This document shows positions 1 through 64,000 of a stretch of DNA of 64,000 nt, piece after piece. The stretch lies in the NCBI RefSeq assembly GCF_000427685.1, contig NZ_KE386573.1:744001-808000 (forward strand), given 5' to 3'. The translations under genes and the position numbers were made by a program. This DNA is from Haloplanus natans DSM 17983. Its GTDB lineage: Archaea > Halobacteriota > Halobacteria > Halobacteriales > Haloferacaceae. The notes beneath the pieces are model-generated. The model was not told the DNA's origin and made no database searches. It worked only from the letters and a program-made list of their open reading frames with translations. Positions within the stretch are counted from its first letter, which is position 1. Every line of letters begins with the position of its first letter.

Positions 1-1
1 A

Positions 2-397
2 GCCGGCGACGTTCGACCGGACGCGACGGCGGGAAAACCGAACGACGCCCGGACGCCGGAATCGACGCGTCTGGGCGGAACTGACACCGAAGCGTACATC
101 TCTGCACTGGAACTGTGTGCGCGCTTGCCCGACGAGTTGCGCCTTCCCGACCAGGCGGCCGACATCGTGCCGACCGCGTTCGAGGCCGAGCTGGAACAGG
201 AGATTCAGGCTTTCGCCGCAACGGAGTTCGACAATCCGACACCGCACGTCGAAACGCTCTCGTTCGTCGAGGCCGACGGCGACATCTGGTTGAAACTCCG
301 GCTCGGGGCTCCGGTCGAGACGTTCGATCAGCTGGCCGATCGGACCGTGGAACTGCGGGAGTACGCGCTCGAAGAGCTGGATTCGTTTCTCGAATGA
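2..397 (+). CDS. C-terminal part of an unrecognised protein, cut by the left edge
   Basis: The reading frame is open from base 2 to the TGA ending at 397, giving about 131 residues without a start in the window. An internal TTG near 125 could begin a shorter product, but coding character (many D/E) continues upstream, so I treat it as the tail of a longer gene. The visible part is acidic and predicted mostly helical (ELEQEIQAF, LADRTVELREYALEEL) with no Cys cluster, membrane segment or motif that I recognise. It is on the same strand as the hydrogenase genes, but the genes at 449-1462 on the other strand separate it from them. No function is proposed. Confidence 0.55.
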   Translation, partial: AGDVRPDATAGKPNDARTPESTRLGGTDTEAYISALELCARLPDELRLPDQAADIVPTAFEAELEQEIQAFAATEFDNPTPHVETLSFVEADGDIWLKLRLGAPVETFDQLADRTVELREYALEELDSFLE

Positions 398-448
398 GGC
401 TGGTCGCCACCGAGCGGTCCAGTCCGACCGTCCGTCCCCCGACGCTCG

Positions 449-1033
449 TCACCCGCTGCCGATGCTCGCACGCCGGACGCCGAGATGCGCTGGCGGGTCC
501 TCGCCGCGGAGTTCGGGTGGGACGACGTCGGCGGGCGTCTCCATGCGGTCGGGGACGACAGTCCGCCCGTCCGGTCGACTGAGAAAGAACGGTGCGGCCG
601 ACATCGACGCGCGCCGGAATAGTTGCCGCCACGTCGACTCGCCGTGGAGGTAACACCCGAACGAGAACCGACCGTAACCTATCGCTTCGGCTTTATCAGT
701 CATCACGTCCGCTTCGTCGGTTTCGAACTCGGCGTCACACATCCACGCGACGAACGGCGGTCCACCGGCGAGTCGGCCAACGAACGCGTCCCAGCCAGCG
801 TCGTCCTCGAAGACGACCCACGCGTGTCGGTCGCCGACGGCGTCGATTTCGATACTGAACCGGTCTCCCTCCCAGACGAACGTCGCCTCGTGGCCGGGGA
901 CGCGTGCGCCGCGGTGATGATAGACGACCCCCGCGACGTCGTACTCGACGGCCTCGGAGACGCGAAGCGCCCCGTTGCTCCGGAGTCGGTCACGAAACTG
1001 CGGGAGTGCGTAGAGGCTCTCCGAATCGCTCAT
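449..1033 (-). CDS. Unknown acidic protein, 194 aa
   Basis: An ATG at 1033 gives 194 residues; an in-frame GTG at 1045 is the alternative. The composition is typically haloarchaeal (runs of D and E), unlike the basic overlapping frames, which supports this strand. No signal peptide, membrane helix or metal motif is obvious. The protein contains several aromatic-rich short stretches (AWVVFEDD, FVAWMCDAEFE, YGRFSFGCYLHGEST) and a less ordered C-terminal third. I do not recognise a family. It sits tail-to-tail with the partial gene on its left and is followed, further right on the same strand, by a small winged-helix gene. Confidence 0.55.
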   Translation of the reverse strand: MSDSESLYALPQFRDRLRSNGALRVSEAVEYDVAGVVYHHRGARVPGHEATFVWEGDRFSIEIDAVGDRHAWVVFEDDAGWDAFVGRLAGGPPFVAWMCDAEFETDEADVMTDKAEAIGYGRFSFGCYLHGESTWRQLFRRASMSAAPFFLSRPDGRTVVPDRMETPADVVPPELRGEDPPAHLGVRRASIGSG

Positions 1034-1081
1034 GCCAGCGGCCACCTCGACTGAGCGGTGCGTGTCGGGACGCCGACGGGG

Positions 1082-1462
1082 TCACTCCGTCGTCGTCGCC
1101 GTTTGGCACACATCGTCCTCGTCCGCCTCGGGGTCGTGACACCAGCAATCCGGGCCACACTCGACGTGCGAGTGCCCCTCCTCGACGTGGCCGAACGTAT
1201 CGGCGAAACGCCGTTTGGCCTCGTACTCACCGCGGTCGGTCAATCCGTACCCACCCCTCGCCCGTTCGAACAGTCCGTCGTCGTCCAGTCGGTCGAACGC
1301 GGTGTGAATCTCGTCGTCCGTCGCTTCGAGAAACGCGCTGAGGTCGGCCGGTTCGACCGTGTCCGAGAGTTCTTCCTCTCGGAGCATCCAGTACGTCGCT
1401 TCGAGAATCTCGTCACGGAGTACTACGGCGTCCAACGAATCGCCGTTCGACTCGGAATCCAT
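1082..1462 (-). CDS. Small winged-helix protein with C-terminal Cys/His cluster
   Basis: The ATG at 1462 gives 126 residues. Residues ~10-80 read as a winged helix: helices around LRDEILEATYWMLRE and LSAFLEATDDEIHTAFDRL, then a wing-like YGLTDRGEYEAKRRF, the common pattern of haloarchaeal PadR/ArsR-like regulators. The C-terminal part carries H-V-E-C-G-P-D-C-W-C-H and one more Cys, a possible metal-binding tail. This combination so near a nickel-enzyme locus makes metal-responsive regulation thinkable, but nothing shows the target. A TTG 7 codons upstream is a less likely start. Confidence 0.6.
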   Translation of the reverse strand: MDSESNGDSLDAVVLRDEILEATYWMLREEELSDTVEPADLSAFLEATDDEIHTAFDRLDDDGLFERARGGYGLTDRGEYEAKRRFADTFGHVEEGHSHVECGPDCWCHDPEADEDDVCQTATTTE

Positions 1463-1591
1463 ACGGTCCTGTACCCATGTCAACTGAAAAAAGCTACCGC
1501 CGGTGTGGCCGCCTCCGACCGGCCGAGCGCGGGCGGCGTTCCGACGGTACCGGGGTAAGAGCCAATAGCAGGCTGTGCCGATGGATACGAC

Positions 1592-2080
1592 ATGGAGATA
1601 CTGGTCGCGTGTATGGGGAATCTCCTGCGTGGCGACGATGGATTCGGCGTGGCAGTGGCGGATGCGCTCCGTGACCGGGACTTTCCGGCGTCGGTCGACA
1701 TCGTCGAAGTCGGCATTTCGGGCGTCAGTATGGCACAGGAGTTACTCGACGAATACGACGCATTCGTCCTCGTCGATGCGATGGAAACGGGCGACGACCC
1801 CGGAACGGTCAGTGTCAGTCGGGCGTCGGTTCCGGACATCGACCAGTACTCCGACCGCGAGGTTGCGAGCTTTGCGGCGGACATGCACCAGACCGATCCC
1901 TCGAAGATACTCGTGTTGGGCGAGGCGCTCGGCGTCCTGCCGGACGTCGTCGTCTTGGTCGGGTGTGAGCCGACCGATACCGACGAACTCACCGACCGAT
2001 TGAGCCGTCCCGTCCGCGAGGCGGTGCCGGAGGGCGCCGATCAGGTCGAACGGATCGTCGACGAACTCGTTCGCCAGTGA
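1592..2080 (+). CDS. [NiFe]-hydrogenase maturation endopeptidase (M52/HycI-HyaD family)
   Basis: A 162-aa protein matching the usual size of the family. The N-terminal strand and loop MEILVACMGNLLRGDDGFG is the family signature, with the acidic residue of the DDG motif as first nickel ligand; LVDAM near residue 60 supplies the second Asp, and M-H-Q-T-D around residue 90 the His. Such proteases clip the C-terminal extension from the large subunit after the Ni-Fe(CN)2CO centre is inserted. The substrate is almost certainly the large subunit at 3510-5486, which keeps a 41-residue extension after its last Cys motif. It is read in the same direction as the structural operon but is separated from it by a promoter. 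Confidence 0.9.
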   Translation: MEILVACMGNLLRGDDGFGVAVADALRDRDFPASVDIVEVGISGVSMAQELLDEYDAFVLVDAMETGDDPGTVSVSRASVPDIDQYSDREVASFAADMHQTDPSKILVLGEALGVLPDVVVLVGCEPTDTDELTDRLSRPVREAVPEGADQVERIVDELVRQ

Positions 2081-2110
2081 GCCTGCACTCCGTCTATGCG
2101 GTGGGCCTGC

Positions 2111-2118
2111 ATATTTAA
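2111..2118 (+). promoter_or_regulatory. TATA box of the hydrogenase structural operon
   Basis: The sequence atatttaa lies 27-34 bases upstream of the ATG at 2145, the spacing expected for a leaderless haloarchaeal transcript starting at or next to the start codon. No Shine-Dalgarno-like sequence is present in between. Confidence 0.6.
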
Positions 2119-2144
2119 CACCGTAGAAATATGTATAGGCGTGT

Positions 2145-3272
2145 ATGAGTGCAGGTGGCAAAACACCGGAGGCCGACGCCGCCTCCGAAGCGACGGAATT
2201 CGACGCTATCGACGTATTCTGGCTCCCCGGCGAGGCCTGTGACGGCTGTTCGATATCGACGCTCGGGGCGACGGACCCACCGATCGAGGACCTCCTCCGT
2301 GGCCACGTCCCACATCTGCCACAGATAAACCTTCACCATCACGAACTGGCCGTCGAATCGGGGACCGCGTACGTCGACGGGATGCGAGACGCCGTAGCCG
2401 GCGAACGTGACCCGTACATCGTCGTCGTCGAGGGGAGCGTTCCGAACGAACGTCTCATCGACGGCGACGGCTACTGGGTATCGATGGGGAAAGACGAGCA
2501 GGGCGACCCGGTTAGGACCGTCGACTGGCTCGACCGACTCGCCCCCGGCGCCGCGGCCGTCGTCGCCATCGGAACGTGTGCGACGTGGGGTGGCGTCCCC
2601 GCTGCCCAGGGGAACGTCACGGACGCGATGGGCACGATGGACTATCTGGGTCGGGACTACCGGAGCGAACTGGACCTCCCGGTGATCAACGTGCCCGGCT
2701 GTGCGCCCGTCGGGGACAACTTCATCGAGACGGTCGCCCATCTCCTCTTACACGTCGGCGGGTTCGGGCCACCGCCCGAACTGGACGAACTCGGGCGACC
2801 GACGTGGCTCTTCGGCGAAACCGTCCACCGGAACTGTGAACGCGGGGCCTACTACGAGGAAGGCGACTTCGCCGAGGAGTACGGCAGCGAAAAGTGCCTC
2901 GTCAGCAAGGGATGCTGGGGGCCGACGGTCAAATGTAATATGCCCTCCCGTCGAAACATCGAGGGCGTCGGCGGGTGCATGAACATGGGGGGCAAGTGTA
3001 TCGGCTGTACGATGCCCGGGTTCCCTGATAAGTTCACGCCGTTTTTCAAGAAGCCGCCGGGGTCGAAAGTATCGACCGTCAGCTCCTCGATACTGGGCGG
3101 GATCATGTCCAAACTCCGACGCAAGTCGATGAAGAACCTCGATACGTCGACCCGCTGGGAGAGCCCCGGGATAACCGAGCGGATGTACCAGTGGCAGCTC
3201 AAACGCGGCTCGACCTACGACTCCGACCGCGGACTCGAACGCCGACCCGGCGGGAAGACGGGGGACGACTGA
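2145..3272 (+). CDS. [NiFe] hydrogenase small (electron-transfer) subunit
   Basis: 375 aa. Proximal-cluster ligands are visible as C32-x2-C35 (ACDGCS), C145 (GTCATWGG) and C186 (PGCAPVG). The distal cluster is H228, C231, C251, C257. The medial cluster region has C264, C278, C285 and C288; C278 falls where classical enzymes have the Pro that produces a [3Fe-4S] cluster, so a [4Fe-4S] medial cluster is predicted. There is no twin-arginine signal and no C-terminal membrane anchor, so the enzyme is probably cytoplasmic or held by a partner. It passes electrons from the large subunit (3510-5486) to an acceptor that is not obvious in the window. First gene of an operon, leaderless start. Confidence 0.95.
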   Translation: MSAGGKTPEADAASEATEFDAIDVFWLPGEACDGCSISTLGATDPPIEDLLRGHVPHLPQINLHHHELAVESGTAYVDGMRDAVAGERDPYIVVVEGSVPNERLIDGDGYWVSMGKDEQGDPVRTVDWLDRLAPGAAAVVAIGTCATWGGVPAAQGNVTDAMGTMDYLGRDYRSELDLPVINVPGCAPVGDNFIETVAHLLLHVGGFGPPPELDELGRPTWLFGETVHRNCERGAYYEEGDFAEEYGSEKCLVSKGCWGPTVKCNMPSRRNIEGVGGCMNMGGKCIGCTMPGFPDKFTPFFKKPPGSKVSTVSSSILGGIMSKLRRKSMKNLDTSTRWESPGITERMYQWQLKRGSTYDSDRGLERRPGGKTGDD

Positions 3273-3274
3273 TC

Positions 3275-3508
3275 ATGTGCTTGGACAAGTTCCCGGTCGA
3301 ATTCGACGCCGAGGGGAACGCCCGACTGTCCGACTCCACCGAGGCGGACGGGACGGACTTTCTCGAAGACGTGACCGTGCCCGAGGACGAACTGACTCCC
3401 GAAGAGCGGTTCGGGGCAATCGTCGAGGCGTTGCCGGATCGCGCCGCGCAGCGCTTGCACACCTCGGGTGCCGGTGAGACGGACGAGAGCACACCGCAGA
3501 CACCCTGA
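3275..3508 (+). CDS. 77-aa acidic protein between the hydrogenase subunits
   Basis: ATG two bases after the small-subunit stop, and its own stop is one base before the large-subunit ATG, so it is translationally packed into the operon. It starts MCLDKFPVEFDAEGN and has an acidic middle (FLEDVTVPEDELTPEERF) with a helical segment ERFGAIVEALPDRAAQRL and a Thr/Ser-rich tail. It has a single Cys at position 2, no transmembrane segment and no known fold that I can recall. Position between the two structural genes implies an assembly factor, a small extra subunit or an electron-transfer docking protein; none can be chosen from sequence alone. Confidence 0.75.
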   Translation: MCLDKFPVEFDAEGNARLSDSTEADGTDFLEDVTVPEDELTPEERFGAIVEALPDRAAQRLHTSGAGETDESTPQTP

Positions 3509-3509
3509 T

Positions 3510-5486
3510 ATGTTCGAGCATCTGCCGATAACGCGAGCCGACGACGGATCGTACAGAACGGTCGACGGCGGAACGTTCCGCGTCGACGAGACACACCGCT
3601 CGACCGCCGAGCGGGTCGCCGACATGACCGGCGGGGACGACGCGGTTCATCCCGACGGTGCCGGGCTGCACGAAGCCGACCCGGAGCGCGACGAACAACT
3701 CCACGACATCGACATCGACCCCGTGACGCGGGTCGCCGGCTCGCTCGCGTTCCACGCCAACGTCGACCTGGAGGAGCGGACCGTCCGCGAGGCACACGCC
3801 CAGGCGACGCTGTTCCGGGGCTACGAAATCATTCTCGAGGGCCGCGACCCCCGGGATGCGATCGACCTTTCGAGTCGGGCGTGTGGCGTCTGTGGCGCCG
3901 TCCACTCCATCTGTTCGTCCATGGCACTCGAGATGGCGCTACCGGTCGAACCGCCGCCGATGGGGGTCTGGGCACGGAACATGGGGCAGGCTGCCGCCTT
4001 CCTCTACGACAACTCCCTCCACCTGCATCTGCTGGCGGGCCCGGACTACTCGGCGGCGATGATGGCGGATACGAACCCCGACCTGCTCGCGACGGCTCGG
4101 GAGACGGCGGCGCCCCACGCCGACATTCACGGCTACGAGACGGTCGGCGAGATCATGGAGGGGTTGAACCCGCTCGAGGGCGACCTGTATCTCTCGGCGC
4201 TCGAGAAGACGCGCGACGCCCGCCAGATGGCGTCGCTCATGCTCGGCAAGTACCCACACCCGTCGACCATCGCCCCGGGTGGCGTGACGACGACGCTCTC
4301 GCGGTCCTCGTTCACGCAGTTCTACACCCGCCTCGACGACATGTTCGACTGGGCGAAGCAGGTGGCCTACCTGTGGGACGACCTCATGGACTTCATGCTC
4401 GAAGAGCAGGCCGGATTCGAACACGTCGGCGAACATCCGAAAAACATGATCGGGACCGGCGTCTACGACGATCCCGACGTCTACAACGCCCGGTACGAAG
4501 ACGCCGACGAGTGGGGCAACGCCCGACTCGCGACGCCGGGGGTCGTCGTCGACGGCGAACTGGTGACGACCAACCTGACCGAGATCGATATCGGGATGGA
4601 GGAGTTCGTCGACCACGCCTACTACGAGGACTGGACCGACGAGGCCGTGCCGTTCGAAACGTCTCCGGCCGGCGATCCGCTCAGTCCGTACCACCCGTGG
4701 AACAAGGAAACGCGGCCGAAACCCGACGGCAAGTCCTGGCGGGAACGGTACACGTGGGGTACGGCGCCGCGCTGGGACCGTCACACGATGGAGTGTTGTC
4801 CACACGCCCGTCTGTGGATCACCGCCCTCGCCGAGGAGGTGGACAATCCCTTCATTCGACCGACCGGCGACGGCATCGAGTTCGACCTGCCGGAGGCGGA
4901 CCTCGAAGCGATGACGCTCCGGTGGGACGTTCCGGACCGTCTCAACGCCGCCGAGCGACTCCGTGGGAAAGCCTACGCGCTGGCTCACCACGCGCTCGTG
5001 TGTTATACGGGCTTCATCGAGTCCCTCGAGTTGTTGAAAGGGGGCGAGGATGCCGTCCACACCGAGTTCTCGATCCCGAAGCGCGGCACCCACCGGGGGG
5101 TGGGATTCTGGGAGGCCGGCCGCGGCTTCCTCACCCACCACCTCACCCTCGAGGACGGCCTCATCGACAACTATCAGATCGTTACGCCGAGTACGTGGAA
5201 CTCGTCGCCGACCGGCCCGTTCGGACAGTCCGGACCCTTCGAAGTCGGGGCGATGAACACGCCGATCCTCGAGGACTTCGACGGCGAGGACGACTTCTCG
5301 GCGATCGACATCCTGCGCGGCGTCCGGAGTTTCGATCCGTGTATGCCCTGTACCGTTCACATGTACACGGCCGGCGGGAACGACGTCATCAGCGAGAACG
5401 TGACGATGACGACCTGTGGCTGTTCGACCGGTTCGGACGACAAGCCGGCCGAGGTCACGCTCAGGGAGATGCTCGCCGACGACTGA
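3510..5486 (+). CDS. [NiFe] hydrogenase large (catalytic) subunit
   Basis: 658 aa from the ATG at 3510, directly after the stop of the 77-aa gene. The L1 motif RACGVCGAVH (C125, C128, H132) and the L2 motif DPCMPCTVH (C611, C614, H617) supply the four Cys that hold Ni-Fe. A 41-residue extension follows H617 and contains its own CGC; it should be removed by the protease. Long inserts around residues 200-450 (HPSTIAPGGV, TPGVVVDGELVT, HPWNKETRPKP) resemble, from memory, the group 1h 'actinobacterial' type of respiratory H2-uptake enzymes more than standard group 1a-e enzymes. The first ~65 residues are an acidic haloarchaeal extension. Splits or makes H2; uptake direction is an inference from relatives. 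Confidence 0.95.
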   Translation: MFEHLPITRADDGSYRTVDGGTFRVDETHRSTAERVADMTGGDDAVHPDGAGLHEADPERDEQLHDIDIDPVTRVAGSLAFHANVDLEERTVREAHAQATLFRGYEIILEGRDPRDAIDLSSRACGVCGAVHSICSSMALEMALPVEPPPMGVWARNMGQAAAFLYDNSLHLHLLAGPDYSAAMMADTNPDLLATARETAAPHADIHGYETVGEIMEGLNPLEGDLYLSALEKTRDARQMASLMLGKYPHPSTIAPGGVTTTLSRSSFTQFYTRLDDMFDWAKQVAYLWDDLMDFMLEEQAGFEHVGEHPKNMIGTGVYDDPDVYNARYEDADEWGNARLATPGVVVDGELVTTNLTEIDIGMEEFVDHAYYEDWTDEAVPFETSPAGDPLSPYHPWNKETRPKPDGKSWRERYTWGTAPRWDRHTMECCPHARLWITALAEEVDNPFIRPTGDGIEFDLPEADLEAMTLRWDVPDRLNAAERLRGKAYALAHHALVCYTGFIESLELLKGGEDAVHTEFSIPKRGTHRGVGFWEAGRGFLTHHLTLEDGLIDNYQIVTPSTWNSSPTGPFGQSGPFEVGAMNTPILEDFDGEDDFSAIDILRGVRSFDPCMPCTVHMYTAGGNDVISENVTMTTCGCSTGSDDKPAEVTLREMLADD

Positions 5487-5490
5487 AGAG

Positions 5491-6168
5491 ATGAGTGACA
5501 GCGACGGATCAGGGTCGCTCGACCCACAGTCGGCCGCGGAACGTGGGGATGCAGTCAGCGACCAGCCACGTCCGGGTAGCGGCCACGGTCACAGCAAGGG
5601 CCGGTCGTACGGAACGACGGCCGGCCTGATCGCGGGCGATCGGAGCGCATCGCAGTTGGTCGTCGGCGTCGGGTATCCGTACCTGAGCGATCTGGCGGTT
5701 GGCAACGTCGTCGCGGACCGGCTCGGGAAGTGCCAACTCCCCGACGTCGCCGTTGCGGACTGCAGTCACACACCGATCGCGGCCTACCAGACGATCACGG
5801 TGGGCGAGTACGACACCGTCGTGATCGTCGGCGCCCGCAAGCGGGGCGATGGGCTGAACACCGGCACTCCGTCCGCCGATCCTGGCCGGATACACACGTA
5901 TCCGACGGCCGACGTGCCGGTTCCGGAGGGCGACATCGTCGACCGACTCGCGGAGTGTGCGATGGGGAGTAACACCGTCGAAAACGTCGTGATCACGACG
6001 AAGGCGCTCGGCGAGTTCCCCTCCGAGTCGACCGTTATCGACATCGAACCGGAGTACGATTCGTGGGGGCTCACCGTCGACGAGTTCAGCCCGGCGGTCG
6101 CCGACCGCTTCGACGACCTCCTCGACCGGGTGCTCGACCGTCTCGAACGGGACTACTCCCCGGAGTGA
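5491..6168 (+). CDS. Divergent hydrogenase-maturation-protease-like protein
   Basis: 225 aa, starting 4 bases after the large-subunit stop, so last gene of the structural operon. After a ~45-residue Gly/Ser/His-rich N-terminus, LVVGVGYPYLSDLAVGNVVADRL has the form of the M52 first strand and loop, keeping one Asp. The second ligand site reads VVIVGARKRG, with Gly where active enzymes have Asp, and the His loop is replaced by VVITTKALGEFPSE. It therefore looks like a paralog without the full nickel site and may be a chaperone or scaffold rather than a protease. The genuine protease would be the gene at 1592. Overlaps the next gene on the opposite strand by 16 bases at the 3' ends. Confidence 0.8.
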   Translation: MSDSDGSGSLDPQSAAERGDAVSDQPRPGSGHGHSKGRSYGTTAGLIAGDRSASQLVVGVGYPYLSDLAVGNVVADRLGKCQLPDVAVADCSHTPIAAYQTITVGEYDTVVIVGARKRGDGLNTGTPSADPGRIHTYPTADVPVPEGDIVDRLAECAMGSNTVENVVITTKALGEFPSESTVIDIEPEYDSWGLTVDEFSPAVADRFDDLLDRVLDRLERDYSPE

Positions 6169-6518
6169 CGCGTCCACCCGGCCTTTTGGGCCGCCTCGCT
6201 GAGCGGAAGGAACTCAAGACCGAGCGACCGTGCGGTGCGTCGATCCTCGTCGGACCGGCCGACGAACACGTGACGGTCCGTCGGAAATCGCTGGCGAACG
6301 CTCGCGAGGTCGGCGATCGGGTCCTCGCCGACGAAGTCGACCGCCACGTCTCGACGGTCAAGCGCAGCGAGCAGCGCCTCCGGCGAGCCATCGGCGACGA
6401 CACCGACGTACCGGGTCCAGCGCTTCGCGTCTTCGACCGCCGCGGGCGGGTCCGATAGCTCCGCCAGTGCGGCATCCCGGAAGACGAGCGTCATATCGGT
6501 CGAGCCCTCGGGAGACAT
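6153..6518 (-). CDS. Small conserved-looking haloarchaeal protein, 121 aa
   Basis: ATG at 6518; a second ATG at 6494 (MTLVFRD) may be the true start. The protein is soluble, acidic and alternates helices and strands: AALAELSDPPAAVEDAKRW, RYVGVVADGSPEALLAALDRR, VDFVGEDPIADLASV, HVFVGRSDEDRRTARSLGLEFLPL, which suggests a small alpha/beta domain. I cannot assign a function. It ends inside the 3' end of the protease-like gene and follows the CooC-type ATPase on the same strand, 60 bases away, so it may be co-transcribed with it. Confidence 0.6.
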   Translation of the reverse strand: MSPEGSTDMTLVFRDAALAELSDPPAAVEDAKRWTRYVGVVADGSPEALLAALDRRDVAVDFVGEDPIADLASVRQRFPTDRHVFVGRSDEDRRTARSLGLEFLPLSEAAQKAGWTRHSGE

Positions 6519-6581
6519 GCGTTGGAGTAGCCATACTGTCGTTCGTGGCCTGCGCCGCCTCGTCCCGACCCGCCGACGCCG

Positions 6582-7352
6582 TCAGTCGTGTGTCGACAGG
6601 AGGTCGTCCGCCAGGTCCGCGACCGCGGTGACGGCCGGCGCGTTCGGATCGTAATCGTAGGGCGCGGTCCCCTCCTGGTCGGCCCGTCTCACCGCGTCGT
6701 CGTACGGTACGACCGACGTGATTGTGAGGTCGTTGTTGTCGCAGAACTCCTCGATCGCCGCCCGGTCGTCGTCGTCACGGACTTTGTTCGCGACGACGTT
6801 CACCTCGGGGATGCCGAGTTCCGCTGCCAGGTCGCGGGTGCGCCGACCCGTCTCCAGCGACTTGTAATACGGCTCGACGACGACGAGCAAGGTGTCTACG
6901 TCCTTGGTCGTCCCCCGTCCGAGATGCTCGACGCCGGCGACCATATCCATGACGGTCACTTCGTCGCGGGTCTCGACGACCCCCGAGAGCACCTCCCGGG
7001 CAGTGGAGTGGGCCCGGCACATGCATCCGCTTCCGGCGTGATCGACCTCGCCCATCTTGAGGAGTCGAATCCCGTCCGGCGCCGCCGTCCCGTGCTGCTC
7101 GATGATCTCCTCGGGGGATTTGCTCAGCTCCAGTTCCGTCTCCCCGCTCGGCAACTCGACGCGTTCGAGTAGGTCGTTGGGAACCGGGGGGACGGACTGT
7201 TCGCGTGGCACGCCGACGGTCAGCGAGAGGTTCGGATTCTCGTCGTCGTCGATAGCGAGTACCTCGTACCCCTTCGATGCACAGGCACGCGCGAGCGTCC
7301 CGGAAATCGTCGTTTTTCCGGAGCCACCTTTGCCGGAGACAGCTACCTTCAT
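6582..7352 (-). CDS. CooC-type nickel-insertion ATPase (MinD/SIMIBI family)
   Basis: 256 aa from the ATG at 7352. Residues 1-15 give MKVAVSGKGGSGKTT, the deviant Walker A of the CooC/MinD class. DDDENPNLS near residue 40, the GCMCRAHS motif (Cys-x-Cys, used for nickel or dimer contact in CooC) and VMDMVAGVEHLGRGT follow the CooC order. CooC normally loads Ni into carbon-monoxide dehydrogenase; here the gene lies among hydrogenase genes and no CODH is present, so it may replace HypB as the Ni-insertion GTPase/ATPase. An AT-rich box, 25-36 bases before this ATG, fits a leaderless start here better than the ATG at 7364 or the longer frame to 7460. Confidence 0.88.
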   Translation of the reverse strand: MKVAVSGKGGSGKTTISGTLARACASKGYEVLAIDDDENPNLSLTVGVPREQSVPPVPNDLLERVELPSGETELELSKSPEEIIEQHGTAAPDGIRLLKMGEVDHAGSGCMCRAHSTAREVLSGVVETRDEVTVMDMVAGVEHLGRGTTKDVDTLLVVVEPYYKSLETGRRTRDLAAELGIPEVNVVANKVRDDDDRAAIEEFCDNNDLTITSVVPYDDAVRRADQEGTAPYDYDPNAPAVTAVADLADDLLSTHD

Positions 7353-7376
7353 TAGCTGTGTCATCGCGTTACCATG

Positions 7377-7388
7377 ATAAAAAATATT
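7377..7388 (-). promoter_or_regulatory. TATA-like box of the cooC-type gene
   Basis: On the minus strand the AT-rich aatattttttat lies 25-36 bases before the ATG at 7352, which supports that start and a leaderless mRNA separate from hypE. Confidence 0.45.
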
Positions 7389-7457
7389 CCCCGACTGCGA
7401 GCAACGGGCGGCGAACGGAGCATCCAAACCGGTGTGACTGCGTACGGCGACCCGTCT

Positions 7458-7543
7458 CATACTGTTTATTGTAACTGGTTACCGGTGGGTCGCCAAGACG
7501 GTCCGGCGACCCACCGGTAATGACTTACAATAAACACTATCAG
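7458..7543. repeat. Palindromic ~85-bp repeat, copy 1 (after hypE)
   Basis: A near-perfect inverted repeat: outer arms contain tgtttattgtaa, inner arms ccggtgggtcgcc / ggcgacccaccgg, with a ~10-base loop aagacggtcc. It starts at the hypE stop codon (minus strand TGA followed by TAGTGTTTATTG) and ends in TATGAGAC. Other full copies are at 37203 and 40497 and a half copy is at 24635. It could act as a transcription terminator between hypE and the cooC-type gene. Confidence 0.9.
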
Positions 7544-8577
7544 CAGATCCGTGGTGCTGGTTCGGTCGCCGGTTCGCGCAGGTATCGCGTCCCCAGCCCC
7601 GTATCGAGGAGGACACGCCCGTGTTCGTCGTCGATGGCCTTTCCGATGGCTGCGGCGTCTTCGCCGTCGGGATGGGAGCGGAGCGCCGCGAGTACGTCCG
7701 CCGCCGCCGTCGGCCTGACGCCGAGGAGTGCGATACCCTCGTTTGCGATCTGAAGCGGGTTCAGGCCGAGCATTTCGCTGGCACCTTTCACCTCCGGGGG
7801 GACGGGAATCCGGTCCTGTCTGAGTTCGATCCCGACGCCGCTTTTCCTCGCCATCTCGCTCGCGGCGCCGGCCAGTCCCATCCGCGTCGGATCTTTCATC
7901 GCCGTCACAGCCGCCCCAGCGACCGACAACGCACGGTCGACAACGCCGTTTACGGGCCGTACGTCCGACTCCACCGTCGTCCCGAACTCGATCCCCTCAC
8001 GCTCCGCGAGCAGTGCGACGCCGTGGCGCCCGACCTCGCCGGTACTTACGAGCACGTCGTCCGGAGCGAGGCCGTCGTCGCCGACGACGTGGTCGGCCAC
8101 GCCGACGCCGGTCGTGGTAACCACGATACCGTCGAGGTCGCCGTGACCCATCACTTTGGTATCGCCGGTGACGATTGCGGCGTCGGCCTCGCGGCACGCC
8201 TGCGCCATCGAGTCCGCGATCCGTCCGAGATCCGATTCGGGGTATCCGGCCTCGACGACGACGGCACTCGAGAGCGCTCGGACGTCCGTCGCGCCCATGA
8301 CTGCGAGGTCGTTGACGGTCCCCGAGACGGCGAGCCGGCCGATGTCCCCGCCGGGAAAAAACGGCGGGTGGACCACGTGACTGTCCGTCGTGAAGACCGC
8401 GTTTCGGTCGCCGATCGGCACGACGGCGCCGTCGTCCATCGCCTCGCGTCCGACCTCGAGGGAGTCGTCGGGGAACCCGGCGGTGAGAATCCCCGACACG
8501 AGGTCGCGCATGGCTTTGCCGCCGGCCCCCTGTTCGAGCGTCACGACCGCGTCGGATTCGAAGCCCCCGTCGGTCAT
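7540..8577 (-). CDS. hypE: HypE, carbamoyl dehydratase of cyanide-ligand synthesis
   Basis: 345 aa, the normal HypE length. N-terminal AIRS-like region with GAGGKAMRDLV and the conserved AVFTTDSHVVHPPFFPGGDIGRLAVSGTVNDLAVMGA block; GDTKVM is the ATP-site motif; the protein ends in P-R-I-C, the C-terminal Cys that HypF carbamoylates and HypE dehydrates to thiocyanate before transfer to the HypC-HypD complex. The start codon overlaps the hypD stop as ATGA, and the stop codon is the first base triplet of the palindromic repeat. Third gene of the hypC-hypD-hypE operon. Confidence 0.97.
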   Translation of the reverse strand: MTDGGFESDAVVTLEQGAGGKAMRDLVSGILTAGFPDDSLEVGREAMDDGAVVPIGDRNAVFTTDSHVVHPPFFPGGDIGRLAVSGTVNDLAVMGATDVRALSSAVVVEAGYPESDLGRIADSMAQACREADAAIVTGDTKVMGHGDLDGIVVTTTGVGVADHVVGDDGLAPDDVLVSTGEVGRHGVALLAEREGIEFGTTVESDVRPVNGVVDRALSVAGAAVTAMKDPTRMGLAGAASEMARKSGVGIELRQDRIPVPPEVKGASEMLGLNPLQIANEGIALLGVRPTAAADVLAALRSHPDGEDAAAIGKAIDDEHGRVLLDTGLGTRYLREPATEPAPRIC

Positions 8578-9740
8578 AGATCGGGGCGCCCGCCGTACTC
8601 GTGCCAGATCTTACAGGTTCCTTCGCTCGAAACCATACACGCGCCGACGGGGTCTTCGGGGGTGCACTCCTCGCCGAACATATCGCAGTCGGTCGGGTCG
8701 GCACGCCCGGCCATGATGTCGCCGCAGATACAGTCGTCCACGAGCGACGAGCCGCCCGCAGCGAGTGACGTGGTGTCTATCTCGAACCGCTCGCGCGCGT
8801 TAACGTGTGCGTATTCGTCCCGCAAGACGAGATTGGCGTCGGGGATGTGTGCGATCCCACGCCACTCGCCGCTCTCGGTCGTGAAGACGTTCCACAGCTG
8901 TTTCTGTGCGGGTTCGTTGCCCTGCTCGGTGACACACCGCGGGTAGGCGTTCCGAACCGTCACGTCCCCGTCACGGATGTCTCGCAACAGCACGACCAAG
9001 CCCGCGAGAACGTCGAGCGGTTCGAATCCACCCACGGTGATCGGCGTGTTCGTCTCGTCGACGAGTTCCTCGAACAGCCCCCAGCCGGTGATCGTGGCCG
9101 CGTTCCCGGCCGCGAGGAACCCGTCGACGTCGGTTTCGGGCATCGCAGCCACGACCTCCATGGCGGGCGGGACGTACTTGTGGGCGCTCAGAACCCAGAA
9201 GTTCTCCGGCGGATCGTCCCTGACGATCGCCGCGGTCGGCGCCGCAGTCGTCTCGAACCCCGTCGCGAAAAAGACCACGTCGCCGTCCGTCTCCTCGGCG
9301 ATGTCGACCGCTTCGGCGGCACTGTAGACCACCCGGACGTCCGCACCCGCTGCCCGGGCATCGCTCAACGAGACGGACGTCCCGGGGACGTGGAGCATGT
9401 CGCCGTAGGTCGTGATGGTGTGGCCGGCGTTCGCCAGCGCGACTGCCTCGTCGACCTCGGGCATGTCAGTTACACAGACCGGACAGCCCGGCCCCATACG
9501 AAGATCGAGTCCCTCGGGGAGCATGCTTCGGAGGCCGAACTTGGCGATAGACTGCTCGTGGCTGCCACAGACGTGCATGACGCTGACCTCGTCCGCATCG
9601 ATGTCCGCGACGAGTTCCTCGGCTCGCTCGGCCAGCGCGTCCGCCTTCTCGGGATCACGGAATTCGAGCGCGTTCTCGCCGTCGCTCGGGCCCGCCACGC
9701 CACCGGTCGGCCCCCCGGGAACGGGCTCACGATCAGACAT
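8574..9740 (-). CDS. hypD: HypD, iron-sulfur scaffold for Fe(CN)2CO assembly
   Basis: 388 aa from the ATG at 9740. Hallmarks are MHVCGSHEQSI, MGPGCPVCVT, TYGDMLHVPGT, FFATGFETTAA, SAHKYVPPAME and the C-terminal Cys group CICGDIMAG...C, which in HypD holds a [4Fe-4S] cluster and the redox thiols that carry the Fe(CN)2CO unit. Overlaps hypC by 8 bases and hypE by 4, so the three are translationally coupled. The first ~30 residues are an acidic extension. Works with HypC in the cytoplasm. Confidence 0.97.
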   Translation of the reverse strand: MSDREPVPGGPTGGVAGPSDGENALEFRDPEKADALAERAEELVADIDADEVSVMHVCGSHEQSIAKFGLRSMLPEGLDLRMGPGCPVCVTDMPEVDEAVALANAGHTITTYGDMLHVPGTSVSLSDARAAGADVRVVYSAAEAVDIAEETDGDVVFFATGFETTAAPTAAIVRDDPPENFWVLSAHKYVPPAMEVVAAMPETDVDGFLAAGNAATITGWGLFEELVDETNTPITVGGFEPLDVLAGLVVLLRDIRDGDVTVRNAYPRCVTEQGNEPAQKQLWNVFTTESGEWRGIAHIPDANLVLRDEYAHVNARERFEIDTTSLAAGGSSLVDDCICGDIMAGRADPTDCDMFGEECTPEDPVGACMVSSEGTCKIWHEYGGRPDL

Positions 9741-10107
9741 CGATATCGAGCTCCTCGAGTAGGTCCTCGGCGTCCTCCGCGTCGGCGGGCTCGACCCCGT
9801 CGTCCGCCGGGGGTGCACTCGACTCCGCAGGCGTCGAGCCGGCCGCTTCGACCTCGTCGATGAGATCCTCCCGGAGCATATCGTCCGGCCCGCCACCCAT
9901 CATCGATTCGTAGAGGGTCAGCGTCTCGTCGATCTCCGACTCGGGAATCCGACGGATCGCGAACCCGACGTGGTTGAGGATGTAGTCGCCGGGTTCGACC
10001 GGTTCGTCTACCGTGTCGAGCCGGACCTCCTTTTCGACGCCCCAGAAGTCGACGTCGGCGGTGAGACCGTCTACCTGCGTGACCTGTCCGGGAACTCCGA
10101 GACACAT
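9733..10107 (-). CDS. hypC: HypC, hydrogenase maturation chaperone
   Basis: 124 aa. The start MCLGVPG puts the essential Cys at position 2, as in all HypC/HybG proteins, and the TATA box lies 26-33 bases upstream, so the ATG at 10107 is preferred to the ATG at 10119. The core (GQVTQVDG, DVDFWGVEKEVRLD, GDYILNHVGFAI) covers residues 1-75; the remaining ~45 residues form an acidic, Ala/Asp/Glu-rich tail that is longer than usual. HypC shuttles the iron centre from HypD to the large-subunit precursor. Confidence 0.96.
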   Translation of the reverse strand: MCLGVPGQVTQVDGLTADVDFWGVEKEVRLDTVDEPVEPGDYILNHVGFAIRRIPESEIDETLTLYESMMGGGPDDMLREDLIDEVEAAGSTPAESSAPPADDGVEPADAEDAEDLLEELDIDV

Positions 10108-10132
10108 CGTTACTGACAACTAGTCACACATT

Positions 10133-10140
10133 CATTTATA
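10133..10140. promoter_or_regulatory. Shared TATA region of hypC (-) and hypF (+)
   Basis: The eight bases catttata read as TATAAATG on the minus strand, 26-33 bases before the hypC ATG, and as TTTATA on the plus strand, 25-30 bases before the hypF ATG. Both genes can thus be transcribed leaderless from overlapping, oppositely oriented boxes in a 57-base spacer. Confidence 0.6.
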
Positions 10141-10164
10141 CCTTCGCGTCCCCAGAATCCGGCG

Positions 10165-12525
10165 ATGAAACGCGCTCACGTTCAAGTAGACGGCGTCGTC
10201 CAGAGCGTCGGATTCCGACCGTTCGTCTACCGCACTGCAGTCGATATCGGACTGCGGGGCCGCGTGCGCAATCTCGGTGACGCCGGCGTCAGCGTGACAC
10301 TCGAAGGTCCCGGTGAGCGGATCGACGCCTTCCTCCGGGAGCTCGAGGCGAACCCCCCACCGCTCGCCACGGTCGATACGGTCGCCGTCGACACCGAACC
10401 CGTCACCGAGTACCGCTACGAGTCGTTTTCGATCGCGGACTCCGACGACCGGGGCGCCGGTGGGGGGACCGTCCCCCCGGACACGGCCGTCTGTGAGGCC
10501 TGTTTAGCTGACATCCGGGATCCGTCGTCGCGGTTTCACGACTACTGGGCGACGGCCTGCGTGGACTGTGGTCCGCGGTTCACCGTGATCGAGGGGTTGC
10601 CCTACGACCGCGAGACGACGTCGATGGCGGCGTTCCCGCTCTGTGCGGACTGTGCCGACGCGTACGCCTCCCCTACGGACCGACGGTACCACGCCCAGGC
10701 CATTGCCTGTCCGTCCTGTGGTCCGGCGCTGGCGTTCCAGCCGCACGATCGGAGTACGGACCCCCCGGCTGTCGGCGACCGGACGGGCGTCGACCCGCTC
10801 CCACAGCGACCGTCGCTCGTCGAGGGCGACGGCCGGTCTCTCGACGCCGCGACCCGGACACTCGAGGACGGCGGGATCGTCGCCATCAAAGGCATCGGCG
10901 GCGCGCACCTCGCCTGTGACGCGACCCGTCCGGACGCCGTCGCGACGCTTCGAGACCGAACTGGGCGGCCGGCGAAACCGTTCGCCGTCATGGTCCCGTC
11001 GATGGATCACGTCACGGCGGTGGCGTCCGCCTCGTCGGCCGAACGCGAGTGGCTTCGATCCGGCCGCCGACCCATCGTCGTCCTCGACCGGCGTGGGGAC
11101 GCCCTCGCCTCGAACCTCGCACCCGGACTCCACACCGTCGGTGTCATGCTGCCGTATAGCGGCGTCCACCACCTCCTGTTCGAGCGCTTCGACGAACCGA
11201 TCGTCGTGACGTCGGCCAACCGTCCGGGGTTGCCGATGCAGTCCTCGAACCAAGCGATTCTCGAACAGCTGTGGGACGTGGCAGACGGGTCGCTCCTCCA
11301 CACTCGCCGGATCGTACAGCGGTGTGACGACTCGGTCGTCAGATCCGTCGGCGGGAGTCGGACGCTGCTCAGGCGGTCGCGCGGATACGTCCCGCTACCC
11401 GTTGCAGCCCCGACAGCCGACGACGCGGACGTTCTCGCCGTCGGGCCGGAGCGCGACGTCACCGCGGCCGTGCTCTCCGGCGACGAGTGTTATCTCACAC
11501 AGCATATCGGGGCCGTGACCGACCGCGAAACGTTCCGGTTTCTGGAGGCGGCGATCGATCACTTGCTCGCACTCACGGGCACACAGCGTCCGTCGGTCGT
11601 CGCCCACGACGCGCATCCGTCGTTTCGAACCACGGCGTACGCGGCCGACCGCGTCTCGGACCGGACCGTCGCCGTCCAGCATCATCACGCCCACGCCGCA
11701 AGCGTGCTCATGGAGCACGACTGCCCACGCGCGGTGTGTATCACGGCCGACGGCGTCGGGTACGGGCCGGACGGAACCGTCTGGGGAGGCGACGTTCTCG
11801 ACGCGACGCTCACCGACGCGGATCGGGTGGCCGGGCTCGCTCCCGTCCCGATGCCCGGGGGCGACCGGGCGACCGAGTTTCCCGTCCGGTCGCTCGTTGG
11901 CCTCCTGTGGGACCGCGAGGGCGTCGACGTCGGGTCACTCGCCGACACCCTCGACTGGCCGACCCCGAACGCGGACGAGTTGCGCGTCGTCAGACAGCAA
12001 CTCGCCGCCGACGTCAACACGCCCGTGACGACCAGCGCCGGTCGGTTTCTGGACGCCATCGCCGCACTCGCCGAGGTCTGTCACGAACGGACGTACGAGG
12101 GCGAACCCGCGATGTGTCTCGAGGCGGCTGCGACCGACGGCACGCCTCGCGACGTCACGGTACCCTACACCACGGCGGACGGACGGCCGGTCGTCGACAC
12201 GCCGCGGGTGGCCGAACTGCTCGTGGAACTGCGGCGGGACGGCACGGACGCGACGGACGTGGCCGCAACCGCGCAGCGGGTACTCGCCGACGGCTTGGCG
12301 GAACTGGCCGTCGACGCCGCCGCCGAGCGCGGCATCGACGCCGTCGGATTCACCGGCGGGGTGGCGTACAACGACGCGATCAGTCGGCGCATCCGGCGAC
12401 GGGTCCGGGACGCCGGCCTCGCGTATCTGGCAAACGAGGCCGTCCCACCCGGCGATGGAGGGGTCGCGTACGGACAGGCCGGCGTAGCGGCCGCGACGGT
12501 TCGAGCCGACGACGCCGACTCGTGA
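10165..12525 (+). CDS. hypF: HypF, carbamoyltransferase
   Basis: 786 aa with the full domain order: acylphosphatase-like residues 1-95 (QVDGVVQSVGFRPFVY), two zinc fingers (C-x2-C ... C-x2-C around 110-200: CEACLAD, CVDCGPRF, CADCADAY, CPSCGP), a YrdC-like domain (~215-400; GGIVAIKGIGGAHLACD, KPFAVMV) and a Kae1/HypF C-terminal domain with HHHAHAASVLMEH and GFTGGVAYN. It makes carbamoyl-adenylate and loads the HypE C-terminal Cys. Divergent from hypC across a shared TATA region. Confidence 0.97.
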   Translation: MKRAHVQVDGVVQSVGFRPFVYRTAVDIGLRGRVRNLGDAGVSVTLEGPGERIDAFLRELEANPPPLATVDTVAVDTEPVTEYRYESFSIADSDDRGAGGGTVPPDTAVCEACLADIRDPSSRFHDYWATACVDCGPRFTVIEGLPYDRETTSMAAFPLCADCADAYASPTDRRYHAQAIACPSCGPALAFQPHDRSTDPPAVGDRTGVDPLPQRPSLVEGDGRSLDAATRTLEDGGIVAIKGIGGAHLACDATRPDAVATLRDRTGRPAKPFAVMVPSMDHVTAVASASSAEREWLRSGRRPIVVLDRRGDALASNLAPGLHTVGVMLPYSGVHHLLFERFDEPIVVTSANRPGLPMQSSNQAILEQLWDVADGSLLHTRRIVQRCDDSVVRSVGGSRTLLRRSRGYVPLPVAAPTADDADVLAVGPERDVTAAVLSGDECYLTQHIGAVTDRETFRFLEAAIDHLLALTGTQRPSVVAHDAHPSFRTTAYAADRVSDRTVAVQHHHAHAASVLMEHDCPRAVCITADGVGYGPDGTVWGGDVLDATLTDADRVAGLAPVPMPGGDRATEFPVRSLVGLLWDREGVDVGSLADTLDWPTPNADELRVVRQQLAADVNTPVTTSAGRFLDAIAALAEVCHERTYEGEPAMCLEAAATDGTPRDVTVPYTTADGRPVVDTPRVAELLVELRRDGTDATDVAATAQRVLADGLAELAVDAAAERGIDAVGFTGGVAYNDAISRRIRRRVRDAGLAYLANEAVPPGDGGVAYGQAGVAAATVRADDADS

Positions 12526-12667
12526 CCGTACAGCGCCACCGGCCGACACTGGGTCACCCCGCTCCCGAGCGTACGGTGGGGCCGCCCCGGCTTCGACCGG
12601 GAGTCGGAACGGTCCGACGAACGACAGCATATTAGTCGATCCAATCGTTCGATTTACACGATCCGCC
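12526..12667. other. Intergenic spacer after hypF
   Basis: A 142-base spacer. I see no gene; the end is AT-richer (gcatattag, gatttacacg) and may hold the promoter of the next small gene. Confidence 0.4.
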
Positions 12668-12955
12668 GTGAGCGACGACACGCTGACTGGCGCCCGGCGG
12701 TGCTGGCCCTGCACCGTTCTGAACGCCGTCGTCGGCCTGCTCGTCGGCTGGGTGCCGATGGCCGCGGCCGTGGTCGGAAACGACTCGATGCTCCTTGCCG
12801 GAGCGCTCGTCTGGGGAGTCGCCGTCACGCTGGCCACCGTCTACCGCCTCTTCGAAGTCGGGTATCTGCCATACGCCGAGTTCGTCGCGAAGCGGTCGGG
12901 CCTCCACGGCCGCATCGGCCCCGCGTCCACGTCCGACGACGAGGACCCCGAGTGA
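12668..12955 (+). CDS. Small two-helix membrane protein with RCxPCTVxN motif
   Basis: 95 aa from a GTG at 12668. After a short N-terminus comes RCWPCTVLN, then two hydrophobic segments (AVVGLLVGWVPMAAAVV and MLLAGALVWGVAVTLATVY) and a cytoplasmic tail LPYAEFVAKRSGLHGRIGP. The same RC-x-PCTV-x-N start followed by two hydrophobic stretches is found at the beginning of the 276-aa protein at 37350, so the two are paralogs in this part. The Cys pair could bind metal or form a disulfide. Function unknown; possibly co-oriented with hypF by chance. Confidence 0.7.
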   Translation: MSDDTLTGARRCWPCTVLNAVVGLLVGWVPMAAAVVGNDSMLLAGALVWGVAVTLATVYRLFEVGYLPYAEFVAKRSGLHGRIGPASTSDDEDPE

Positions 12956-13080
12956 CGCCGCTGTCGAGCGACCCCCGACGGCCGCCGTTTCGCGGTAGAG
13001 AGAGCTAAGTGTACTCACTATCTACATTTAGGAATGCACACATCGGTGACCAGCAGCCGAGACGAGGAGCGACAGCACCC

Positions 13081-13971
13081 ATGACCGAGCACCCGGTGTT
13101 ACCGGCCGAGGAGTCCGTACTGACCACCGTCGACGAGGAGGACCTCTACAAGGACAGCGGCAAGATAAAGAAGAAACACTACAAGCGGGAACTCGAGCGG
13201 CTCCAGGAAGAACTCGTCAGGCTCCAGATGTGGGTCAAAGAGCAGGGGCTCCGGGTCGTCGTGCTCTTCGATGGTCGAGACGCAGCCGGCAAAGGCGGAA
13301 CGATCCACCGAATCACTCGCCGGACGAGTTCCCGGGTGGTGCAAGTCGTCGCGCTCGGTAAACCTACCGAACGCGAGCAGAGCCAGTGGTACTTCCAGCG
13401 GTACGTCGAACACCTCCCGGCGGCCGGTGAGATGGTGCTGTTCGACCGGAGCTGGTACAACCGTGCGACCGTCGAGCGCGTGATGGATTTCTGTACCGAC
13501 GAGGAGTACCAGGAGTTCCTCCGGTCGACCCCCCAGTTCGAGCGGATGCTCATGCGCTCGGGGATCATCCTCATCAAGTACTGGTTCTCGATCAGCGACG
13601 AGGAACAGGAACGACGCTTCCAGAAGCGCAGCAACGATCCGAAACGGCGCTGGAAGCTCAGCCCGATCGACCTCGAAGCCCGGGAGCGGTGGGTCGAGTA
13701 CTCGCGGGCGAAAGACGCGATGTTCACCTACACGGATACCGACGACTCGCCGTGGCACGTGATCAACGCCGATATCAAGAAACACGCCCGGCTGAACTGC
13801 ATCAGTCACCTCCTCTCACGGATCGAGTACGAGGACACCATGCCCGAACCGACCGAGCTACCCGAACGACAGACAGACCCCAACTACGAGCGCCCGGCGA
13901 TCGACGGCCAGAACTGGGTGCCTGCACTGTATGGGTCGAACCCATCGGCAGCCGACGTCGAACGGTCCTGA
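13081..13971 (+). CDS. Polyphosphate kinase 2 (PPK2) family protein
   Basis: 296 aa from the ATG at 13081. The Walker A FDGRDAAGKGGTI, the lid-module Arg-rich stretch, FDRSWYNRA (Walker-B-like motif of PPK2) and KYWFSISDEEQERRFQKR are the class hallmarks. These enzymes transfer phosphate from polyphosphate to nucleotides or the reverse. The N-terminal region KIKKKHYKRELERLQEELVRLQMWVKEQ is a helix preceding the P-loop as in class I PPK2. Stands alone; ends 90 bases before the tail of the SelO gene. Confidence 0.93.
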   Translation: MTEHPVLPAEESVLTTVDEEDLYKDSGKIKKKHYKRELERLQEELVRLQMWVKEQGLRVVVLFDGRDAAGKGGTIHRITRRTSSRVVQVVALGKPTEREQSQWYFQRYVEHLPAAGEMVLFDRSWYNRATVERVMDFCTDEEYQEFLRSTPQFERMLMRSGIILIKYWFSISDEEQERRFQKRSNDPKRRWKLSPIDLEARERWVEYSRAKDAMFTYTDTDDSPWHVINADIKKHARLNCISHLLSRIEYEDTMPEPTELPERQTDPNYERPAIDGQNWVPALYGSNPSAADVERS

Positions 13972-14061
13972 ACCCGTGTCGAGGGCTCCCCCGGTGCACC
14001 GTTTTTTCTCGACGTTCCCACCGACGTATCCTCTTACTACGTTCACCGTGATACTATCCGC

Positions 14062-15456
14062 TCACGTATTACAGTACGTTGTATACTCCGCATCGAACTC
14101 CCGTGGCGGTGGTTGCTGGAATCGTGACCCCAGATCCGTCGATGAATAGGGGGTTTCCAACACGGTCAACAACTTCTTGAATTTGGATAGATCCCCGGTT
14201 TCGAGATACTCATCCAGTGCCTCTTCGACCAGGTAGTTGCGGGGGATATACCGCGGATTGGCTTCCTGCATCAACCCCTCATCTAGGCCGACAGCAGCCA
14301 ATTTATTCCTCAGCCGTTCGAATTCTGCAGTTGCAAACGCCGGGTCATCGAACGTACCGGGCGTCTCTAATTCGAGGAAGGTATTGGTATAGTCCGCGTT
14401 CGATCTGCGAAGCCACTCCACGAATTCGTCGACGAGTTCGTCCTCGCCATCCGAGTTGATCCCCAGTTTTCGCCGCATCATCGTGTAGTATTGCGCATCG
14501 AACCGATCCTCAAACTCGTCTAGTTTGCCTTCGAGTGCGTCGTACGTGAGCGCTGACTGGGCACACAGCGGTTGGAGTGCCTCCGCGAATCGTTCGAGAT
14601 TCCACCGCAAGACGGGTCGCTGCTTTCCGAATGCATATCGCCCGTGCTTATCGATCGAGCTGAAGACTGTCCCCTCATCGTAGTAATTCATGAAGGCACA
14701 GGGTCCGTAATCAAACGTCTCCCCATCGATACTCATATTGTCCGTGTTCATGACGCCATGGATGAATCCGACACGTAGCCAGTCGACGACCATCTCGATC
14801 GATGACTGCATGACTGCATCGAAAAACTCCAGGTACGTACGATCCTTCGCATTTAAGTGCGGGTAGTGCCGGTCAATAACATAGTCAGTGAATCGCCGTA
14901 GTGTGTCGGATGCTTGGCTTGCAACGTACTGGAAGGTCCCGTATCGAATGTGACTGTTCATCACTCGGACGAGGAGGGCTCCGGGTTCTGTCTGCCGTCG
15001 TTCGACTGCTTCGTCAGTTTCGACGACTGCCAGACTTCTCGATGTTTTGATATTTAGATTCCGCATCGCGTATGAGTACAGGTACTCTCTGAGCATCGAG
15101 CTGACAGTTGCGTTGCCATCACCTCTTCCGGAGTACGGCGTTCGACCGGACCCTTTCAGTTGAATGTCGTATCTATTTCCATCGTGTACGTGTTCGCCGA
15201 GTATCATCGCTCTCCCGTCGCCCAAGACGGTGAAACGTCCATACTGGTGGCCTGCATATGCTTGGGCGATCGGTTCTTCTAGGCGGTCCTGGCCCGCTAG
15301 AATGTGAGCATCGAGCGTCGCTGTATCCAATCCAAGATCAGCACACAGCCCGTCATTAAGAACCAACGTCTCGGGATTAGCGATACTCCTTGGGGCTACT
15401 CTCGAATAGAGATCCGAGTCTAAACGCTTGTAAGTGGTGTCAAATGAAAAGGCCAT
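14062..15456 (-). CDS. selO: SelO/YdiU-type protein AMPylase (pseudokinase fold)
   Basis: 464 aa, close to the family length of ~480. Motifs LNDGLCADLG, GHQYGRFTVLGDGRA, LKGSGRTPYSGRGDGNATVSSMLREYL, FIHGVMNTDNMSIDGETFDYGP (catalytic N-x-D region) and a Cys three residues from the C-terminus (C-N-T), which in SelO forms a redox switch. The family transfers AMP from ATP to protein Ser/Thr/Tyr. The gene has clearly lower GC and more AT-ending codons than the neighbours, so it may have been gained recently. Its 3' end faces the PPK2 gene. Confidence 0.92.
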   Translation of the reverse strand: MAFSFDTTYKRLDSDLYSRVAPRSIANPETLVLNDGLCADLGLDTATLDAHILAGQDRLEEPIAQAYAGHQYGRFTVLGDGRAMILGEHVHDGNRYDIQLKGSGRTPYSGRGDGNATVSSMLREYLYSYAMRNLNIKTSRSLAVVETDEAVERRQTEPGALLVRVMNSHIRYGTFQYVASQASDTLRRFTDYVIDRHYPHLNAKDRTYLEFFDAVMQSSIEMVVDWLRVGFIHGVMNTDNMSIDGETFDYGPCAFMNYYDEGTVFSSIDKHGRYAFGKQRPVLRWNLERFAEALQPLCAQSALTYDALEGKLDEFEDRFDAQYYTMMRRKLGINSDGEDELVDEFVEWLRRSNADYTNTFLELETPGTFDDPAFATAEFERLRNKLAAVGLDEGLMQEANPRYIPRNYLVEEALDEYLETGDLSKFKKLLTVLETPYSSTDLGSRFQQPPPREFDAEYTTYCNT

Positions 15457-15723
15457 CGAGTTTCGTATCGTTTTATGTCGCTTAGTTTAATAATCTTGTT
15501 CTCGAAAACTGTTAAACGGCCGGTGAAGCGGTACACCCGCTGCTGTCGACGGGGCGCCGTCTACGACGGACCGGCGTGTTCGCCGAGCGCCTCCCCGGGC
15601 ACTGCACGCCCGGGGAAGTGGTCAGCCACAGATATGACGAAGTTTTATCACGTCTTGGGTCGATACGTCGGTCACGCTAATTTCGGTTATCCGAAATTAG
15701 TGCGAGCGTATTCGAGCACACCC
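15457..15723. promoter_or_regulatory. Promoter region with palindromic operator candidate (15677-15700)
   Basis: Contains a TATA-like agttttatca at 15641-15650 and, about 30 bases further, the perfect inverted repeat CTAATTTCGG-ttat-CCGAAATTAG (15677-15700), positioned at or just after the expected transcription start of the operon beginning at 15724. That position fits a repressor operator. A nine-of-ten match to one arm (ctaatttcga) occurs in the promoter of the substrate-binding protein gene at 19850. The earlier part of the spacer (15480-15640) shows a GC hairpin (ccccgggcac...gcccgggg) and nothing else. Confidence 0.55.
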
Positions 15724-16281
15724 ATGTCACACGCACACCGGAGCTCCGGAACTGGAGGGGCATCGGGCAGTATCAACGTCGGCTGGCGCGTCTTCCAGGC
15801 GCTTGGACTGTTGAGCGCGCTGTCCTGGCTCGCGAGTTACGTCCTGTTTGCGTCGCCGTTCCAGTGGGTCGGGCCACTGGTGTCCGGGACGGTTCCGGCG
15901 TGGGGCGACGTCGTGTTCGACCTCTCGCCAATCGTGTCGGTGATCGTCCTCCTGCTGGCGGTTGCGCCCGAATATCTGGAGTTCACGGAGCGAAGCGACG
16001 CCGTCGCGTTGGCCGTTCGAGCGGTCGTGCTGGTTCTGCCGGCGCTGTGGATGCTGAACGTCTTCATCGGGACGCCCATGGTCGACAAACTCGTGACACA
16101 GCCGCTCGAGCCGTCGCGGATGATCCCGACGTTCGCCGGCGTGTTCCTCCACGTCGTCTTCCAGCACTGGTTCCAGTCCATCGCGGCGTTCGCATTCGCC
16201 TTGCTGCCCCGGCAGTTCGGCACGCTGACCGAATCGCAGACGCCCGCGGGCATCCAGTGTGCCCTCGTCCGTTGTGAGTGA
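15724..16281 (+). CDS. Unknown polytopic membrane protein, 185 aa
   Basis: ATG at 15724, the first gene of a + strand operon that continues with a TrmO-like protein, an HxlR regulator and an ABC ATPase. Hydrophobic segments at about 25-45, 60-80, 90-115 and 145-165 suggest four membrane helices; the N-terminal 20 residues are Ser/Gly/His-rich. There is no recognised transporter signature. Given the company, it may be an accessory membrane component of the uptake system encoded here; this is inference only. Confidence 0.7.
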   Translation: MSHAHRSSGTGGASGSINVGWRVFQALGLLSALSWLASYVLFASPFQWVGPLVSGTVPAWGDVVFDLSPIVSVIVLLLAVAPEYLEFTERSDAVALAVRAVVLVLPALWMLNVFIGTPMVDKLVTQPLEPSRMIPTFAGVFLHVVFQHWFQSIAAFAFALLPRQFGTLTESQTPAGIQCALVRCE

Positions 16282-16285
16282 CCGT

Positions 16286-16675
16286 ATGGACGAGACCGAT
16301 CTAACGCTGCGTCCGGTCGGCGTGGCACACACGCCGTACGAAACGCCGGACGCGGCGCCACACCAAGGGTTCGCCGACGACGCCGACGCCGAGATCGAAA
16401 TCTTCGAGGAGTACGCCGACGCGGTAACCGGCGTCGCCGACGCCGTCCGCATAACGGTCGTGTACTGGGCGCACATGGCCGACCGGACGAGTCGCACGGA
16501 ACCGGACGGCCCCGGGGCCTTCGCGCGCCGTTCACCGAACCGCCCGAATCCGCTGAGTATCTGCGTGTGTACGGTGTACGACCTAGATGGGCGACGGTTC
16601 CAGGTCGGCGGCCTCGATGCGGTCGATGGCTCGCCGATCCTCGATATCAAGCCCAGCCTCCAGACCGAGCGGTAG
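16286..16675 (+). CDS. Stand-alone TrmO/TsaA-like protein
   Basis: 129 aa, a single TrmO (YaeB/VirR) beta-barrel domain: LRPVGVAHTPYETP, ITVVYWAHMADR, GAFARRSPNRPNPLSICVCTVYDLDGRRFQVGGLDAVDGSPILDIKP. TrmO proper N6-methylates t6A37 in tRNA using SAM, but single-domain homologs often sit with metal or corrinoid transport genes, as here. It starts 4 bases after the membrane-protein stop. A second TrmO domain is fused to FmdE in the next operon (23176). I infer a transport-linked role rather than tRNA modification, at moderate confidence. Confidence 0.85.
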   Translation: MDETDLTLRPVGVAHTPYETPDAAPHQGFADDADAEIEIFEEYADAVTGVADAVRITVVYWAHMADRTSRTEPDGPGAFARRSPNRPNPLSICVCTVYDLDGRRFQVGGLDAVDGSPILDIKPSLQTER

Positions 16676-16716
16676 GTCGGCGACCGACTTTTCACCCGGG
16701 CACTGTACGCTTGGAT

Positions 16717-17088
16717 ATGGCCGACTGCGCATGCGGGTGCTGCACGCCGGAGGTTTCGACGGGGACACCGACTTGCTACTGTCCCGTCGACGAGTTACTG
16801 GACCTCGTGAGCCGGGAGTACGGCCTCGCGATCATCGGCTTGCTCGCAAACGACGGCCCTCGACGGCACTCCGAAATCGCCGACGCGCTCGACGTGAACA
16901 GTTCCTCGGTCCTCGCGAACCGGCTGCGCGAACTGACGGCGGCCGGCCTCCTCCACCGACGGAGCTACGATCGCGTCCCGCCACACGTCGAGTATTCGCT
17001 CACCGCCAGCGGCCGGGCGTTCGAGCAACGGCTTCGACCCCTGTTGGAGTGGGCGTCCAGCGACGGCGTGCCTGGCGACGTGGCGTAA
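16717..17088 (+). CDS. HxlR-family regulator with Cys-rich N-terminus
   Basis: 123 aa. Residues 25-115 are an HxlR-type winged helix (ELLDLVSREYGLAIIGLL, HSEIADALDVNSSSVLANRLRELTAAGLL, DRVPPHVEYSLTASG). The first 22 residues hold six Cys: C4, C6, C8, C9, C20 and C22, unusual for HxlR proteins and suggestive of a bound metal or redox sensing. It lies inside the transporter operon and is the best candidate to bind the palindromes upstream of 15724 and 19782. Confidence 0.85.
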   Translation: MADCACGCCTPEVSTGTPTCYCPVDELLDLVSREYGLAIIGLLANDGPRRHSEIADALDVNSSSVLANRLRELTAAGLLHRRSYDRVPPHVEYSLTASGRAFEQRLRPLLEWASSDGVPGDVA

Positions 17089-17129
17089 CTCCCCGTCCGA
17101 CGGCGCAGCACTTCGCTGGCAGACGACAC

Positions 17130-17882
17130 ATGACACCGGACCCCTATCGCATTCGACTGGACGGGATCGAGAAATCGTACCCGACGGCACGCAAACAGCG
17201 TCGCGTCCTCGACGGGATTTCGCTCGACGTCCACGACGGGGAATTTCTCAGTATCGTCGGCCCATCGGGCTGTGGCAAGAGTACGCTCCTCAACATCGTC
17301 GCCGATTGGATCGCTCCCGATGCCGGCACGGTCGACGTCGCTCCGTCACGCTCCGCCGTCCAGTTCGGCTTCGTGTTCCAAGCTCCGACCCTGCTCGACT
17401 GGCGCACGGTACGCCAGAATTTGGCGTTTGCCCTGCGCGGTCTGGGCGTCCCCGAGGCGGCACGTGGCCGAGAGATCCGTACCGCGCTCGAACTCGTCGG
17501 CCTTTCGGAGACGGCCGATCAGTATCCCCCGTCGCTCTCCGGCGGGATGCGACAGCGAGTGAACTTCGCTCGGGCGTTCTGTGTCGGCCCCGACGTGTTG
17601 TTGATGGACGAACCGTTCAGCAGCCTCGACGAACTCACGGCGCGCCGGCTCCGTGAACGTGTCGTCGATATCTGGCGTGCCGAACGGTTCACGGCCGTCC
17701 TCGTCACACACGACATAAGCGAGGCCGCGTACTTCTCCGACCGGGTCGTCGTCCTCTCGGACACGCCGACCGGTATCGAAGACACGATCACGATCGACGG
17801 CGCCCGGCCACGGGAACCCGAGTCCGAGACGGTGCTCGATCACGAGCGCCGCATTCTGGAGACGCTCGGCGTCTCGGATTAA
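17130..17882 (+). CDS. ABC transporter ATPase, NitT/TauT (SsuB/TauB) type
   Basis: 250 aa with Walker A GPSGCGKST, Q-loop VFQAPTLLDW, signature LSGGMRQRVNFARAF, Walker B VLLMDEPFSSLD and the H-loop THDISEAAYFSD. The QAPTLLDWRTVRQN block is typical of sulfonate/nitrate/taurine/thiamine-precursor transporters. It pairs with the permease (17879-18724) and substrate-binding protein (18739-19782), which are on the opposite strand; the stop codons of ATPase and permease overlap by 4 bases. Confidence 0.93.
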   Translation: MTPDPYRIRLDGIEKSYPTARKQRRVLDGISLDVHDGEFLSIVGPSGCGKSTLLNIVADWIAPDAGTVDVAPSRSAVQFGFVFQAPTLLDWRTVRQNLAFALRGLGVPEAARGREIRTALELVGLSETADQYPPSLSGGMRQRVNFARAFCVGPDVLLMDEPFSSLDELTARRLRERVVDIWRAERFTAVLVTHDISEAAYFSDRVVVLSDTPTGIEDTITIDGARPREPESETVLDHERRILETLGVSD

Positions 17883-18724
17883 CGCTGTAACGGCGACCGG
17901 CGACTCGTCTCGTCGGGTTGCCAGCGGGTGAGATGGGCCTCGATCCGTTTGATGAGCAGAAACTCCAGCCCGGCCATCACGACGATAAACGACAGCGTCC
18001 ACGCCATGACACCCGTCAGCGAGAACAGGTCGAACGAGTCTCGGAGTTTTTGTCCGATCCCGGTTCCGAGCCCGATCCACTCGACGATGACGGCGATCTT
18101 CCAGCCGATCCCCAGGCCGAACCGGGTCGCCGCGAGGAGATACGGGGCGAGCTGCGGGAGCACGACGTCACGGAGCATCATCCGCCGCGTCGCGCCGAAC
18201 ACCTGGCCCATCTTGATCACGTCGGCATCGAGGTTCTTCGTTCCCTCCCAGACGTTCTCGGTCATCGGCGGCGTGATGACGATTACGATAGCGACGATGC
18301 CGGCGCCCTCGTTGAACCCCATCACGAGCAGTACGATGATCGACACGGCGAGTGCGGGGACCGTCAGCCCGACGAGCACGAACGTCTCGAAGAACCGCTC
18401 GGCAGTCTCGTCGACGCCCATGAGAATACCGACGAGCGTGGCCAAAAGCAGCGCGATGCCGAACGCCCCGACCACCCGGAGGAGCGTTCGCGACAGGTGA
18501 AAGAGGAACCGCTCGTTGCGGACGATGTGGACCGTCTCCAGCAACACCGGCCACGGTCCCGGAAACACGAGCGGTTCGAAAAAGAGTGCCACGACCCACC
18601 AGCAACCGAGGAGGACGAGGACCGAGAGCCCCCGCGTTGCAACCGCTGGGTAGCGGGCGTCCAACTCGCGAAGCCACCGCAGTGGGCCTCCGCCGGCGTC
18701 GCGGTTCGGGTCGGGACCTGCCAT
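17879..18724 (-). CDS. ABC transporter permease, NitT/TauT type
   Basis: 281 aa with about six hydrophobic segments and the coupling-helix region EGTKNLDADVIKMGQVFGATRRMMLRDVVLPQLAPYLLAATRFGLGIGWK, characteristic of the SsuC/TauC permease class. Starts 14 bases after the stop of the binding protein gene, so the two are one transcript. Converges on its ATPase partner. Confidence 0.92.
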   Translation of the reverse strand: MAGPDPNRDAGGGPLRWLRELDARYPAVATRGLSVLVLLGCWWVVALFFEPLVFPGPWPVLLETVHIVRNERFLFHLSRTLLRVVGAFGIALLLATLVGILMGVDETAERFFETFVLVGLTVPALAVSIIVLLVMGFNEGAGIVAIVIVITPPMTENVWEGTKNLDADVIKMGQVFGATRRMMLRDVVLPQLAPYLLAATRFGLGIGWKIAVIVEWIGLGTGIGQKLRDSFDLFSLTGVMAWTLSFIVVMAGLEFLLIKRIEAHLTRWQPDETSRRSPLQR

Positions 18725-18738
18725 CGGAGTACGGGCCG

Positions 18739-19782
18739 CTACAGTTCGACGAACAACTCGTCGACGTTTGGTTCCGATTCTATCAGGCCCTCTTCGGCCG
18801 CTAACTGGACGACTTCCTTGCCGGACTCGCGCAGGTCGGTCGCGAACTCCGTCGGATAGATCGGCGAAATACGCTCGACTGCGAGGTCGATCTGCTCGTC
18901 GCTCTGTAGCCCCAGCACGTCGGTATACCGTTCGAACACCGCCCGCGTATCGTCCCGAATCGCCCGCCCCGCGTCGAGGAGGCCCTGCAGGAACGTCTCG
19001 AACGCGGCCCGTTTCGTATCGATCGTGGACTGGTAGGTGGCCGCTTCGACGAGCGGCATATCGGTCCCCCGGAGGTCGTTCCAGCGGTCGTTGAACACGA
19101 AGAACTCCCGATACTCGCCGGTGGCGAGGAGCCTCGTCGAGAAGGGTTCGACGCCGATCATCGCGTCGATCTCTCCCGTTTTCATCTGGCCGAACAACAC
19201 CGGCGGCGGCCCGAACTGGAACTGGAAGTTCTCGTGATCCATCCCCTCGAGCGCCAACAACAGCGCGAAGTGTGTGAACGGGGCCGTGTTCTTCGGCATC
19301 GAACCCAGCGTGGCCTCCCTGAGGTCCTCGACGCTCGAAAGATCGGTCCCCGTTCGGGCGATGATCGAGTTGAACGAGCGGGCGACGGGTTGGAGGAGAC
19401 GGACGTCCCCGCCCTGGTTCGCCAGCCGGGCCCCCGAGATGACGGGGAACGTCGACGACTCGATAGCTTGCCCTTGGAGTTTCGTGAACAGTTCCGGTGG
19501 GGGGCCGAGTTCGAGGGTCAGGTCGACCTCGTCGTCCGATACCAGGCCGCGATCGCGAAGGACTCGGGGGCTAATTCCCGCCGCTGCTGCGTTCGGTGTC
19601 CCGAACGTGATCGGTGTCGGTGCTGCTGCGGTCGAGGTATCGGTGGCCGTCGGTGACGCACTCCCGTCGCTCCCGCCGGCACACCCGGTAAGGCCCCCAG
19701 CAACCGCGAGTCCAGCCATCGTCTTCAGTGCTTGCCGCCGGTCGATCCGTCCGTTCGTCGCGTCTGGTATCCTGCCGTACAT
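18739..19782 (-). CDS. Tat-type lipoprotein, NMT1/SsuA-like substrate-binding protein
   Basis: 347 aa. RIDRRQALKTMAGLAVAGGLTGC is a twin-arginine signal with a lipobox ending in Cys34, followed by a Ser/Thr/Ala linker. The mature part (ITFGTPNAAAAGISPRVLRDRGL, FTKLQGQAIESSTFPVISGARLANQGGDV, GSMPKNTAPFTHFALLLALEGM) follows the SsuA/THI5-like periplasmic-binding fold. Anchored outside the membrane, it delivers an unknown anion or chelate to the permease. The residue pattern does not tell which ligand. Confidence 0.9.
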   Translation of the reverse strand: MYGRIPDATNGRIDRRQALKTMAGLAVAGGLTGCAGGSDGSASPTATDTSTAAAPTPITFGTPNAAAAGISPRVLRDRGLVSDDEVDLTLELGPPPELFTKLQGQAIESSTFPVISGARLANQGGDVRLLQPVARSFNSIIARTGTDLSSVEDLREATLGSMPKNTAPFTHFALLLALEGMDHENFQFQFGPPPVLFGQMKTGEIDAMIGVEPFSTRLLATGEYREFFVFNDRWNDLRGTDMPLVEAATYQSTIDTKRAAFETFLQGLLDAGRAIRDDTRAVFERYTDVLGLQSDEQIDLAVERISPIYPTEFATDLRESGKEVVQLAAEEGLIESEPNVDELFVEL

Positions 19783-19800
19783 ATGTCCTGTGTGTGGGTT

Positions 19801-19870
19801 TCCGAACTAACTTCGGATCGACGAATCGTGTCGCGCCGTATTACGAATACTAATTTCGAGATATAAATTT
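19801..19870 (-). promoter_or_regulatory. Promoter and operator candidates of the binding-protein gene
   Basis: On the minus strand the TATA-like aaatttatat (19861-19870) is followed by cgaaattag (rc of 19850-19859), a nine-of-ten match to an arm of the operator candidate at 15677, and then by the exact inverted repeat TCCGAA-N5-TTCGGA (19801-19817) before the ATG at 19782. Recurrence of CGAAATTAG and CCGAA/TTCGG in both promoters suggests one regulator. Confidence 0.45.
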
Positions 19871-19986
19871 GGTGATCGGTTTCCTCCCGACGCCACCGTC
19901 GGCGGGTCCCGCGAATTCCGCTCGTCCCTCCGTCTCGGTGGAGCACGCAACCGTCACTCGACCGGATTCGGCTACCACCAATTTGC

Positions 19987-20018
19987 TATAAAATCGTATA
20001 TGAAATATTATCATTTCA
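19987..20018 (+). promoter_or_regulatory. Promoter with TATA box and TGAAAT-N6-ATTTCA palindrome
   Basis: tataaaa at 19987-19993 is followed by the inverted repeat TGAAAT-attatc-ATTTCA (20001-20018) where transcription should start, and the gene's ATG is at 20085, so this mRNA has a leader of roughly 65 bases. The palindrome differs from the CTAATTTCGG type and may bind another repressor, for example an iron- or metal-dependent one; that is a guess. Confidence 0.4.
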
Positions 20019-20084
20019 GTCAGAGTTATATCAATTGACACTCCCTTGATACCATACGCCGGGACCACACGTTGGTGATGGGTC

Positions 20085-21266
20085 ATGCTTGACACACGAA
20101 CTTCGGACGGCGAGAACGCTCGCGTATCACGACGGAGGGTGATTGGACTTCTCGGGGCAGGGAGTGTCGCCGGGCTCGCCGGATGTATCGGCACGAATCG
20201 CGGCGACGGCACAGCCACCGGAACCGCCAGCACGGGTGCTGGCGGACAGGGGTCCTCGGGAACGAGGACCGTTACCGACTTGCTCGGTCGAGACGTCGAA
20301 GTCCCCGGGACGGTCGAACGAGTCGTTTGTCTCGAATCGTCGACGCTTCGAGAGATCTGTCACATGAACGCGGCCGATTTGGTCGTCGGCGTCGAGAAAC
20401 GCGAGCAGGAATGGGCCCGAGAAATCCCGTACAATATCGCACATCCCCGGTTTCAGGAGCTCCCCGTCATCGGCCCACGGGGTGGCGACCCCGAACTGGT
20501 CGCCCAGCAGGACCCTGACGTCATCTTCATGGTTGCCTCGACGGAGCCGGTGCGGACGATGCAACAGCAAACCGGCATTCCAGTCGTCGGCATCCCCGGC
20601 GGGGACCTCGAGAACCAGCGCACGACGCTCTACGAGTCGTGGCGGGTCATCGGGCGTGTCCTCGACAAGCAGGAGCGGGCCGAATCGCTCATAACGTACA
20701 CCGACGACATCGTCGCCGATTTCGACGACCGAACGGCAGACGCCCCGAACAACGGCACGCGGGACGTGATAGTCAGCGGAGTGAACTTCCGTGGTCCGGG
20801 GACCTTCACCACGATTCTCCTCCCGTATCCGCCCCTCAAGTGGCTCAACACGAAGTCGGTCGCCCACGGGGCGTTCCCCGACACCTTCGAGCGCGGGGAG
20901 TACAACGGCGTGACGGTCAGCGACGAGAAGTTCCTCGAGTGGGATCCCGAACGCCTCTTTTTAGACCTCGCGAACCTCGAACTCGCGACACAGACGCTCC
21001 AGAAGAACCCGGAGTTCGAAGGCCTGAGCGCGATTCGGAACGGGCAGGTGTACGGGCTCCACCCGTTCAACCAGTACAACAACAACCTGACCTGTACGCT
21101 CGCGAACGGCTACTATCTGGGGAGTGTGCTGTATCCCGACCGGTTCTCGGACGTCTCGATCGAGGAGAAGGCAAACGAAATCTACGACACCTACCTGGGT
21201 GCGCCCGTATACGATCAGGTGGCGGACATCTTCGGTGGCTACGAAACGTACGATCTGACGGGGTAA
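20085..21266 (+). CDS. FecB/BtuF-type substrate-binding lipoprotein
   Basis: 393 aa. SRRRVIGLLGAGSVAGLAGC is a Tat signal with lipobox Cys, then a Gly/Thr-rich linker, then the class III binding-protein fold: TVTDLLGRDVEVPGTVERVVCLESSTLREICHM, PELVAQQDPDVIFMVAS, GIPVVGIPGG. Family members bind ferric siderophores, cobalamin, haem or other metal chelates. First gene of the four-gene unit 20085-24198. Confidence 0.92.
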   Translation: MLDTRTSDGENARVSRRRVIGLLGAGSVAGLAGCIGTNRGDGTATGTASTGAGGQGSSGTRTVTDLLGRDVEVPGTVERVVCLESSTLREICHMNAADLVVGVEKREQEWAREIPYNIAHPRFQELPVIGPRGGDPELVAQQDPDVIFMVASTEPVRTMQQQTGIPVVGIPGGDLENQRTTLYESWRVIGRVLDKQERAESLITYTDDIVADFDDRTADAPNNGTRDVIVSGVNFRGPGTFTTILLPYPPLKWLNTKSVAHGAFPDTFERGEYNGVTVSDEKFLEWDPERLFLDLANLELATQTLQKNPEFEGLSAIRNGQVYGLHPFNQYNNNLTCTLANGYYLGSVLYPDRFSDVSIEEKANEIYDTYLGAPVYDQVADIFGGYETYDLTG

Positions 21267-21275
21267 CGGAAAACC

Positions 21276-22358
21276 GTGGCCACAGACACCACCGTCTCCG
21301 AGTACGAACGGTTCGTCCACCGGAAGGTCATCTTCGGCGCCGTCACGGGCGTCCTCTTGATCGGCGGTGCCCTGTTCTCGATCAGCGTCGGCGCGGTCGA
21401 GATACCCGTCTCGGAGGCGCTCGCGACCCTCTTGGGCGCCAATACGGGGCTTTCCAACAGGATCATCTGGCGGATTCGGGTCCCGCGCGTCCTGACTGCG
21501 ATCTTCGCCGGGCTTGCACTGGCGGTTTCGGGCGCCGTCATGCAGAAGGTGTTGAACAACCCCCTCGGCTCGCCGTTCACGCTCGGCATCTCACAGGCCG
21601 CTGCGTTCGGTGCCGCGTTCGCGATCATCGTCGTCGGCGCGGGAACCATCGGCATCGGCGGCACCGTCGGGAGTGGCACCGGCGGCGCCGTCTCCGTCAC
21701 CAATCCGTATCTCATCGCGACGAGTGCGTTCTCGTTTTCGATGATCTCGGCGGGCGTCATCCTGGCGCTGGCGACATACACCAGAGCCACGCCGGAGACG
21801 ATGATCCTTACCGGCGTTGCCCTCGGGTCGTTGTTCTCCGCGGCCCTCTCGGGGTTGCAGTATCTCGCGGCTCCCGACGAACTCTCGGCGCTCGTCTACT
21901 GGACGTTCGGTGACGTCGGCGGGACGACGTGGCAGGGCGTCGGCATCATCGCGACCGTCGCCGTCCTCTCGATGGCGTATTTCATCTACAACAGCTGGAA
22001 CTACAACGTGTTATCGTCGGGCGACGAGACCGCGGAGAGTCTCGGCGTCGACGTCGAGGCGCTCAGGATGCGCGGGATGCTTATCGCCTCCTTCGCCACG
22101 GCCGTCGTCACGGCGTTCACCGGCATCATCGGCTTCGTCGGCCTCGTCGTTCCCCACATCGTTCGCAAGACCATCGGCGGTGACGACCGGTTCGTCATCC
22201 CCTTCTCGTGTGCCGTCGGGAGCGTCCTCTTGCTCCTGTCGGACACCGTCGCCCGGACGCTCTTCTCGCCGATGGTCCTGCCGGTCGGTATCCTCACCTC
22301 GTTTCTCGGCGCACCGCTTTTCATCTACCTCGTCCTCACCGCGAGGGAGTACTGGTGA
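21276..22358 (+). CDS. FecCD/BtuC-type ABC permease
   Basis: 360 aa from a GTG at 21276. About ten hydrophobic helices and the FecCD signatures RVPRVLTAIFAGLALAVSGAVMQKVLNNPLGSPFTLGISQAAAFGA and GIIGFVGLVVPHIVRKTIGGDDRFVIPFSCAVGS with SFLGAPLFIYLV. Forms the channel for the ligand delivered by the 20085 lipoprotein. Overlaps the ATPase start as GTGA. Confidence 0.95.
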   Translation: MATDTTVSEYERFVHRKVIFGAVTGVLLIGGALFSISVGAVEIPVSEALATLLGANTGLSNRIIWRIRVPRVLTAIFAGLALAVSGAVMQKVLNNPLGSPFTLGISQAAAFGAAFAIIVVGAGTIGIGGTVGSGTGGAVSVTNPYLIATSAFSFSMISAGVILALATYTRATPETMILTGVALGSLFSAALSGLQYLAAPDELSALVYWTFGDVGGTTWQGVGIIATVAVLSMAYFIYNSWNYNVLSSGDETAESLGVDVEALRMRGMLIASFATAVVTAFTGIIGFVGLVVPHIVRKTIGGDDRFVIPFSCAVGSVLLLLSDTVARTLFSPMVLPVGILTSFLGAPLFIYLVLTAREYW

Positions 22359-23179
22359 ACCTCGATATCGACGGCCTCGCGTTCGACTACTCCGACCACC
22401 CGGTCCTTCGTGAGATCGACCTGACCGTCAGCGATGGCGAGATGCTCGGCCTCATCGGTCCGAACGGGACGGGCAAAAGTACGCTGATCAAATGCATCAA
22501 CCACGTTCTCTCCCCGGACGCCGGGGCAGTGTTGGTTGACGCGACCGACATCGGGTCGCTGACGCGTAACGACGTGGCAAAGACCATGGGGTACGTCTCC
22601 CAGCGCGAGAACGAGACGTACTCCGCGACCGTCTTCGATACGGTACTCATGGGGCGAAAGCCCTACATCAACTGGCAGCCCGGCTCCGACGACCTCGAAA
22701 CCGTCTCGGGGATCCTGGCGAAACTGGGGCTGTCGGATCTCTCGTTGCGGAAGATGAACACCCTGAGCGGCGGCCAGAGACAGAAAGTGATGGTCGGCCG
22801 CGCGCTCGCACAGGACCCGAACGTCCTGTTGCTCGACGAACCGACGAGTGACCTCGACATTCGCCACCAACTCGAAGTGATGGACGTGATTCGTGAGGAA
22901 ATCGACCGCGGCTTGGCCGGTGTACTGGCCATTCACGACCTCAATCTGGCGGCGCGCTACTGTGACACTGTCGCGATGCTGAAAACGGGCGGCGTCTACA
23001 CCACCGGCACTCCCGAGGAAGTGTTCACGCCGTCCAATCTCGAGGCGGTGTTCGGCGTCCGAGCGAGCACGGAGCGCCACAACGGTGCGTACGTCATCAT
23101 CCCCGAGGAACCGGCCGGCGATGCGTCGGGGGAGGGCTCCTCCGATTCGACGACTGCGATCACCGATACGGACCAATGA
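22355..23179 (+). CDS. FecE/BtuD-type ABC ATPase
   Basis: 274 aa from the GTG at 22355, overlapping the permease stop. Walker A GPNGTGKST, Q-loop VSQRENETY, signature LSGGQRQKVMVGRALAQ, Walker B VLLLDEPTSDLD, H-loop AIHDLNLAARYCD. The last ~30 residues are an acidic Ser/Asp-rich tail. Overlaps the downstream TrmO-FmdE fusion as ATGA, so transporter and fusion are translationally coupled. Confidence 0.95.
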   Translation: MNLDIDGLAFDYSDHPVLREIDLTVSDGEMLGLIGPNGTGKSTLIKCINHVLSPDAGAVLVDATDIGSLTRNDVAKTMGYVSQRENETYSATVFDTVLMGRKPYINWQPGSDDLETVSGILAKLGLSDLSLRKMNTLSGGQRQKVMVGRALAQDPNVLLLDEPTSDLDIRHQLEVMDVIREEIDRGLAGVLAIHDLNLAARYCDTVAMLKTGGVYTTGTPEEVFTPSNLEAVFGVRASTERHNGAYVIIPEEPAGDASGEGSSDSTTAITDTDQ

Positions 23180-24198
23180 CAGCGACGTTCACTCAGATTG
23201 GCACGATACGTAGCGACTTCGACGACCCCGGCGATCCCGACGAGATGCGCCGTCACGAGAGCACTATCGTCGTCGAGCACGCGTACGAGGACGGGCTGTA
23301 CCGTATCGAGCGCAACGACCACATCGTCGTCCTGTTCCACATCGACGAGTCCGACGGCTACACGCTGAAATCGCCGCGTCGATACGGGATGGAACGGGGG
23401 ACGTTCGCGTGCCGGAGCCCCCACCGCCCGACCCCGATCGGACTGACGGTCGTCGAGCTACTCGACCGCGACGGACGCGAACTCCGCGTCCGGGGACTGG
23501 ACGCCATCGACGGCACGCCGGTCCTCGACATCAAGCCCCACTCGCCGGGGCTTGACTGTCCGTCGCGAGTCGCGGACGACGACCGTCGCGAGGCGCCCCG
23601 AGGCCGCGTGGATCGGTTCGTCCGCGCCGGTGATCGGGAGTCGCTGTTGCTGGGGGCCGCCGAGACACACGGTCACTTCTGTCCATCCCTCGCGCTCGGC
23701 GTGATGGCCGGCGTCCGTGCCCGGCGCGAACTCGGTGCCCTCGCCGAGGGCAGCGAGGACCTCGTGGCGGTGGTCGAGACGAACGACTGCTTTGCCGACG
23801 CCGTCCAGTACGTCACCGGCTGTACGTTCGGCAACGGCGCACTCGTCTATCGCGACTACGGCAAGACTGCCGTCACGGTGGCGGAACGGGGCGCGCCCGG
23901 CGTCCGGATCACCGTCGAGGACCGGGCGGCGGTCCGGGAGCGACGCCCGGACGACGCGTTCGCCCTCATCGGGCGTCCACTCCAGGAGTTCTGCGCGGTC
24001 GAGACCGGCGTCGAGGTCGACGTTCCCGCGTCCGCGCCCACGCACGACTACGTGACCTGTGCCGACTGTGGCGAATCGGTCGTGGCTTCGAAGGCCGTCG
24101 ACCGGGACGGAGACGCGGTGTGTATCCCGTGTGCTGGGGCCGAGTACCCGCAACTCGACGGCCGAGGACTCCACTCCTCGACCCCGCAGATGGAGTAG
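23176..24198 (+). CDS. TrmO-FmdE fusion protein with C-terminal zinc ribbon
   Basis: 340 aa. Residues 1-130 are a TrmO-like domain (FTQIGTIRSDF, SPRRYGMERGTFACRSPHRPTPIGLTVVELL, RVRGLDAIDGTPVLDIKPHSP). Residues ~150-290 are an FmdE domain: ETHGHFCPSLALGVMAGVRARRELG and ETNDCFADAVQYVTGCTFGNG carry the His/Cys metal-binding pattern. The end has a ribbon C-x2-C (CADCGES) and C-x2-C (CIPCAG). FmdE-domain proteins occur beside molybdenum/tungsten enzymes and metal transporters, but their biochemistry is poorly known. Coupling to a FecBCD transporter suggests processing of an imported metal chelate or cofactor. Confidence 0.9.
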   Translation: MTATFTQIGTIRSDFDDPGDPDEMRRHESTIVVEHAYEDGLYRIERNDHIVVLFHIDESDGYTLKSPRRYGMERGTFACRSPHRPTPIGLTVVELLDRDGRELRVRGLDAIDGTPVLDIKPHSPGLDCPSRVADDDRREAPRGRVDRFVRAGDRESLLLGAAETHGHFCPSLALGVMAGVRARRELGALAEGSEDLVAVVETNDCFADAVQYVTGCTFGNGALVYRDYGKTAVTVAERGAPGVRITVEDRAAVRERRPDDAFALIGRPLQEFCAVETGVEVDVPASAPTHDYVTCADCGESVVASKAVDRDGDAVCIPCAGAEYPQLDGRGLHSSTPQME

Positions 24199-24409
24199 TG
24201 GGCTCGTCGTCGCCACCACGAGTCCCGGCCGCCGTCGTCACCGACCAGCGACGGCAGACGGCGACGACGGGAACGCCGCCGCCATCGAGAATCGCCCGAC
24301 TGCGACCCCGCCGAGCAGCGCCAGCGTCCAGTCGAGGTTAAGCCGGTCACGGGCAGGTGGACCGCCGGCGTGGCCCCGAATTCATGTCCACGGCGCGGCA
24401 CCTCCCGGT

Positions 24410-24598
24410 ATGCCGTCTCGCCCCCGCCTCGCCCCGCTCGATCCCGTCACCGCCGCGTCGGTCGTCGTGGCCACCGCGCCGATCGGCTACCTCCTCGGCT
24501 GGCTCCTCGTCAGTCACGTCGTGGCGGTGGCGACGGCCGTCTGGCTGTCGACCGTGCTGGTCTCGGTGGTGGCGTTGGTGGTGACGGCTGCGTGGTGA
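24410..24598 (+). CDS. Possible 62-aa two-helix membrane protein
   Basis: ATG at 24410 and TGA at 24596-24598. The sequence has two long hydrophobic stretches (VTAASVVVATAPIGYLLGWLLVSHVVAVATAVWL and STVLVSVVALVVTAAW) and almost no charged residues after the first ten. The preceding 210 bases hold no gene. Such short hydrophobic frames can arise by chance in GC-rich DNA, so confidence is moderate. Confidence 0.4.
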   Translation: MPSRPRLAPLDPVTAASVVVATAPIGYLLGWLLVSHVVAVATAVWLSTVLVSVVALVVTAAW

Positions 24599-24887
24599 TG
24601 GCCCGTGCCGACGGCGAAACACCACAATCGGCGTCACTTACAATAAACACTATTAGTCCGTGCCGAGGGCGTCGGCGTCGACCCCGCGCCCACCGTCCGT
24701 CGCCGGCCGCCGCAAACGTCGGAGTGGGGACGTCGTCGCCGACGAACAGGTGGCCCGTTTCGTGAATCGAGTATCCGCCGAACGGCCCCGGCGCAGCCCA
24801 CCATGACGCGCTCAGACCCCGAATCCACCTCCAACGATGCCGAGGCGATGCTGGAGCGTATCGCGGTAAGGGTAGTTGGCCCGCGCC
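24599..24887. other. Spacer with a half copy of the palindromic repeat
   Basis: No convincing gene. Bases 24635-24653 (cacttacaataaacactat) match one outer arm of the repeat at 7458, without the inner arms. From 24803 a short frame MTRSDPESTSNDAEAMLERIAV looks like the acidic start of a haloarchaeal protein but turns into Arg-rich nonsense, so it may be the remnant of a truncated gene. Confidence 0.4.
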
Positions 24888-25667
24888 TCAGATGCTCCCG
24901 AAGTTCGGATCGAGTTCCCCTGCGTCGGACACGCCTCCGGTATCCGTATCGAGCGTGTTTCCGTCGCTGTCGAGCGCCACGATCTCCACGGTGGTGCCGG
25001 CGCCGACGACGGCGATGCCTTCGAACCGCACCTGGGTAGCACCGGCTGGGATCGGGAGCGGACCGCCTGTCAGCGTCGCGAGCGTCGGGCCACCGAACGC
25101 CTCGTCGACGCGAATCGACGCGATCGGATCGTCGAGTCGATTGTCGAGGTCCATGGCGATCGCGGTCGGCGTCGACGAGTCGGTCGGCTCGAAGGTCGGA
25201 CTCTGATCCAGATCCGAGATGGTCGCGGGGGCACTCACCGCGAAGGGATCGACTCGCTCGAACGGGTCGTCGGGTACGTCGTCGGCGTTATCGGGCTGGT
25301 CGACCTCGTCGAGTCCGCTCGGGCTCAGCGCCTCCCAGATGGCCGCGCGGACCTCCGTCTCGCCGTTTGGATTCGGCGGGAACGTCTGTCCTTGCTGGAT
25401 GTCGGTCAGTTCGGGAAACACGACGGCCGGGAAGATCGGCACTTCCACGTCGGTGTACGTCCCCGGTTCGAGTATCTTGAGCCCGATGAGCGAGTCGAGG
25501 TTCGTCGCATCGCCGGAGCCGATTGCCGGACCGACCGCGTGGATACCGACGGCGAACACTGGGTCGTCGAAGGCGACGAAATCGTTGCTCAGCTCGACGG
25601 CCGCCCGCGGGATCGACCCGAGGAAGTCGGCTTGGCCCACGAAGTTGTTCTCCTGTTCGTACGTCAC
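24888..25667 (-). CDS. Unknown acidic protein, N-terminus uncertain
   Basis: About 259 aa from a GTG at 25667; the frame is open some 15 codons further but has no ATG, so the start may be lost or non-standard. The composition is strongly acidic and Pro/Thr-rich, with beta-type stretches (GLKILEPGTYTDVEVPIFPAVVFPEL, GATQVRFEGIAVVGAGTTVEIVAL). This suggests a surface or secreted beta-domain, yet no signal peptide is visible, in line with 5' truncation. It lies downstream of the SipW/FG-GAP surface protein on the same strand. Function unknown. Confidence 0.5.
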   Translation of the reverse strand: MTYEQENNFVGQADFLGSIPRAAVELSNDFVAFDDPVFAVGIHAVGPAIGSGDATNLDSLIGLKILEPGTYTDVEVPIFPAVVFPELTDIQQGQTFPPNPNGETEVRAAIWEALSPSGLDEVDQPDNADDVPDDPFERVDPFAVSAPATISDLDQSPTFEPTDSSTPTAIAMDLDNRLDDPIASIRVDEAFGGPTLATLTGGPLPIPAGATQVRFEGIAVVGAGTTVEIVALDSDGNTLDTDTGGVSDAGELDPNFGSI

Positions 25668-25807
25668 GCTCTCGACCGTCGAGTAGATCGATAGAGAAGT
25701 TGACAGAATAACACACTACACGAGGAGTGGCACCCTGACTCCCCAATGCACTCCAACACGATCCGATAGCCGTATGCAATGATGCGGACGATGACGACGC
25801 GGCCCGT

Positions 25808-28264
25808 CTAGAGCGCCCCCGACACGTCCTCGCCATCGCCACGTTCATCAAGGTCGAGGCGTGTGAACTCGACAGCCCGGCCGCGACGGCCGTCCGAGCC
25901 CGGCGCGCCGACGAGGAGAGTGCCGAGAACGTCGCCTCCATCGTCCGACTCACCGTACGATCCACCGTGATAGGCCACGCTGTTACCAAACTGCGCGGCG
26001 CCCGACCCCGGCGTGAAGGTACCGAGTTCCTCGAAGACGCCGATTGGATCGCCGGACTCGCCGGAGGTCGACACTGGTGCTCGGAACAGGCTGGCTGTTC
26101 CTGTCCCGGCGTTTGGAGCCCCGACAACGACGTTAAGAGCAAAGAACGTCCCCTCCGTCTCGGCCGGCGTTCGGAACGCGGCGACTGACGACCCGAACGC
26201 GCCGCCGTCGGCCGTGAGTCTCGCCGTCTCGGTCAGCCTGCCGCTAACCGAGAAGTCCGTCGCCCCGACGTCACCATCCATCGGCTCCAAAATATCGGAC
26301 ACTCGACTGAAAACGTAGGCGGCTCCGCGTCCGCCATCGACTCCCGGCGCGCCAACGACCGGAGTGACGACCTCTCCTCCGTCTATAGGCAGTCTGCCGG
26401 CGTAGACGTCGATGGCAGCACCGAACGCGTCGCCGGACTCGCCGCTGAACGGCCGGAGTTTGATGGGTCTCTCCGGGCCCCTCACGTAGTCGTAGACGGC
26501 TCCCGCACGCGGTCCCTCGGTGCCGAGCGCTGCTTCCGGTGCACCGACGAGGATAGAAATCCCGCCGAACTCGTCGAGACCGAACTCCAGCGCGACGGCC
26601 GTCCCGAACCCCTCGCCGGCCTCGGGCGGCCGCTCAAGGATGAACGCCTCAGGCGATGATTCGGATGCGTCCAGTTCGACGAGTCGGGCTGCGCCGTTGC
26701 GACCGCTGGCCCCCGGTGCGCCGACGAGGACGAACCTGCTGGTCGCGTCGATGTCGACGGCGGCGCCGAACCGGGCGTTACTGTCACTGTCGAGAGACGG
26801 CTCGCCTCCGTTTTCATCCGCTAGTGACAATTGATCGCCGTCCACCACGTCGAACAGCGTCCAGTCGCCGGACTCGTCGCCAACTCGGGTGAGGATATAG
26901 ACCCTCCCAGGGCTGTCGCCCGGTGCCCCGATGGCGAGGAACTCCTTATCACCGCTCGGGGTGGCATCGTACGCCACCGCTGTCCCGAACTCGTCGCCGG
27001 CCTCGATCAGTGGAGATTCGCCAGAACCGACGAACGATCCGGGCTCGAACTCCTGCCCGTCGACGTAGGCCGACCCGGCGTCGACCGAGTGATCCTCGAA
27101 TGGTGCACCGACGGCGGAAATCCCGTCGCCGATATCGACCGCACTGCCGTACCGTGGCTCGTCACCCGGCTCGTCGAGACTGGTCGGCTCGCTCTGTGCG
27201 TCGACCGCCCAGCCATCGGGCGCCGACGCCGACGTGGCGCCGGCGCCGTCATTGTGCCGACACTGCTCGGTGTAGAAGCCGAGGTCGAACTGTGCCGTGT
27301 CGGATTGGACCTGGTTGCCGTGATCGATCGGCAGCCACCAAACGACCGAGGCGTAGTGGCTCGTCTCGCCCGAGAAGCAGTTCCGGCCCATCCCGCCGCC
27401 GTCCTCGGCCGGCAGATCACCCGCGAGCCCGATGCCCTTCTCGCTCGCGAGGTCGTTCAGGAACGCCCGGAGCGTCGTCTGGTTCTCCAGTGTGCCGTTC
27501 TGCGGGAGCGGAAGCGGATTCGCGCCCGGCCCGGCCGCGATATCGTTCGTCGTCCCGACCGCATACGCCACCTGCACCTCGTCGAGGAGTTCGACCGTGC
27601 CGGTCTCCTCGTCGGGGTCGTCCCGTTCGGGTTCGGTCCGGCCGTTCTCGCTCGCCCCGTCGAGGCCGCCGTTCAGCCAGAGGAAGCCCGGATTGTCACA
27701 GAGTTCCAGCCGAAAGAGCGCGAACCCGAAGTCGCCGGGTTTCAGGTCCTCGATCTCGATCAGCACCCGACTGTCGGTATCCGACTCGGTTCCACAGAGG
27801 GTGTCCGGCCCGCCGTAGATGCCGTCGTTCACCTCGGTTCGGCGCGTGTTCCGGAAGAACTGTCGACCGCCGTCGGCCTCGTCGGGCCGGGAGTCGAACC
27901 CGTCCTCGTCGTCGCCGTCGGCGTCGTCGACGAACACGAGTTCGATGGGACGGGCGTCGGTCTGGCCGTCGCCCGGCGGGAGCGAGATGTCGGGCGACTC
28001 GCCCTCGTCTGGCATGCGGGCGAACCGGGTCTCCGCCCCGAGTGGCGGATCGGTACCGTAGTCGTTGTCCATCCAGTCCGAGTAGTGTTCCTGCCAGGCA
28101 ACCTTGAGATCCAGCGTGCCGGCGACGAGCCGGTTGTTCTCGAACGTTTCCTGATCGCTGAAGTACGCGGAGGTCCCGAGTCCCGCGCCGGCCGACGCGG
28201 CCCCGATCGTCCCGAGCGCCGCGAGGGCCTTCCGTCGTGAAAGGTTCAGTGGTTCGTCCGTCAT
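25808..28264 (-). CDS. SipW-type-signal surface protein with FG-GAP beta-propeller
   Basis: 818 aa from the ATG at 28264. NLSRRKALAALGTIGAASAGAGLGTSAYFSDQETFENNRLVAGTLDLKV is the signal and first strand of TasA/camelysin-type proteins, cleaved by SipW-like signal peptidases; this domain runs to about residue 360. The rest has at least seven FG-GAP-like repeats of ~60 residues, for example FGTAVAYD...LAIGAPGD, FGAAVDID...LVGAPGA, FGAAIDVY...VVGAPGV, FGNSVAYH...LVGAPGS, which build an integrin-alpha-like propeller. Likely extracellular, with a role in adhesion or matrix; the combination is unusual. Confidence 0.88.
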   Translation of the reverse strand: MTDEPLNLSRRKALAALGTIGAASAGAGLGTSAYFSDQETFENNRLVAGTLDLKVAWQEHYSDWMDNDYGTDPPLGAETRFARMPDEGESPDISLPPGDGQTDARPIELVFVDDADGDDEDGFDSRPDEADGGRQFFRNTRRTEVNDGIYGGPDTLCGTESDTDSRVLIEIEDLKPGDFGFALFRLELCDNPGFLWLNGGLDGASENGRTEPERDDPDEETGTVELLDEVQVAYAVGTTNDIAAGPGANPLPLPQNGTLENQTTLRAFLNDLASEKGIGLAGDLPAEDGGGMGRNCFSGETSHYASVVWWLPIDHGNQVQSDTAQFDLGFYTEQCRHNDGAGATSASAPDGWAVDAQSEPTSLDEPGDEPRYGSAVDIGDGISAVGAPFEDHSVDAGSAYVDGQEFEPGSFVGSGESPLIEAGDEFGTAVAYDATPSGDKEFLAIGAPGDSPGRVYILTRVGDESGDWTLFDVVDGDQLSLADENGGEPSLDSDSNARFGAAVDIDATSRFVLVGAPGASGRNGAARLVELDASESSPEAFILERPPEAGEGFGTAVALEFGLDEFGGISILVGAPEAALGTEGPRAGAVYDYVRGPERPIKLRPFSGESGDAFGAAIDVYAGRLPIDGGEVVTPVVGAPGVDGGRGAAYVFSRVSDILEPMDGDVGATDFSVSGRLTETARLTADGGAFGSSVAAFRTPAETEGTFFALNVVVGAPNAGTGTASLFRAPVSTSGESGDPIGVFEELGTFTPGSGAAQFGNSVAYHGGSYGESDDGGDVLGTLLVGAPGSDGRRGRAVEFTRLDLDERGDGEDVSGAL

Positions 28265-28623
28265 TCGTGGGTGCCTCCAGGCGGAGCCATCCTCCGCCTG
28301 CCCGCCTACTGCTAGGCACCACACCCGGTTAATTAACGGGCAGTTTGCCGCGCTAATCCGTCGTTAACGCGGGTTTCAGCCGTATTCCCGTCGTCGAGAC
28401 TCAACACGGAGATGCGTTGCTGTCGCTGGGAGCAACACGAGACCGAGGCGTACGGACGGGCCCTATGTTTAGCTGAAAGAGAGGGCGCTAAGCCCCTTTC
28501 CTCAAGGAGCGAACGGAACGAAGTGGAGTGAGCGAGTAGGGAGGGGATACAGCGCCCGCACCAGTTGCAAACACCCAATCAACACCATTAATGCACTTTA
28601 TTCCGTACAATTTGACACGTCGT
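28265..28623. other. Spacer: promoter of the surface protein and left end of a tnpB element
   Basis: Bases 28300-28345 are AT-rich (gttaattaacggg) and likely contain the promoter of the minus-strand surface protein. Bases 28440-28590 (ctaagcccctttcctcaaggagcg ... gagggga) have imperfect hairpins typical of the left end of IS200/605-type elements. No other gene seen. Confidence 0.4.
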
Positions 28624-29913
28624 ATGAACTACAGCCCTCGCTTCCGCCTGTTGCCTACTGAGGAGCAACGCGAAGCGATGGACTGGCAACGAAATACCGT
28701 GCGACAACTCTACAACCACGCACTCAACGAATTCAACGACATCCCTGAAGACGCGGGCACACTCCGCCAACGCGTCTGGATGGTGCGTGACACCATCCCC
28801 GAACTGAAAGACTGGTGGTCAGACTTGAGACAAGTCTACTCCACCGTCTTGCAGAAATCCGTTGAACGCATCCGCGACAACATTCAGAACCTCGGGAAAC
28901 TCAAAGCAAACGGGTACGACGTGGGGTCGTTGAACTGGAAAAAACCGCGTGAGTTCAGGAGTTTCACCTATCGACAATCGGGCTTCGAACTCGACAAGAA
29001 GAGTGGCCCGAACGGTCGAGGCGTTCTCACCCTCACGAAACTCAAAGGAGACACTCGGGAGATCCCAATCCGTCTCCATCGAGACCTTCCCGACCACGAC
29101 TCCATCAAAGAAGTCACGCTCAAAAAGGAAGCGAGCGGTGCGTGGTACGTCTCGTTTTGCATCGAGACTGAGACTCCAGAGAAACCTGCTGTCGAGAACA
29201 TCAAACCAGCAGACACTGTGGGGCTCGACCTCGGCGTTCTCAACTTCATCCACGACTCCGAGGGACGCTCAATCGGGAAACTTGACTTGGCCGACGAGCG
29301 CCGGCGTCTCGAACGTGAGCAACGCTCACTCTCTCGAAAGACCTACCAGTCGAACAACTGGGAGAAACAGCGGCGGCACGTCGCGAATATTCACGTGCGG
29401 ATGTCGAACAAAAAGCACGATTACAAGCACAAACTCGCACACGCCTACACCACCCAGTATGATGCCGTACTCGTTGAGAATCTTAACATCAAAGGGATGC
29501 TCGAATCCCCTGAAAACGCGCGTAACAAAGCCGAAGTCGGGTGGCGAGACTTTATCACCATTCTCGAACACCACGGTGATAAGAACGGGTGCCACGTCGT
29601 GCAAGTCAGTTCACGTGGAACGACTACGGAATGCGCGTCATGTGGAGTGGAGACGCAGAAACCGTTGTGGGTTCGTGAGCATTCGTGTCCGTCGTGTGGG
29701 TTCGAACTCGATAGGGATTGGAATGCGGCTCTCAACGTCCTCTCTTGGGGACTTGACAAACTAGGAGTGGTTCACTCCGAAGACATGCCTGTGGAGACTG
29801 CAACCGCTGTGTCTACCGACGGTGGCGAACATTCGTCCTTCGTCGTGGATGCAAGTCGCGTCGTAGAAGCAGGAAGCTCCGCCCTCAAGGAAGCCGCCTC
29901 GGCGGCTGAGTAG
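28624..29913 (+). CDS. tnpB: TnpB (IS1341-type, RNA-guided nuclease family), intact
   Basis: 429 aa from the ATG at 28624 (MNYSPRFRLLPTEEQ). The RuvC acid residues are present as GLDLGVLNF, VENLNIKGML and DRDWNAALN, and the zinc ribbon as C-x2-C (CASCG) and C-x2-C (CPSCG). Length and motif order indicate a complete protein. No TnpA transposase gene accompanies it here. It belongs to a different subgroup from the tnpB genes at 38670 and 45582 (RLYNHAL-type N-terminus, D-R-D-W-N end). A GC hairpin at 29896-29909 marks the right end, where guide-RNA 3' parts usually lie. Confidence 0.93.
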   Translation: MNYSPRFRLLPTEEQREAMDWQRNTVRQLYNHALNEFNDIPEDAGTLRQRVWMVRDTIPELKDWWSDLRQVYSTVLQKSVERIRDNIQNLGKLKANGYDVGSLNWKKPREFRSFTYRQSGFELDKKSGPNGRGVLTLTKLKGDTREIPIRLHRDLPDHDSIKEVTLKKEASGAWYVSFCIETETPEKPAVENIKPADTVGLDLGVLNFIHDSEGRSIGKLDLADERRRLEREQRSLSRKTYQSNNWEKQRRHVANIHVRMSNKKHDYKHKLAHAYTTQYDAVLVENLNIKGMLESPENARNKAEVGWRDFITILEHHGDKNGCHVVQVSSRGTTTECASCGVETQKPLWVREHSCPSCGFELDRDWNAALNVLSWGLDKLGVVHSEDMPVETATAVSTDGGEHSSFVVDASRVVEAGSSALKEAASAAE

Positions 29914-30128
29914 GGCGGGGTAGTTCACACCCTCCAGCCCCTCCTCACGAGGATGGCGAACGTTGGACGATCCCACGGCCGCTGTTCGATACACCGTCAC
30001 AGACGGTCACCTCGTGGGTGTTCGATCGGATCGGACAGATATGGCCGGACCACGACCCCCGACCCGTTGGTACTGTGTGCAGCTACCGCTCCCCCACCGT
30101 TTTCCCACCCCGCCGCGAACGGCCACCG

Positions 30129-30521
30129 ATGGCCCTCGAGCCTCACGCCGTGGCGCGAAGCGCCGTCGCCACCGTTCTCGCCGGGGTCGCGCTGTGGCCG
30201 CCGCGAGCGGTCTACTGGACGCGTCTCGCGGCCGTCGTCGGCGACGCCCCGACGCTCGCGCTGGTCGCCCTCCTCGCCGTCGGCTTTGGCGCGGCGCTCG
30301 CACGCGTCGCGGGCGCCGACCTCCCGTCGTTCGCCGGGGGCGGGCTCGTCGCGTACGCCGTCGGGATGGCCGCGATCGAGGCGTGGCTCTCGCCCGACAG
30401 CCCCGCGCATCTCGTCTGGTACGCGGCGCTTCTGGCCTGTCTGGTCGGTGGGGCGGCCCTTCGGAAGCGGTACGAACGGGATCGGATGTCGCCGCAGCGA
30501 TCCCGAGATAACGGGTCGTAG
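30129..30521 (+). CDS. Unknown membrane protein, 130 aa
   Basis: ATG at 30129. Four hydrophobic segments (ARSAVATVLAGVALW, DAPTLALVALLAVGFGAALARV, FAGGGLVAYAVGMAAIEAWL, LVWYAALLACLVGGAAL) and a basic C-terminus RKRYERDRMSPQRSR. No recognised family. It sits alone between a tnpB element and a convergent gene. Confidence 0.6.
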   Translation: MALEPHAVARSAVATVLAGVALWPPRAVYWTRLAAVVGDAPTLALVALLAVGFGAALARVAGADLPSFAGGGLVAYAVGMAAIEAWLSPDSPAHLVWYAALLACLVGGAALRKRYERDRMSPQRSRDNGS

Positions 30522-30538
30522 CCCCTGCCCGGCACGGC

Positions 30539-31321
30539 CTACGGGCCGTCCGTTCGGACCGCTCGATCCTCCTCGAAGGCCCGGGTGAGCGCCCGCGCGG
30601 CCGCCCGGGTCTCACGCCCCGTGTTCGGACGGGGATCGGCCTTCGCGAGCGCGCTGAGTTCCTCGGCTCGTGTCAGCACCTGCTCCCGGCTCGGGACGAT
30701 CTCCGCATCGACCGATGCGACCGCCGCCAGCGCGCGCACGGCCCCCTGTGCGACGACCTGCCGATCGGCGTCGGTCGCTGTCGCGTACGCCCCGACCGTC
30801 GCCTCGAACAGTTCCGGCCGCTCGACGACCGCCCCGACGAACGAGCGGACGATGGCGATCTGTGTCGGCAGCGTGGCCTCGGGGAGGCGGTCGGCGATGA
30901 CCCGGTCCGCTGGCGTCACTGCTTCCGGGTCGGTCATGCCGATCCGCGTGAGCGTCCGAACGATCGCTTCCTCGATGGACGGCGCGACAGTGTCTTCGAA
31001 GGCGGTGACGAGCGTCGGCACCGCATCCGTCAGCCGTTGGGGGTCGTGCCCGGAAAGCTCCGCGAGTCCGATCGCCCCCGACAGCGTGAGCGAGCCGTTC
31101 TCGGCGGTGAGGAAGTCGACGAACGTCTCCTCGTAGGGCACGGCGAGTTCGGGGTCGTGCTCCGCGGCCGCCCGCAACGCCCGGCCGGCGTCCATCCGAT
31201 CGGCCGGCCGCTCCGACGCGAGTTGCTCACGGAGCCGATCCTCGGCCGTCTCGATGATCGCGGGGTCGGCCCGAACGGCCCGTTCGAGGTCGTCGATCGC
31301 ACTGATGTCTTTCATCGTCAT
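30539..31321 (-). CDS. Helical-repeat (HEAT/ARM-like) protein, 260 aa
   Basis: ATG at 31321 (MTMKDISAIDDLERAV), with a second ATG at 31315. The whole protein is made of alternating helices of 30-40 residues, e.g. RMDAGRALRAAAEHDPELAVPYEETFVDFL, SGAIGLAELSGHDPQRLTDAVPTLVTAF, SIEEAIVRTLTRIGM, AQGAVRALAAVASVDAEIV, which is the HEAT-type pattern. Acidic, soluble, no catalytic motif. Such proteins bind partners; which partner is unknown. Confidence 0.75.
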   Translation of the reverse strand: MTMKDISAIDDLERAVRADPAIIETAEDRLREQLASERPADRMDAGRALRAAAEHDPELAVPYEETFVDFLTAENGSLTLSGAIGLAELSGHDPQRLTDAVPTLVTAFEDTVAPSIEEAIVRTLTRIGMTDPEAVTPADRVIADRLPEATLPTQIAIVRSFVGAVVERPELFEATVGAYATATDADRQVVAQGAVRALAAVASVDAEIVPSREQVLTRAEELSALAKADPRPNTGRETRAAARALTRAFEEDRAVRTDGP

Positions 31322-31436
31322 GGCTGTTCCTCGTGAACAGGTATCGTATACACCTCGTCGATAAAAAATGGAGGTGTGCCGGGCGTCGTTCCGGACGGCC
31401 CGGCGACCCACCGACACTGCGATCCGACGGGTCGTC

Positions 31437-33152
31437 TCAGGCGCCAAGCGAGAACACGGCGAGACGGTCCCCTCGCGGACCGCGCCCGACGAAGCCGCTG
31501 CCGCCGACCTGGATCGCGATGTACTGTTTTTCCGTCCCGGGGTCGTACCAGCTAACCGGGTCGCCGGAGATGGCCTTCTCCGAGAGGTCGAACTCCCAGA
31601 GTCGGTCGCCGTTTTCGGCGTCGTACGCGACCATGTTGCCGTTCTGGGTCCCGGCAAACAGCAGTCCGGTCGCCGTCGACATCGTGCCACCCCACAGGTA
31701 CCGGTCGCTGTCGATCCAGTCGCGCCAGACGACCTGTCCCGTGGTCGGGTCGACCGCGGCGATGGCGCTGATGTGGCCGTTGTACTCGTCCGGGATATCC
31801 TCCTCGTCCGGTTCGACGTCGACGATACCGCCCCAGAACTTCTCTCCCGGCTTGTACTCCTCGTTGCGCCACTTCACCGAGTGCGGGGTGTTGAGCGTCT
31901 TGTGGTAACACAGCCCCGTCTCGGGGTTGTACGACGCCGGCTGCCAGTCTTGCCCGCCGAGCAGCCCCGGCAACATCACGTACTCGCGCTCCTCGTCGAC
32001 GTGGGGGACCATCTCTTGGAAGTTGATCTGCTGGGTGATCGGCTCCCCGCGAACGAGTAAGTCGCCGGTCTCGGGCTCCACCACGTACGACCAGGAGGTC
32101 TTGCCGGCGCTGTAGACGACGTCGCCCTCGTAGTCACGGTGTGGCACCTCGATGTCGCGGAGCAGCATCCGCATCATGCCCGCGTCGTAGTCCCAGATGT
32201 CGTGTGAGGACTCCTGATGTGCCCACTGGAGTTCGCCGGTGTGGATGTCGACGGCGACCGTGCCACAGGTGTTCCGGTTCGGCCCCGGCCGGACGGTGCC
32301 GTTGAAGTCCGGGCTCGGGTTGCCGACGTTGAAATAGAGGAGTTCGCGCTCGGTGTCGAGCGTGGGCGTCATCCAGTTCGTCCCGCCGGACTGTTTGAAG
32401 GATTCGCCGACCCACTCCTCCTCGGGACAGGTGCGCATCCGCCACAGTTCGTCACCGGTTTCGGCGTCGAGCGCGCAGTGGAACCCGCGGACGCCGTACT
32501 CGCCGCCCGCCGACCCGGTGAACAGTTTTCCGTCGTAGACGATCGGTGCCCACGTCGAGGAGTACCCGTCCTTGTAGTCCTCGGTGGAGGTGTACCACAG
32601 CTCCTCGCCGGTGTAGCGATCGAGCGCCTGCACGCCCGAGTCCAGCGAGGTCATGTAGATTTTGTCCTCGTACACCGCGACGCCACGGTTGTTGTCGTCA
32701 CAACAGAGGACGGCATCCTCCGGCGCGGGATACGTGTAGCTCCAGAGCACCTCCCCCTCGCGGGCGTCGATGGCTTTCACGTGGCTCGGCCCGTTGGCCT
32801 GGTACATGATCGGCGGGTCGCCGGGGACGACGATGGGCGAGCCCTCCATGCTGGAGTTGGCCCCGACAGTCATCTCGTATTCGAGTTCCAGCTCCCCGAC
32901 GTTGTCCTTCGTGATGACGTCGGCGGTGGTGTAGCGGTGTCCCTCGTAGTTGTTGCCGAACATCAGCCAACTCTCGGGGTCTTCGCTCTCCAGGAGCATC
33001 TCCTGGGTCACGTCGAATCGTGGGATTCGATCCGTATCGTGCTGGTCGAGCACCGCCTCATCGGGTGCGTTGAACACCTGATAGCCGAGGTCGGTCTCTT
33101 CGACGATCGTTTCGCTCGCTGCCTTGATAGCTTCGTCTTCTTCGACTGCCAT
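31437..33152 (-). CDS. PQQ-dependent alcohol dehydrogenase, lanthanide (XoxF-like) ligand set
   Basis: 571 aa, an eight-bladed quinoprotein propeller with tryptophan-docking motifs (e.g. AIDAREGEVLWSY, AVDPTTGQVVWRD, AYDAENGDRLWEF). The vicinal disulfide C150-C151 precedes D-N-N-R-G. Metal ligands are E218 (GGEYGVRG), N278 (VGNPSP) and catalytic D321 in H-D-I-W-D-Y-D; D323 two residues later is the extra Asp that marks lanthanide-dependent enzymes. No signal peptide is seen at the N-terminus, which is odd for a family that acts outside the membrane. Follows the unknown gene at 33178-34098 in an apparent operon. Confidence 0.9.
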   Translation of the reverse strand: MAVEEDEAIKAASETIVEETDLGYQVFNAPDEAVLDQHDTDRIPRFDVTQEMLLESEDPESWLMFGNNYEGHRYTTADVITKDNVGELELEYEMTVGANSSMEGSPIVVPGDPPIMYQANGPSHVKAIDAREGEVLWSYTYPAPEDAVLCCDDNNRGVAVYEDKIYMTSLDSGVQALDRYTGEELWYTSTEDYKDGYSSTWAPIVYDGKLFTGSAGGEYGVRGFHCALDAETGDELWRMRTCPEEEWVGESFKQSGGTNWMTPTLDTERELLYFNVGNPSPDFNGTVRPGPNRNTCGTVAVDIHTGELQWAHQESSHDIWDYDAGMMRMLLRDIEVPHRDYEGDVVYSAGKTSWSYVVEPETGDLLVRGEPITQQINFQEMVPHVDEEREYVMLPGLLGGQDWQPASYNPETGLCYHKTLNTPHSVKWRNEEYKPGEKFWGGIVDVEPDEEDIPDEYNGHISAIAAVDPTTGQVVWRDWIDSDRYLWGGTMSTATGLLFAGTQNGNMVAYDAENGDRLWEFDLSEKAISGDPVSWYDPGTEKQYIAIQVGGSGFVGRGPRGDRLAVFSLGA

Positions 33153-33177
33153 TATCTTGTTTGGTATCCGTATCGTG

Positions 33178-34098
33178 TTATCTCGCCGGCGAGGGCGCGC
33201 GGTTCTCCTCGTTGATCCAGAACGCTTCCTGCATCAACTCCTCTTGATTGACGATCGTGATCGCAGCCCCAGAACTGAGTGCGGCGACGATCCGGCGGTC
33301 GCTCGACCCGTCATCGTTCGCCACCGCGTGGGCGGCACGCAGGAACAGATACACACCGCCGAGGATGGCCTTCGTCCGCCAGAACGCGTCGTCGACGATC
33401 GAGTCCGTGAGCAGGATTTCCTTCTGCTTGAGGTGCCGATCGAGCGCCTTGACCCACAGCAGCCCGCCGCCGACCGCCCGATGGTACAACGGCGGGACGT
33501 AGTCGACATCGAACTCGACACCCTCGGGGATTTCCTTGGCTTGAACCCAGTGCGATAGCCGAGTGTCGTTACTGACGAGATCGAGCAGTAGCGCCGTTCG
33601 CTCGTGTTCGTCGAACCCGACGTTGGCCAGTTCGTCGGTCAGCATCCCCGTCGCGAGGGTTCCCTCGGCCGTGTGGTCGAGATGTTCCTCGGTGAAGCCG
33701 GGGAGGGTGTCCTCGATACGCTCGAAGAACCCGACATCGATTAGATGGTAATACGCTTCCCACACGGGGGCGATCAGCTCACGGTACAGCTCTTCGACCC
33801 CCGCATCGCCTGGCCCATGCCGTTCCGGGATCCCTGCCTCTCGAACCGACTCTGCATCCTCGAGGACCGCTTCGAGGTCGTCGACCGCCGAGTCGAGGAG
33901 GTCCGCGTCGAGGGACTCACTCAGATCGTTTCTGATCGCTGCCCCCATCGACTCGAACGGCGCCGCATCCGTCCCCTCGATGTCGGTCAACAGGTCGAGG
34001 ACTGCTTCGGGATCGTCGTCCAAAGCACCGACGTCGAACTCCGTCGTGAGGACCTCTCGATCACGGTCAGTAATACGTGGTTTGTATTCACCTGCCAT
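33178..34098 (-). CDS. Unknown soluble helical protein preceding the PQQ dehydrogenase
   Basis: 306 aa from the ATG at 34098; a cttaatg box 28-33 bases upstream suggests a leaderless mRNA. Mostly helical and acidic; features include VWEAYYHLIDVGFFERIEDTLPGFTEEHLDHTAEGTLATGMLTDEL and LYHRAVGGGLLWVKALDRHLKQKEILLTDSIVDDAFW. No Cys-based metal site, signal or membrane helix. It is 25 bases upstream of the dehydrogenase gene and must be in the same transcript, so a role in folding, export or electron transfer of that enzyme is possible. I do not recognise the family. Confidence 0.7.
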   Translation of the reverse strand: MAGEYKPRITDRDREVLTTEFDVGALDDDPEAVLDLLTDIEGTDAAPFESMGAAIRNDLSESLDADLLDSAVDDLEAVLEDAESVREAGIPERHGPGDAGVEELYRELIAPVWEAYYHLIDVGFFERIEDTLPGFTEEHLDHTAEGTLATGMLTDELANVGFDEHERTALLLDLVSNDTRLSHWVQAKEIPEGVEFDVDYVPPLYHRAVGGGLLWVKALDRHLKQKEILLTDSIVDDAFWRTKAILGGVYLFLRAAHAVANDDGSSDRRIVAALSSGAAITIVNQEELMQEAFWINEENRAPSPAR

Positions 34099-34193
34099 AC
34101 GGCATACGTCCTACATGATCATGTAACATTAAGAATACTCATAATTGCTCGCCTACTCAGTCTGTATATAATTGTCCGATGGGCGTCAGCGAC

Positions 34194-34570
34194 GGTACTG
34201 TTTAGATTAGCGTACTTGGACTGGGGACACCTCGAAAGCCCCGACTCGCTGGAGTCGGGGGTAGCGAGGCGGCTTCGCCGCCTCGAACACGCGCACGGCT
34301 TCGCCGTGCGCGAACCTCGCTGCGGTCCTCGGCCTTCGGCCTGCGGTCCTTGCGTCGGCCGCCTTCCTCCAGCGAGTCGCCCCTTTCAGTCCCACCCGCA
34401 TCGGCTGGCCACCCGGCCGCCGCCGGGTGGGACTGAAAGGGGCCGGCGTCTCGGCGTACCCGGACGACGCAAGCACCGCAACGCAGTGAGGAGCGCAGCG
34501 AGTCCCGGGAGCCGAGACGCCGGGGGCTTTCGAGGTGCTCCCAGTTTCACAGGCTTATCTAAACACTACT
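34194..34570. mobile_element. IS6-related MITE, 377 bp, with 8-bp target duplication
   Basis: The ends GGTACTGTTTAGATTAGC and (reverse complement) AGTAGTGTTTAGATAAGCC match the terminal repeats of the IS6-family remnant at 58441. The flanks carry a perfect 8-base direct repeat TCAGCGAC at 34186-34193 and 34571-34578. There is no transposase. A second, inner pair of inverted arms (acctcgaaagcccc / ggggctttcgaggt) follows, and the middle is packed with hairpins closed by TTCG loops (ggcggcTTCGccgcc, cacggcTTCGccgtg) and a long stem cctttcagtcccaccc / gggtgggactgaaagg. Confidence 0.85.
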
Positions 34571-34592
34571 TCAGCGACCACCCACGTTTTGA

Positions 34593-36803
<2,211 letters not shown>

Positions 36804-36937
36804 TCGTTTCGACAGCACCTCGTCGGCGAGGCGTCGTGGGACCACCCGTGCCACGCGGTATGCGGCCCGCGTGGCGAGTGGCCGCAGGTCGTGGTCCGCA
36901 CAGTAGTTTTATTAATCATGTGGAACCCAAAGACAGT

Positions 36938-37204
36938 ATGCGAAAGTATCCCGCGACGCTGGTGCGCGTATTCGAGCACAAACTGGAGGCGGGGGCCGAC
37001 ACCGACGAGGACATCCCCTTCGACAAAGCCGACCTCCAGCGGGCGACCGACGAGTTGGATATCGACGTTCGGCAGGTACTCGAAATCCCCTCGGCGTACA
37101 GTTCGACCCGCGCGCTTCCCGACGATATCACCGAACACGGATACGTGGACATCGAACCCGACGAGTCGACCGAGGGCGAAACGTATCTGTTCGTCAAGGA
37201 CTGA
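36938..37204 (+). CDS. Small acidic protein of unknown function, 88 aa
   Basis: ATG at 36938 with TTTTATTAAT 22-31 bases upstream, so leaderless. Sequence MRKYPATLVRVFEHKLEAGADTDEDIPFDKADLQRATDELDIDVRQVLEIPSAYSS (described in parts: a helix, an acidic loop, a second helix, a beta end) suggests a compact winged or helix-turn domain. It resembles, from memory, N-terminal domains of some restriction-like proteins, but I would not assign this. Its stop codon begins palindromic repeat copy 3. Confidence 0.6.
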   Translation: MRKYPATLVRVFEHKLEAGADTDEDIPFDKADLQRATDELDIDVRQVLEIPSAYSSTRALPDDITEHGYVDIEPDESTEGETYLFVKD

Positions 37205-37286
37205 TAGTAATCATTGTAAGTCAGTACCGGTGGTTCGCCGACCCGTTCTGGCGAACCACCGGTACACGGTTACAGTACACACTATG
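37203..37286. repeat. Palindromic ~85-bp repeat, copy 3
   Basis: Starts within the TGA stop of the 36938 gene (TGATAGTAATCATTGTAAG), has inner arms gtaccggtggttcgcc / ggcgaaccaccggtac and ends in cactATGAGAC. The inner stem differs from copy 1 by a base pair change kept on both arms (gggtcgcc to ggttcgcc with ggcgaaccac), i.e. compensatory. Confidence 0.88.
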
Positions 37287-37349
37287 AGACGACCCGCCGT
37301 CGCTCCTGCGGTGCGAAATTTATGTGCCACTCGGTCCTACCGAGCGGTG

Positions 37350-38180
37350 ATGCGTGTCGTTGACTCGCTTCGGCAACCCGAGTACACCGGCGAGAATCGG
37401 TGTGGGCCGTGTACCGTCGTCAACCTCCTCGTCACGGTGGGGCTGTCGGCCGCGACGTGGATTCTCGTCGGCCCCTGGAGCGGGGTCGGCACGTTCGTCG
37501 TCTGCACTGCGGCCGTCTACTTCCGGGGTTACCTCGTTCCCGGAACCCCGACGCTGACGAAGCGGTATCTCCCGGCGCCGGTGCTCCGAGCGTTCGGCAA
37601 GGAGCCGGTTGCGGACCGCACCGTCCGCCCGGTCGGCGACGACGCCCCGAGCGAGCGCTGGCTCCTCGCCGCCGGCGCGCTCGACGAGCGCGACGACCCC
37701 GACGGCCCGACCCTTGCCGACGACTTCGGCGACCGATGGGAAACGGCCGTCGAGAACGTCTCCTCCGGCGCCCCGACCGAGACCGACCTCTGCGACGCGC
37801 TCGGCACCGACGACGTCTCGAAACACGCCGACACCGGGGCAGTCGTCGAGGGGTCTCGATCCGTCCGGTGGCTCTCCGTCGCGGCGATGCGAGCCGACAT
37901 CGCCGCGGCCCGCGTCTTCGCGACGACGGTCGCGGGCTGGGACGACGTCGGTCCGGGGCGACGGGTCGACCTGTGTCGTGACCTTCGACTGTTCGCTCGG
38001 ACGTGCCCCGACTGCGGCGGCGGCGTTACCCTCGACGAACGGACCGTCGACCCCTGCTGTGAACGCCCCCACACGCTGCTCGAGGTCCGCTGTTCGGCGT
38101 GTGAGACGCCACTCGCCGACGCCGCGGTCGCCGGGACCGACGGCACGGTCCCCTCACGTGTCCGCGCACTCCGGGAGTGA
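37350..38180 (+). CDS. Membrane-anchored zinc-ribbon protein, paralog of the 12668 gene at its start
   Basis: 276 aa from the ATG at 37350; AATTTATG lies 26-33 bases upstream, so leaderless. Residues 18-25 read RCGPCTVVN, followed by two hydrophobic segments (LLVTVGLSAATWILV and VGTFVVCTAAVYFRGYL), then a soluble domain and a C-terminal ribbon with CPDCGG ... CCE ... CSACE. The N-terminal unit matches that of the 95-aa protein at 12668. Function unknown. Confidence 0.78.
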   Translation: MRVVDSLRQPEYTGENRCGPCTVVNLLVTVGLSAATWILVGPWSGVGTFVVCTAAVYFRGYLVPGTPTLTKRYLPAPVLRAFGKEPVADRTVRPVGDDAPSERWLLAAGALDERDDPDGPTLADDFGDRWETAVENVSSGAPTETDLCDALGTDDVSKHADTGAVVEGSRSVRWLSVAAMRADIAAARVFATTVAGWDDVGPGRRVDLCRDLRLFARTCPDCGGGVTLDERTVDPCCERPHTLLEVRCSACETPLADAAVAGTDGTVPSRVRALRE

Positions 38181-38669
38181 TGTCAAGCTGGATGGTCGTT
38201 CCGGAGCGGATGGCATCGCGTACGGACGGGTGTCACCCGCCCCCAGCGCCCGCTGACCCCGGCCGCGTATGCGACTCATCTTTCTACGAGCGGGAAACCC
38301 CGCCGTGAACGGCTGTCTCTTACCCACAAATCGAGTCGCTGTCGAGGTCAATAAATCCGACCGAAACCCCGATATCTACAGATGTAACACTCCTATGGAA
38401 CGATTTTGCTGATCTCGTTTCCCACATTCAGTACCCACCCCACCGCCGAGATCATCGCCCGGATCACTCCCCATCTCAATCTTCCGGTCACAGATTGGGT
38501 TCGATAGCGTCTGAAACGTCTGTTTGGGACTCGGTGAACTTACGGGTAAAAGACAGCCGTTCACGGCGGGGAGGAACGCGACACGGTGAGGAACAACCGC
38601 CGTTCGGTGGCCCACCGACTCCCCACACCCGACGCAACCTATATGAATGTGAGATGTTACATATGAAAT
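38181..38669. repeat. Non-coding stretch with a 28-bp inverted repeat (38298-38571)
   Basis: Arms at 38298-38325 and 38544-38571 are inverted copies with one mismatch (core cgccgtgaacggctgtct / agacagccgttcacggcg). They enclose 218 bases without a gene. Each arm looks like the left-end hairpin of an IS200/605-type element, so this may be two such ends facing each other just upstream of the tnpB at 38670. Confidence 0.6.
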
Positions 38670-39883
38670 ATGGCGGAGGCGCGTCGCACGGTCGTCGTCA
38701 AACTCGATATGGACGACAGCGACGCGACTCTCCTCCACGAAACCGTCGAGGAGTACCTGTGGGCGTGCAACTACGTCGTCCGAGACGCGTGGCAGGACGA
38801 CTACAAGCCCACCTCGAAAACCGAACTCCACGACCGGACGTACTCCGACGTGCGCGAACAGACACGGCTTCAAGCCAACCTCGTTCAATCCGCACGCAAC
38901 AAAGCCGCAGAAGCCATCAAGGGCGTCGTTGCCCGCTGGCAGAACGGCAAGAAGGCGTCACAACCACACTTCACGACCCCATCCGTCAGATACGACAAAC
39001 GGAGCGCGACGTTCCACGATGACCGCGTATCCCTCTCCACGGTGAACGGACGTATCGAAGCCGAATACGTCCTTCCACCAGAGGGAGACAACCCGCACAC
39101 GAAGTACCTCCGCGACGACGACTACGAGGTCACGGGTGCGACGCTCCAGTACCGCGACGCGACGGACACCTTTTTTTCCACATCGGAACAAAGGCTGACG
39201 TGGGGTCCGAGATACCGGACGAAGGCGACGCCGAGAACAGCACAGTCCTCGGCGTGGACCTCGGTATCGAACAGATTGCCGTCACGTCAACCGGAATGTT
39301 CTGGAGCGGCGATTACCTCAATCACCGCCGTCGGGAGTACGAGCGGGTCCGTGGCGATCTTCAACGGACAGGCACGGAATCAGCCCACCGAACAATCGAA
39401 CGGATGGGCGACCGGGAGACACGGTGGGTAGAGGACTACCTACACCGTATCTCGAAAGCAATCGTCCAAGAAGCCGTCGCGCACGGGTGCGACCGGATAG
39501 CTTTCGAGGAGTTGAGGGACATCCGCGACCGGATGCCGGGCGCAAAGAAGTTCCATGCGTGGGCGTTCCGCCGCTTGTACGACTACACGGCGTACAAGGC
39601 CAAAGCGGAGGGTATCGACGCCACGCAGGTAGACCCGGCGTACACGTCCAAGCGGTGTTCGAAGTGTGGGACGACGCTAGACGAGAACCGCCCGTCACAA
39701 GCGAGGTTCTGTTGCCAGAAGTGTGGCTACGAGGTCAATGCGGACTACAACGCGGCGAAGAACATCGGATTTCGGCTACTCCGTGCGGGGCAAAAGTCTC
39801 CGCACGGAGGGGCGACACGTCACCTCGCCCTGAAGTCGGGGACGCTGAACGTGAACGGCGGCTACTCGCCTGCCACCCAGTAG
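38670..39883 (+). pseudogene. tnpB: tnpB with a frameshift at a T7 run
   Basis: The first frame (from ATG 38670, [16 protein letters not shown]) runs to the sequence RDATDTFF, where gacaccttttttt carries seven Ts; reading must shift to continue as [29 protein letters not shown] in the second frame to 39883. Adding one T or removing two restores it. The second part has [29 protein letters not shown] and NADYNAAKN, so all RuvC and zinc residues are intact. Either a recent inactivation, a sequencing error, or -1 slippage on T TTT TTT. Confidence 0.85.
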
Positions 39884-40018
39884 GGTCGGCCAGAACGGGA
39901 GTCCACCGACAAGCTCCGCCCTTTAGGGCGGAGAAGGTGACATCTTCGGGACGGTGACCCAATGGGCGCGGACTGCTCGAAACAAACTTAATGTATGTGT
40001 GTGTATCTACCATCTACG
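39884..40018. other. Right-end hairpin of the tnpB element, then ferredoxin promoter
   Basis: Stem ctccgccc-ttta-gggcggag at 39914-39933 followed by aaggtgaca is the right-end / guide-RNA-type hairpin. Further right cttaatg is 26-32 bases before the ferredoxin ATG at 40019, a leaderless promoter. Confidence 0.55.
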
Positions 40019-40498
40019 ATGGGCATCGAACTCCCTGCCGTTGGCCCGGGAGCTAACACCGACGACGACGACGGCGAGGACCTCCCACCCGCGGAGCTCG
40101 AGTATCTCAGTTACCAATCCATTGTCGAACACGGGTGGGAGATCGACGACGAGAACCTCTTCGATAAGGCAGCGCGTGCGAACCTCGACGACGACCGCTA
40201 CGGTCGGATCGAGATCGACCGCGACGAGACGCTTCTCAGATCCGCCGAGGAACACGACCTCAAATGGGGTTCACAGTGTCGCTCCGGGACGTGTAACGTC
40301 TGTGCGGCGGTGATCAAAAGCGGGGAGATCGAGATGGACATGAACTTGGCACTCACGGACGAGCAAGTCGAGAACGGGGCCCGCTTGACCTGTACGGCGT
40401 ACCCCGGAAGCGACCGGATTCGGCTCGTGTTCAACGCCTTCCCGCTCATCGCGAACGACGACCCCGGCCGCGGCCGCGAGCCGCCGGCCGAGGACTGA
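40019..40498 (+). CDS. Haloarchaeal [2Fe-2S] ferredoxin
   Basis: 159 aa. Plant-type cluster ligands C-R-S-G-T-C-N-V-C (C-x4-C-x2-C) and a fourth Cys in RLTCTAYP. As in haloarchaeal ferredoxins an acidic insert (DDDDGEDLPPAELEYLSYQSIVEHGWEIDDENLFDKAA) precedes the beta-grasp core. A candidate electron carrier for oxidoreductases, possibly including the hydrogenase, but nothing links them directly. Its stop codon begins palindromic repeat copy 4. Confidence 0.92.
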   Translation: MGIELPAVGPGANTDDDDGEDLPPAELEYLSYQSIVEHGWEIDDENLFDKAARANLDDDRYGRIEIDRDETLLRSAEEHDLKWGSQCRSGTCNVCAAVIKSGEIEMDMNLALTDEQVENGARLTCTAYPGSDRIRLVFNAFPLIANDDPGRGREPPAED

Positions 40499-40581
40499 TA
40501 CTGTTTATTGTAACTGGGTACCGGTGGGTCGCCACGACGGTCCGGCGATCCACCGGTACTGACTTAGGATAAACACTATGA
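40497..40581. repeat. Palindromic ~85-bp repeat, copy 4
   Basis: Starts within the ferredoxin TGA (TGATACTGTTTATTGTAAC), inner arms gtaccggtgggtcgcc / ggcgatccaccggtac, ends with ggataaacactATGAGAC. One mismatch in the inner stem and two in the outer arm. Confidence 0.9.
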
Positions 40582-40687
40582 GACCGACTGTGTCTCCGGT
40601 GACCGTCGAGACGGCCCGGCGGGGCCCCCGTCGCAACGGCGGCGGTTGGACCGACCCTCGCAACGCGGCGCCGTCCGTCGCCGGGTG

Positions 40688-41029
40688 CTACTCGCGTATC
40701 GCGTACGAACTCGGATGCGACGAGTCGGCGAAGACGACGAGCGTCACGAGGTCCTCCTCGATGTCGAAGAAGTCGTGTTCGAGTCCCCGTTCGACGAAGA
40801 CGGTATCGCCCGGTTCGACGGCGTGGACGTCGTCGCCCACCCGCACCTTCCCCGTGCCGGCGACGACGTAGTAGAGTTCGTCCTCGGTGTGTGGGTTCTT
40901 CGGGACCGCCTCACCGGCGGCGTGGCGGCCGATTTCGACCGTCATCGACCCTTCGTCCAACACTTCGAGGTAGTTGCCGCTCTCGTCGGCGAGCTGATCG
41001 AGCACGTCGAGTGCCGAGGCATGTGTCAT
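40688..41029 (-). CDS. Cupin-domain protein, 113 aa
   Basis: ATG at 41029 (MTHASALDVLDQLADES). The cupin motifs are visible: motif 1 PKNPHTEDELYYVVAGTGKVRVGDD (G-x5-HxH-like variant with H and E) and motif 2 VEPGDTVFVERGLEHDFFDI. A single-domain small-molecule-binding or sugar-modifying cupin; substrate unknown. Tail-to-tail with the ferredoxin/repeat. Confidence 0.85.
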   Translation of the reverse strand: MTHASALDVLDQLADESGNYLEVLDEGSMTVEIGRHAAGEAVPKNPHTEDELYYVVAGTGKVRVGDDVHAVEPGDTVFVERGLEHDFFDIEEDLVTLVVFADSSHPSSYAIRE

Positions 41030-41089
41030 CACGTATCACCCTAGTCGCGTAGTCGTATGTCGGCGTCGATACAATAGCGTTACGCGCCT

Positions 41090-41284
41090 ACAGCGTTCGT
41101 TCGGTGTAGCGGTTGATCTCCGGTCGCTGCGGATGCGTCTCGTTCGGGCCGTCTCAAAACCCGTCGCGCTTGTGCGCTTCGTCGATGGGCACGATTTCGA
41201 GCACACGAACTTCGCCCTCCGCTTCCAAGACGGTGTGAACTGCCTCGGGGTCAAGTGGTTCGAGAGACCGTAGGTCTCTCGTCA
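41090..41284 (-). pseudogene. Degenerate gene fragment next to a truncated tnpB
   Basis: From ATG 41284 the frame MTRDLRSLEPLDPEAVHTVL ... DEAHKRDGF stops at TGA 41154, but the same frame continues after the stop as DGPNETHPQRPEINRYTERTL to TAG at about 41091. The last residues resemble the end of the DICT protein at 48573 (INRYIERTL). I read this as a decayed gene piece; the part before the stop could be a separate 43-aa protein. Confidence 0.35.
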
Positions 41285-41332
41285 TCACGAAACGGCGTAG
41301 CCGTTTCGAACGACCCCGAGGCTTCCCGTGGG

Positions 41333-42208
41333 TTAGTCGGACACTCCCATCCGACCATCCGCCTGATAGCCTCGGGCGGTCGGGTGGGTCACGGTCGGGG
41401 CGTCCACGGCCCCCGATGCCTGCCGTCGCACCTTCCGAACAACGGGAAGGCTCTTGAGAGCAGGCACATTCCAATCGAGTTTCCTGATGCCTTTCACGGC
41501 GATGTTGACGCTTGCACCACGGTCGCTGTGGTCTTGATGAGAACACGACCGACACTTGAACCGCTTCTTGTTCCGATTCGCACGCTCCGTATGCCCGCAC
41601 ATCGGACACCGCTGGCTCGTGTATTCGGGGTTAATCCGCGCAGTCGGAATCTCCTCGAACGACGCCTTGTACGACGTATAGAACTGAAGGGCGCGGAACG
41701 GGAGGTGGTGCGAGCGTCGGTTCACCCGCGTGCCGTAGTCGATACTGTCGCGCATCTCTTTGAGGTCTTCAAAGACGATACACGGCTTCTCGAACTGACG
41801 GCTCCACTCCACGATGTGCCGAGATACCTTGTGGAGTCGGTCGCGGACAAACCGTTCCTCACGTTCTTCCAACGTGTCGTGAATGCTGTCCTTCCCCGCG
41901 TTTTGAACGCGCTTCCGCATCGTGAAGTAACACGGCGCGCTCTTGACGGAGGGGGGGGGAAGAACCGCCGCTTCGATATCGGCATCCGGCCAGTCATGTG
42001 GGGGTCGACACAGTGTGAGTGGTGGCGTGTGCCGAAGGGTCTCCGGGCTGATCGAGTCCCGGTAGATATCGGCCGCTTTGGGTGGCTGCTTACGAGTCAG
42101 CGGTGGGAGTGCGCCACCGTCGGGATCCTCGGCCAGTGCAGACATACTCTCGATAGTGTCGTCGATGTGCAGTAGCGCCCGGAGGAGTTCGATGCGACGA
42201 TCGGTCAC
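41333..42208 (-). pseudogene. Chimeric ORF: 65-aa haloarchaeal domain joined to the C-terminal half of TnpB
   Basis: 291 aa from a GTG at 42208. Residues 1-65 (TDRRIELLRALLHIDDTI ... PPLTRKQPPKAADIYRDSISPETLRH) match the remnant at 43470-43669. From about residue 80 (to 41333) the sequence is TnpB: EKPCIVFEDLKEMRDSI, INPEYTSQRCPMCGHT, CRSCSHQDHSDRGASVNIA. The N-terminal half of TnpB with the first RuvC Asp is missing, so nuclease activity is not expected. A right-end hairpin (cgaaacgg / ccgtttcg) is at 41288-41308. The element cut the small gene, and the frames joined by chance. Confidence 0.75.
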
Positions 42209-42217
42209 CGCCGATCT

Positions 42218-42595
42218 CTACGGACTCGGACGAACGCTTTCAGGTAGACTCGGGACACGATCACAAAGCTCAGTGAGACAGGTTTCGAGGATTGCCATCG
42301 GGTTCGGATCTATAAACGATGCAGATTCACGGTGCGGTGCTGGCCACGTTTCGTGGTCAACTTGGAAGTGACTCGGCCCTAGCGTCTCGTGGGTGTCGTC
42401 CTGATGCCAGCCACATGACCATGGCGTCCCCGGTTCATTGTACTGGATGCGGAACTCATCCCATTCGGAATGTGGACGCCACTCGAATTCGAGCGTCGCG
42501 TTGCCAACATCCACGTTCTGATCAAAAAAGACCGCGCGATTGAGGGTCGCTACGAGACGGACTGGACGCATCGGACTTGGTTTGGCGTCTACCAT
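42218..42595 (-). CDS. Putative toxin-like partner in a regulator operon, 125 aa
   Basis: ATG at 42595 (MVDAKPSPMRPVRLV); the frame extends to 42691. Aromatic-rich beta protein: FFDQNVDVGNATLEFEWRPHSEWDEFRIQYNEPGTPWSCGWHQDD and HFQVDHETWPAPHRESASF. This D-x-H...-type layout recalls the DUF6516/TumE-like protein at 44182 (YDNAPYHLDVGRHHRH) in size and position, but identity is low. Lies between an upstream winged-helix gene (42706) and the interrupted small domain (42208), all on the minus strand with short spacers. Confidence 0.5.
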   Translation of the reverse strand: MVDAKPSPMRPVRLVATLNRAVFFDQNVDVGNATLEFEWRPHSEWDEFRIQYNEPGTPWSCGWHQDDTHETLGPSHFQVDHETWPAPHRESASFIDPNPMAILETCLTELCDRVPSLPESVRPSP

Positions 42596-42705
42596 TGTCA
42601 CACCAACTTCTCGTCGAAGTCGAGTTGCGGCTCGTTTGTGAACCTCGTATCGGTGGAGATGCGTGTTCCCAGAAATCGGTGGAGTTCCCATTTGCTGTCA
42701 CCGGG

Positions 42706-43224
42706 TCAGTTGGAGGATGCGATACGACGCTCGCGAGTCGCCTCGATCGTATCATAGAGCTGAATTGCCTGCTTGATGAGCATCGCTTGGTGCTCATAGT
42801 AGTCCCAATCCTCTGCGTCGTGTCGCCGCTGTCGGCGTTCGGATGCCGGAATATCATCCCCGACCGTTGCCCGAAGTTCATCCGCAGACGCCACATCGTA
42901 CTCCTCTTTCCACTCGTCGATATCATCTCGGATTGTATCTAATTCGGCTGTGAGCTCGTCTTTTTCATGGTCGTTGACGAGGTCACGGATCTGGTCGAAA
43001 TACTGGGTGACTGGATCTGGATAGTAGCAGGTCTCACGGCCCCGCATGATCGTCGTGAGTTTATCCGCTTCGACCAATTGTGTGAGATATTTTTCAGCCG
43101 TGTTCCGGGCAACACCAGCTGTCTCAGCTATTTCTCCCGCGTTTTTTGGTTCGCGAACTGTCATCGCAACCTCTCGAATCCGGGCGACCTTTGTCGTGTG
43201 ATCTGTGGTTCCCGAGTCGCTCAT
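42706..43224 (-). CDS. Winged-helix regulator with coiled-coil tail (DUF7342-like)
   Basis: 172 aa. Residues 12-75 are an ArsR/MarR-like winged helix (IREVAMTVREPKNAGEIAETAGVARNTAEKYLTQLVEADKL and RGRETCYYPDPV); residues 75-165 form long charged helices (HEKDELTAELDTIRDDIDEWKEEY, YYEHQAMLIKQAIQLYDTIEATRERR). Proteins of this layout commonly come first in haloarchaeal toxin-antitoxin-like pairs with the kind of small protein that follows here. Probably represses its own operon. Confidence 0.75.
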   Translation of the reverse strand: MSDSGTTDHTTKVARIREVAMTVREPKNAGEIAETAGVARNTAEKYLTQLVEADKLTTIMRGRETCYYPDPVTQYFDQIRDLVNDHEKDELTAELDTIRDDIDEWKEEYDVASADELRATVGDDIPASERRQRRHDAEDWDYYEHQAMLIKQAIQLYDTIEATRERRIASSN

Positions 43225-43293
43225 ACACGTACTCGGATCTCTATCATCCTTAGTGTTTTGAATCTTGATTCAATATATTGAATTGGACGCGTT

Positions 43294-43735
43294 TTGGCTA
43301 GCAATACCGAAGCGCAAGACTCGGATTCCAAAGAAGCCTATCGAGAGATTATCGAAGCGAGACTGGAACCGGTGGAATATCCAGACGAGTCGAAACGTGT
43401 GGTTGGCTCACCGTGCTGTCGCTCAGACCCACCCGTGAACGGGTGGGCTTCCACTCGCTACGTTTCGTCCAGTGAGTCGTTCTGTACCCGAAGGAGCTGG
43501 ATCGGTGGTACTGCCCGGAGCGATTCCGGACAGATCGAGTCCCGGTGGATATCAGCCGCCTTGGGTGGCCGCTTGCGAGTCAACGGTGGAAGTTCGTCAC
43601 CGTCGAGATCCTCCAAGGTGACCAAGCGGGCGTCAAGGGCCTGGACGAGGCGCCACGCCCGATCGGTCAGTCTGGAGGTGTCACCTTCCCCGCCGGGAAC
43701 GGCGGGGTTTCCCGCTTGTATCTTGATGCGGGGTC
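43294..43735. other. Mobile-element ends enclosing a decapitated 65-aa gene
   Basis: On the minus strand: a hairpin ccccgcc-ggga-acggcgggg (43688-43707), then a gene remnant (43470-43669) reading LTDRAWRLVQALDARL ... LPPLTRKRPPKAADIHRDS ... QNDSLDET, homologous to the first 65 residues of the 42208 ORF but with CTG where the other has its GTG start; then a second hairpin cccacccgt-gaacgggtggg (43428-43447). Bases 43294-43410 have a short acidic frame without clear meaning. Confidence 0.5.
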
Positions 43736-44201
43736 AGGCCGATGCGGCCGATTCTGACTCTTCACCGCGGGGGAGGCCGAACTCAACCTCGATTCGGACC
43801 GTATCGTAGGGGACGTACGGCTTCTTCGCACGGCCGTCCTCTTGGAAGTGGATGATGCCGTACTCGGCCAGCAGGTGCAGATCGTCGTGGACGTCGTGCA
43901 CGTCACGGTCGAGGCGGTTGGTCAGTGCGCGGATACTCTCGGGCGGGTCCTCCATCACCGCTTCGAGCAGCTCCATCCGCCGGTCGGTCAGCAGCTGGCG
44001 GAGCCGCGAACGGTCTTCGAAGTTGACGACGTGCGGAACCTCCTCGCCGTCCTCCCATTGTTCGGCGCGCTCGATGGCTGCCGCCTGCGCCTGCTTCGCG
44101 GGGAGCGACGTGATGCGGAGGGTCGAAGGATACTCGGCCTCGTCCGGGTCTGGCGTGAATTCGTCGTGCGTGGGTTCGGTGTCAGTCGGTTCGTTGCTCA
44201 T
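43734..44201 (-). CDS. TumA-like antitoxin (HVO_A0114-type HTH protein)
   Basis: 155 aa. The N-terminus is acidic and disordered; LRITSLPAKQAQAAAIERAEQWEDGEEVPHVVNFEDRSRLRQLLTDRRMELLEAVMEDPPESIRALTNRLDRDVHDVHDDLHLLAEYGIIHF (in parts) is a winged helix of the kind found beside TumE/DUF6516 toxins. Overlaps the toxin gene by 20 bases. Expected to neutralise the toxin and repress the operon. Confidence 0.8.
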   Translation of the reverse strand: MSNEPTDTEPTHDEFTPDPDEAEYPSTLRITSLPAKQAQAAAIERAEQWEDGEEVPHVVNFEDRSRLRQLLTDRRMELLEAVMEDPPESIRALTNRLDRDVHDVHDDLHLLAEYGIIHFQEDGRAKKPYVPYDTVRIEVEFGLPRGEESESAASA

Positions 44202-44490
44202 AGATTTCGGTCACCTCGTTCTGGAAGTCCTCGATCAGGTCGGAGAGACCTGTGAACTCCAGCTGCGTGATGTCGCCCTCAGGTGGGTGTCGATGATGCC
44301 GTCCGACATCCAGGTGGTAGGGCGCGTTGTCGTACCGCAGGAGTGTATCGCCATCAGCGTTCATATACTGGAAGCTGTACTTCAGCCCCTGCGGGAAGTC
44401 CTCGCTCATCGGGACCTGCCATGCGACCATCTCGTACCGACTCCCGTCCGGTTTCTCGTCTTCTTCTCGGTACACGACCGTCGCAGGCAT
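44182..44490 (-). CDS. TumE/DUF6516-like toxin
   Basis: 102 aa. MPATVVYREEDEKPDGSRYEMVAWQVP, RYDNAPYHLDVGRHHRHPPEGD and the helical end LSDLIEDFQNEVTEIYE fit the TumE family, whose D-N-x-P-H/Y-H pattern is conserved. First gene of the pair with the antitoxin at 43734. This module appears intact, in contrast to the PIN-based modules nearby. Confidence 0.8.
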   Translation of the reverse strand: MPATVVYREEDEKPDGSRYEMVAWQVPMSEDFPQGLKYSFQYMNADGDTLLRYDNAPYHLDVGRHHRHPPEGDITQLEFTGLSDLIEDFQNEVTEIYEQRTD

Positions 44491-44548
44491 CGTTCTCCTA
44501 TGTTGGGATAGAATCCCAACAAACTTAACTCTTACACGAACGAGAGTC

Positions 44549-45007
44549 TGCGATGTCTACGTCGCCGAACAAGCAGCGGCTGACGACGTTGTGTTTGGTG
44601 GCGACCCGAGTGGCGCGTGGATTTGGCCTGCAGAGACACTGCGTCCGGACGGCTCACTAGCAGCCGGCAAATTCGCCGAACTCGTGGCGACCAACGGCTC
44701 GCTTGCTGACCTCGTCGCTGAGATTCCGACCTATCCAATCCGATGACAGAATATTGAGGTGGCTGCCCCCGAGAAAGCGGCTCTCATGGACAGGGTCGTA
44801 TCGCTTGTCACCGAGCGCTACGATGCAAGTTCGATCACCACGTTGGACGGGGTCCGAATCGAGACCAAGACGGGGTGGATGCTCATTCGGGCGAGCGGGA
44901 CTCAACCGCTCGTACGGCTGACTGCAGAGGCCCGAACCGACGATGACGTTGAACGACTCCTCGCAGAGGCTGAAAACCTAGTTGCGACGGCACGGTCTGA
45001 GCGGTAA
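44549..45007 (+). pseudogene. Phosphomannomutase/GlmM C-terminal fragment with internal stop
   Basis: AADDVVFGGDPSGAWIWPAETLRPDGSLAAGKFAELVATNGSLADLVAEIPTYPIR, then TGA, then in the same frame QNIEVAAPEKAALMDRVVSL ... GWMLIRASGTQPLVRLTAEA. The FGGDPSGAWIWP sugar-phosphate motif and the RASGTQPLVR phosphate-binding loop are the end of an alpha-D-phosphohexomutase. The first ~300 residues and the catalytic Ser are absent, and one CGA-to-TGA change (44744-44746) interrupts the rest. Confidence 0.85.
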
Positions 45008-45581
45008 GCGTGAGCGTGGACAAACCGGGGACGGCGACGACGCTTTCGTGGGCAGGGACGACATTTCTGATCGGGGGGCATGTCGCATGACTGGCGTCAC
45101 TCAGCCTCTCGTCCCTGCCGACACCGGCCGTCCCCACAACTGTATCTCATGTCTTGCCGGTCTTAAATACTGTATGATACTTGATCATCTTTCGTGGCCG
45201 AGTTCGTTTCACGGAGATACAAGCAGGCACCCACGGTGTTAGCTGTGGGATGAATTCTCCGCTGGACGGACAGTCAGCGCGTCGAACGCGGATTGTACGT
45301 CTGTGAGGCAATCGAGTGGGCACGAGGGTCTACCTGTATGACCTCTCCTACGAATTCCAACCGCAGGCCGAGGTGGTGGACTCTAAACCGTAATATCCTA
45401 ACCTCGGGATTCCTCCGCCTTCAGGCGGAGGAGAATGTCAAATATGTTTAAGGAGGAAGCCCACGGCTTCAGCCGTGGGAGGAATCCGACAAGGCTCGAA
45501 ACAACCACGAGCGATAGTAACCCGACTCCCCTACCCCAGTCGTAGATTATATAAAGAGTCAATCCAATATGTGAAATACGG
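45008..45581. other. Non-coding: solitary right end and left end of tnpB element
   Basis: 45008-45390 shows no gene. At 45412-45431 the stem cctccgcc-ttca-ggcggagg precedes gagaatgTCAA (45441), a right-end pattern identical in layout to 50591-50619. Directly after it the left end of the next tnpB element begins: stem cccacggc-ttca-gccgtggg at 45460-45479 followed by aggaatccgac. So a solo right end abuts an intact element. Confidence 0.6.
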
Positions 45582-46883
45582 ATGGAGGACGTGATTCGCA
45601 CCGTCAAAGTCAAACTTGACGTACCCGAAGAGCGGTGCGACGACCTCCATCAGACGAAACAACAGTTCCTCCACTGTGCGAACACCACCGCAGCGTGGGC
45701 GTGGAGACACCCGAACGACTACTGTGTAACCTCGAAACAAAAAGCCGAACAAGCCCTCTACGATAGCCTTCGCAACGAGACGGAGTTGACTGCAAACCTC
45801 GTCCAGAAAGGGATTCGACGCGCTATCGAGGCCACGAAAAGCGGTGTCGCCCGACTCAAGAAAGGAGACAACACCAGTCAACCGCACTTCGATGCGTGGA
45901 GCGTCGTCTACGACAAACGGAGTGCGACGTTCCACCGCGACCACGTGTCCCTTTCCACAGTGAACGGTCGGGTTGAGTGCGACTATGTGCTTCCCGACGA
46001 CGCAGAGAGGACACCGATTGGTGAGTACCTGCTGAGCGAGGACTACGAGTTCAGAATGTCCACGTTACAGTACGACCGCCAAACAGAGTCGTTCTACCTC
46101 CACGCTCGGATGCGCCGAACCACGGATGAACAAGAGCAATCCACGACTTCTTCGTCCGACGCCACGCACAGAACAGTCCTTGGTGTTGACCTGAACGTGG
46201 ATGGCTCGCTCGCCGTGACTTCGACAGGTGCGTTCATCGGGAATGCTGATGAAATGAATCATCGACGCCGAGAGTTCGAGAAGACTCGCGGGTCGATGCA
46301 ACAAGTAGGAACACGGTCGGCGCACCTGTCGATTCAGTCGATGAACGACCGCGAACACCGCTGGATGCAAGACGAACTCCACCGTGCCTCAAACCAAATC
46401 CTCGAAGAAGCCCGCGACCACGGGTGTACGCATATCACGTTCGAGAACCTGACCGACATTCGGAAGCGGATGGCTGGTGCAAAGCGGTTCCACGCGTGGG
46501 CGTTCAGACGCTTGTTCCAGTACGTCAAGTACAAAGCCGAGATGTACGGCATCGAGGTTGAGCAAGTGAGTCCGGCGTACACGTCTCAACGGTGTTCGTC
46601 GTGTGGATTTACGCACAGAGACAATCGGCGGTCGAAACACCAGTTCGTGTGTCAGAAGTGTGAGTACGAACTGAACGCGGATTACAACGCGAGCAAGAAC
46701 ATCGCTCGCAAACTTCTCAAGAAACTCCACTCGGGGCAGACGTCTTCGTGTGGAGGCGCACCCTGTCAGTGTGCGCTAGCGTCAGGGACGCTGAACCTGA
46801 ATGGCGATTACACCGCCTCCGTCAACACGACGGCAGAAGGGGAGTCCACTGACAAGCCCACGACTTCAGTCGTGGGTAACTGA
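45582..46883 (+). CDS. tnpB: TnpB (IS1341-type), intact
   Basis: 433 aa, start MEDVIRTVKVKLDVPEERCDD at 45582. RuvC residues GVDLNVDGSLAV, FENLTDIRKRM, NADYNASKN and zinc ribbon CSSCGF / CQKCEY are all present. Same subgroup as the frameshifted copy at 38670. Its last codons (GTC GTG GGT AAC TGA) run through the right-end hairpin cccacgac-ttca-gtcgtggg (46857-46876), so coding and element end overlap. The element cuts the PIN gene on its right. No TnpA in the window. Confidence 0.95.
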   Translation: MEDVIRTVKVKLDVPEERCDDLHQTKQQFLHCANTTAAWAWRHPNDYCVTSKQKAEQALYDSLRNETELTANLVQKGIRRAIEATKSGVARLKKGDNTSQPHFDAWSVVYDKRSATFHRDHVSLSTVNGRVECDYVLPDDAERTPIGEYLLSEDYEFRMSTLQYDRQTESFYLHARMRRTTDEQEQSTTSSSDATHRTVLGVDLNVDGSLAVTSTGAFIGNADEMNHRRREFEKTRGSMQQVGTRSAHLSIQSMNDREHRWMQDELHRASNQILEEARDHGCTHITFENLTDIRKRMAGAKRFHAWAFRRLFQYVKYKAEMYGIEVEQVSPAYTSQRCSSCGFTHRDNRRSKHQFVCQKCEYELNADYNASKNIARKLLKKLHSGQTSSCGGAPCQCALASGTLNLNGDYTASVNTTAEGESTDKPTTSVVGN

Positions 46884-47124
46884 CGGACGCATCGGCCACC
46901 GCAATTCCCTCCATCGACGCAATCTCTTCGGCTCGGGCTGGCGTGTCGTGAACGGGCACGTCCGCCAGAAACTCGTCAAGCGCCGCAGTCCCACGCTTTC
47001 CTTCTGTGAGGATTTCCTTTCGTACTTCCCCAGTTGTTCGAATTTCGTCAAAGACCGTCGAGACGAGGTCAAGTCGGCCGACCCACGCGAGCGGAATCAG
47101 CGCGGAGGAGTCGACGACGACCAT
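46822..47124 (-). pseudogene. PIN-domain (VapC-like) toxin, truncated by the tnpB element
   Basis: From ATG 47124: MVVVDSSALIPLAWVGRLDLV, with the first PIN acid residue D5, then a conserved Glu region (RKEILTEGKRG) and EGIAVADAS, where the third acidic residue should lead into the second half. At 46880-46884 the sequence runs into the right end of the tnpB element, and the last 20 codons are antisense to tnpB. About 40% of the domain is lost. The start overlaps the antitoxin stop as ATGA. Confidence 0.85.
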
Positions 47125-47417
47125 CAGATGCGTTCGAGGTCGCGCTCAAGATCGTCAGTCGTGTACCCGACGTCGATGCCCTCCTCGGCGGCGAGCGTCA
47201 GCATCTCAACGTAGGAGACATCCGCGAGTTCCGCTGCCTTTCGCAGCGTGATGCTGTGGTCGCGGAGCTGGTCGAGCGCCCGCTCTGTGCGCCAGTCGTT
47301 GAGACCCTGCCGGATGAGACGCCGAAGCACTTCCGACCGGTCGGCACTCATCTCCTCCTCGAGTTCGGCGAGTGCCTCCTCGTCGTCTTCCGGGATGCGC
47401 GTGGTGACCGTCTTCAT
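47124..47417 (-). CDS. UPF0175-family antitoxin with ribbon-helix-helix start
   Basis: 97 aa from ATG 47417. MKTVTTRIPEDDEEALAELEEEMSADRSEVLRRLIRQGL is a ribbon-helix-helix DNA-binding unit; ITLRKAAELADVSYVEMLTLAAEEGIDVGYTTDDLERDL is the UPF0175 part. Such proteins are antitoxins of PIN toxins; the cognate toxin gene immediately downstream is truncated, so the antitoxin is an orphan, at least locally. Confidence 0.85.
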   Translation of the reverse strand: MKTVTTRIPEDDEEALAELEEEMSADRSEVLRRLIRQGLNDWRTERALDQLRDHSITLRKAAELADVSYVEMLTLAAEEGIDVGYTTDDLERDLERI

Positions 47418-47656
47418 CGTTACGATACGCAATAGATGTAACGCACACTACCATCAGGTTTGGCTCCCACAGGTAGAATCAGGAACAACCGAGGACGGTG
47501 GTCATCGACTCGCTGAGAACAGTGGATAGGCACGCGTCTCGCAACTACTCGGCCCGGTCTGTTGTGACGACTAACTGACTGCACTCATCGTCCGCTTCGC
47601 TCGCCGGTGACGGGGCAAATGGACTGTCCCGCGGTTCTGGTGGACAAACAGCAGTA
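47418..47656. other. Spacer without recognised features
   Basis: Contains the upstream region of the UPF0175 gene, with AT-rich cgatacgcaatagatg close to its start. No gene seen. Confidence 0.3.
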
Positions 47657-47728
47657 TCAGTCGTCGATAGACTCGTTCAGCGTAGCAAACTCCGCTGGAG
47701 AGAGGACGACCTCCGCGTTAACCTCCTC
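47657..47728 (-). pseudogene. C-terminal tail of a split PIN toxin
   Basis: Reads EEVNAEVVLSPAEFATLNESIDD followed by TGA at 47657. The pattern VLSPAEF-x-x-LN is common at the end of haloarchaeal VapC-type PIN proteins. It lies beyond the right end of the non-autonomous element 47718-48221, while the rest of a PIN-like gene lies beyond its left end (48222-48569). Confidence 0.55.
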
Positions 47729-48221
47729 CCACGGCTGAAGCCGTGGGATTCCCCGAAGGGGATTTTAAGTTTGCGCGTTTCCTCGGCCCTCAAGTTCCCT
47801 TTCGGGAGGGGCGTTCGACGGTTGCCGTCCGGTTACGACCCCGGACGTGCTTTCCAGCGCGTACAGCCCGGTCAAACGGGCCTTCCCACCCGGACGCGCC
47901 GGGTGCTTCGACGGGAATACCGCTTCCCTCCACGGTCGGGTATTCAGCCGACTGGGTACCACCATTCGCGTCCGGCCCGTAGGCCGGGACGTGGTGGATT
48001 GGTTCTCCGGCTTTGTTACCCGGCAGGCTGTGGACGCGAAGCGTCCGTAGGGGTCGAAGACCCCGTGCCACAACCGGGGAACGCCGTTACATCACAGTAC
48101 AGGAGGGGCGGAGTTAACGATTCGGGACACAACTCCCGTCCGGCCACCGAACGGTGGTCTGTCTCCCACTGTGTCGGCTTCATCCCACGGCTAAAGCCGT
48201 GGGCTTTCGCCTCGAACAACT
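47718..48221 (-). mobile_element. Non-autonomous IS200/605-type element (PATE-like), copy A, 504 bp
   Basis: On the minus strand it starts right after TTAC (rc of 48222-48225) with AGTTGTTCGAGGCGAAAGCC and the stem cccacggc-ttta-gccgtggg (48184-48203), and ends with ccccttcggggaatcccacggcttcagccgtgggaggaggTTAA (47718). It has no ORF of coding quality. It is homologous in inverted orientation to copy B at 50172-50619: shared blocks include tggtacccagtcggctgaat and acccgaccgtggagg. TTAC at the left and TTAA/TCAA at the right mirror the IS608 cleavage sites. Confidence 0.85.
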
Positions 48222-48569
48222 GTAATACCCGTCCCAGCCGTCGATGTTGTGATCGGCCGCCGGATCGAACGCAGCCCTGACTGTCGACTCTGTCATCTCG
48301 TCGTACCAGTGAACTCGACTCGCATCCGCGAAATTCTCCATCAGACGAGAGGCGTCAGCGTTCGAAAACGCGTAGGAGTTCGTCAGAACCATGTGAGAAC
48401 CGAAGAGTGCTGGATACGGGACGACGGCGTCGATGGTGCCCTCGATGGCATCTTTCACGTACGAGAGCGCGTTCAGCGTCACGTGGCACATGCTCTTCGA
48501 CGAATGCGAGGATTTCGCCGAGAATGCAACCGTGCTCACGCTACTCTCACAAAGTCGCTTCCGGATCAC
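48222..48569 (-). pseudogene. N-terminal/middle part of a split, frameshifted PIN toxin
   Basis: One frame reads EHGCILGEILAFVEEHVPRDAER, then after a 2-base loss in a gcgc run another frame gives ALSYVKDAIEGTIDAVVPYPALFGSHMVLTNSYAFSNADAS ... NIDGWDGYY and stops abruptly at the TTAC that borders the non-autonomous element. The layout resembles VapC-like PIN proteins. The missing end is probably the piece at 47657-47728, with about 25 residues lost. It lies just downstream of the DICT pseudogene on the same strand. Confidence 0.55.
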
Positions 48570-48572
48570 GCG

Positions 48573-49338
48573 CTACAGGGTCCGCTCGATGTAGCGGTTG
48601 ATGGCCCGAATCCGGTCGTCGTCGAACGTCCACAGGGCGTCCCACTCGTTGTCGCCGACGTGTTCGGCGACCAGCGCGGCCGTCTCGGCGGTCGGGTCCG
48701 CGGTGTGAACGACGACGAACCACGAGGTGCGGAACTCGCCCTCGTAGCCCGCGTGGACGACGCCGGGGAACGACGCCGGCGGCAGCCAGTCCGGGACGCC
48801 GTAGACGTCGACGTCGGTGTGACCTACCGTCTCGTAGACGGTCCGGGTGCCGCGTTCGTCGTCGAGTCGGGAGGGGCGCTGGAACGAGGAGCGCAGGCGC
48901 CCCGAGCCGTGTTCCCAGGCGAGTTGCTCGATGTATCTGGAAATCATGATGAGGGGCAGCTTCTCCGACCCCGAGGCGGGGTAGCCCCGGACTCTGAACG
49001 GCGTCTCGTCGAGGCTCGCGAACACGTCGGGCAGCGTCACGTCGCCGAGCCCCTTCGCGCCCGTCATGTAGAGATCGGAGTTGACCAGTAGGATTTCGTC
49101 TTCGAGGACCGCCAGCGGCGAGGTGGCGACGACGTCGTCGCCGTCGAGCAACACCACCTGGTCCGCCTCGGCGTCGGGGATGTCCAGTTCGTCCACGCCG
49201 ATCGATTGCCCCCCCGAACGTCTCTTCGACCATCTCCTGGATCGGCTGCGGTCGCGTCCGGTTGACGACGGCGATAGAGAGATCACGGACGGGGCCGCGT
49301 TCGATGAACGCGGCGAGCGAGTCGAGTCCCTCTGGCAT
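48573..49338 (-). pseudogene. DICT-type sensory protein gene with frameshift in a G7 run
   Basis: Start ATG 49338: MPEGLDSLAAFIERGPVRDLSIAVVNRTRPQPIQEMVEETFGG. At 49208-49214 seven Gs (minus strand ttcgggggggcaa) shift the frame; with six Gs it continues QSIGVDELDIPDAEADQVVLLDGDDVVATSPLAV ... YGVPDWLPPASFPGVVHAGYEGEFRTSWFVVVHT ... INRYIERTL to 48573. The order matches haloarchaeal DICT sensory-domain proteins of ~255 aa. Inactive, phase-variable, or a homopolymer sequencing error. Confidence 0.8.
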
Positions 49339-49684
<346 letters not shown>

Positions 49685-50035
49685 ATGAGTCAAAATCGAG
49701 ACGAACACGGCCAATTCACCGAGCAGGTGACCCTCGCCGATGTACTCGGTGTGTTCGAGGCTGTCGAGGGGCCGGTGATCACCTCGGGCGATGTCGCGTC
49801 AGTAACTGGGTGTTCGGACGATTCTGCCCGGCGAAAACTCGAGCAGTTGCACCAGCGAGACCGTGTCGGTCGGCGAAAGACAGCCGGTCGAGTCATCTAC
49901 TGGCGGCTCGACACAGCGGACCCTACCCCGGTGGACCCCGACGACCCGATCTTCACAGATCGTCCCTCGTTCTCGTCAGGTGCGGACAACCTGTCGGAAC
50001 AGGTCGATGAACTCCTCTACGGGGCGGACCCGTGA
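49685..50035 (+). CDS. HTH antitoxin-type protein, 116 aa
   Basis: ATG at 49685. Residues 15-75 form a winged helix (LADVLGVFEAVEGPVITSGDVASVTGCSDDSARRKLEQLHQRDRVGRRKTAGRVIYWRL), followed by an acidic linker and a short amphipathic end GADNLSEQVDELLYGADP that could wrap the toxin. Its stop overlaps the GTG start of a PIN gene (GTGA), the usual antitoxin-toxin arrangement in haloarchaea. Confidence 0.8.
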   Translation: MSQNRDEHGQFTEQVTLADVLGVFEAVEGPVITSGDVASVTGCSDDSARRKLEQLHQRDRVGRRKTAGRVIYWRLDTADPTPVDPDDPIFTDRPSFSSGADNLSEQVDELLYGADP

Positions 50036-50175
50036 CACAGCCGCGGCCACTCTTCGTCGATACGAACGCGTTCGTCGCGCTTTTCGATGCGGATGACGAT
50101 CATTACGCCGCCGCGAACGCCGTCATGGACGGGATCCGAGATGGCGACCTCGCCTACGGGCCACTATTTACGTGA
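50032..50175 (+). pseudogene. PIN-domain toxin, cut after 46 residues by the non-autonomous element
   Basis: GTG at 50032: TQPRPLFVDTNAFVALFDADDDHYAAANAVMDGIRDGDLAYGPLFT, then TGA. LFVDTNAFVALFD is the PIN N-terminal strand with catalytic Asp. The codons CTA TTT AC contain TTAC (50168-50171), after which element copy B begins; normally the protein would continue with the conserved Glu helix. No C-terminal half is visible beyond the element. Confidence 0.88.
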
Positions 50176-50619
50176 GTGCGAGGAGAAAGCCCCCCTTCAG
50201 GGCGGGGATGAATCCGACACGCTCATATCGCTCGCTCTCGTACAATGGCCTACTGGAGTTCCCTCGTCGGGACACACCGGCTTCGCCGGTACAGACGCTT
50301 TGCGTTCACGTCCTACGGGGTAACAAATCCGACACCAGTCCACGGCGTAACACCTCAGGTGACGCGAACCGTGGTACCCAGTCGGCTGAATACCCGACCG
50401 TGGAGGGGCGAACGGTATTCGCCCCGTCGAAGCGTCCGGCACGTCCGGGTGGGAAGGCCGCTTTGACACGGCTAAACGCACTGCAAAGCACGCCCTTGGT
50501 AATAACTGGGCGGCGACCCCCGACGTGGGACGCGAAAGCGTACTTCGCCACCGAGGAAACGTGCAACCTTGAACTCCCCTTCGGGGAATCCTCGCCCTTC
50601 AGGGCGGGGAGGATGTCAA
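50172..50619 (+). mobile_element. Non-autonomous IS200/605-type element (PATE-like), copy B, 448 bp
   Basis: Begins after TTAC with GTGAGTGCGAGGAGAAAGCC, left stem around 50190-50206 (ccccc-ttca-gggcgggg), and ends with ccccttcggggaatcctcgcccttcagggcggggaggatgTCAA (50619). Inverted homolog of copy A with long identical blocks in the middle (tggtacccagtcggctgaat; cgtccgggtgggaaggcc). In each copy the left and right stems share the same sequence (cccacggc in A, gcccttcagggc in B). Confidence 0.85.
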
Positions 50620-50899
50620 AGCGGGGGCGACCCCCTCGACGAACCGACCGGCCCCACCTCGGCTTGGATGGCCCGGCCATCGCTTCGGTCCGCCGCGGCC
50701 AGGCTCGGCCTACGAGCCGTCGCATCGCTTCAGGATCGCCGTACGAGACGGGTGTGCTGTATCTCAAATAATCGTCGATAAGGATTAGGAAGAGCGCCTA
50801 AACGCCCCATATAGCCGGGTTTCAGCCGTCCCTGCATCCGATTATCACCGGTGAGTTCCGAGCCAGAACGAATAAACTCTAGGCTCGCGGCGAGGGCGT
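50620..50899. other. Spacer before the protease gene
   Basis: Contains the diverged repeat of 49440-49500 (gatggcccggccatcgc at 50668) and an AT-richer part 50760-50790 (ctcaaataatcgtcgataaggattagg). An AT-rich stretch aacgaataaac lies about 30 bases before the protease ATG and could be its TATA element. No gene seen. Confidence 0.35.
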
Positions 50900-53038
50900 A
50901 TGGGTTCAGAGGCACCCGAGGGACAGGGTAGCGATTCGGGAGACGATTCGACCGGCGATTCGACGGGCATCGGGTCGACGACGCGACGTGGCGTCCTCGT
51001 CGGACTGACGACGGGCGCCGGCATCGGACTGGGCGCCGCGGCGGCCGCGCGCGGGCCGCCGGCGCACGCCGGCAACGACGCCGGCACCGGGCGCGGCAAC
51101 AACGGCCGGGCACCCGCGGGCAACGACGACACGCCGGGGCGCGGGCCACCGGATCAGGTGATCGTCGGGACGACGACACAGGCCGCCGCCGACGAGGCGG
51201 CCCGGCAGGCCCGCGAGGTGCGTCACAAACTCGACTTCGGCGACCACGGCAAGGCCGTCGCGGGCCGCTTCCCCGAACCGGCGCGGAAAGGCCTCGCCAA
51301 CCGGCCGGACGTGCGCTACGTTGAACCGGACGCGACGTTCGAGGCCGTGGCGCAGTCGACGCCGTGGGGCGTCGACCGCGTCGACGCCGACACCGTCCAC
51401 GGCGACGGCACGACCGGTTCGGGAGCCGACATCGCGATCATCGACACCGGGATCGACAGCGACCACCCCGATCTCGTCGACAACCTCGGTTCGGGCACGG
51501 CGTACGTCGAGGCCGGCACCGACTACGACGGGAGTAGCTGTAGCGGCAACGGCAACACCTACTACGAGCCCTGGGACGACGACAACGACCACGGCACCCA
51601 CTGTGCCGGCATCGCGGCCGGCGTCGACAACGGCGAGGGCGTCGTCGGCGTCGCGCCCGGCGCGACGCTGCACGCCGTCAAGGTGCTCGCCTGTAGCGGC
51701 ACGGGGTATCTCTCCGACATCGCCGCGGGCGTCGAGTATACGGCGAATCAGGGCTGGGACGTGGCGAGCATGAGTCTCGGGTCGTCCTCGTCGTACTCGA
51801 CGCTCCGGGACGCGTGTCAGTACGCGGTCGATCAGGGCGTGTTGCTCGTCGCGGCCGCGGGCAACGACGGGCCGTGTTCGGACTGTGTGTCGTATCCGGC
51901 GACCTACGACTCCGTGGTTGCGGTGAGTGCGACGACGAGTGCCGACGATCTGGCGTCGTTTTCGTCGACCGGGCCGGAGATCGACATCGCGGCGCCCGGG
52001 TCCTCGATCCTCTCGACCGTTCCCGGTGGGGAGGCGTATTTCTCCGGCACGTCGATGGCCTGTCCCCACGTGAGTGGCGTGGGTGGACTGTTGATGGCGA
52101 ACGGCTATACGGGCAGTGAGGCGCGGTCGGCGTTGCAAGGGAGTGCGGAGGACATCGGGCTGTCGAGTTCGGACGGTGGGAACGGATTGCTAGACGCGAA
52201 CGGGGCTGCGGGAGATCTTCAAAACATGATTGGCGAAGCCGGCACGATTTCGGTCGACGAGAATTGGACGACAGTTACGCTCGAAGGGTCGTACACCGAC
52301 CCCGTGGTGGTTACGTCCGTGGGGACGTTCAACGACCCCGATCCGGTTCACGCGCGGGTTCGGAACGCCGGGAGCGGGAGTTTCGAAGTGCGGTTGGAGG
52401 AGTGGGAATATCAGGATGGGGCGCATAGTGCGGAGTCGGTTCAGTATATCGTGGTGGAGGCGGGTGAACACGATACCGAGGCAGGCGTCCCTCTCGTGGC
52501 CGGCAAGACGACGGCCAACGGCGGCGGCTGGACCACGGTCACCTTCACGTCGAGCTGGAACCCGCAGTCGCACGTCTACACACAGGTCATGTCGAACAAT
52601 GATTCGACGCCGGTCTCAACGCGGATTACGCGGGCCGGTGCCGAGACGTTCGATGTCAGCTGTCACGAGGAGGAGACCAACGAATCGGGGTCGTCCTGGA
52701 CCAACGATCACGCCGACGAGACGGTCGGCTTCATCGCGACGCAACCCCAGTCTCGGATCGACAACGCTGGCGCCGGCGAGAGCATTGCCTCCTCGATTCC
52801 GACGGACGCGTGGACTACGAACCCATTTCAGGAGAGCTACTCCGCCGCGCCCGTGACGGTGCCTCGGATGCAGTCCTTCTTTGGGGGGAACACGACGGAC
52901 CTTCGCATGAGAAATCTCTCGGCGTCGTCGTTCGATGTACAGGCACAGGAGGAACAGTCTCTCGACGACGAGGTCGCCCACGTTCCGGAGTACGTGGCAA
53001 CCTTGGCGCTCGAAGCTGGTCCCACCTCGCCTGCGTGA
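50900..53038 (+). CDS. Secreted subtilisin-like serine protease (halolysin type)
   Basis: 712 aa. Tat signal STTRRGVLVGLTTGAGIGLGAAAAA (RR at 29-30), an inhibitor-type propeptide (~85-150), catalytic domain with D182 (IIDTGID), H231 (DHGTHCAG), oxyanion N (AAAGNDG) and S385 (SGTSMACPH). The C-terminal ~270 residues hold three beta repeats with the pattern WTTVTL-x-GSYTDPVVV ... FEVRLEEW, WTTVTFTSSWNPQSHVY ... FDVSCHEEE and NPFQESYSAAPVTV ... FDVQAQEEQ, a possible substrate- or cell-wall-binding module. The N-terminal linker is rich in Gly/Asn. Confidence 0.93.
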   Translation: MGSEAPEGQGSDSGDDSTGDSTGIGSTTRRGVLVGLTTGAGIGLGAAAAARGPPAHAGNDAGTGRGNNGRAPAGNDDTPGRGPPDQVIVGTTTQAAADEAARQAREVRHKLDFGDHGKAVAGRFPEPARKGLANRPDVRYVEPDATFEAVAQSTPWGVDRVDADTVHGDGTTGSGADIAIIDTGIDSDHPDLVDNLGSGTAYVEAGTDYDGSSCSGNGNTYYEPWDDDNDHGTHCAGIAAGVDNGEGVVGVAPGATLHAVKVLACSGTGYLSDIAAGVEYTANQGWDVASMSLGSSSSYSTLRDACQYAVDQGVLLVAAAGNDGPCSDCVSYPATYDSVVAVSATTSADDLASFSSTGPEIDIAAPGSSILSTVPGGEAYFSGTSMACPHVSGVGGLLMANGYTGSEARSALQGSAEDIGLSSSDGGNGLLDANGAAGDLQNMIGEAGTISVDENWTTVTLEGSYTDPVVVTSVGTFNDPDPVHARVRNAGSGSFEVRLEEWEYQDGAHSAESVQYIVVEAGEHDTEAGVPLVAGKTTANGGGWTTVTFTSSWNPQSHVYTQVMSNNDSTPVSTRITRAGAETFDVSCHEEETNESGSSWTNDHADETVGFIATQPQSRIDNAGAGESIASSIPTDAWTTNPFQESYSAAPVTVPRMQSFFGGNTTDLRMRNLSASSFDVQAQEEQSLDDEVAHVPEYVATLALEAGPTSPA

Positions 53039-53160
53039 CGGACAATCGCTCCGACCGCCGAAATTCCACCTGACTGAGACGTTCGTTTACGATTCGGTCC
53101 CAAATGTGTCCTATCAGCTGATCGCTGATTTCTTGACACGTCGTATTAATTGTCTCTCCG

Positions 53161-54270
53161 ATGCGTATCCTCCGCGTCGCACAGAAACTCTACCCTGAGG
53201 TTCCAGGCGGCGGGACCTACCACGTCCACGCGATGAGTCGCGACCAGGCCGCCATGGGTCACGATGTGACCGTACTGACCGTCGCGACCGACCCCGAACT
53301 TCCTCACGTCGAGGAACGCGACGGCTACACGGTCGTCCGGTATCCGTCGACGCTTTCACTCATCGGCAACGACATCTCAGCCGGGCTCGCCCGGCACCTC
53401 GCCACCGTCGACGATTCGGCGTACGACGTGTGCCACGCCCACTCCCACCTCTACTTCTCGACGAACCTCGCGGCCCTGAAAGGCCGACTCGGCGACCTCC
53501 CACTCGCGATCACGAACCACGGTCTCTACTCTCAGAACGCGCCCGAGTGGGTATTCGACGCGTATCTACGGACGCTCGGACGGTGGACGTTCAACCGCGC
53601 TGATGTTGTGTTCTGCTATACCGACACCGACCGCAATCGCGTTCGTGAGCTTGGCGTCACATCACCGATCAAAATCGTCTCTAACGGCATTGATACTGGG
53701 CGATTCCACCCCCAAGGTTCCCAGAGCGATATGATCGATCACAATGGTCCTGTCATCTTGTTCGTTGGTCGGCTAGTGGAGGGAAAACGCCCGACTGACG
53801 CCATTCGTGCGCTTGCAGCGGTTCGGGAGACACATCCTAGTGCAGCCCTCTTCATGTGTGGTCAAGGGCCTCTCCGTCCGGATTTGGAGTCACTGGCAGC
53901 CGAATTGGGAATCGCTGGCGCCGTTACGTTCCTTGGACAGGTGTCGTACGATGCGATGCCTGGTGTGTACCGCGGAGCCGACGTGTTCGTTTTGCCAAGT
54001 CGAGCCGAAGGCGTCCCGCGGACGGTCATGGAAGCGATGGCGACCGAAGTCCCCGTCGTATGTAGCAACTTGCCCCAGATTCGAGAGCTGGTTTCGAGTG
54101 GTGGCTATACGGTCGATGTCGGCGATCATGCGGCATTTGCCGAGCGGATCGCTGCGTGCCTTGATGGATCGTTCCCCAATCGTGGGCGAGAGCGCATCGT
54201 GCGCGAACACTCATGGACGGATACAGTCGATCGAACGACCGACATCTTAGAGAAACTCGCCGCAACCTGA
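53161..54270 (+). CDS. GT4-family glycosyltransferase
   Basis: 369 aa, GT-B fold. N-terminal MRILRVAQKLYPEVPGGGTYHVHAMSRDQAAMGHDVTVLT contains the acceptor-domain Gly-rich loop; the C-terminal domain has VSNGIDTGRFHP, ILFVGRLVEGKRPTDAIRAL and the donor-sugar E-x7-E (PSRAEGVPRTVMEAMA). Transfers a nucleotide-activated sugar with retention of configuration, at the inner membrane face. First gene of the glycan locus. Confidence 0.9.
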   Translation: MRILRVAQKLYPEVPGGGTYHVHAMSRDQAAMGHDVTVLTVATDPELPHVEERDGYTVVRYPSTLSLIGNDISAGLARHLATVDDSAYDVCHAHSHLYFSTNLAALKGRLGDLPLAITNHGLYSQNAPEWVFDAYLRTLGRWTFNRADVVFCYTDTDRNRVRELGVTSPIKIVSNGIDTGRFHPQGSQSDMIDHNGPVILFVGRLVEGKRPTDAIRALAAVRETHPSAALFMCGQGPLRPDLESLAAELGIAGAVTFLGQVSYDAMPGVYRGADVFVLPSRAEGVPRTVMEAMATEVPVVCSNLPQIRELVSSGGYTVDVGDHAAFAERIAACLDGSFPNRGRERIVREHSWTDTVDRTTDILEKLAAT

Positions 54271-54271
54271 C

Positions 54272-55168
54272 TCACTGGAGATAGCCAAGATCCTGCAGTC
54301 GTGATTCGACATCGTCTGTTTCGGTGGCTGTCTCGCGTGGTGCGGACGTAGCCGTGTTTCGCCGCGATTCGAATGGTAGTTCGACTAGTGGAACCTGTAT
54401 GAGACCCTCAGCAGGCATATTCGGTGGGTGTCCGTACAGGGGGATTGGAAGCGCCGAGACGCGTTCACCGAAGAGGTTCCCGTGATCGCTCGTGACTACG
54501 GTTTTGCCGTTGAGTTCGCCGACCAGTCCGACGACCTCGTCGAGTACGAGTTCCAGATTCTCTTCGTACGCCGTCCGCACGTCGTCGACTGACACCTTTC
54601 CCGCCGAGAGGAGTTCCCAAATTGAGAGATGCTCTCGCTCTCGAAGCCCGCCAGTAAATGTCGCATGAGTTCCTATTTCTTGACCCGTTGGGCCGATGAA
54701 CGGGTAGTGGGGCTGCATATAGTGGACGACTAGTTTCTTGTCCGGATACTTCTGTAGGGCTGCGAGCGCCGCTTCCGTTACGCTCTCTGGACGTACTGTC
54801 CGTAGTTTTTCGTCCCAATCACGCTTCCAGACGTGGACGATGTCGTGAAAATGGGATTCGTAACCGGCTAGCTGTGGAGAGGCGGTGACGTAGACGGTGT
54901 CGTGTCGATTCGAATTGAAATTCCGTTCGAGAAATTCCGCAGTGTGGCTGGCGTTTGATTCTACTCGCTTCGCTGCCACGTCGAACGGATTGTGTTTCTC
55001 GAAGGTGTCGTACCGACAGGCATCAAGGATGATCAGCGTGTCCCACTCTATGTCAATGTGCGACATCGCTGGAAAAGATGCGTACGTGAACGGGCGAACG
55101 AGCGACGCGGCTACCTTTCTCTTGGCTGCCTCTGGGAATTTGATCGCCTTCCGAATTTTTTCGATCAT
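54272..55168 (-). CDS. Sulfatase/alkaline-phosphatase-superfamily protein
   Basis: 298 aa. WDTLIILDACRYDTFEKHNPF carries the first metal Asp and a candidate nucleophile (Cys or Thr), LVVHYMQPHYPFIGPTGQEI a His-rich loop, and KTVVTSDHGNLFGE the D-H metal pair. This is the core of sulfatases and phospho-group transferases. No membrane anchor. In haloarchaeal glycan clusters such proteins may modify polysaccharide with sulfate or phosphate; the exact reaction is unknown. Converges on the GT4 gene. Confidence 0.85.
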   Translation of the reverse strand: MIEKIRKAIKFPEAAKRKVAASLVRPFTYASFPAMSHIDIEWDTLIILDACRYDTFEKHNPFDVAAKRVESNASHTAEFLERNFNSNRHDTVYVTASPQLAGYESHFHDIVHVWKRDWDEKLRTVRPESVTEAALAALQKYPDKKLVVHYMQPHYPFIGPTGQEIGTHATFTGGLREREHLSIWELLSAGKVSVDDVRTAYEENLELVLDEVVGLVGELNGKTVVTSDHGNLFGERVSALPIPLYGHPPNMPAEGLIQVPLVELPFESRRNTATSAPRETATETDDVESRLQDLGYLQ

Positions 55169-55223
55169 TTAGTAGTGCCCCGTCCGTAGCCGGATGGTTC
55201 TTCGACGGCCAATAAATAGATAG

Positions 55224-56099
55224 TCATGTTCGGGATGGACAATCATCTAGCAACCCATTGAGTATCCGCTCTTGTTCGTTGGTCAACTGCTGATCGTCGT
55301 CTGGAGCGAACAGCTGTCGGACAATCCGCTTCATCTCTGGTGGACTGTACATATAGACGAACCAGCCAAGGGACAGGACTAAATTAAGCGGCGACAGCCC
55401 GAGCCGCGTCACCGCCTGATAGTTGCGCTTAAGCAGGACCCATTTCTGTTCGAACTGTCCCTCGCGACTGATCGATTCCTCATTGATACGGTAGACGAAC
55501 AGCGGTTCTTCCAGATTTCGTAGCTTCCACCCGTTTGCCGCCATATCGATGAGTATCTCGTAGATCTCGGCGTACTCGGATTTGAACAGATGAGTTTCAG
55601 CGAGTGCTTCGCACCGGAACATCGCCGAGCCGATGTGTATCGGGCACGACCTCGCCAGCGCCTTCCGAATCGTTTCGTGTTCAGTCGGCCGATTTCGGAT
55701 GGTTCGCTCGTTCCGATTTGGGTTGATATAATAAAACGAACTGCCGACGGCACCGACATCCGGGTTTGACTCAAGGAACTCAACCTGACGTTCGAATCGA
55801 GATGGAACGGAGAGATCATCGGCATCGTGGAAGACGATGTATTCGCCGTTTGCATGCATTAGCCCTCTATTTCGGGCGAAGCTCTGGTTGACTCTCGGAT
55901 CGTTCACGAGTATCTTGACACGCTGGAACTCCTCTTCGAAGCGCCGGATTTTCTCGACCGTGTCGTCAGCTGAGTTACCATCGACGACAATGAGTTCGAC
56001 GTTATCGTACGTTTGGGCAGCCAACGAACGAAGCGTACTCTCGACGTAGTCGCTCTCGTTAAACGTCGGCGTAATCACCGAGATAGTCGGGCGATCCAT
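55224..56099 (-). CDS. GT2-family glycosyltransferase
   Basis: 291 aa. GT-A fold: TISVITPTFNESDYVESTLRSLAAQTYDNVELIVVDGNSADDT, NRGLMHANGEYIVFHDADDL (DxD motif as HDADD) and QVEFLESNPDVGAVGSSF. The C-terminal ~60 residues include a hydrophobic stretch LGLSPLNLVLSLGWFVYMY that may touch the membrane. Inverting sugar transfer; acceptor unknown. Confidence 0.92.
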   Translation of the reverse strand: MDRPTISVITPTFNESDYVESTLRSLAAQTYDNVELIVVDGNSADDTVEKIRRFEEEFQRVKILVNDPRVNQSFARNRGLMHANGEYIVFHDADDLSVPSRFERQVEFLESNPDVGAVGSSFYYINPNRNERTIRNRPTEHETIRKALARSCPIHIGSAMFRCEALAETHLFKSEYAEIYEILIDMAANGWKLRNLEEPLFVYRINEESISREGQFEQKWVLLKRNYQAVTRLGLSPLNLVLSLGWFVYMYSPPEMKRIVRQLFAPDDDQQLTNEQERILNGLLDDCPSRT

Positions 56100-56260
56100 T
56101 GTTGATTCAGCGGTCTACGAATTTTTTTGTCATAGGAGCGCTTGGGTTTTCGGCGGACTTGGGCTGCGTGTAGTACTACCACACTTTCTCCCCTAATTAA
56201 TTCTCCTCGTTATTTGTAACGCTTCGATCACGAGACTGCGTTGGTACGACTAGTACCCTC
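56100..56260. other. AT-rich spacer in the glycan locus
   Basis: A 161-base AT-rich gap between two minus-strand genes, probably holding the promoter of the 55224 gene. No gene is seen. Confidence 0.3.
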
Positions 56261-57370
56261 TCACGTCTCCTCTGTGATGATCTCTTGGTACAACTCGGCA
56301 TATTGGCGTGCGGTTTCATCGATATCGAACTCCGAACGAGCACGCTGTTTACAGGCCCTTCCCTCTTCAATTCGAGTTCGCTCGTCGTTATACAGTTCTA
56401 CGATTTCGGTGGCGAACGTCTCGTAGGCGTGCGGTTGAGCATAGCGTCCACACGTCCCGACCACCTCGTGGAGGACGTCGATGTCGCTGACGACGACTGG
56501 TAACCCGCTTGCCATCGCCTCCACCGCAGCCACGCAGAATCCTTCCGATGTCGAACAGATAGCGAAGACATCACTCGTTGCGAGTGTTTGATATACTTCC
56601 TCTCGTGGGACGAGGCCGGCGAATCTTATCCCCGTTTCCACGCCGAGCTCAGCAGCTAAGCCGATCAACTGTTCTCGTTCGGAACCGTCACCGACGATTA
56701 CGAGTTCGGCGCCGGGAATCTCGTCCTGAATCTTGGCAAACGCCCGCACAAGAGTGGCGTAGTTTTTCACCGGAACGAGCCGACCGACCGAGACTATTCG
56801 AAGTGGAGTGTCGTTTTCGGCATCCGGCGTCTTTTTCGACGCCATAGCGAGTGCTTGCTCGATCCGATCGATGTCGACGCCGTTGTAGATGACCTCCAGC
56901 TTCTCTTCCTCAAGTAGCAGACGCTCGTACCAGCGTAGCGAGCCCTTCGTCTGCTCCGAGTTGGAGACGACTCTATCGGCTAACGGGAGCGTCGGTGCGT
57001 TCACCAAATTCTGCAGGAGCGTGAATGACTCGTGATTCCGGTGTTCGGTGTCGACGATTTGGGTGTCTGTCGTTGCGGCGACCGCTCTCGCGATAGAGCC
57101 GATAAAATTCTGGTGCGTGTGGAGGAAATCGACCGATGAGAGTTGCTTGTGTAATCGTCGATACGCCGCGATATCGAACCGAGTTTGAGCCCCTAAAGTA
57201 GTGACTGGGACCGTGTGATCCGGATCGTCATGGGCCGTTGATCCGTTTGTCGAGTCGTAAAATGTGGCAACTTGAACGTCGATCTCGGAATCCGTGTGTA
57301 ATTTCTCGGCGATTTCGAGCGGAATAGAGCTTGCCGAGACGCCAGTGACGAGGTGAAGGACCGAAACCAT
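56261..57370 (-). CDS. GT4-family glycosyltransferase
   Basis: 369 aa. MVSVLHLVTGVSASSIPLEIAEKL opens the acceptor domain; IYNGVDIDRIEQAL, RIVSVGRLVPVKNYATLVRAFAKI, LVIVGDGSEREQL and the E-x7-E motif CSTSEGFCVAAVEAMASGLP form the donor domain. A retaining enzyme similar in layout to bacterial capsule transferases. Codon use is somewhat AT-richer than in the hydrogenase part of the window. Confidence 0.92.
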   Translation of the reverse strand: MVSVLHLVTGVSASSIPLEIAEKLHTDSEIDVQVATFYDSTNGSTAHDDPDHTVPVTTLGAQTRFDIAAYRRLHKQLSSVDFLHTHQNFIGSIARAVAATTDTQIVDTEHRNHESFTLLQNLVNAPTLPLADRVVSNSEQTKGSLRWYERLLLEEEKLEVIYNGVDIDRIEQALAMASKKTPDAENDTPLRIVSVGRLVPVKNYATLVRAFAKIQDEIPGAELVIVGDGSEREQLIGLAAELGVETGIRFAGLVPREEVYQTLATSDVFAICSTSEGFCVAAVEAMASGLPVVVSDIDVLHEVVGTCGRYAQPHAYETFATEIVELYNDERTRIEEGRACKQRARSEFDIDETARQYAELYQEIITEET

Positions 57371-57446
57371 CTACAGAATCTCCTTCACATTCACTAATGA
57401 AGCTATCCCGCGTTTTCACTTGAACTACTCGTAACGCGAGTTATAC

Positions 57447-58376
57447 TTAATTCAGTCCCGAATACAACCGCAGTATCGTGTTATACACGCTCTTTTTCAA
57501 TTCATTCACTTTCCGAAACGTCCTTTTTCCGAACTGTGATGAGAATACCTGCAAATAATACCGTGCCTTCGTGGGATCCTTTTTTACGGCCTGCCGAAAC
57601 TCGTGTCGGGCGCGGGGCATTTGATCGATTTTGACGTAGAGAAATCCACGAGTGTAGTGGATATACGCCTCTCCCTTCTTATCAAACCGCTCTTGATGTT
57701 TTTGCGTGAGTTGGTTTAGTGCGGACAACTTCATCTTCGTATTTTCGGAGAGGCGTCCCTGGTGAAGATAGTATTCCACCAGTTCTTCCGAGATCGGAGC
57801 CAAATCATATTTGTCGAGAAACCGAATTAAGAAGTCTCTATCTTGGAAAGCATCTAGTGACTCATCCAGTAATCCAATCTCATTGAACACTTTGGAGCGA
57901 AACGTCAAACAAGAGAACCCACCGACTTGATAGTCTCGAACAACTTCTACTAGGTCGGTAACTGCCGCTCGTGCGTAGTTAATGTCTTTCACAGAGGAAT
58001 CTTGGATGAAACGCTCCGTGGTGTAAACGCCGCCGATACTCTCTGGCAAATCGTCCAGCTCCGTGATAACAGTCTCTAGATGTGTCGGTAGGAACGCGTC
58101 GTCCGAGTCAAGAAAACTGATATATGGCGCGGCAGCGGTTCTAATTCCCTCGTTACGCGCCGCATTTGCCCCTCTATTCTCCGTGAGTTGAACATAGCTT
58201 ATGCGGTCATCGGTATACGATTTCATCACTGAGGGTGTTTCGTCCGTCGATCCGTCGTCAACCACGATGAGTTGGAACTCGTCTAGTGTCTGATTCAGGA
58301 CGCTGTCAACTGCCCGTGGGAGCAGTTGCGCCCTGTTGTATGTTGGTATGACTACGCTAACTCGAGCCGGTGACAT
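57447..58376 (-). CDS. GT2-family glycosyltransferase
   Basis: 309 aa. RVSVVIPTYNRAQLLPRAVDSVLNQTLDEFQLIVVDDGSTDET and GIRTAAAPYISFLDSDDAFLP (LDSDD, DxD motif) define the GT-A domain. The C-terminal ~90 residues (QKHQERFDKKGEAYIHYTRGFLYVKIDQMPRARHEFRQAVKKDPTKARYYLQV in parts) look like a TPR-type helical hairpin. Low GC for this window. Confidence 0.92.
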   Translation of the reverse strand: MSPARVSVVIPTYNRAQLLPRAVDSVLNQTLDEFQLIVVDDGSTDETPSVMKSYTDDRISYVQLTENRGANAARNEGIRTAAAPYISFLDSDDAFLPTHLETVITELDDLPESIGGVYTTERFIQDSSVKDINYARAAVTDLVEVVRDYQVGGFSCLTFRSKVFNEIGLLDESLDAFQDRDFLIRFLDKYDLAPISEELVEYYLHQGRLSENTKMKLSALNQLTQKHQERFDKKGEAYIHYTRGFLYVKIDQMPRARHEFRQAVKKDPTKARYYLQVFSSQFGKRTFRKVNELKKSVYNTILRLYSGLN

Positions 58377-58440
58377 GGTCGCGATTTAATGAACTGTCAT
58401 GCCACCATATGACTCTACGGAATACATCGAGATACGCGGT

Positions 58441-59137
58441 GGTAGTGTTCAGATTAGCTGGTTCCATGCGAAGGCGAACGCTTGAAGCCAATTTTCGACG
58501 GTGTCTGCTTCGGTGTGACTGAAACAGTTTGAGAACTAGTTTGTTCGACGTTTTAGTTCTCGAAAGATACGTTTAATGCTGTTCCGATTACCATGTTTTT
58601 CACATTTGTAATCGAGGCCGTGTCGGTGAAGCGTCGCTTGCAGCCACGTGCGGAATCGACGAGAAAGAGCGCGTTATCGACGAGATGTTTCTCACAGAGT
58701 TCCGCAAGGAATATCGCGGTTATCGCTATATTTCTCGTCGGAGAGAGCTTAACGTGCAGCAAGCGGTTTGTCTCAGGATCGACCGCAGCGTACAGCCAGA
58801 ACCATTCGTCATTGAGCTGGAGCACGGTCTCATCAACCGCAACGTGATCCGGGTCGGCACCGTCTGTGGGCTGTAAATCAGCCTTCTGCACCCAATTGTG
58901 AACGGTAGATCGACAGCGCTCAACACCCAAAATATCGGGAATCGAGATGGTATTCGAAAATGATAGTCCTGCCAAATGGAGTCGAATACCGAGCTTCATC
59001 GCTAGCTTGGGTGTCGACTCTCGCTCCACAAATCCTAACTCGAAGCGGTCGCTACCGTCGCTAGGGCGGTCGATTTCGAGCATAGACCACTCAAAAAATC
59101 GCACCGCCTCATCCTTTATCCTTATCTGAACACCGCC
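58441..59137 (-). mobile_element. Decayed IS6-family insertion sequence
   Basis: Imperfect terminal inverted repeats GGTAGTGTTCAGATTAGC (58441) and, reverse-complemented, GGCGGTGTTCAGATAAGG (to 59137). No matching 8-base duplication is found at the flanks. The ends belong to the same group as those of the MITE at 34194. Confidence 0.8.
58449..59083 (-). pseudogene. IS6-family transposase with frameshift and nonsense mutation
   Basis: Start near ATG 59083 (MLEIDRPSDGS). The first frame gives RSTVHNWVQKADLQP, HVAVDETVLQLNDEWFWLYAAVDPETNRLLHVKLSPTRN and FLVDSA, with two of the DDE residues. A one-base loss then shifts the frame to WLQATLHRHGLDYKCEKHGNRNSIKRIFRELKRRTN, stop (TAG where CAG is expected), FSNCFSHTEADTVENWLQAFAFAWNQLI. 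The third catalytic residue lies in the shifted part, so the gene is dead. Confidence 0.88.
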
Positions 59138-59640
59138 CACCACCTCCGGTATTTCATATAAAATGATTTTACGCTCAAGAGGTATGACCGTTTTAATGTG
59201 ATGACGGTCAGTCGACCGTGATTAGCAGTTTGTTAGTTCGTCCGATAATTATAATATCTAACAATAAATGATTGACTATATTATTAGGAGTTATTTGGAT
59301 CACCAACTCAAAAATATCTGTCGAAATTCGATTATTACTTTGGAGTTGAAAGAGACGACTGCGGAATTGTAGCGACGGCTACCTCCGTGTGATCGACATC
59401 GTCGGCTCTCAAACACACCCTCATCGAACCACTCAATCTGTGGTGAGGGGCTCCTAGCGGGACGCAGACCCCGATTGCCCGGGGCTGGTCACGTACGTCT
59501 ATCAGTCCCCGAAACAATTAAATTCAGGTGACACAATTCCATTTTCAAGGTGGCTCACTGGTGAACACCGACTCCGGACCGAGCACCGTTGCCCCATCCG
59601 ACTTTACCTCCTCTATACCTCCGAGAGGTTCGGATCAGCG
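59138..59640. other. AT-rich spacer in the glycan locus
   Basis: About 500 bases. The left half is strongly AT-rich (59220-59340), the right half has no gene-like frame. It likely carries the promoter for the + strand genes from 59641, but no clear TATA position can be chosen. Confidence 0.35.
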
Positions 59641-60825
59641 ATGAACATTCTATACTTCCTCGGCCAGTTTCCAAAGCTCTCCGAGAGTTTCGTCCTCAAC
59701 GAAATTTACGAACTTGACCGGCGGGGCCATCAGGTCGCCGTCTGTGCGCTCAACAAACCGACCGAGTCCGTTAGCCACCGGGAGTACGACGAACTGGATA
59801 TCTCGGTACACTGGATCGAGACGCCGCAATACCGGGACGTGACGACGCTCTGCTCAACGACGCTGTTGCACCCCGGCGTAATCAAGAGCGCCCTCCATCC
59901 CGGATCTCCGAAACACCATGCCGCCAACCTCTACCGGGCGAAACGATGTATTGAGTTCGTTGAGTGCTTACCCTTCGACCTCGACCACGTACACACACAC
60001 TTCGCGAAGGGTTCGAACTTCGGGGCTGCGTATGTCTCCGCGTACTACGACGTGCCGTTTACGCTCACGACGCACGCTACCGACCTGTACCGACGGCCGC
60101 TTGGGCGGTATAAACCGTATTTACTCCGCGCCGTGAATCGGCTAGTGACCATTTCCGAATACAATCGCTCGTACATCCGAGAGCACTTCGTCGACGACAC
60201 CCCCATCGACATCGTCCACGCGGGGATCAGACCGGACAAGTTCCGTCCGTCTGGTGACCCACAGGACGGTCGCATCCTGACGGTCTCCCGTCTCGTGGAA
60301 AAAAAGGGTATCAGATACGCGATCGAGGCGGTCGCCGAGGTCGCGAAGCACGTTCCTGATGTCGACTACCACATCGTTGGTTCCGGCCCGTTGCAAGACG
60401 ACTTGGAAGCACTGGTCGCGGAACATGACCTGCACACAAACGTCAACTTTCTGGATACGGTCAGTGACGACCGTCTGCTCACCGAGTACAACGAGGCTCG
60501 CTGTTTCCTGCTGCCCTGCGTCGTCGCCGAATCCGGGAACAGAGACGGCATCCCAGTGGCGCTCATGGAAGCCATGGCGATGAAGATACCCCCCGTGTCG
60601 ACGACGGTGTCAGGTATCCCTGAACTGATCGAAGACGACTGGAACGGGCTCCTCGTTGAGCCCCGGGATCCCGATCTGATTGCCGACGCACTTCTCACGA
60701 TGATCCGAAATGACTCAAGGTGGCGTGACTACCGCGACCGGACCAGACCCCAGATAGTCGACGAATTCAACATATCACGGGAAGTTGAAAAGCTGGAGAC
60801 GACCTTCGAGAGGTGTGTTCAGTGA
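59641..60825 (+). CDS. GT4-family glycosyltransferase (WcaL/EpsF-like)
   Basis: 394 aa. MNILYFLGQFPKLSESFVLNEIYELDRRGHQVAVCAL is the typical start of this subgroup (FP-x-LSETFV). Donor domain: ILTVSRLVEKKGIRYAIEAVAEV, YHIVGSGPLQDDLEALV, and ESGNRDGIPVALMEAMAMKIP with the E-x7-E. Heads a + strand run with the polymerase-like gene and the DUF4330-type gene. Confidence 0.92.
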   Translation: MNILYFLGQFPKLSESFVLNEIYELDRRGHQVAVCALNKPTESVSHREYDELDISVHWIETPQYRDVTTLCSTTLLHPGVIKSALHPGSPKHHAANLYRAKRCIEFVECLPFDLDHVHTHFAKGSNFGAAYVSAYYDVPFTLTTHATDLYRRPLGRYKPYLLRAVNRLVTISEYNRSYIREHFVDDTPIDIVHAGIRPDKFRPSGDPQDGRILTVSRLVEKKGIRYAIEAVAEVAKHVPDVDYHIVGSGPLQDDLEALVAEHDLHTNVNFLDTVSDDRLLTEYNEARCFLLPCVVAESGNRDGIPVALMEAMAMKIPPVSTTVSGIPELIEDDWNGLLVEPRDPDLIADALLTMIRNDSRWRDYRDRTRPQIVDEFNISREVEKLETTFERCVQ

Positions 60826-60892
60826 TTTGGCGTAGTGGCTCGCGGCCGCGGCTGGCTGCCTCTACGGCCGTATTCCCCCAACGAGACAGCCC

Positions 60893-62200
60893 ATGAGCGT
60901 CAAACAGAACATGGATTCGGACCGGATTTCGATTCCCGTCGTCACTGCACTTGTCGGACTTCTCGGACTGTCGTTGTTGAACGGAGCCTTCCCTACCGTT
61001 CGGATAGCGTCGTTCAGCTTCTTCCAGATCCACGTCTTCTGGATCATCGGTGTCTGTCTCGTTGGCTACCTCCTCCTCATCCGGAAGAGCGTCGAGGTCT
61101 CGGTCCCACTACTCTTTCTCGCGCTCTTCGCCGTGTACGCGACCATGACGATATCTTGGACGACGAGCATTTCCGATACCGTCCGGGCAATCTTCCACAT
61201 CGTGTCGTCGGCGACGGTAATCGCGGCGATCATCTACACGCTTCGTGGGAAGCGGGACTTCTCGGTGCTGGTCTACGGCTTCTTCGCCATCGTTACGATC
61301 ACGGTGCTCATCGCGTTCTGGGAATACTGGACCGGGAATCATCTGCCGGTAAGCCGGTTGACAGATCCCTCTCGGGCCAACACGCGAGGGTTCTCAAGTG
61401 TTTTCATCAATCGGAACTACTTCGTGTTTCTACTCGCTGTCACCGCGCCCATCCTTGTTTGGGAACTTCTGAGACGACGTTCGGTTGCCGCTCGGTTCGC
61501 CACACTCGGTCTTCTAATCACTGCTTTCCGGCTAATCGTCTACAACGGGGGGCGATCCGGGCTCATCGCCGGCAGCTTGGGTGTCGGTGTTACGGTCGTG
61601 TTTTGGATTCTGCGAGATAACATTCGAGCGTGGCTTTCGTCGTGGCTACCAGTCTTCACGGCACTCGTCGGCTCGACCACCGTTCTTGGATTAGTCCTTC
61701 CGAAGATAGCGAGTAACCCGTTCGACAAGGCTGCATCGTTTGGCCTGTGGAGTCGCTGGCAACTTCTGGACCTCGCTGGGACGATGTTAGTAGAGAAGCC
61801 GCTCGGACACGGTATCGGCGCGTTCACTTCGGTTGCCGCCCGCTCGTCGGTGGATACTGGGCGCATCATCAATCCCCATTCTTGGATCGCACAACTCGCC
61901 GGAGAAGTAGGGGCTGTCGGATTACTCCTGTTCGTTCTCGCCTATGGGCTTCTAGCCGACCAACTGTTTCAGACGTATCTTAATGGAGACGACGGATACG
62001 CACTCCCACTCTGTGTTTCCGTCCTGAGCTTTGCTATCGCCAGCCTCGGCACCGGTGACCCGCTTCACTCCAGCCGAATCTTCTGGGTCATATACGGGCT
62101 TGGATTAGCGTACGTACATGTGGTTGTCACGTCCGGTTTTTCGCGCTTTCAGTCCAGTGATCCGCAGGCAGTAAATCTAAACGATCAGAGGACAGATTGA
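60893..62200 (+). CDS. O-antigen ligase/polymerase-like membrane protein (Wzy/WaaL type)
   Basis: 435 aa with about 11 hydrophobic helices. The large loop near residues 290-330 with GHGIGAFTSVAARSSVDTGRIINPHSWIAQLAGEVGAVGLLLFVLAYGLL contains the H-N/S region and Arg residues that mark the Wzy_C family. It would polymerise or ligate lipid-linked glycans on the outside of the membrane. The start at 60893 or the second Met 12 codons later are both possible. Confidence 0.88.
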   Translation: MSVKQNMDSDRISIPVVTALVGLLGLSLLNGAFPTVRIASFSFFQIHVFWIIGVCLVGYLLLIRKSVEVSVPLLFLALFAVYATMTISWTTSISDTVRAIFHIVSSATVIAAIIYTLRGKRDFSVLVYGFFAIVTITVLIAFWEYWTGNHLPVSRLTDPSRANTRGFSSVFINRNYFVFLLAVTAPILVWELLRRRSVAARFATLGLLITAFRLIVYNGGRSGLIAGSLGVGVTVVFWILRDNIRAWLSSWLPVFTALVGSTTVLGLVLPKIASNPFDKAASFGLWSRWQLLDLAGTMLVEKPLGHGIGAFTSVAARSSVDTGRIINPHSWIAQLAGEVGAVGLLLFVLAYGLLADQLFQTYLNGDDGYALPLCVSVLSFAIASLGTGDPLHSSRIFWVIYGLGLAYVHVVVTSGFSRFQSSDPQAVNLNDQRTD

Positions 62201-62282
62201 AGCCACCTTCGAGTGACTCATTTCGCCCAAACTGTACGTTAGCAACTAGATTTTTATTTATTGGTGCCACACTTGTGGTTGA

Positions 62283-63683
62283 ATGGACCTTATTGACGAA
62301 CGGGGGAATCTGTTCGGCCTTCTCAACGTCGTCGATGCCCTTGTTGTCGTTCTGGTTTTTTGTCTCGTCGTAGCAGGGGTGGCACTTGCCGGTGAGGGAT
62401 TTTCCGGTGATTCGGAACCTCGTGACTTACCAACGACACACGTCACCCTCGATCTCGGTACTCAACCGGATTATCTCCTTAGCGAATTGGAAGAAAACGA
62501 CACGTACTCACCGGCAGTAAACTCCAAACTCACTATTACCGACGTTCACTTTTCTCCACAAGGGGAGCAAACTAGGGTATTGCTTCGGGCGGAACTCCGA
62601 GGTCCGGCGAGCGGTGAGACGTTGAGCTACGATAGCACACCTCCACGACTGGGACGCAGTCTCTCCATTCAGACGGATACGTATGAGGTAACGGGTGTGA
62701 TCCGAGATGTTGGTTCCAGAAGTACACTCAAAACGCGTGAAATTCCGGTGGTGCTACGGACCGAGTCACCGAGTTCCGGCACCGCCAATATTGCTCCCGA
62801 CCGGCCTCTCAATGTTGGCAACCGAACAGTCGGGAGGATTGACGAAGTCATCCTCTACCGGACAAGCGACACCGATGGTCGCCTCGCATTCATCAGCGCG
62901 ACGCTTGACGTATACGCCGGTGCGACGGGAATTCGATTCGGCGGAACACGCCTCCAGCCGGGCACGTCCATCACTTTCCCTCCAGATACGGGATCCCTTT
63001 CGTTGACCGTCCTTGATGTCGGCTCGACACTTGATCAAACCACTTCTGATGTTCTGATCAGCAGTATGGTGTCAAGCGAAGTAGCGAGCCGACTCGATAC
63101 AGGGGACACGTATCGTGTCGAGGGTCGAGACGTGGCTACCGTCGAGTCTGTCACGGTGTACGGTACGGATTCTCCCGATCAGAAGCGCGCGTTCGTCGGA
63201 CTAAACCTCGTAACGATAGCCCGAGACCAAACACCACACTTCGGCGGAACACCTGTCGAAGAAGATTCCACGATTCGGTTCGTCACAGAAACGTACGAAT
63301 TAAATGGAGAAATCCGTCGTGTCGGGGCAACCGAGCAACGCGGTGAGCGCACGACTCGAACGGTCACTCTCCAGCTTCGGAATGCTCCTCCCGTAGTCGC
63401 AAATGGCGTCCAGGAAGGGATGGTTGAGCGGGCCGCAGGCAGTACGGTTGCGAGAATCACCAACGTCTCCCGTGAGAACTCGACTATCGTTTTGACGAGT
63501 CAGGACGGTGGTATTTATCGACGTGAGCACCCCCTCAATCAGGACCTCACAATTACTGCTGAACTCACTCTGTACGAGACGCCTTCCGGAGTTTCGTTCA
63601 AAGGGCGAACGATTCAGCAAGGAAGCCGAATTGTTCTTGACCTCGGGCAGATGACAGTCCGCGTAACCGTGGTGTCACTATAG
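62283..63683 (+). CDS. DUF4330-type membrane-anchored repeat protein
   Basis: 466 aa. MDLIDERGNLFGLLNVVDALVVVLVFCLVVAGVALAG is the DUF4330 start followed by one membrane helix; the rest should be outside. Four repeats of ~95 residues each end in a beta motif: LGRSLSIQTDTYEVTGVIRDVGS, LQPGTSITFPPDTGSLSLTVLDVGS, VEEDSTIRFVTETYELNGEIRRVGA, IQQGSRIVLDLGQMTVRVTVVSL. In haloarchaea such genes often adjoin polysaccharide polymerases. The stop overlaps the next start by one base. Confidence 0.85.
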   Translation: MDLIDERGNLFGLLNVVDALVVVLVFCLVVAGVALAGEGFSGDSEPRDLPTTHVTLDLGTQPDYLLSELEENDTYSPAVNSKLTITDVHFSPQGEQTRVLLRAELRGPASGETLSYDSTPPRLGRSLSIQTDTYEVTGVIRDVGSRSTLKTREIPVVLRTESPSSGTANIAPDRPLNVGNRTVGRIDEVILYRTSDTDGRLAFISATLDVYAGATGIRFGGTRLQPGTSITFPPDTGSLSLTVLDVGSTLDQTTSDVLISSMVSSEVASRLDTGDTYRVEGRDVATVESVTVYGTDSPDQKRAFVGLNLVTIARDQTPHFGGTPVEEDSTIRFVTETYELNGEIRRVGATEQRGERTTRTVTLQLRNAPPVVANGVQEGMVERAAGSTVARITNVSRENSTIVLTSQDGGIYRREHPLNQDLTITAELTLYETPSGVSFKGRTIQQGSRIVLDLGQMTVRVTVVSL

Positions 63684-64000
63684 TGTCGATCGATCCGAAA
63701 CGACCGGAGGACGGCAACTTCCGCATGTGGCTCAAGTCCGTGTACCGACAGTCCCTGCTTGCCGAGGTGGTCGGCGCCTTCAGCGATAACCTCGTCGTCT
63801 CGAGTGTCATTTCTGGTTATTTTTCGGTGCTTAAACTCGCTCACCGATCTTCCTCTTATCGCTTTCTCAGGCGGATCACCGAACCAGGCATCGTCTCCAT
63901 TGATCTTCGAGAAACACGAACGCTCGGCCCAATACTTTCGCTAATCGATTGGGTGAGCCACCATACAACGCCGATTTTGCACAACTCTTGGACGTATCGA
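63683..64000 (+). CDS. Partial gene at the right edge, polysaccharide-locus protein
   Basis: From the GTG at 63683, 106 codons to the edge without a stop: SIDPKRPEDGNFRMWLKSVYRQSLLAEVVGAFSDNLVVSSVISGYFSVLKLAHRSSSYRFLRRITEPGIVSI. It has a mildly hydrophobic middle and basic residues. Coupled to the DUF4330-type gene, so probably part of the same glycan assembly unit. Family not recognised. Confidence 0.65.
   Translation, partial: MSIDPKRPEDGNFRMWLKSVYRQSLLAEVVGAFSDNLVVSSVISGYFSVLKLAHRSSSYRFLRRITEPGIVSIDLRETRTLGPILSLIDWVSHHTTPILHNSWTYR

Follow-up and report, generated by a model that had tools for sequence, protein, structure and literature searches.

What does a protein that joins a TrmO-like, S-adenosylmethionine (SAM)-binding domain to an FmdE domain contribute when it is encoded as the last gene of an ABC importer operon? 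This question is raised by an operon of the haloarchaeon Haloplanus natans DSM 17983, which runs in the order fecB-fecCD-fecE-fusion, with the fusion as gene four, and lies in the window, that is, the whole stretch of 64,000 nucleotides that was analysed (Table 1). We consider it likely that the operon is a nickel uptake system and that the fusion is its cytosolic partner.

Table 1. Positions of the operon and of related features in the window.
Feature	Positions	Strand	Remarks
NiFe hydrogenase cluster	1592..12525		maturation protease, small and large subunits, HypE, HypD, HypF
CooC-like ATPase in hydrogenase cluster	6582-7460		CMC motif
Inverted repeat TATCAA-N11-TTGATA	20029..20051		perfect; 33 bp upstream of fecB start
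FecB-type substrate-binding lipoprotein	20085..21266	+	Pfam Peripla_BP_2; twin-arginine/lipobox signal
FecCD-type permease	21276..22358	+	Pfam FecCD, 294.5 bits
FecE/BtuD-type ATPase	22355..23179	+	Pfam ABC_tran; GTG start overlaps permease stop (GTGA)
TrmO-FmdE-zinc-ribbon fusion	23176..24198	+	340 aa; ATG overlaps ATPase stop (ATGA)
TrmO_N domain	23227..23556	+	residues 18-127; SAM-site motifs RSPHRPTPIG and GLDAIDGTPVLDIKP retained
FmdE core	23668..23919	+	residues 165-248; predicted metal ligands H165, H167, C169, C205
Zinc ribbon / treble clef	24058..24132	+	C295, C298, C316, C319

The preliminary description of this locus had recognised a protein of 340 residues composed of TrmO, FmdE and zinc-ribbon parts, and had seen permease, ATPase and fusion chained by overlapping codons. 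Both observations are borne out: TrmO_N scores 102.5 bits (Pfam cut-off 26.8) and FmdE 105.7 bits (cut-off 22.9), four cysteines mark the ribbon, and the DNA reads GTGA at 22355-22358 as permease stop and ATPase start and ATGA at 23176-23179 as ATPase stop and fusion start. The first half of the fusion also exceeds the cut-off of the NCBIfam equivalog TIGR00104 (tRNA_TsaA/TrmO; 101.7 bits vs 93.25) and aligns with the AF0241 structure 2nv4 (E 9e-26), an entry that is a complex with SAM. The second half carries HGHFCP at residues 165-170 and CFADAVQYVTGCT at 205-217. An alignment of 24 sequences shows no variation at H165, H167, C169 or C205, and the ribbon cysteines C295/C298 and C316/C319 are nearly invariant across 24 relatives; the identity of the metal ligands is taken by homology from the FmdE structure 2glz (PMC2954224). 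From these established families, the motifs of which are conserved here, we infer that the fusion binds both SAM and metal.

The importer itself is of the FecBCD type, with binding protein, FecCD permease and ATPase sharing one operon; the best NCBIfam models for the ATPase and the permease are of the BtuD/BtuC type, and all fall below cut-off. The closest solved structure to the lipoprotein in PDB sequence searches is 2etv (E 2e-58), which we take to come from TM0189-TM0191, on which nothing was found in the literature; more distant matches include HI_1472 (3psa), and none of the entries matched in these searches bears the name NiuB. Comparison of the binding protein with 17 homologues revealed an invariant R89, as would suit a complex of negative charge; in the window, the usual GxGALR motif and Tyr93 are changed. 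The inverted repeat sits between divergent tauA-like and fecB genes, and only 0.33 window matches to it are expected even when up to two mismatches are allowed; it is possibly an operator shared by the two divergent genes, and its geometry differs from that of the E. coli NikR operator. Assignment of the repeat to NikR is not supported, as no palindrome was common to the loci and no match was present near the nikR genes of this genome.

The window also contains a stand-alone TrmO-like gene (16286-16675) beside another importer. After it come a Cys-rich regulator of the HxlR type (16717-17088) and an ABC ATPase of the Tau/Ssu type (17130-17882), facing a permease and an NMT1-like binding protein on the minus strand (17879-19782). 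Its product groups with importer- or FmdE-linked TrmO proteins of Caldanaerobacter and Peptococcaceae (97/89 in the TrmO tree). Region 16286-19782, which the preliminary description of the fusion does not mention, is a further importer accompanied by a TrmO protein. Elsewhere in the window, TnpB/OrfB-like transposon-type ORFs were recognised by eye (28591-29913, 39200-39883 and 45582-46883), and 31437-33152 encodes a PQQ-type alcohol dehydrogenase-like protein, which scores 393 bits in a subfamily model with an NCBIfam cut-off of 480 bits.

Whether importer and fusion form one system, as had been proposed, or whether the fusion occurs mostly without transporters was addressed by a survey of gene neighbourhoods, which strongly supports the former. 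A FecBCD- or NikABC-type importer adjoins 24 of 26 distinct fusion genes, comprising 23 FecBCD cases (including G811 and G422, where the binding protein alone was found) and one nikABC case. The two exceptions are a fusion that stands alone (G310) and one that follows nikR and has tungstate-type TupA genes downstream (L239). Strong FmdE matches were present in 5 of 293 Halobacteriales genomes, among them Halorhabdus salina and H. amylolytica, and in all five the match is a fusion that stands fourth in fecB-fecCD-fecE-fusion; as the same order is also found in unrelated phyla, it goes beyond chance. The fusion further occurs in Bipolaricaulota, Spirochaetales, Archaeoglobi, methanogens, one Methanomicrobia MAG, the phylum of Caldanaerobacter and, within Bacteroidota, in Marinilabilia, Natronoflexus, Geofilum and Sanguibacteroides, although a scan of 345 genomes to enlarge the Bacteroidota sample yielded only two full fusions. 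Its presence in several bacterial phyla rules out an invention specific to haloarchaea.

Separate genes behave similarly. Adjacent trmO and fmdE genes come after fecBCD in Caldanaerobacter and after nikABC in L240 and L242, and 29 of the 38 FmdE-ribbon genes of an archaeal phylum have FecBCD or NikA-type genes within 6 kb. NikABC-type operons contain fmdE, trmO-fmdE or the fusion in L082, L238, L240, L242 and L249. Neighbouring ORFs were called mechanically, so that some of the counts miss genes, for example fecCD in L061, and no FmdE was called in L246, L250 and L253-L255. Among named loci of the same scan, fecCD lies within 5 kb of 10 of 13 fusions (the other three being contig ends or an ORF-calling miss) but of only 2 of 39 stand-alone TrmO loci (Fisher p 1e-6). 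This difference bears on the idea of an ordinary t6A tRNA methyltransferase in the TrmO half, which would be linked to FmdE so that translation is tuned to metal supply. The TIGR00104 score and the retained SAM motifs would suit such an enzyme, but fused copies track importers, which unfused copies mostly do not, and the genome possesses two TrmO genes besides the fusion (one of which, as judged by eye, adjoins a dph2-like gene); we therefore regard this idea as very improbable.

Some further neighbours are recurrent. In methanogens, a protein of ~1360 residues that by eye resembles a CoA-dehydratase activase precedes PadR-TrmO-FmdE-methyltransferase (L074, 3814-7893; L160, 2718-6794; L218, 9552-13661), and genes for a damage-control phosphatase (ARMT1-like/DUF89) recur close to the fusion in both Spirochaetales and Halorhabdus (L065, 9036-9923; L061, 13192-14013).

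In a tree built from a short alignment of TrmO domains, the fusion sequences are spread over more than one lineage. A single origin was rejected both when all fusions were placed in one clade (p-AU 2e-12, a value probably inflated by the renewed splitting of genes) and when clade A was united with Archaeoglobi (p-AU 0.018, for groups named after inspection of the tree). Fusion or renewed fusion of TrmO and FmdE beside importers has therefore probably happened more than once.

The genes that surround the fusion point to nickel, which is probably the cargo. A nickel marker lies within ~12 kb in 15 of 26 fusion loci, and such linkage extends across the relatives. In six loci (L067, L068, L070, L073, L028 and L239), nikR is adjacent: four Marinilabiliales loci have nikR immediately upstream of fecB, nikR and the fusion touch tail to tail in Halorhabdus amylolytica (L028), and only 11 bp separate nikR from the fusion in L239. 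The last locus, which was retrieved to test the nickel idea once this had been formed, has the order larE-larB-larC1-larC2-nikR-fusion, and its NikR, LarB, LarC1, LarC2 and LarE all exceed their NCBIfam cut-offs; LarB, LarC and LarE synthesise the nickel-pincer cofactor (PMC11796402). Three further Halobacteriales (G195, G198 and G003) have nikR 10-12 kb from the fusion, and in G003 it stands directly upstream of CbiM/NikM (L163, 11034-12655), ~10 kb from the fusion operon, forming a local nickel island. Other loci contain the F430 genes cfbE-cfbD-cfbB-cfbC downstream of the fusion (L064; CfbD above cut-off, the rest below), a NiFe hydrogenase (L063) or a CooC-like ATPase (L071) by the fusion, the order fusion-nikA-nikB-nikC-ATPase (L238), or CbiQ upstream of the fusion (L237). 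In Poribacteria (L082), an FmdE without TrmO lies in nikR-TonB receptor-fmdE-SBP_bac_5.

Two of these indications call for caution. For one NikR homologue of a methanogen, a role as zinc regulator has been suggested (PMC3087415), so that adjacency to nikR is not proof of nickel cargo. Likewise, the metal site of 2glz (His15/His17/Cys19/Cys55) contained Zn and Ni at 2.6:1 (PMC2954224), but a nickel resin was used in purification and may be the source of the metal; this nickel is suggestive only.

The hydrogenase cluster of the window, which had been placed 11 kb from the fusion, ends with hypF 10.65 kb upstream of it. All five fusion-bearing Halobacteriales encode a NiFe hydrogenase family protein, as against 31 of 293 genomes overall; the association gives p 1e-5 by genome and p 0.009 by genus, three of the five fusion genomes belonging to one genus. 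No nikR is present in the window (C7:744001-808000), and the nikR genes of the genome are located at C7:152603 and C1:422304.

From the candidate cargoes listed in the preliminary description, these recurring markers favour nickel and lend little support to molybdenum, tungsten, cobalt or corrinoids. FmdE genes bear the name of formylmethanofuran dehydrogenase even where that pathway is absent. The name would suggest a system serving molybdenum or tungsten, as would the occurrence of fmdE within formylmethanofuran dehydrogenase operons of methanogens (PMC2954224), the distant match of the binding protein to HI_1472 and the TupA-type genes of L239. Apart from TupA in L239, however, molybdenum or tungsten markers are rare in the neighbourhoods, and the 25 Pfam families found most often in 122 neighbours include no molybdenum or tungsten family; NikR, Lar, Cfb, hydrogenase and NikABC genes recur in the loci instead. 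Nor do formylmethanofuran dehydrogenase genes, by which FmdE was historically defined, belong to the recurrent neighbours, their place being taken by importers. A molybdenum or tungsten system is thus most unlikely. A cargo of cobalt or corrinoid, with the fusion as a cobalt or corrinoid factor, is also improbable: the BtuD/BtuC-type best models, the ability of NiuBDE to carry cobalt too (PMC5140060) and the CbiM/CbiQ-type genes of G003 and L237, which cannot tell nickel from cobalt, are compatible with it, but the markers that do discriminate (NikR, LarB/C/E, CfbD, NiFe hydrogenase and CooC-like ATPase) indicate nickel.

The assignment to nickel is surer for the family than for the window copy, for which no nikR lies in the window, the FmdE is shortened and the binding protein has diverged. 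The shortening goes unmentioned in the preliminary description. This FmdE matches profile positions 2-85 of 133, whereas relatives match 1-132 (Pfam), because ~31 residues are missing in frame at ~23920-23970 in comparison with four close relatives; the core domain is accordingly incomplete. AlphaFold nevertheless models the remaining core with confidence (mean pLDDT 81, mostly about 80-96), and the copy may therefore be altered rather than dead. Among the fusion-bearing haloarchaea, identity to the window genes is 56-58% for the fusion, 51-55% for the permease and 47-51% for the ATPase, but only 34-35% for the lipoprotein, which suggests that the specificity of the binding protein may have drifted. 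Together, the missing residues and the divergent binding protein indicate that the window copy may have shifted in function. In a related genome, that of a sixth member of Halobacteriales (G075), fecB-fecCD-fecE is followed by TrmO alone, and the FmdE part is lost altogether.

On present sequence evidence, the best reading of the fusion is that of a cytosolic accessory of nickel uptake, probably in chelate form, which probably receives or frees the metal in the cytosol. The FecB-type lipoprotein would capture a nickel complex outside the cell and the FecCD/FecE transporter would carry it inward, where TrmO-FmdE, made together with the ATPase, would receive the metal. The FmdE core would bind nickel at H165/H167/C169/C205, and a partner would dock at the zinc ribbon. 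SAM would be bound by the TrmO half, which, as we guess, would transfer a methyl group to the organic ligand, such that the metal is freed and handed to users, a putative consumer being the NiFe hydrogenase 10.6 kb away. The ligand-release chemistry and the hand-over to hydrogenase are steps that we purely infer. We prefer this mechanism of chelate import, capture by FmdE and SAM-dependent release because of the metal site of FmdE, the SAM-bound TrmO homologue and the recurring methyltransferases. Nonetheless, its specific form, in which TrmO methylates the chelator of an imported nickelophore with SAM and FmdE captures Ni(II), is put forward only tentatively. The main rival is a sensor or regulator, in which FmdE would sense metal and TrmO would sense SAM to gate the transporter or transcription. 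This rival owes its position to the PadR regulators of methanogens, which adjoin TrmO/FmdE genes or share a single reading frame with FmdE (L207/L047); moreover, metal-ion sensing has been suggested for zinc-finger members of the FmdE family (PMC2954224), and a passage of PMC11237513 reports FmdE-regulator fusions from Methanosaeta. Yet no DNA-binding domain is recognised in the TrmO-FmdE fusion, and SAM-dependent class I methyltransferases, which make up 11 of the 122 neighbours, suggest methyl chemistry; we judge a sensing role to be rather doubtful.

The supply of nickel is limiting for hydrogenase, CO dehydrogenase and methyl-coenzyme M reductase, and the system therefore bears on methane and hydrogen metabolism. 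If the nickel reading is correct, it would provide a function for the FmdE family, which is widespread in anaerobes, and would make the release of nickel from organic chelates after import directly testable. If nickelophore release is also correct, the fusion would be the nickel counterpart of siderophore esterases and reductases, common to archaea and bacteria and serving FecBCD- and NikABC-type importers alike. A further consequence would be an archaeal type of nickel importer beyond the three Ni/Co transporters (Nik/CbiMNQO, NikABCDE and NiCoT) listed for archaea in a 2009 survey (PMC2667541).

The initial statement that no function had been described for this fusion was right in substance, although the architecture itself had been noted: an FmdE core fused to UPF0066/PF01980 was listed in 2010 (PMC2954224), and FmdE-tRNA methyltransferase fusions of Methanosarcinales and Archaeoglobales were reported in 2024 (PMC11237513). 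Our search, which covered mainly the open-access literature, yielded no paper that ties FmdE to nickel or importers. With the FmdE family (PF02663; 2gvi, 2glz and 3d00), the fusion shares the alpha+beta core, the HGHxC...C metal site and the C-terminal treble clef, but it adjoins nickel-type importers, and the window copy lacks part of the core. With TrmO/YaeB/TsaA (PF01980, TIGR00104; AF0241 2nv4 and P. aeruginosa 7btu), it shares the TrmO_N fold and the SAM-site motifs, but here this domain is fused to FmdE, linked to an importer and additional to other TrmO genes. Helicobacter pylori NiuBDE, a FecBCD-type nickel importer (PMC5140060), is the precedent for the importer of the window, although it has no described TrmO-FmdE partner and the likeness is one of importer type, with NiuB only a possible orthologue of the binding protein; NikABCDE and Nik/CbiMNQO, in contrast, are nickel importers of types other than the FecBCD type found in the window. 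The fusions of the 2024 report have the same architecture and are read there as possible regulators of the Fmd complex, in a passage that is silent on importer and nickel context. Set beside these systems, the operon of the window would encode an ABC importer for metal whose cytosolic partner is new.
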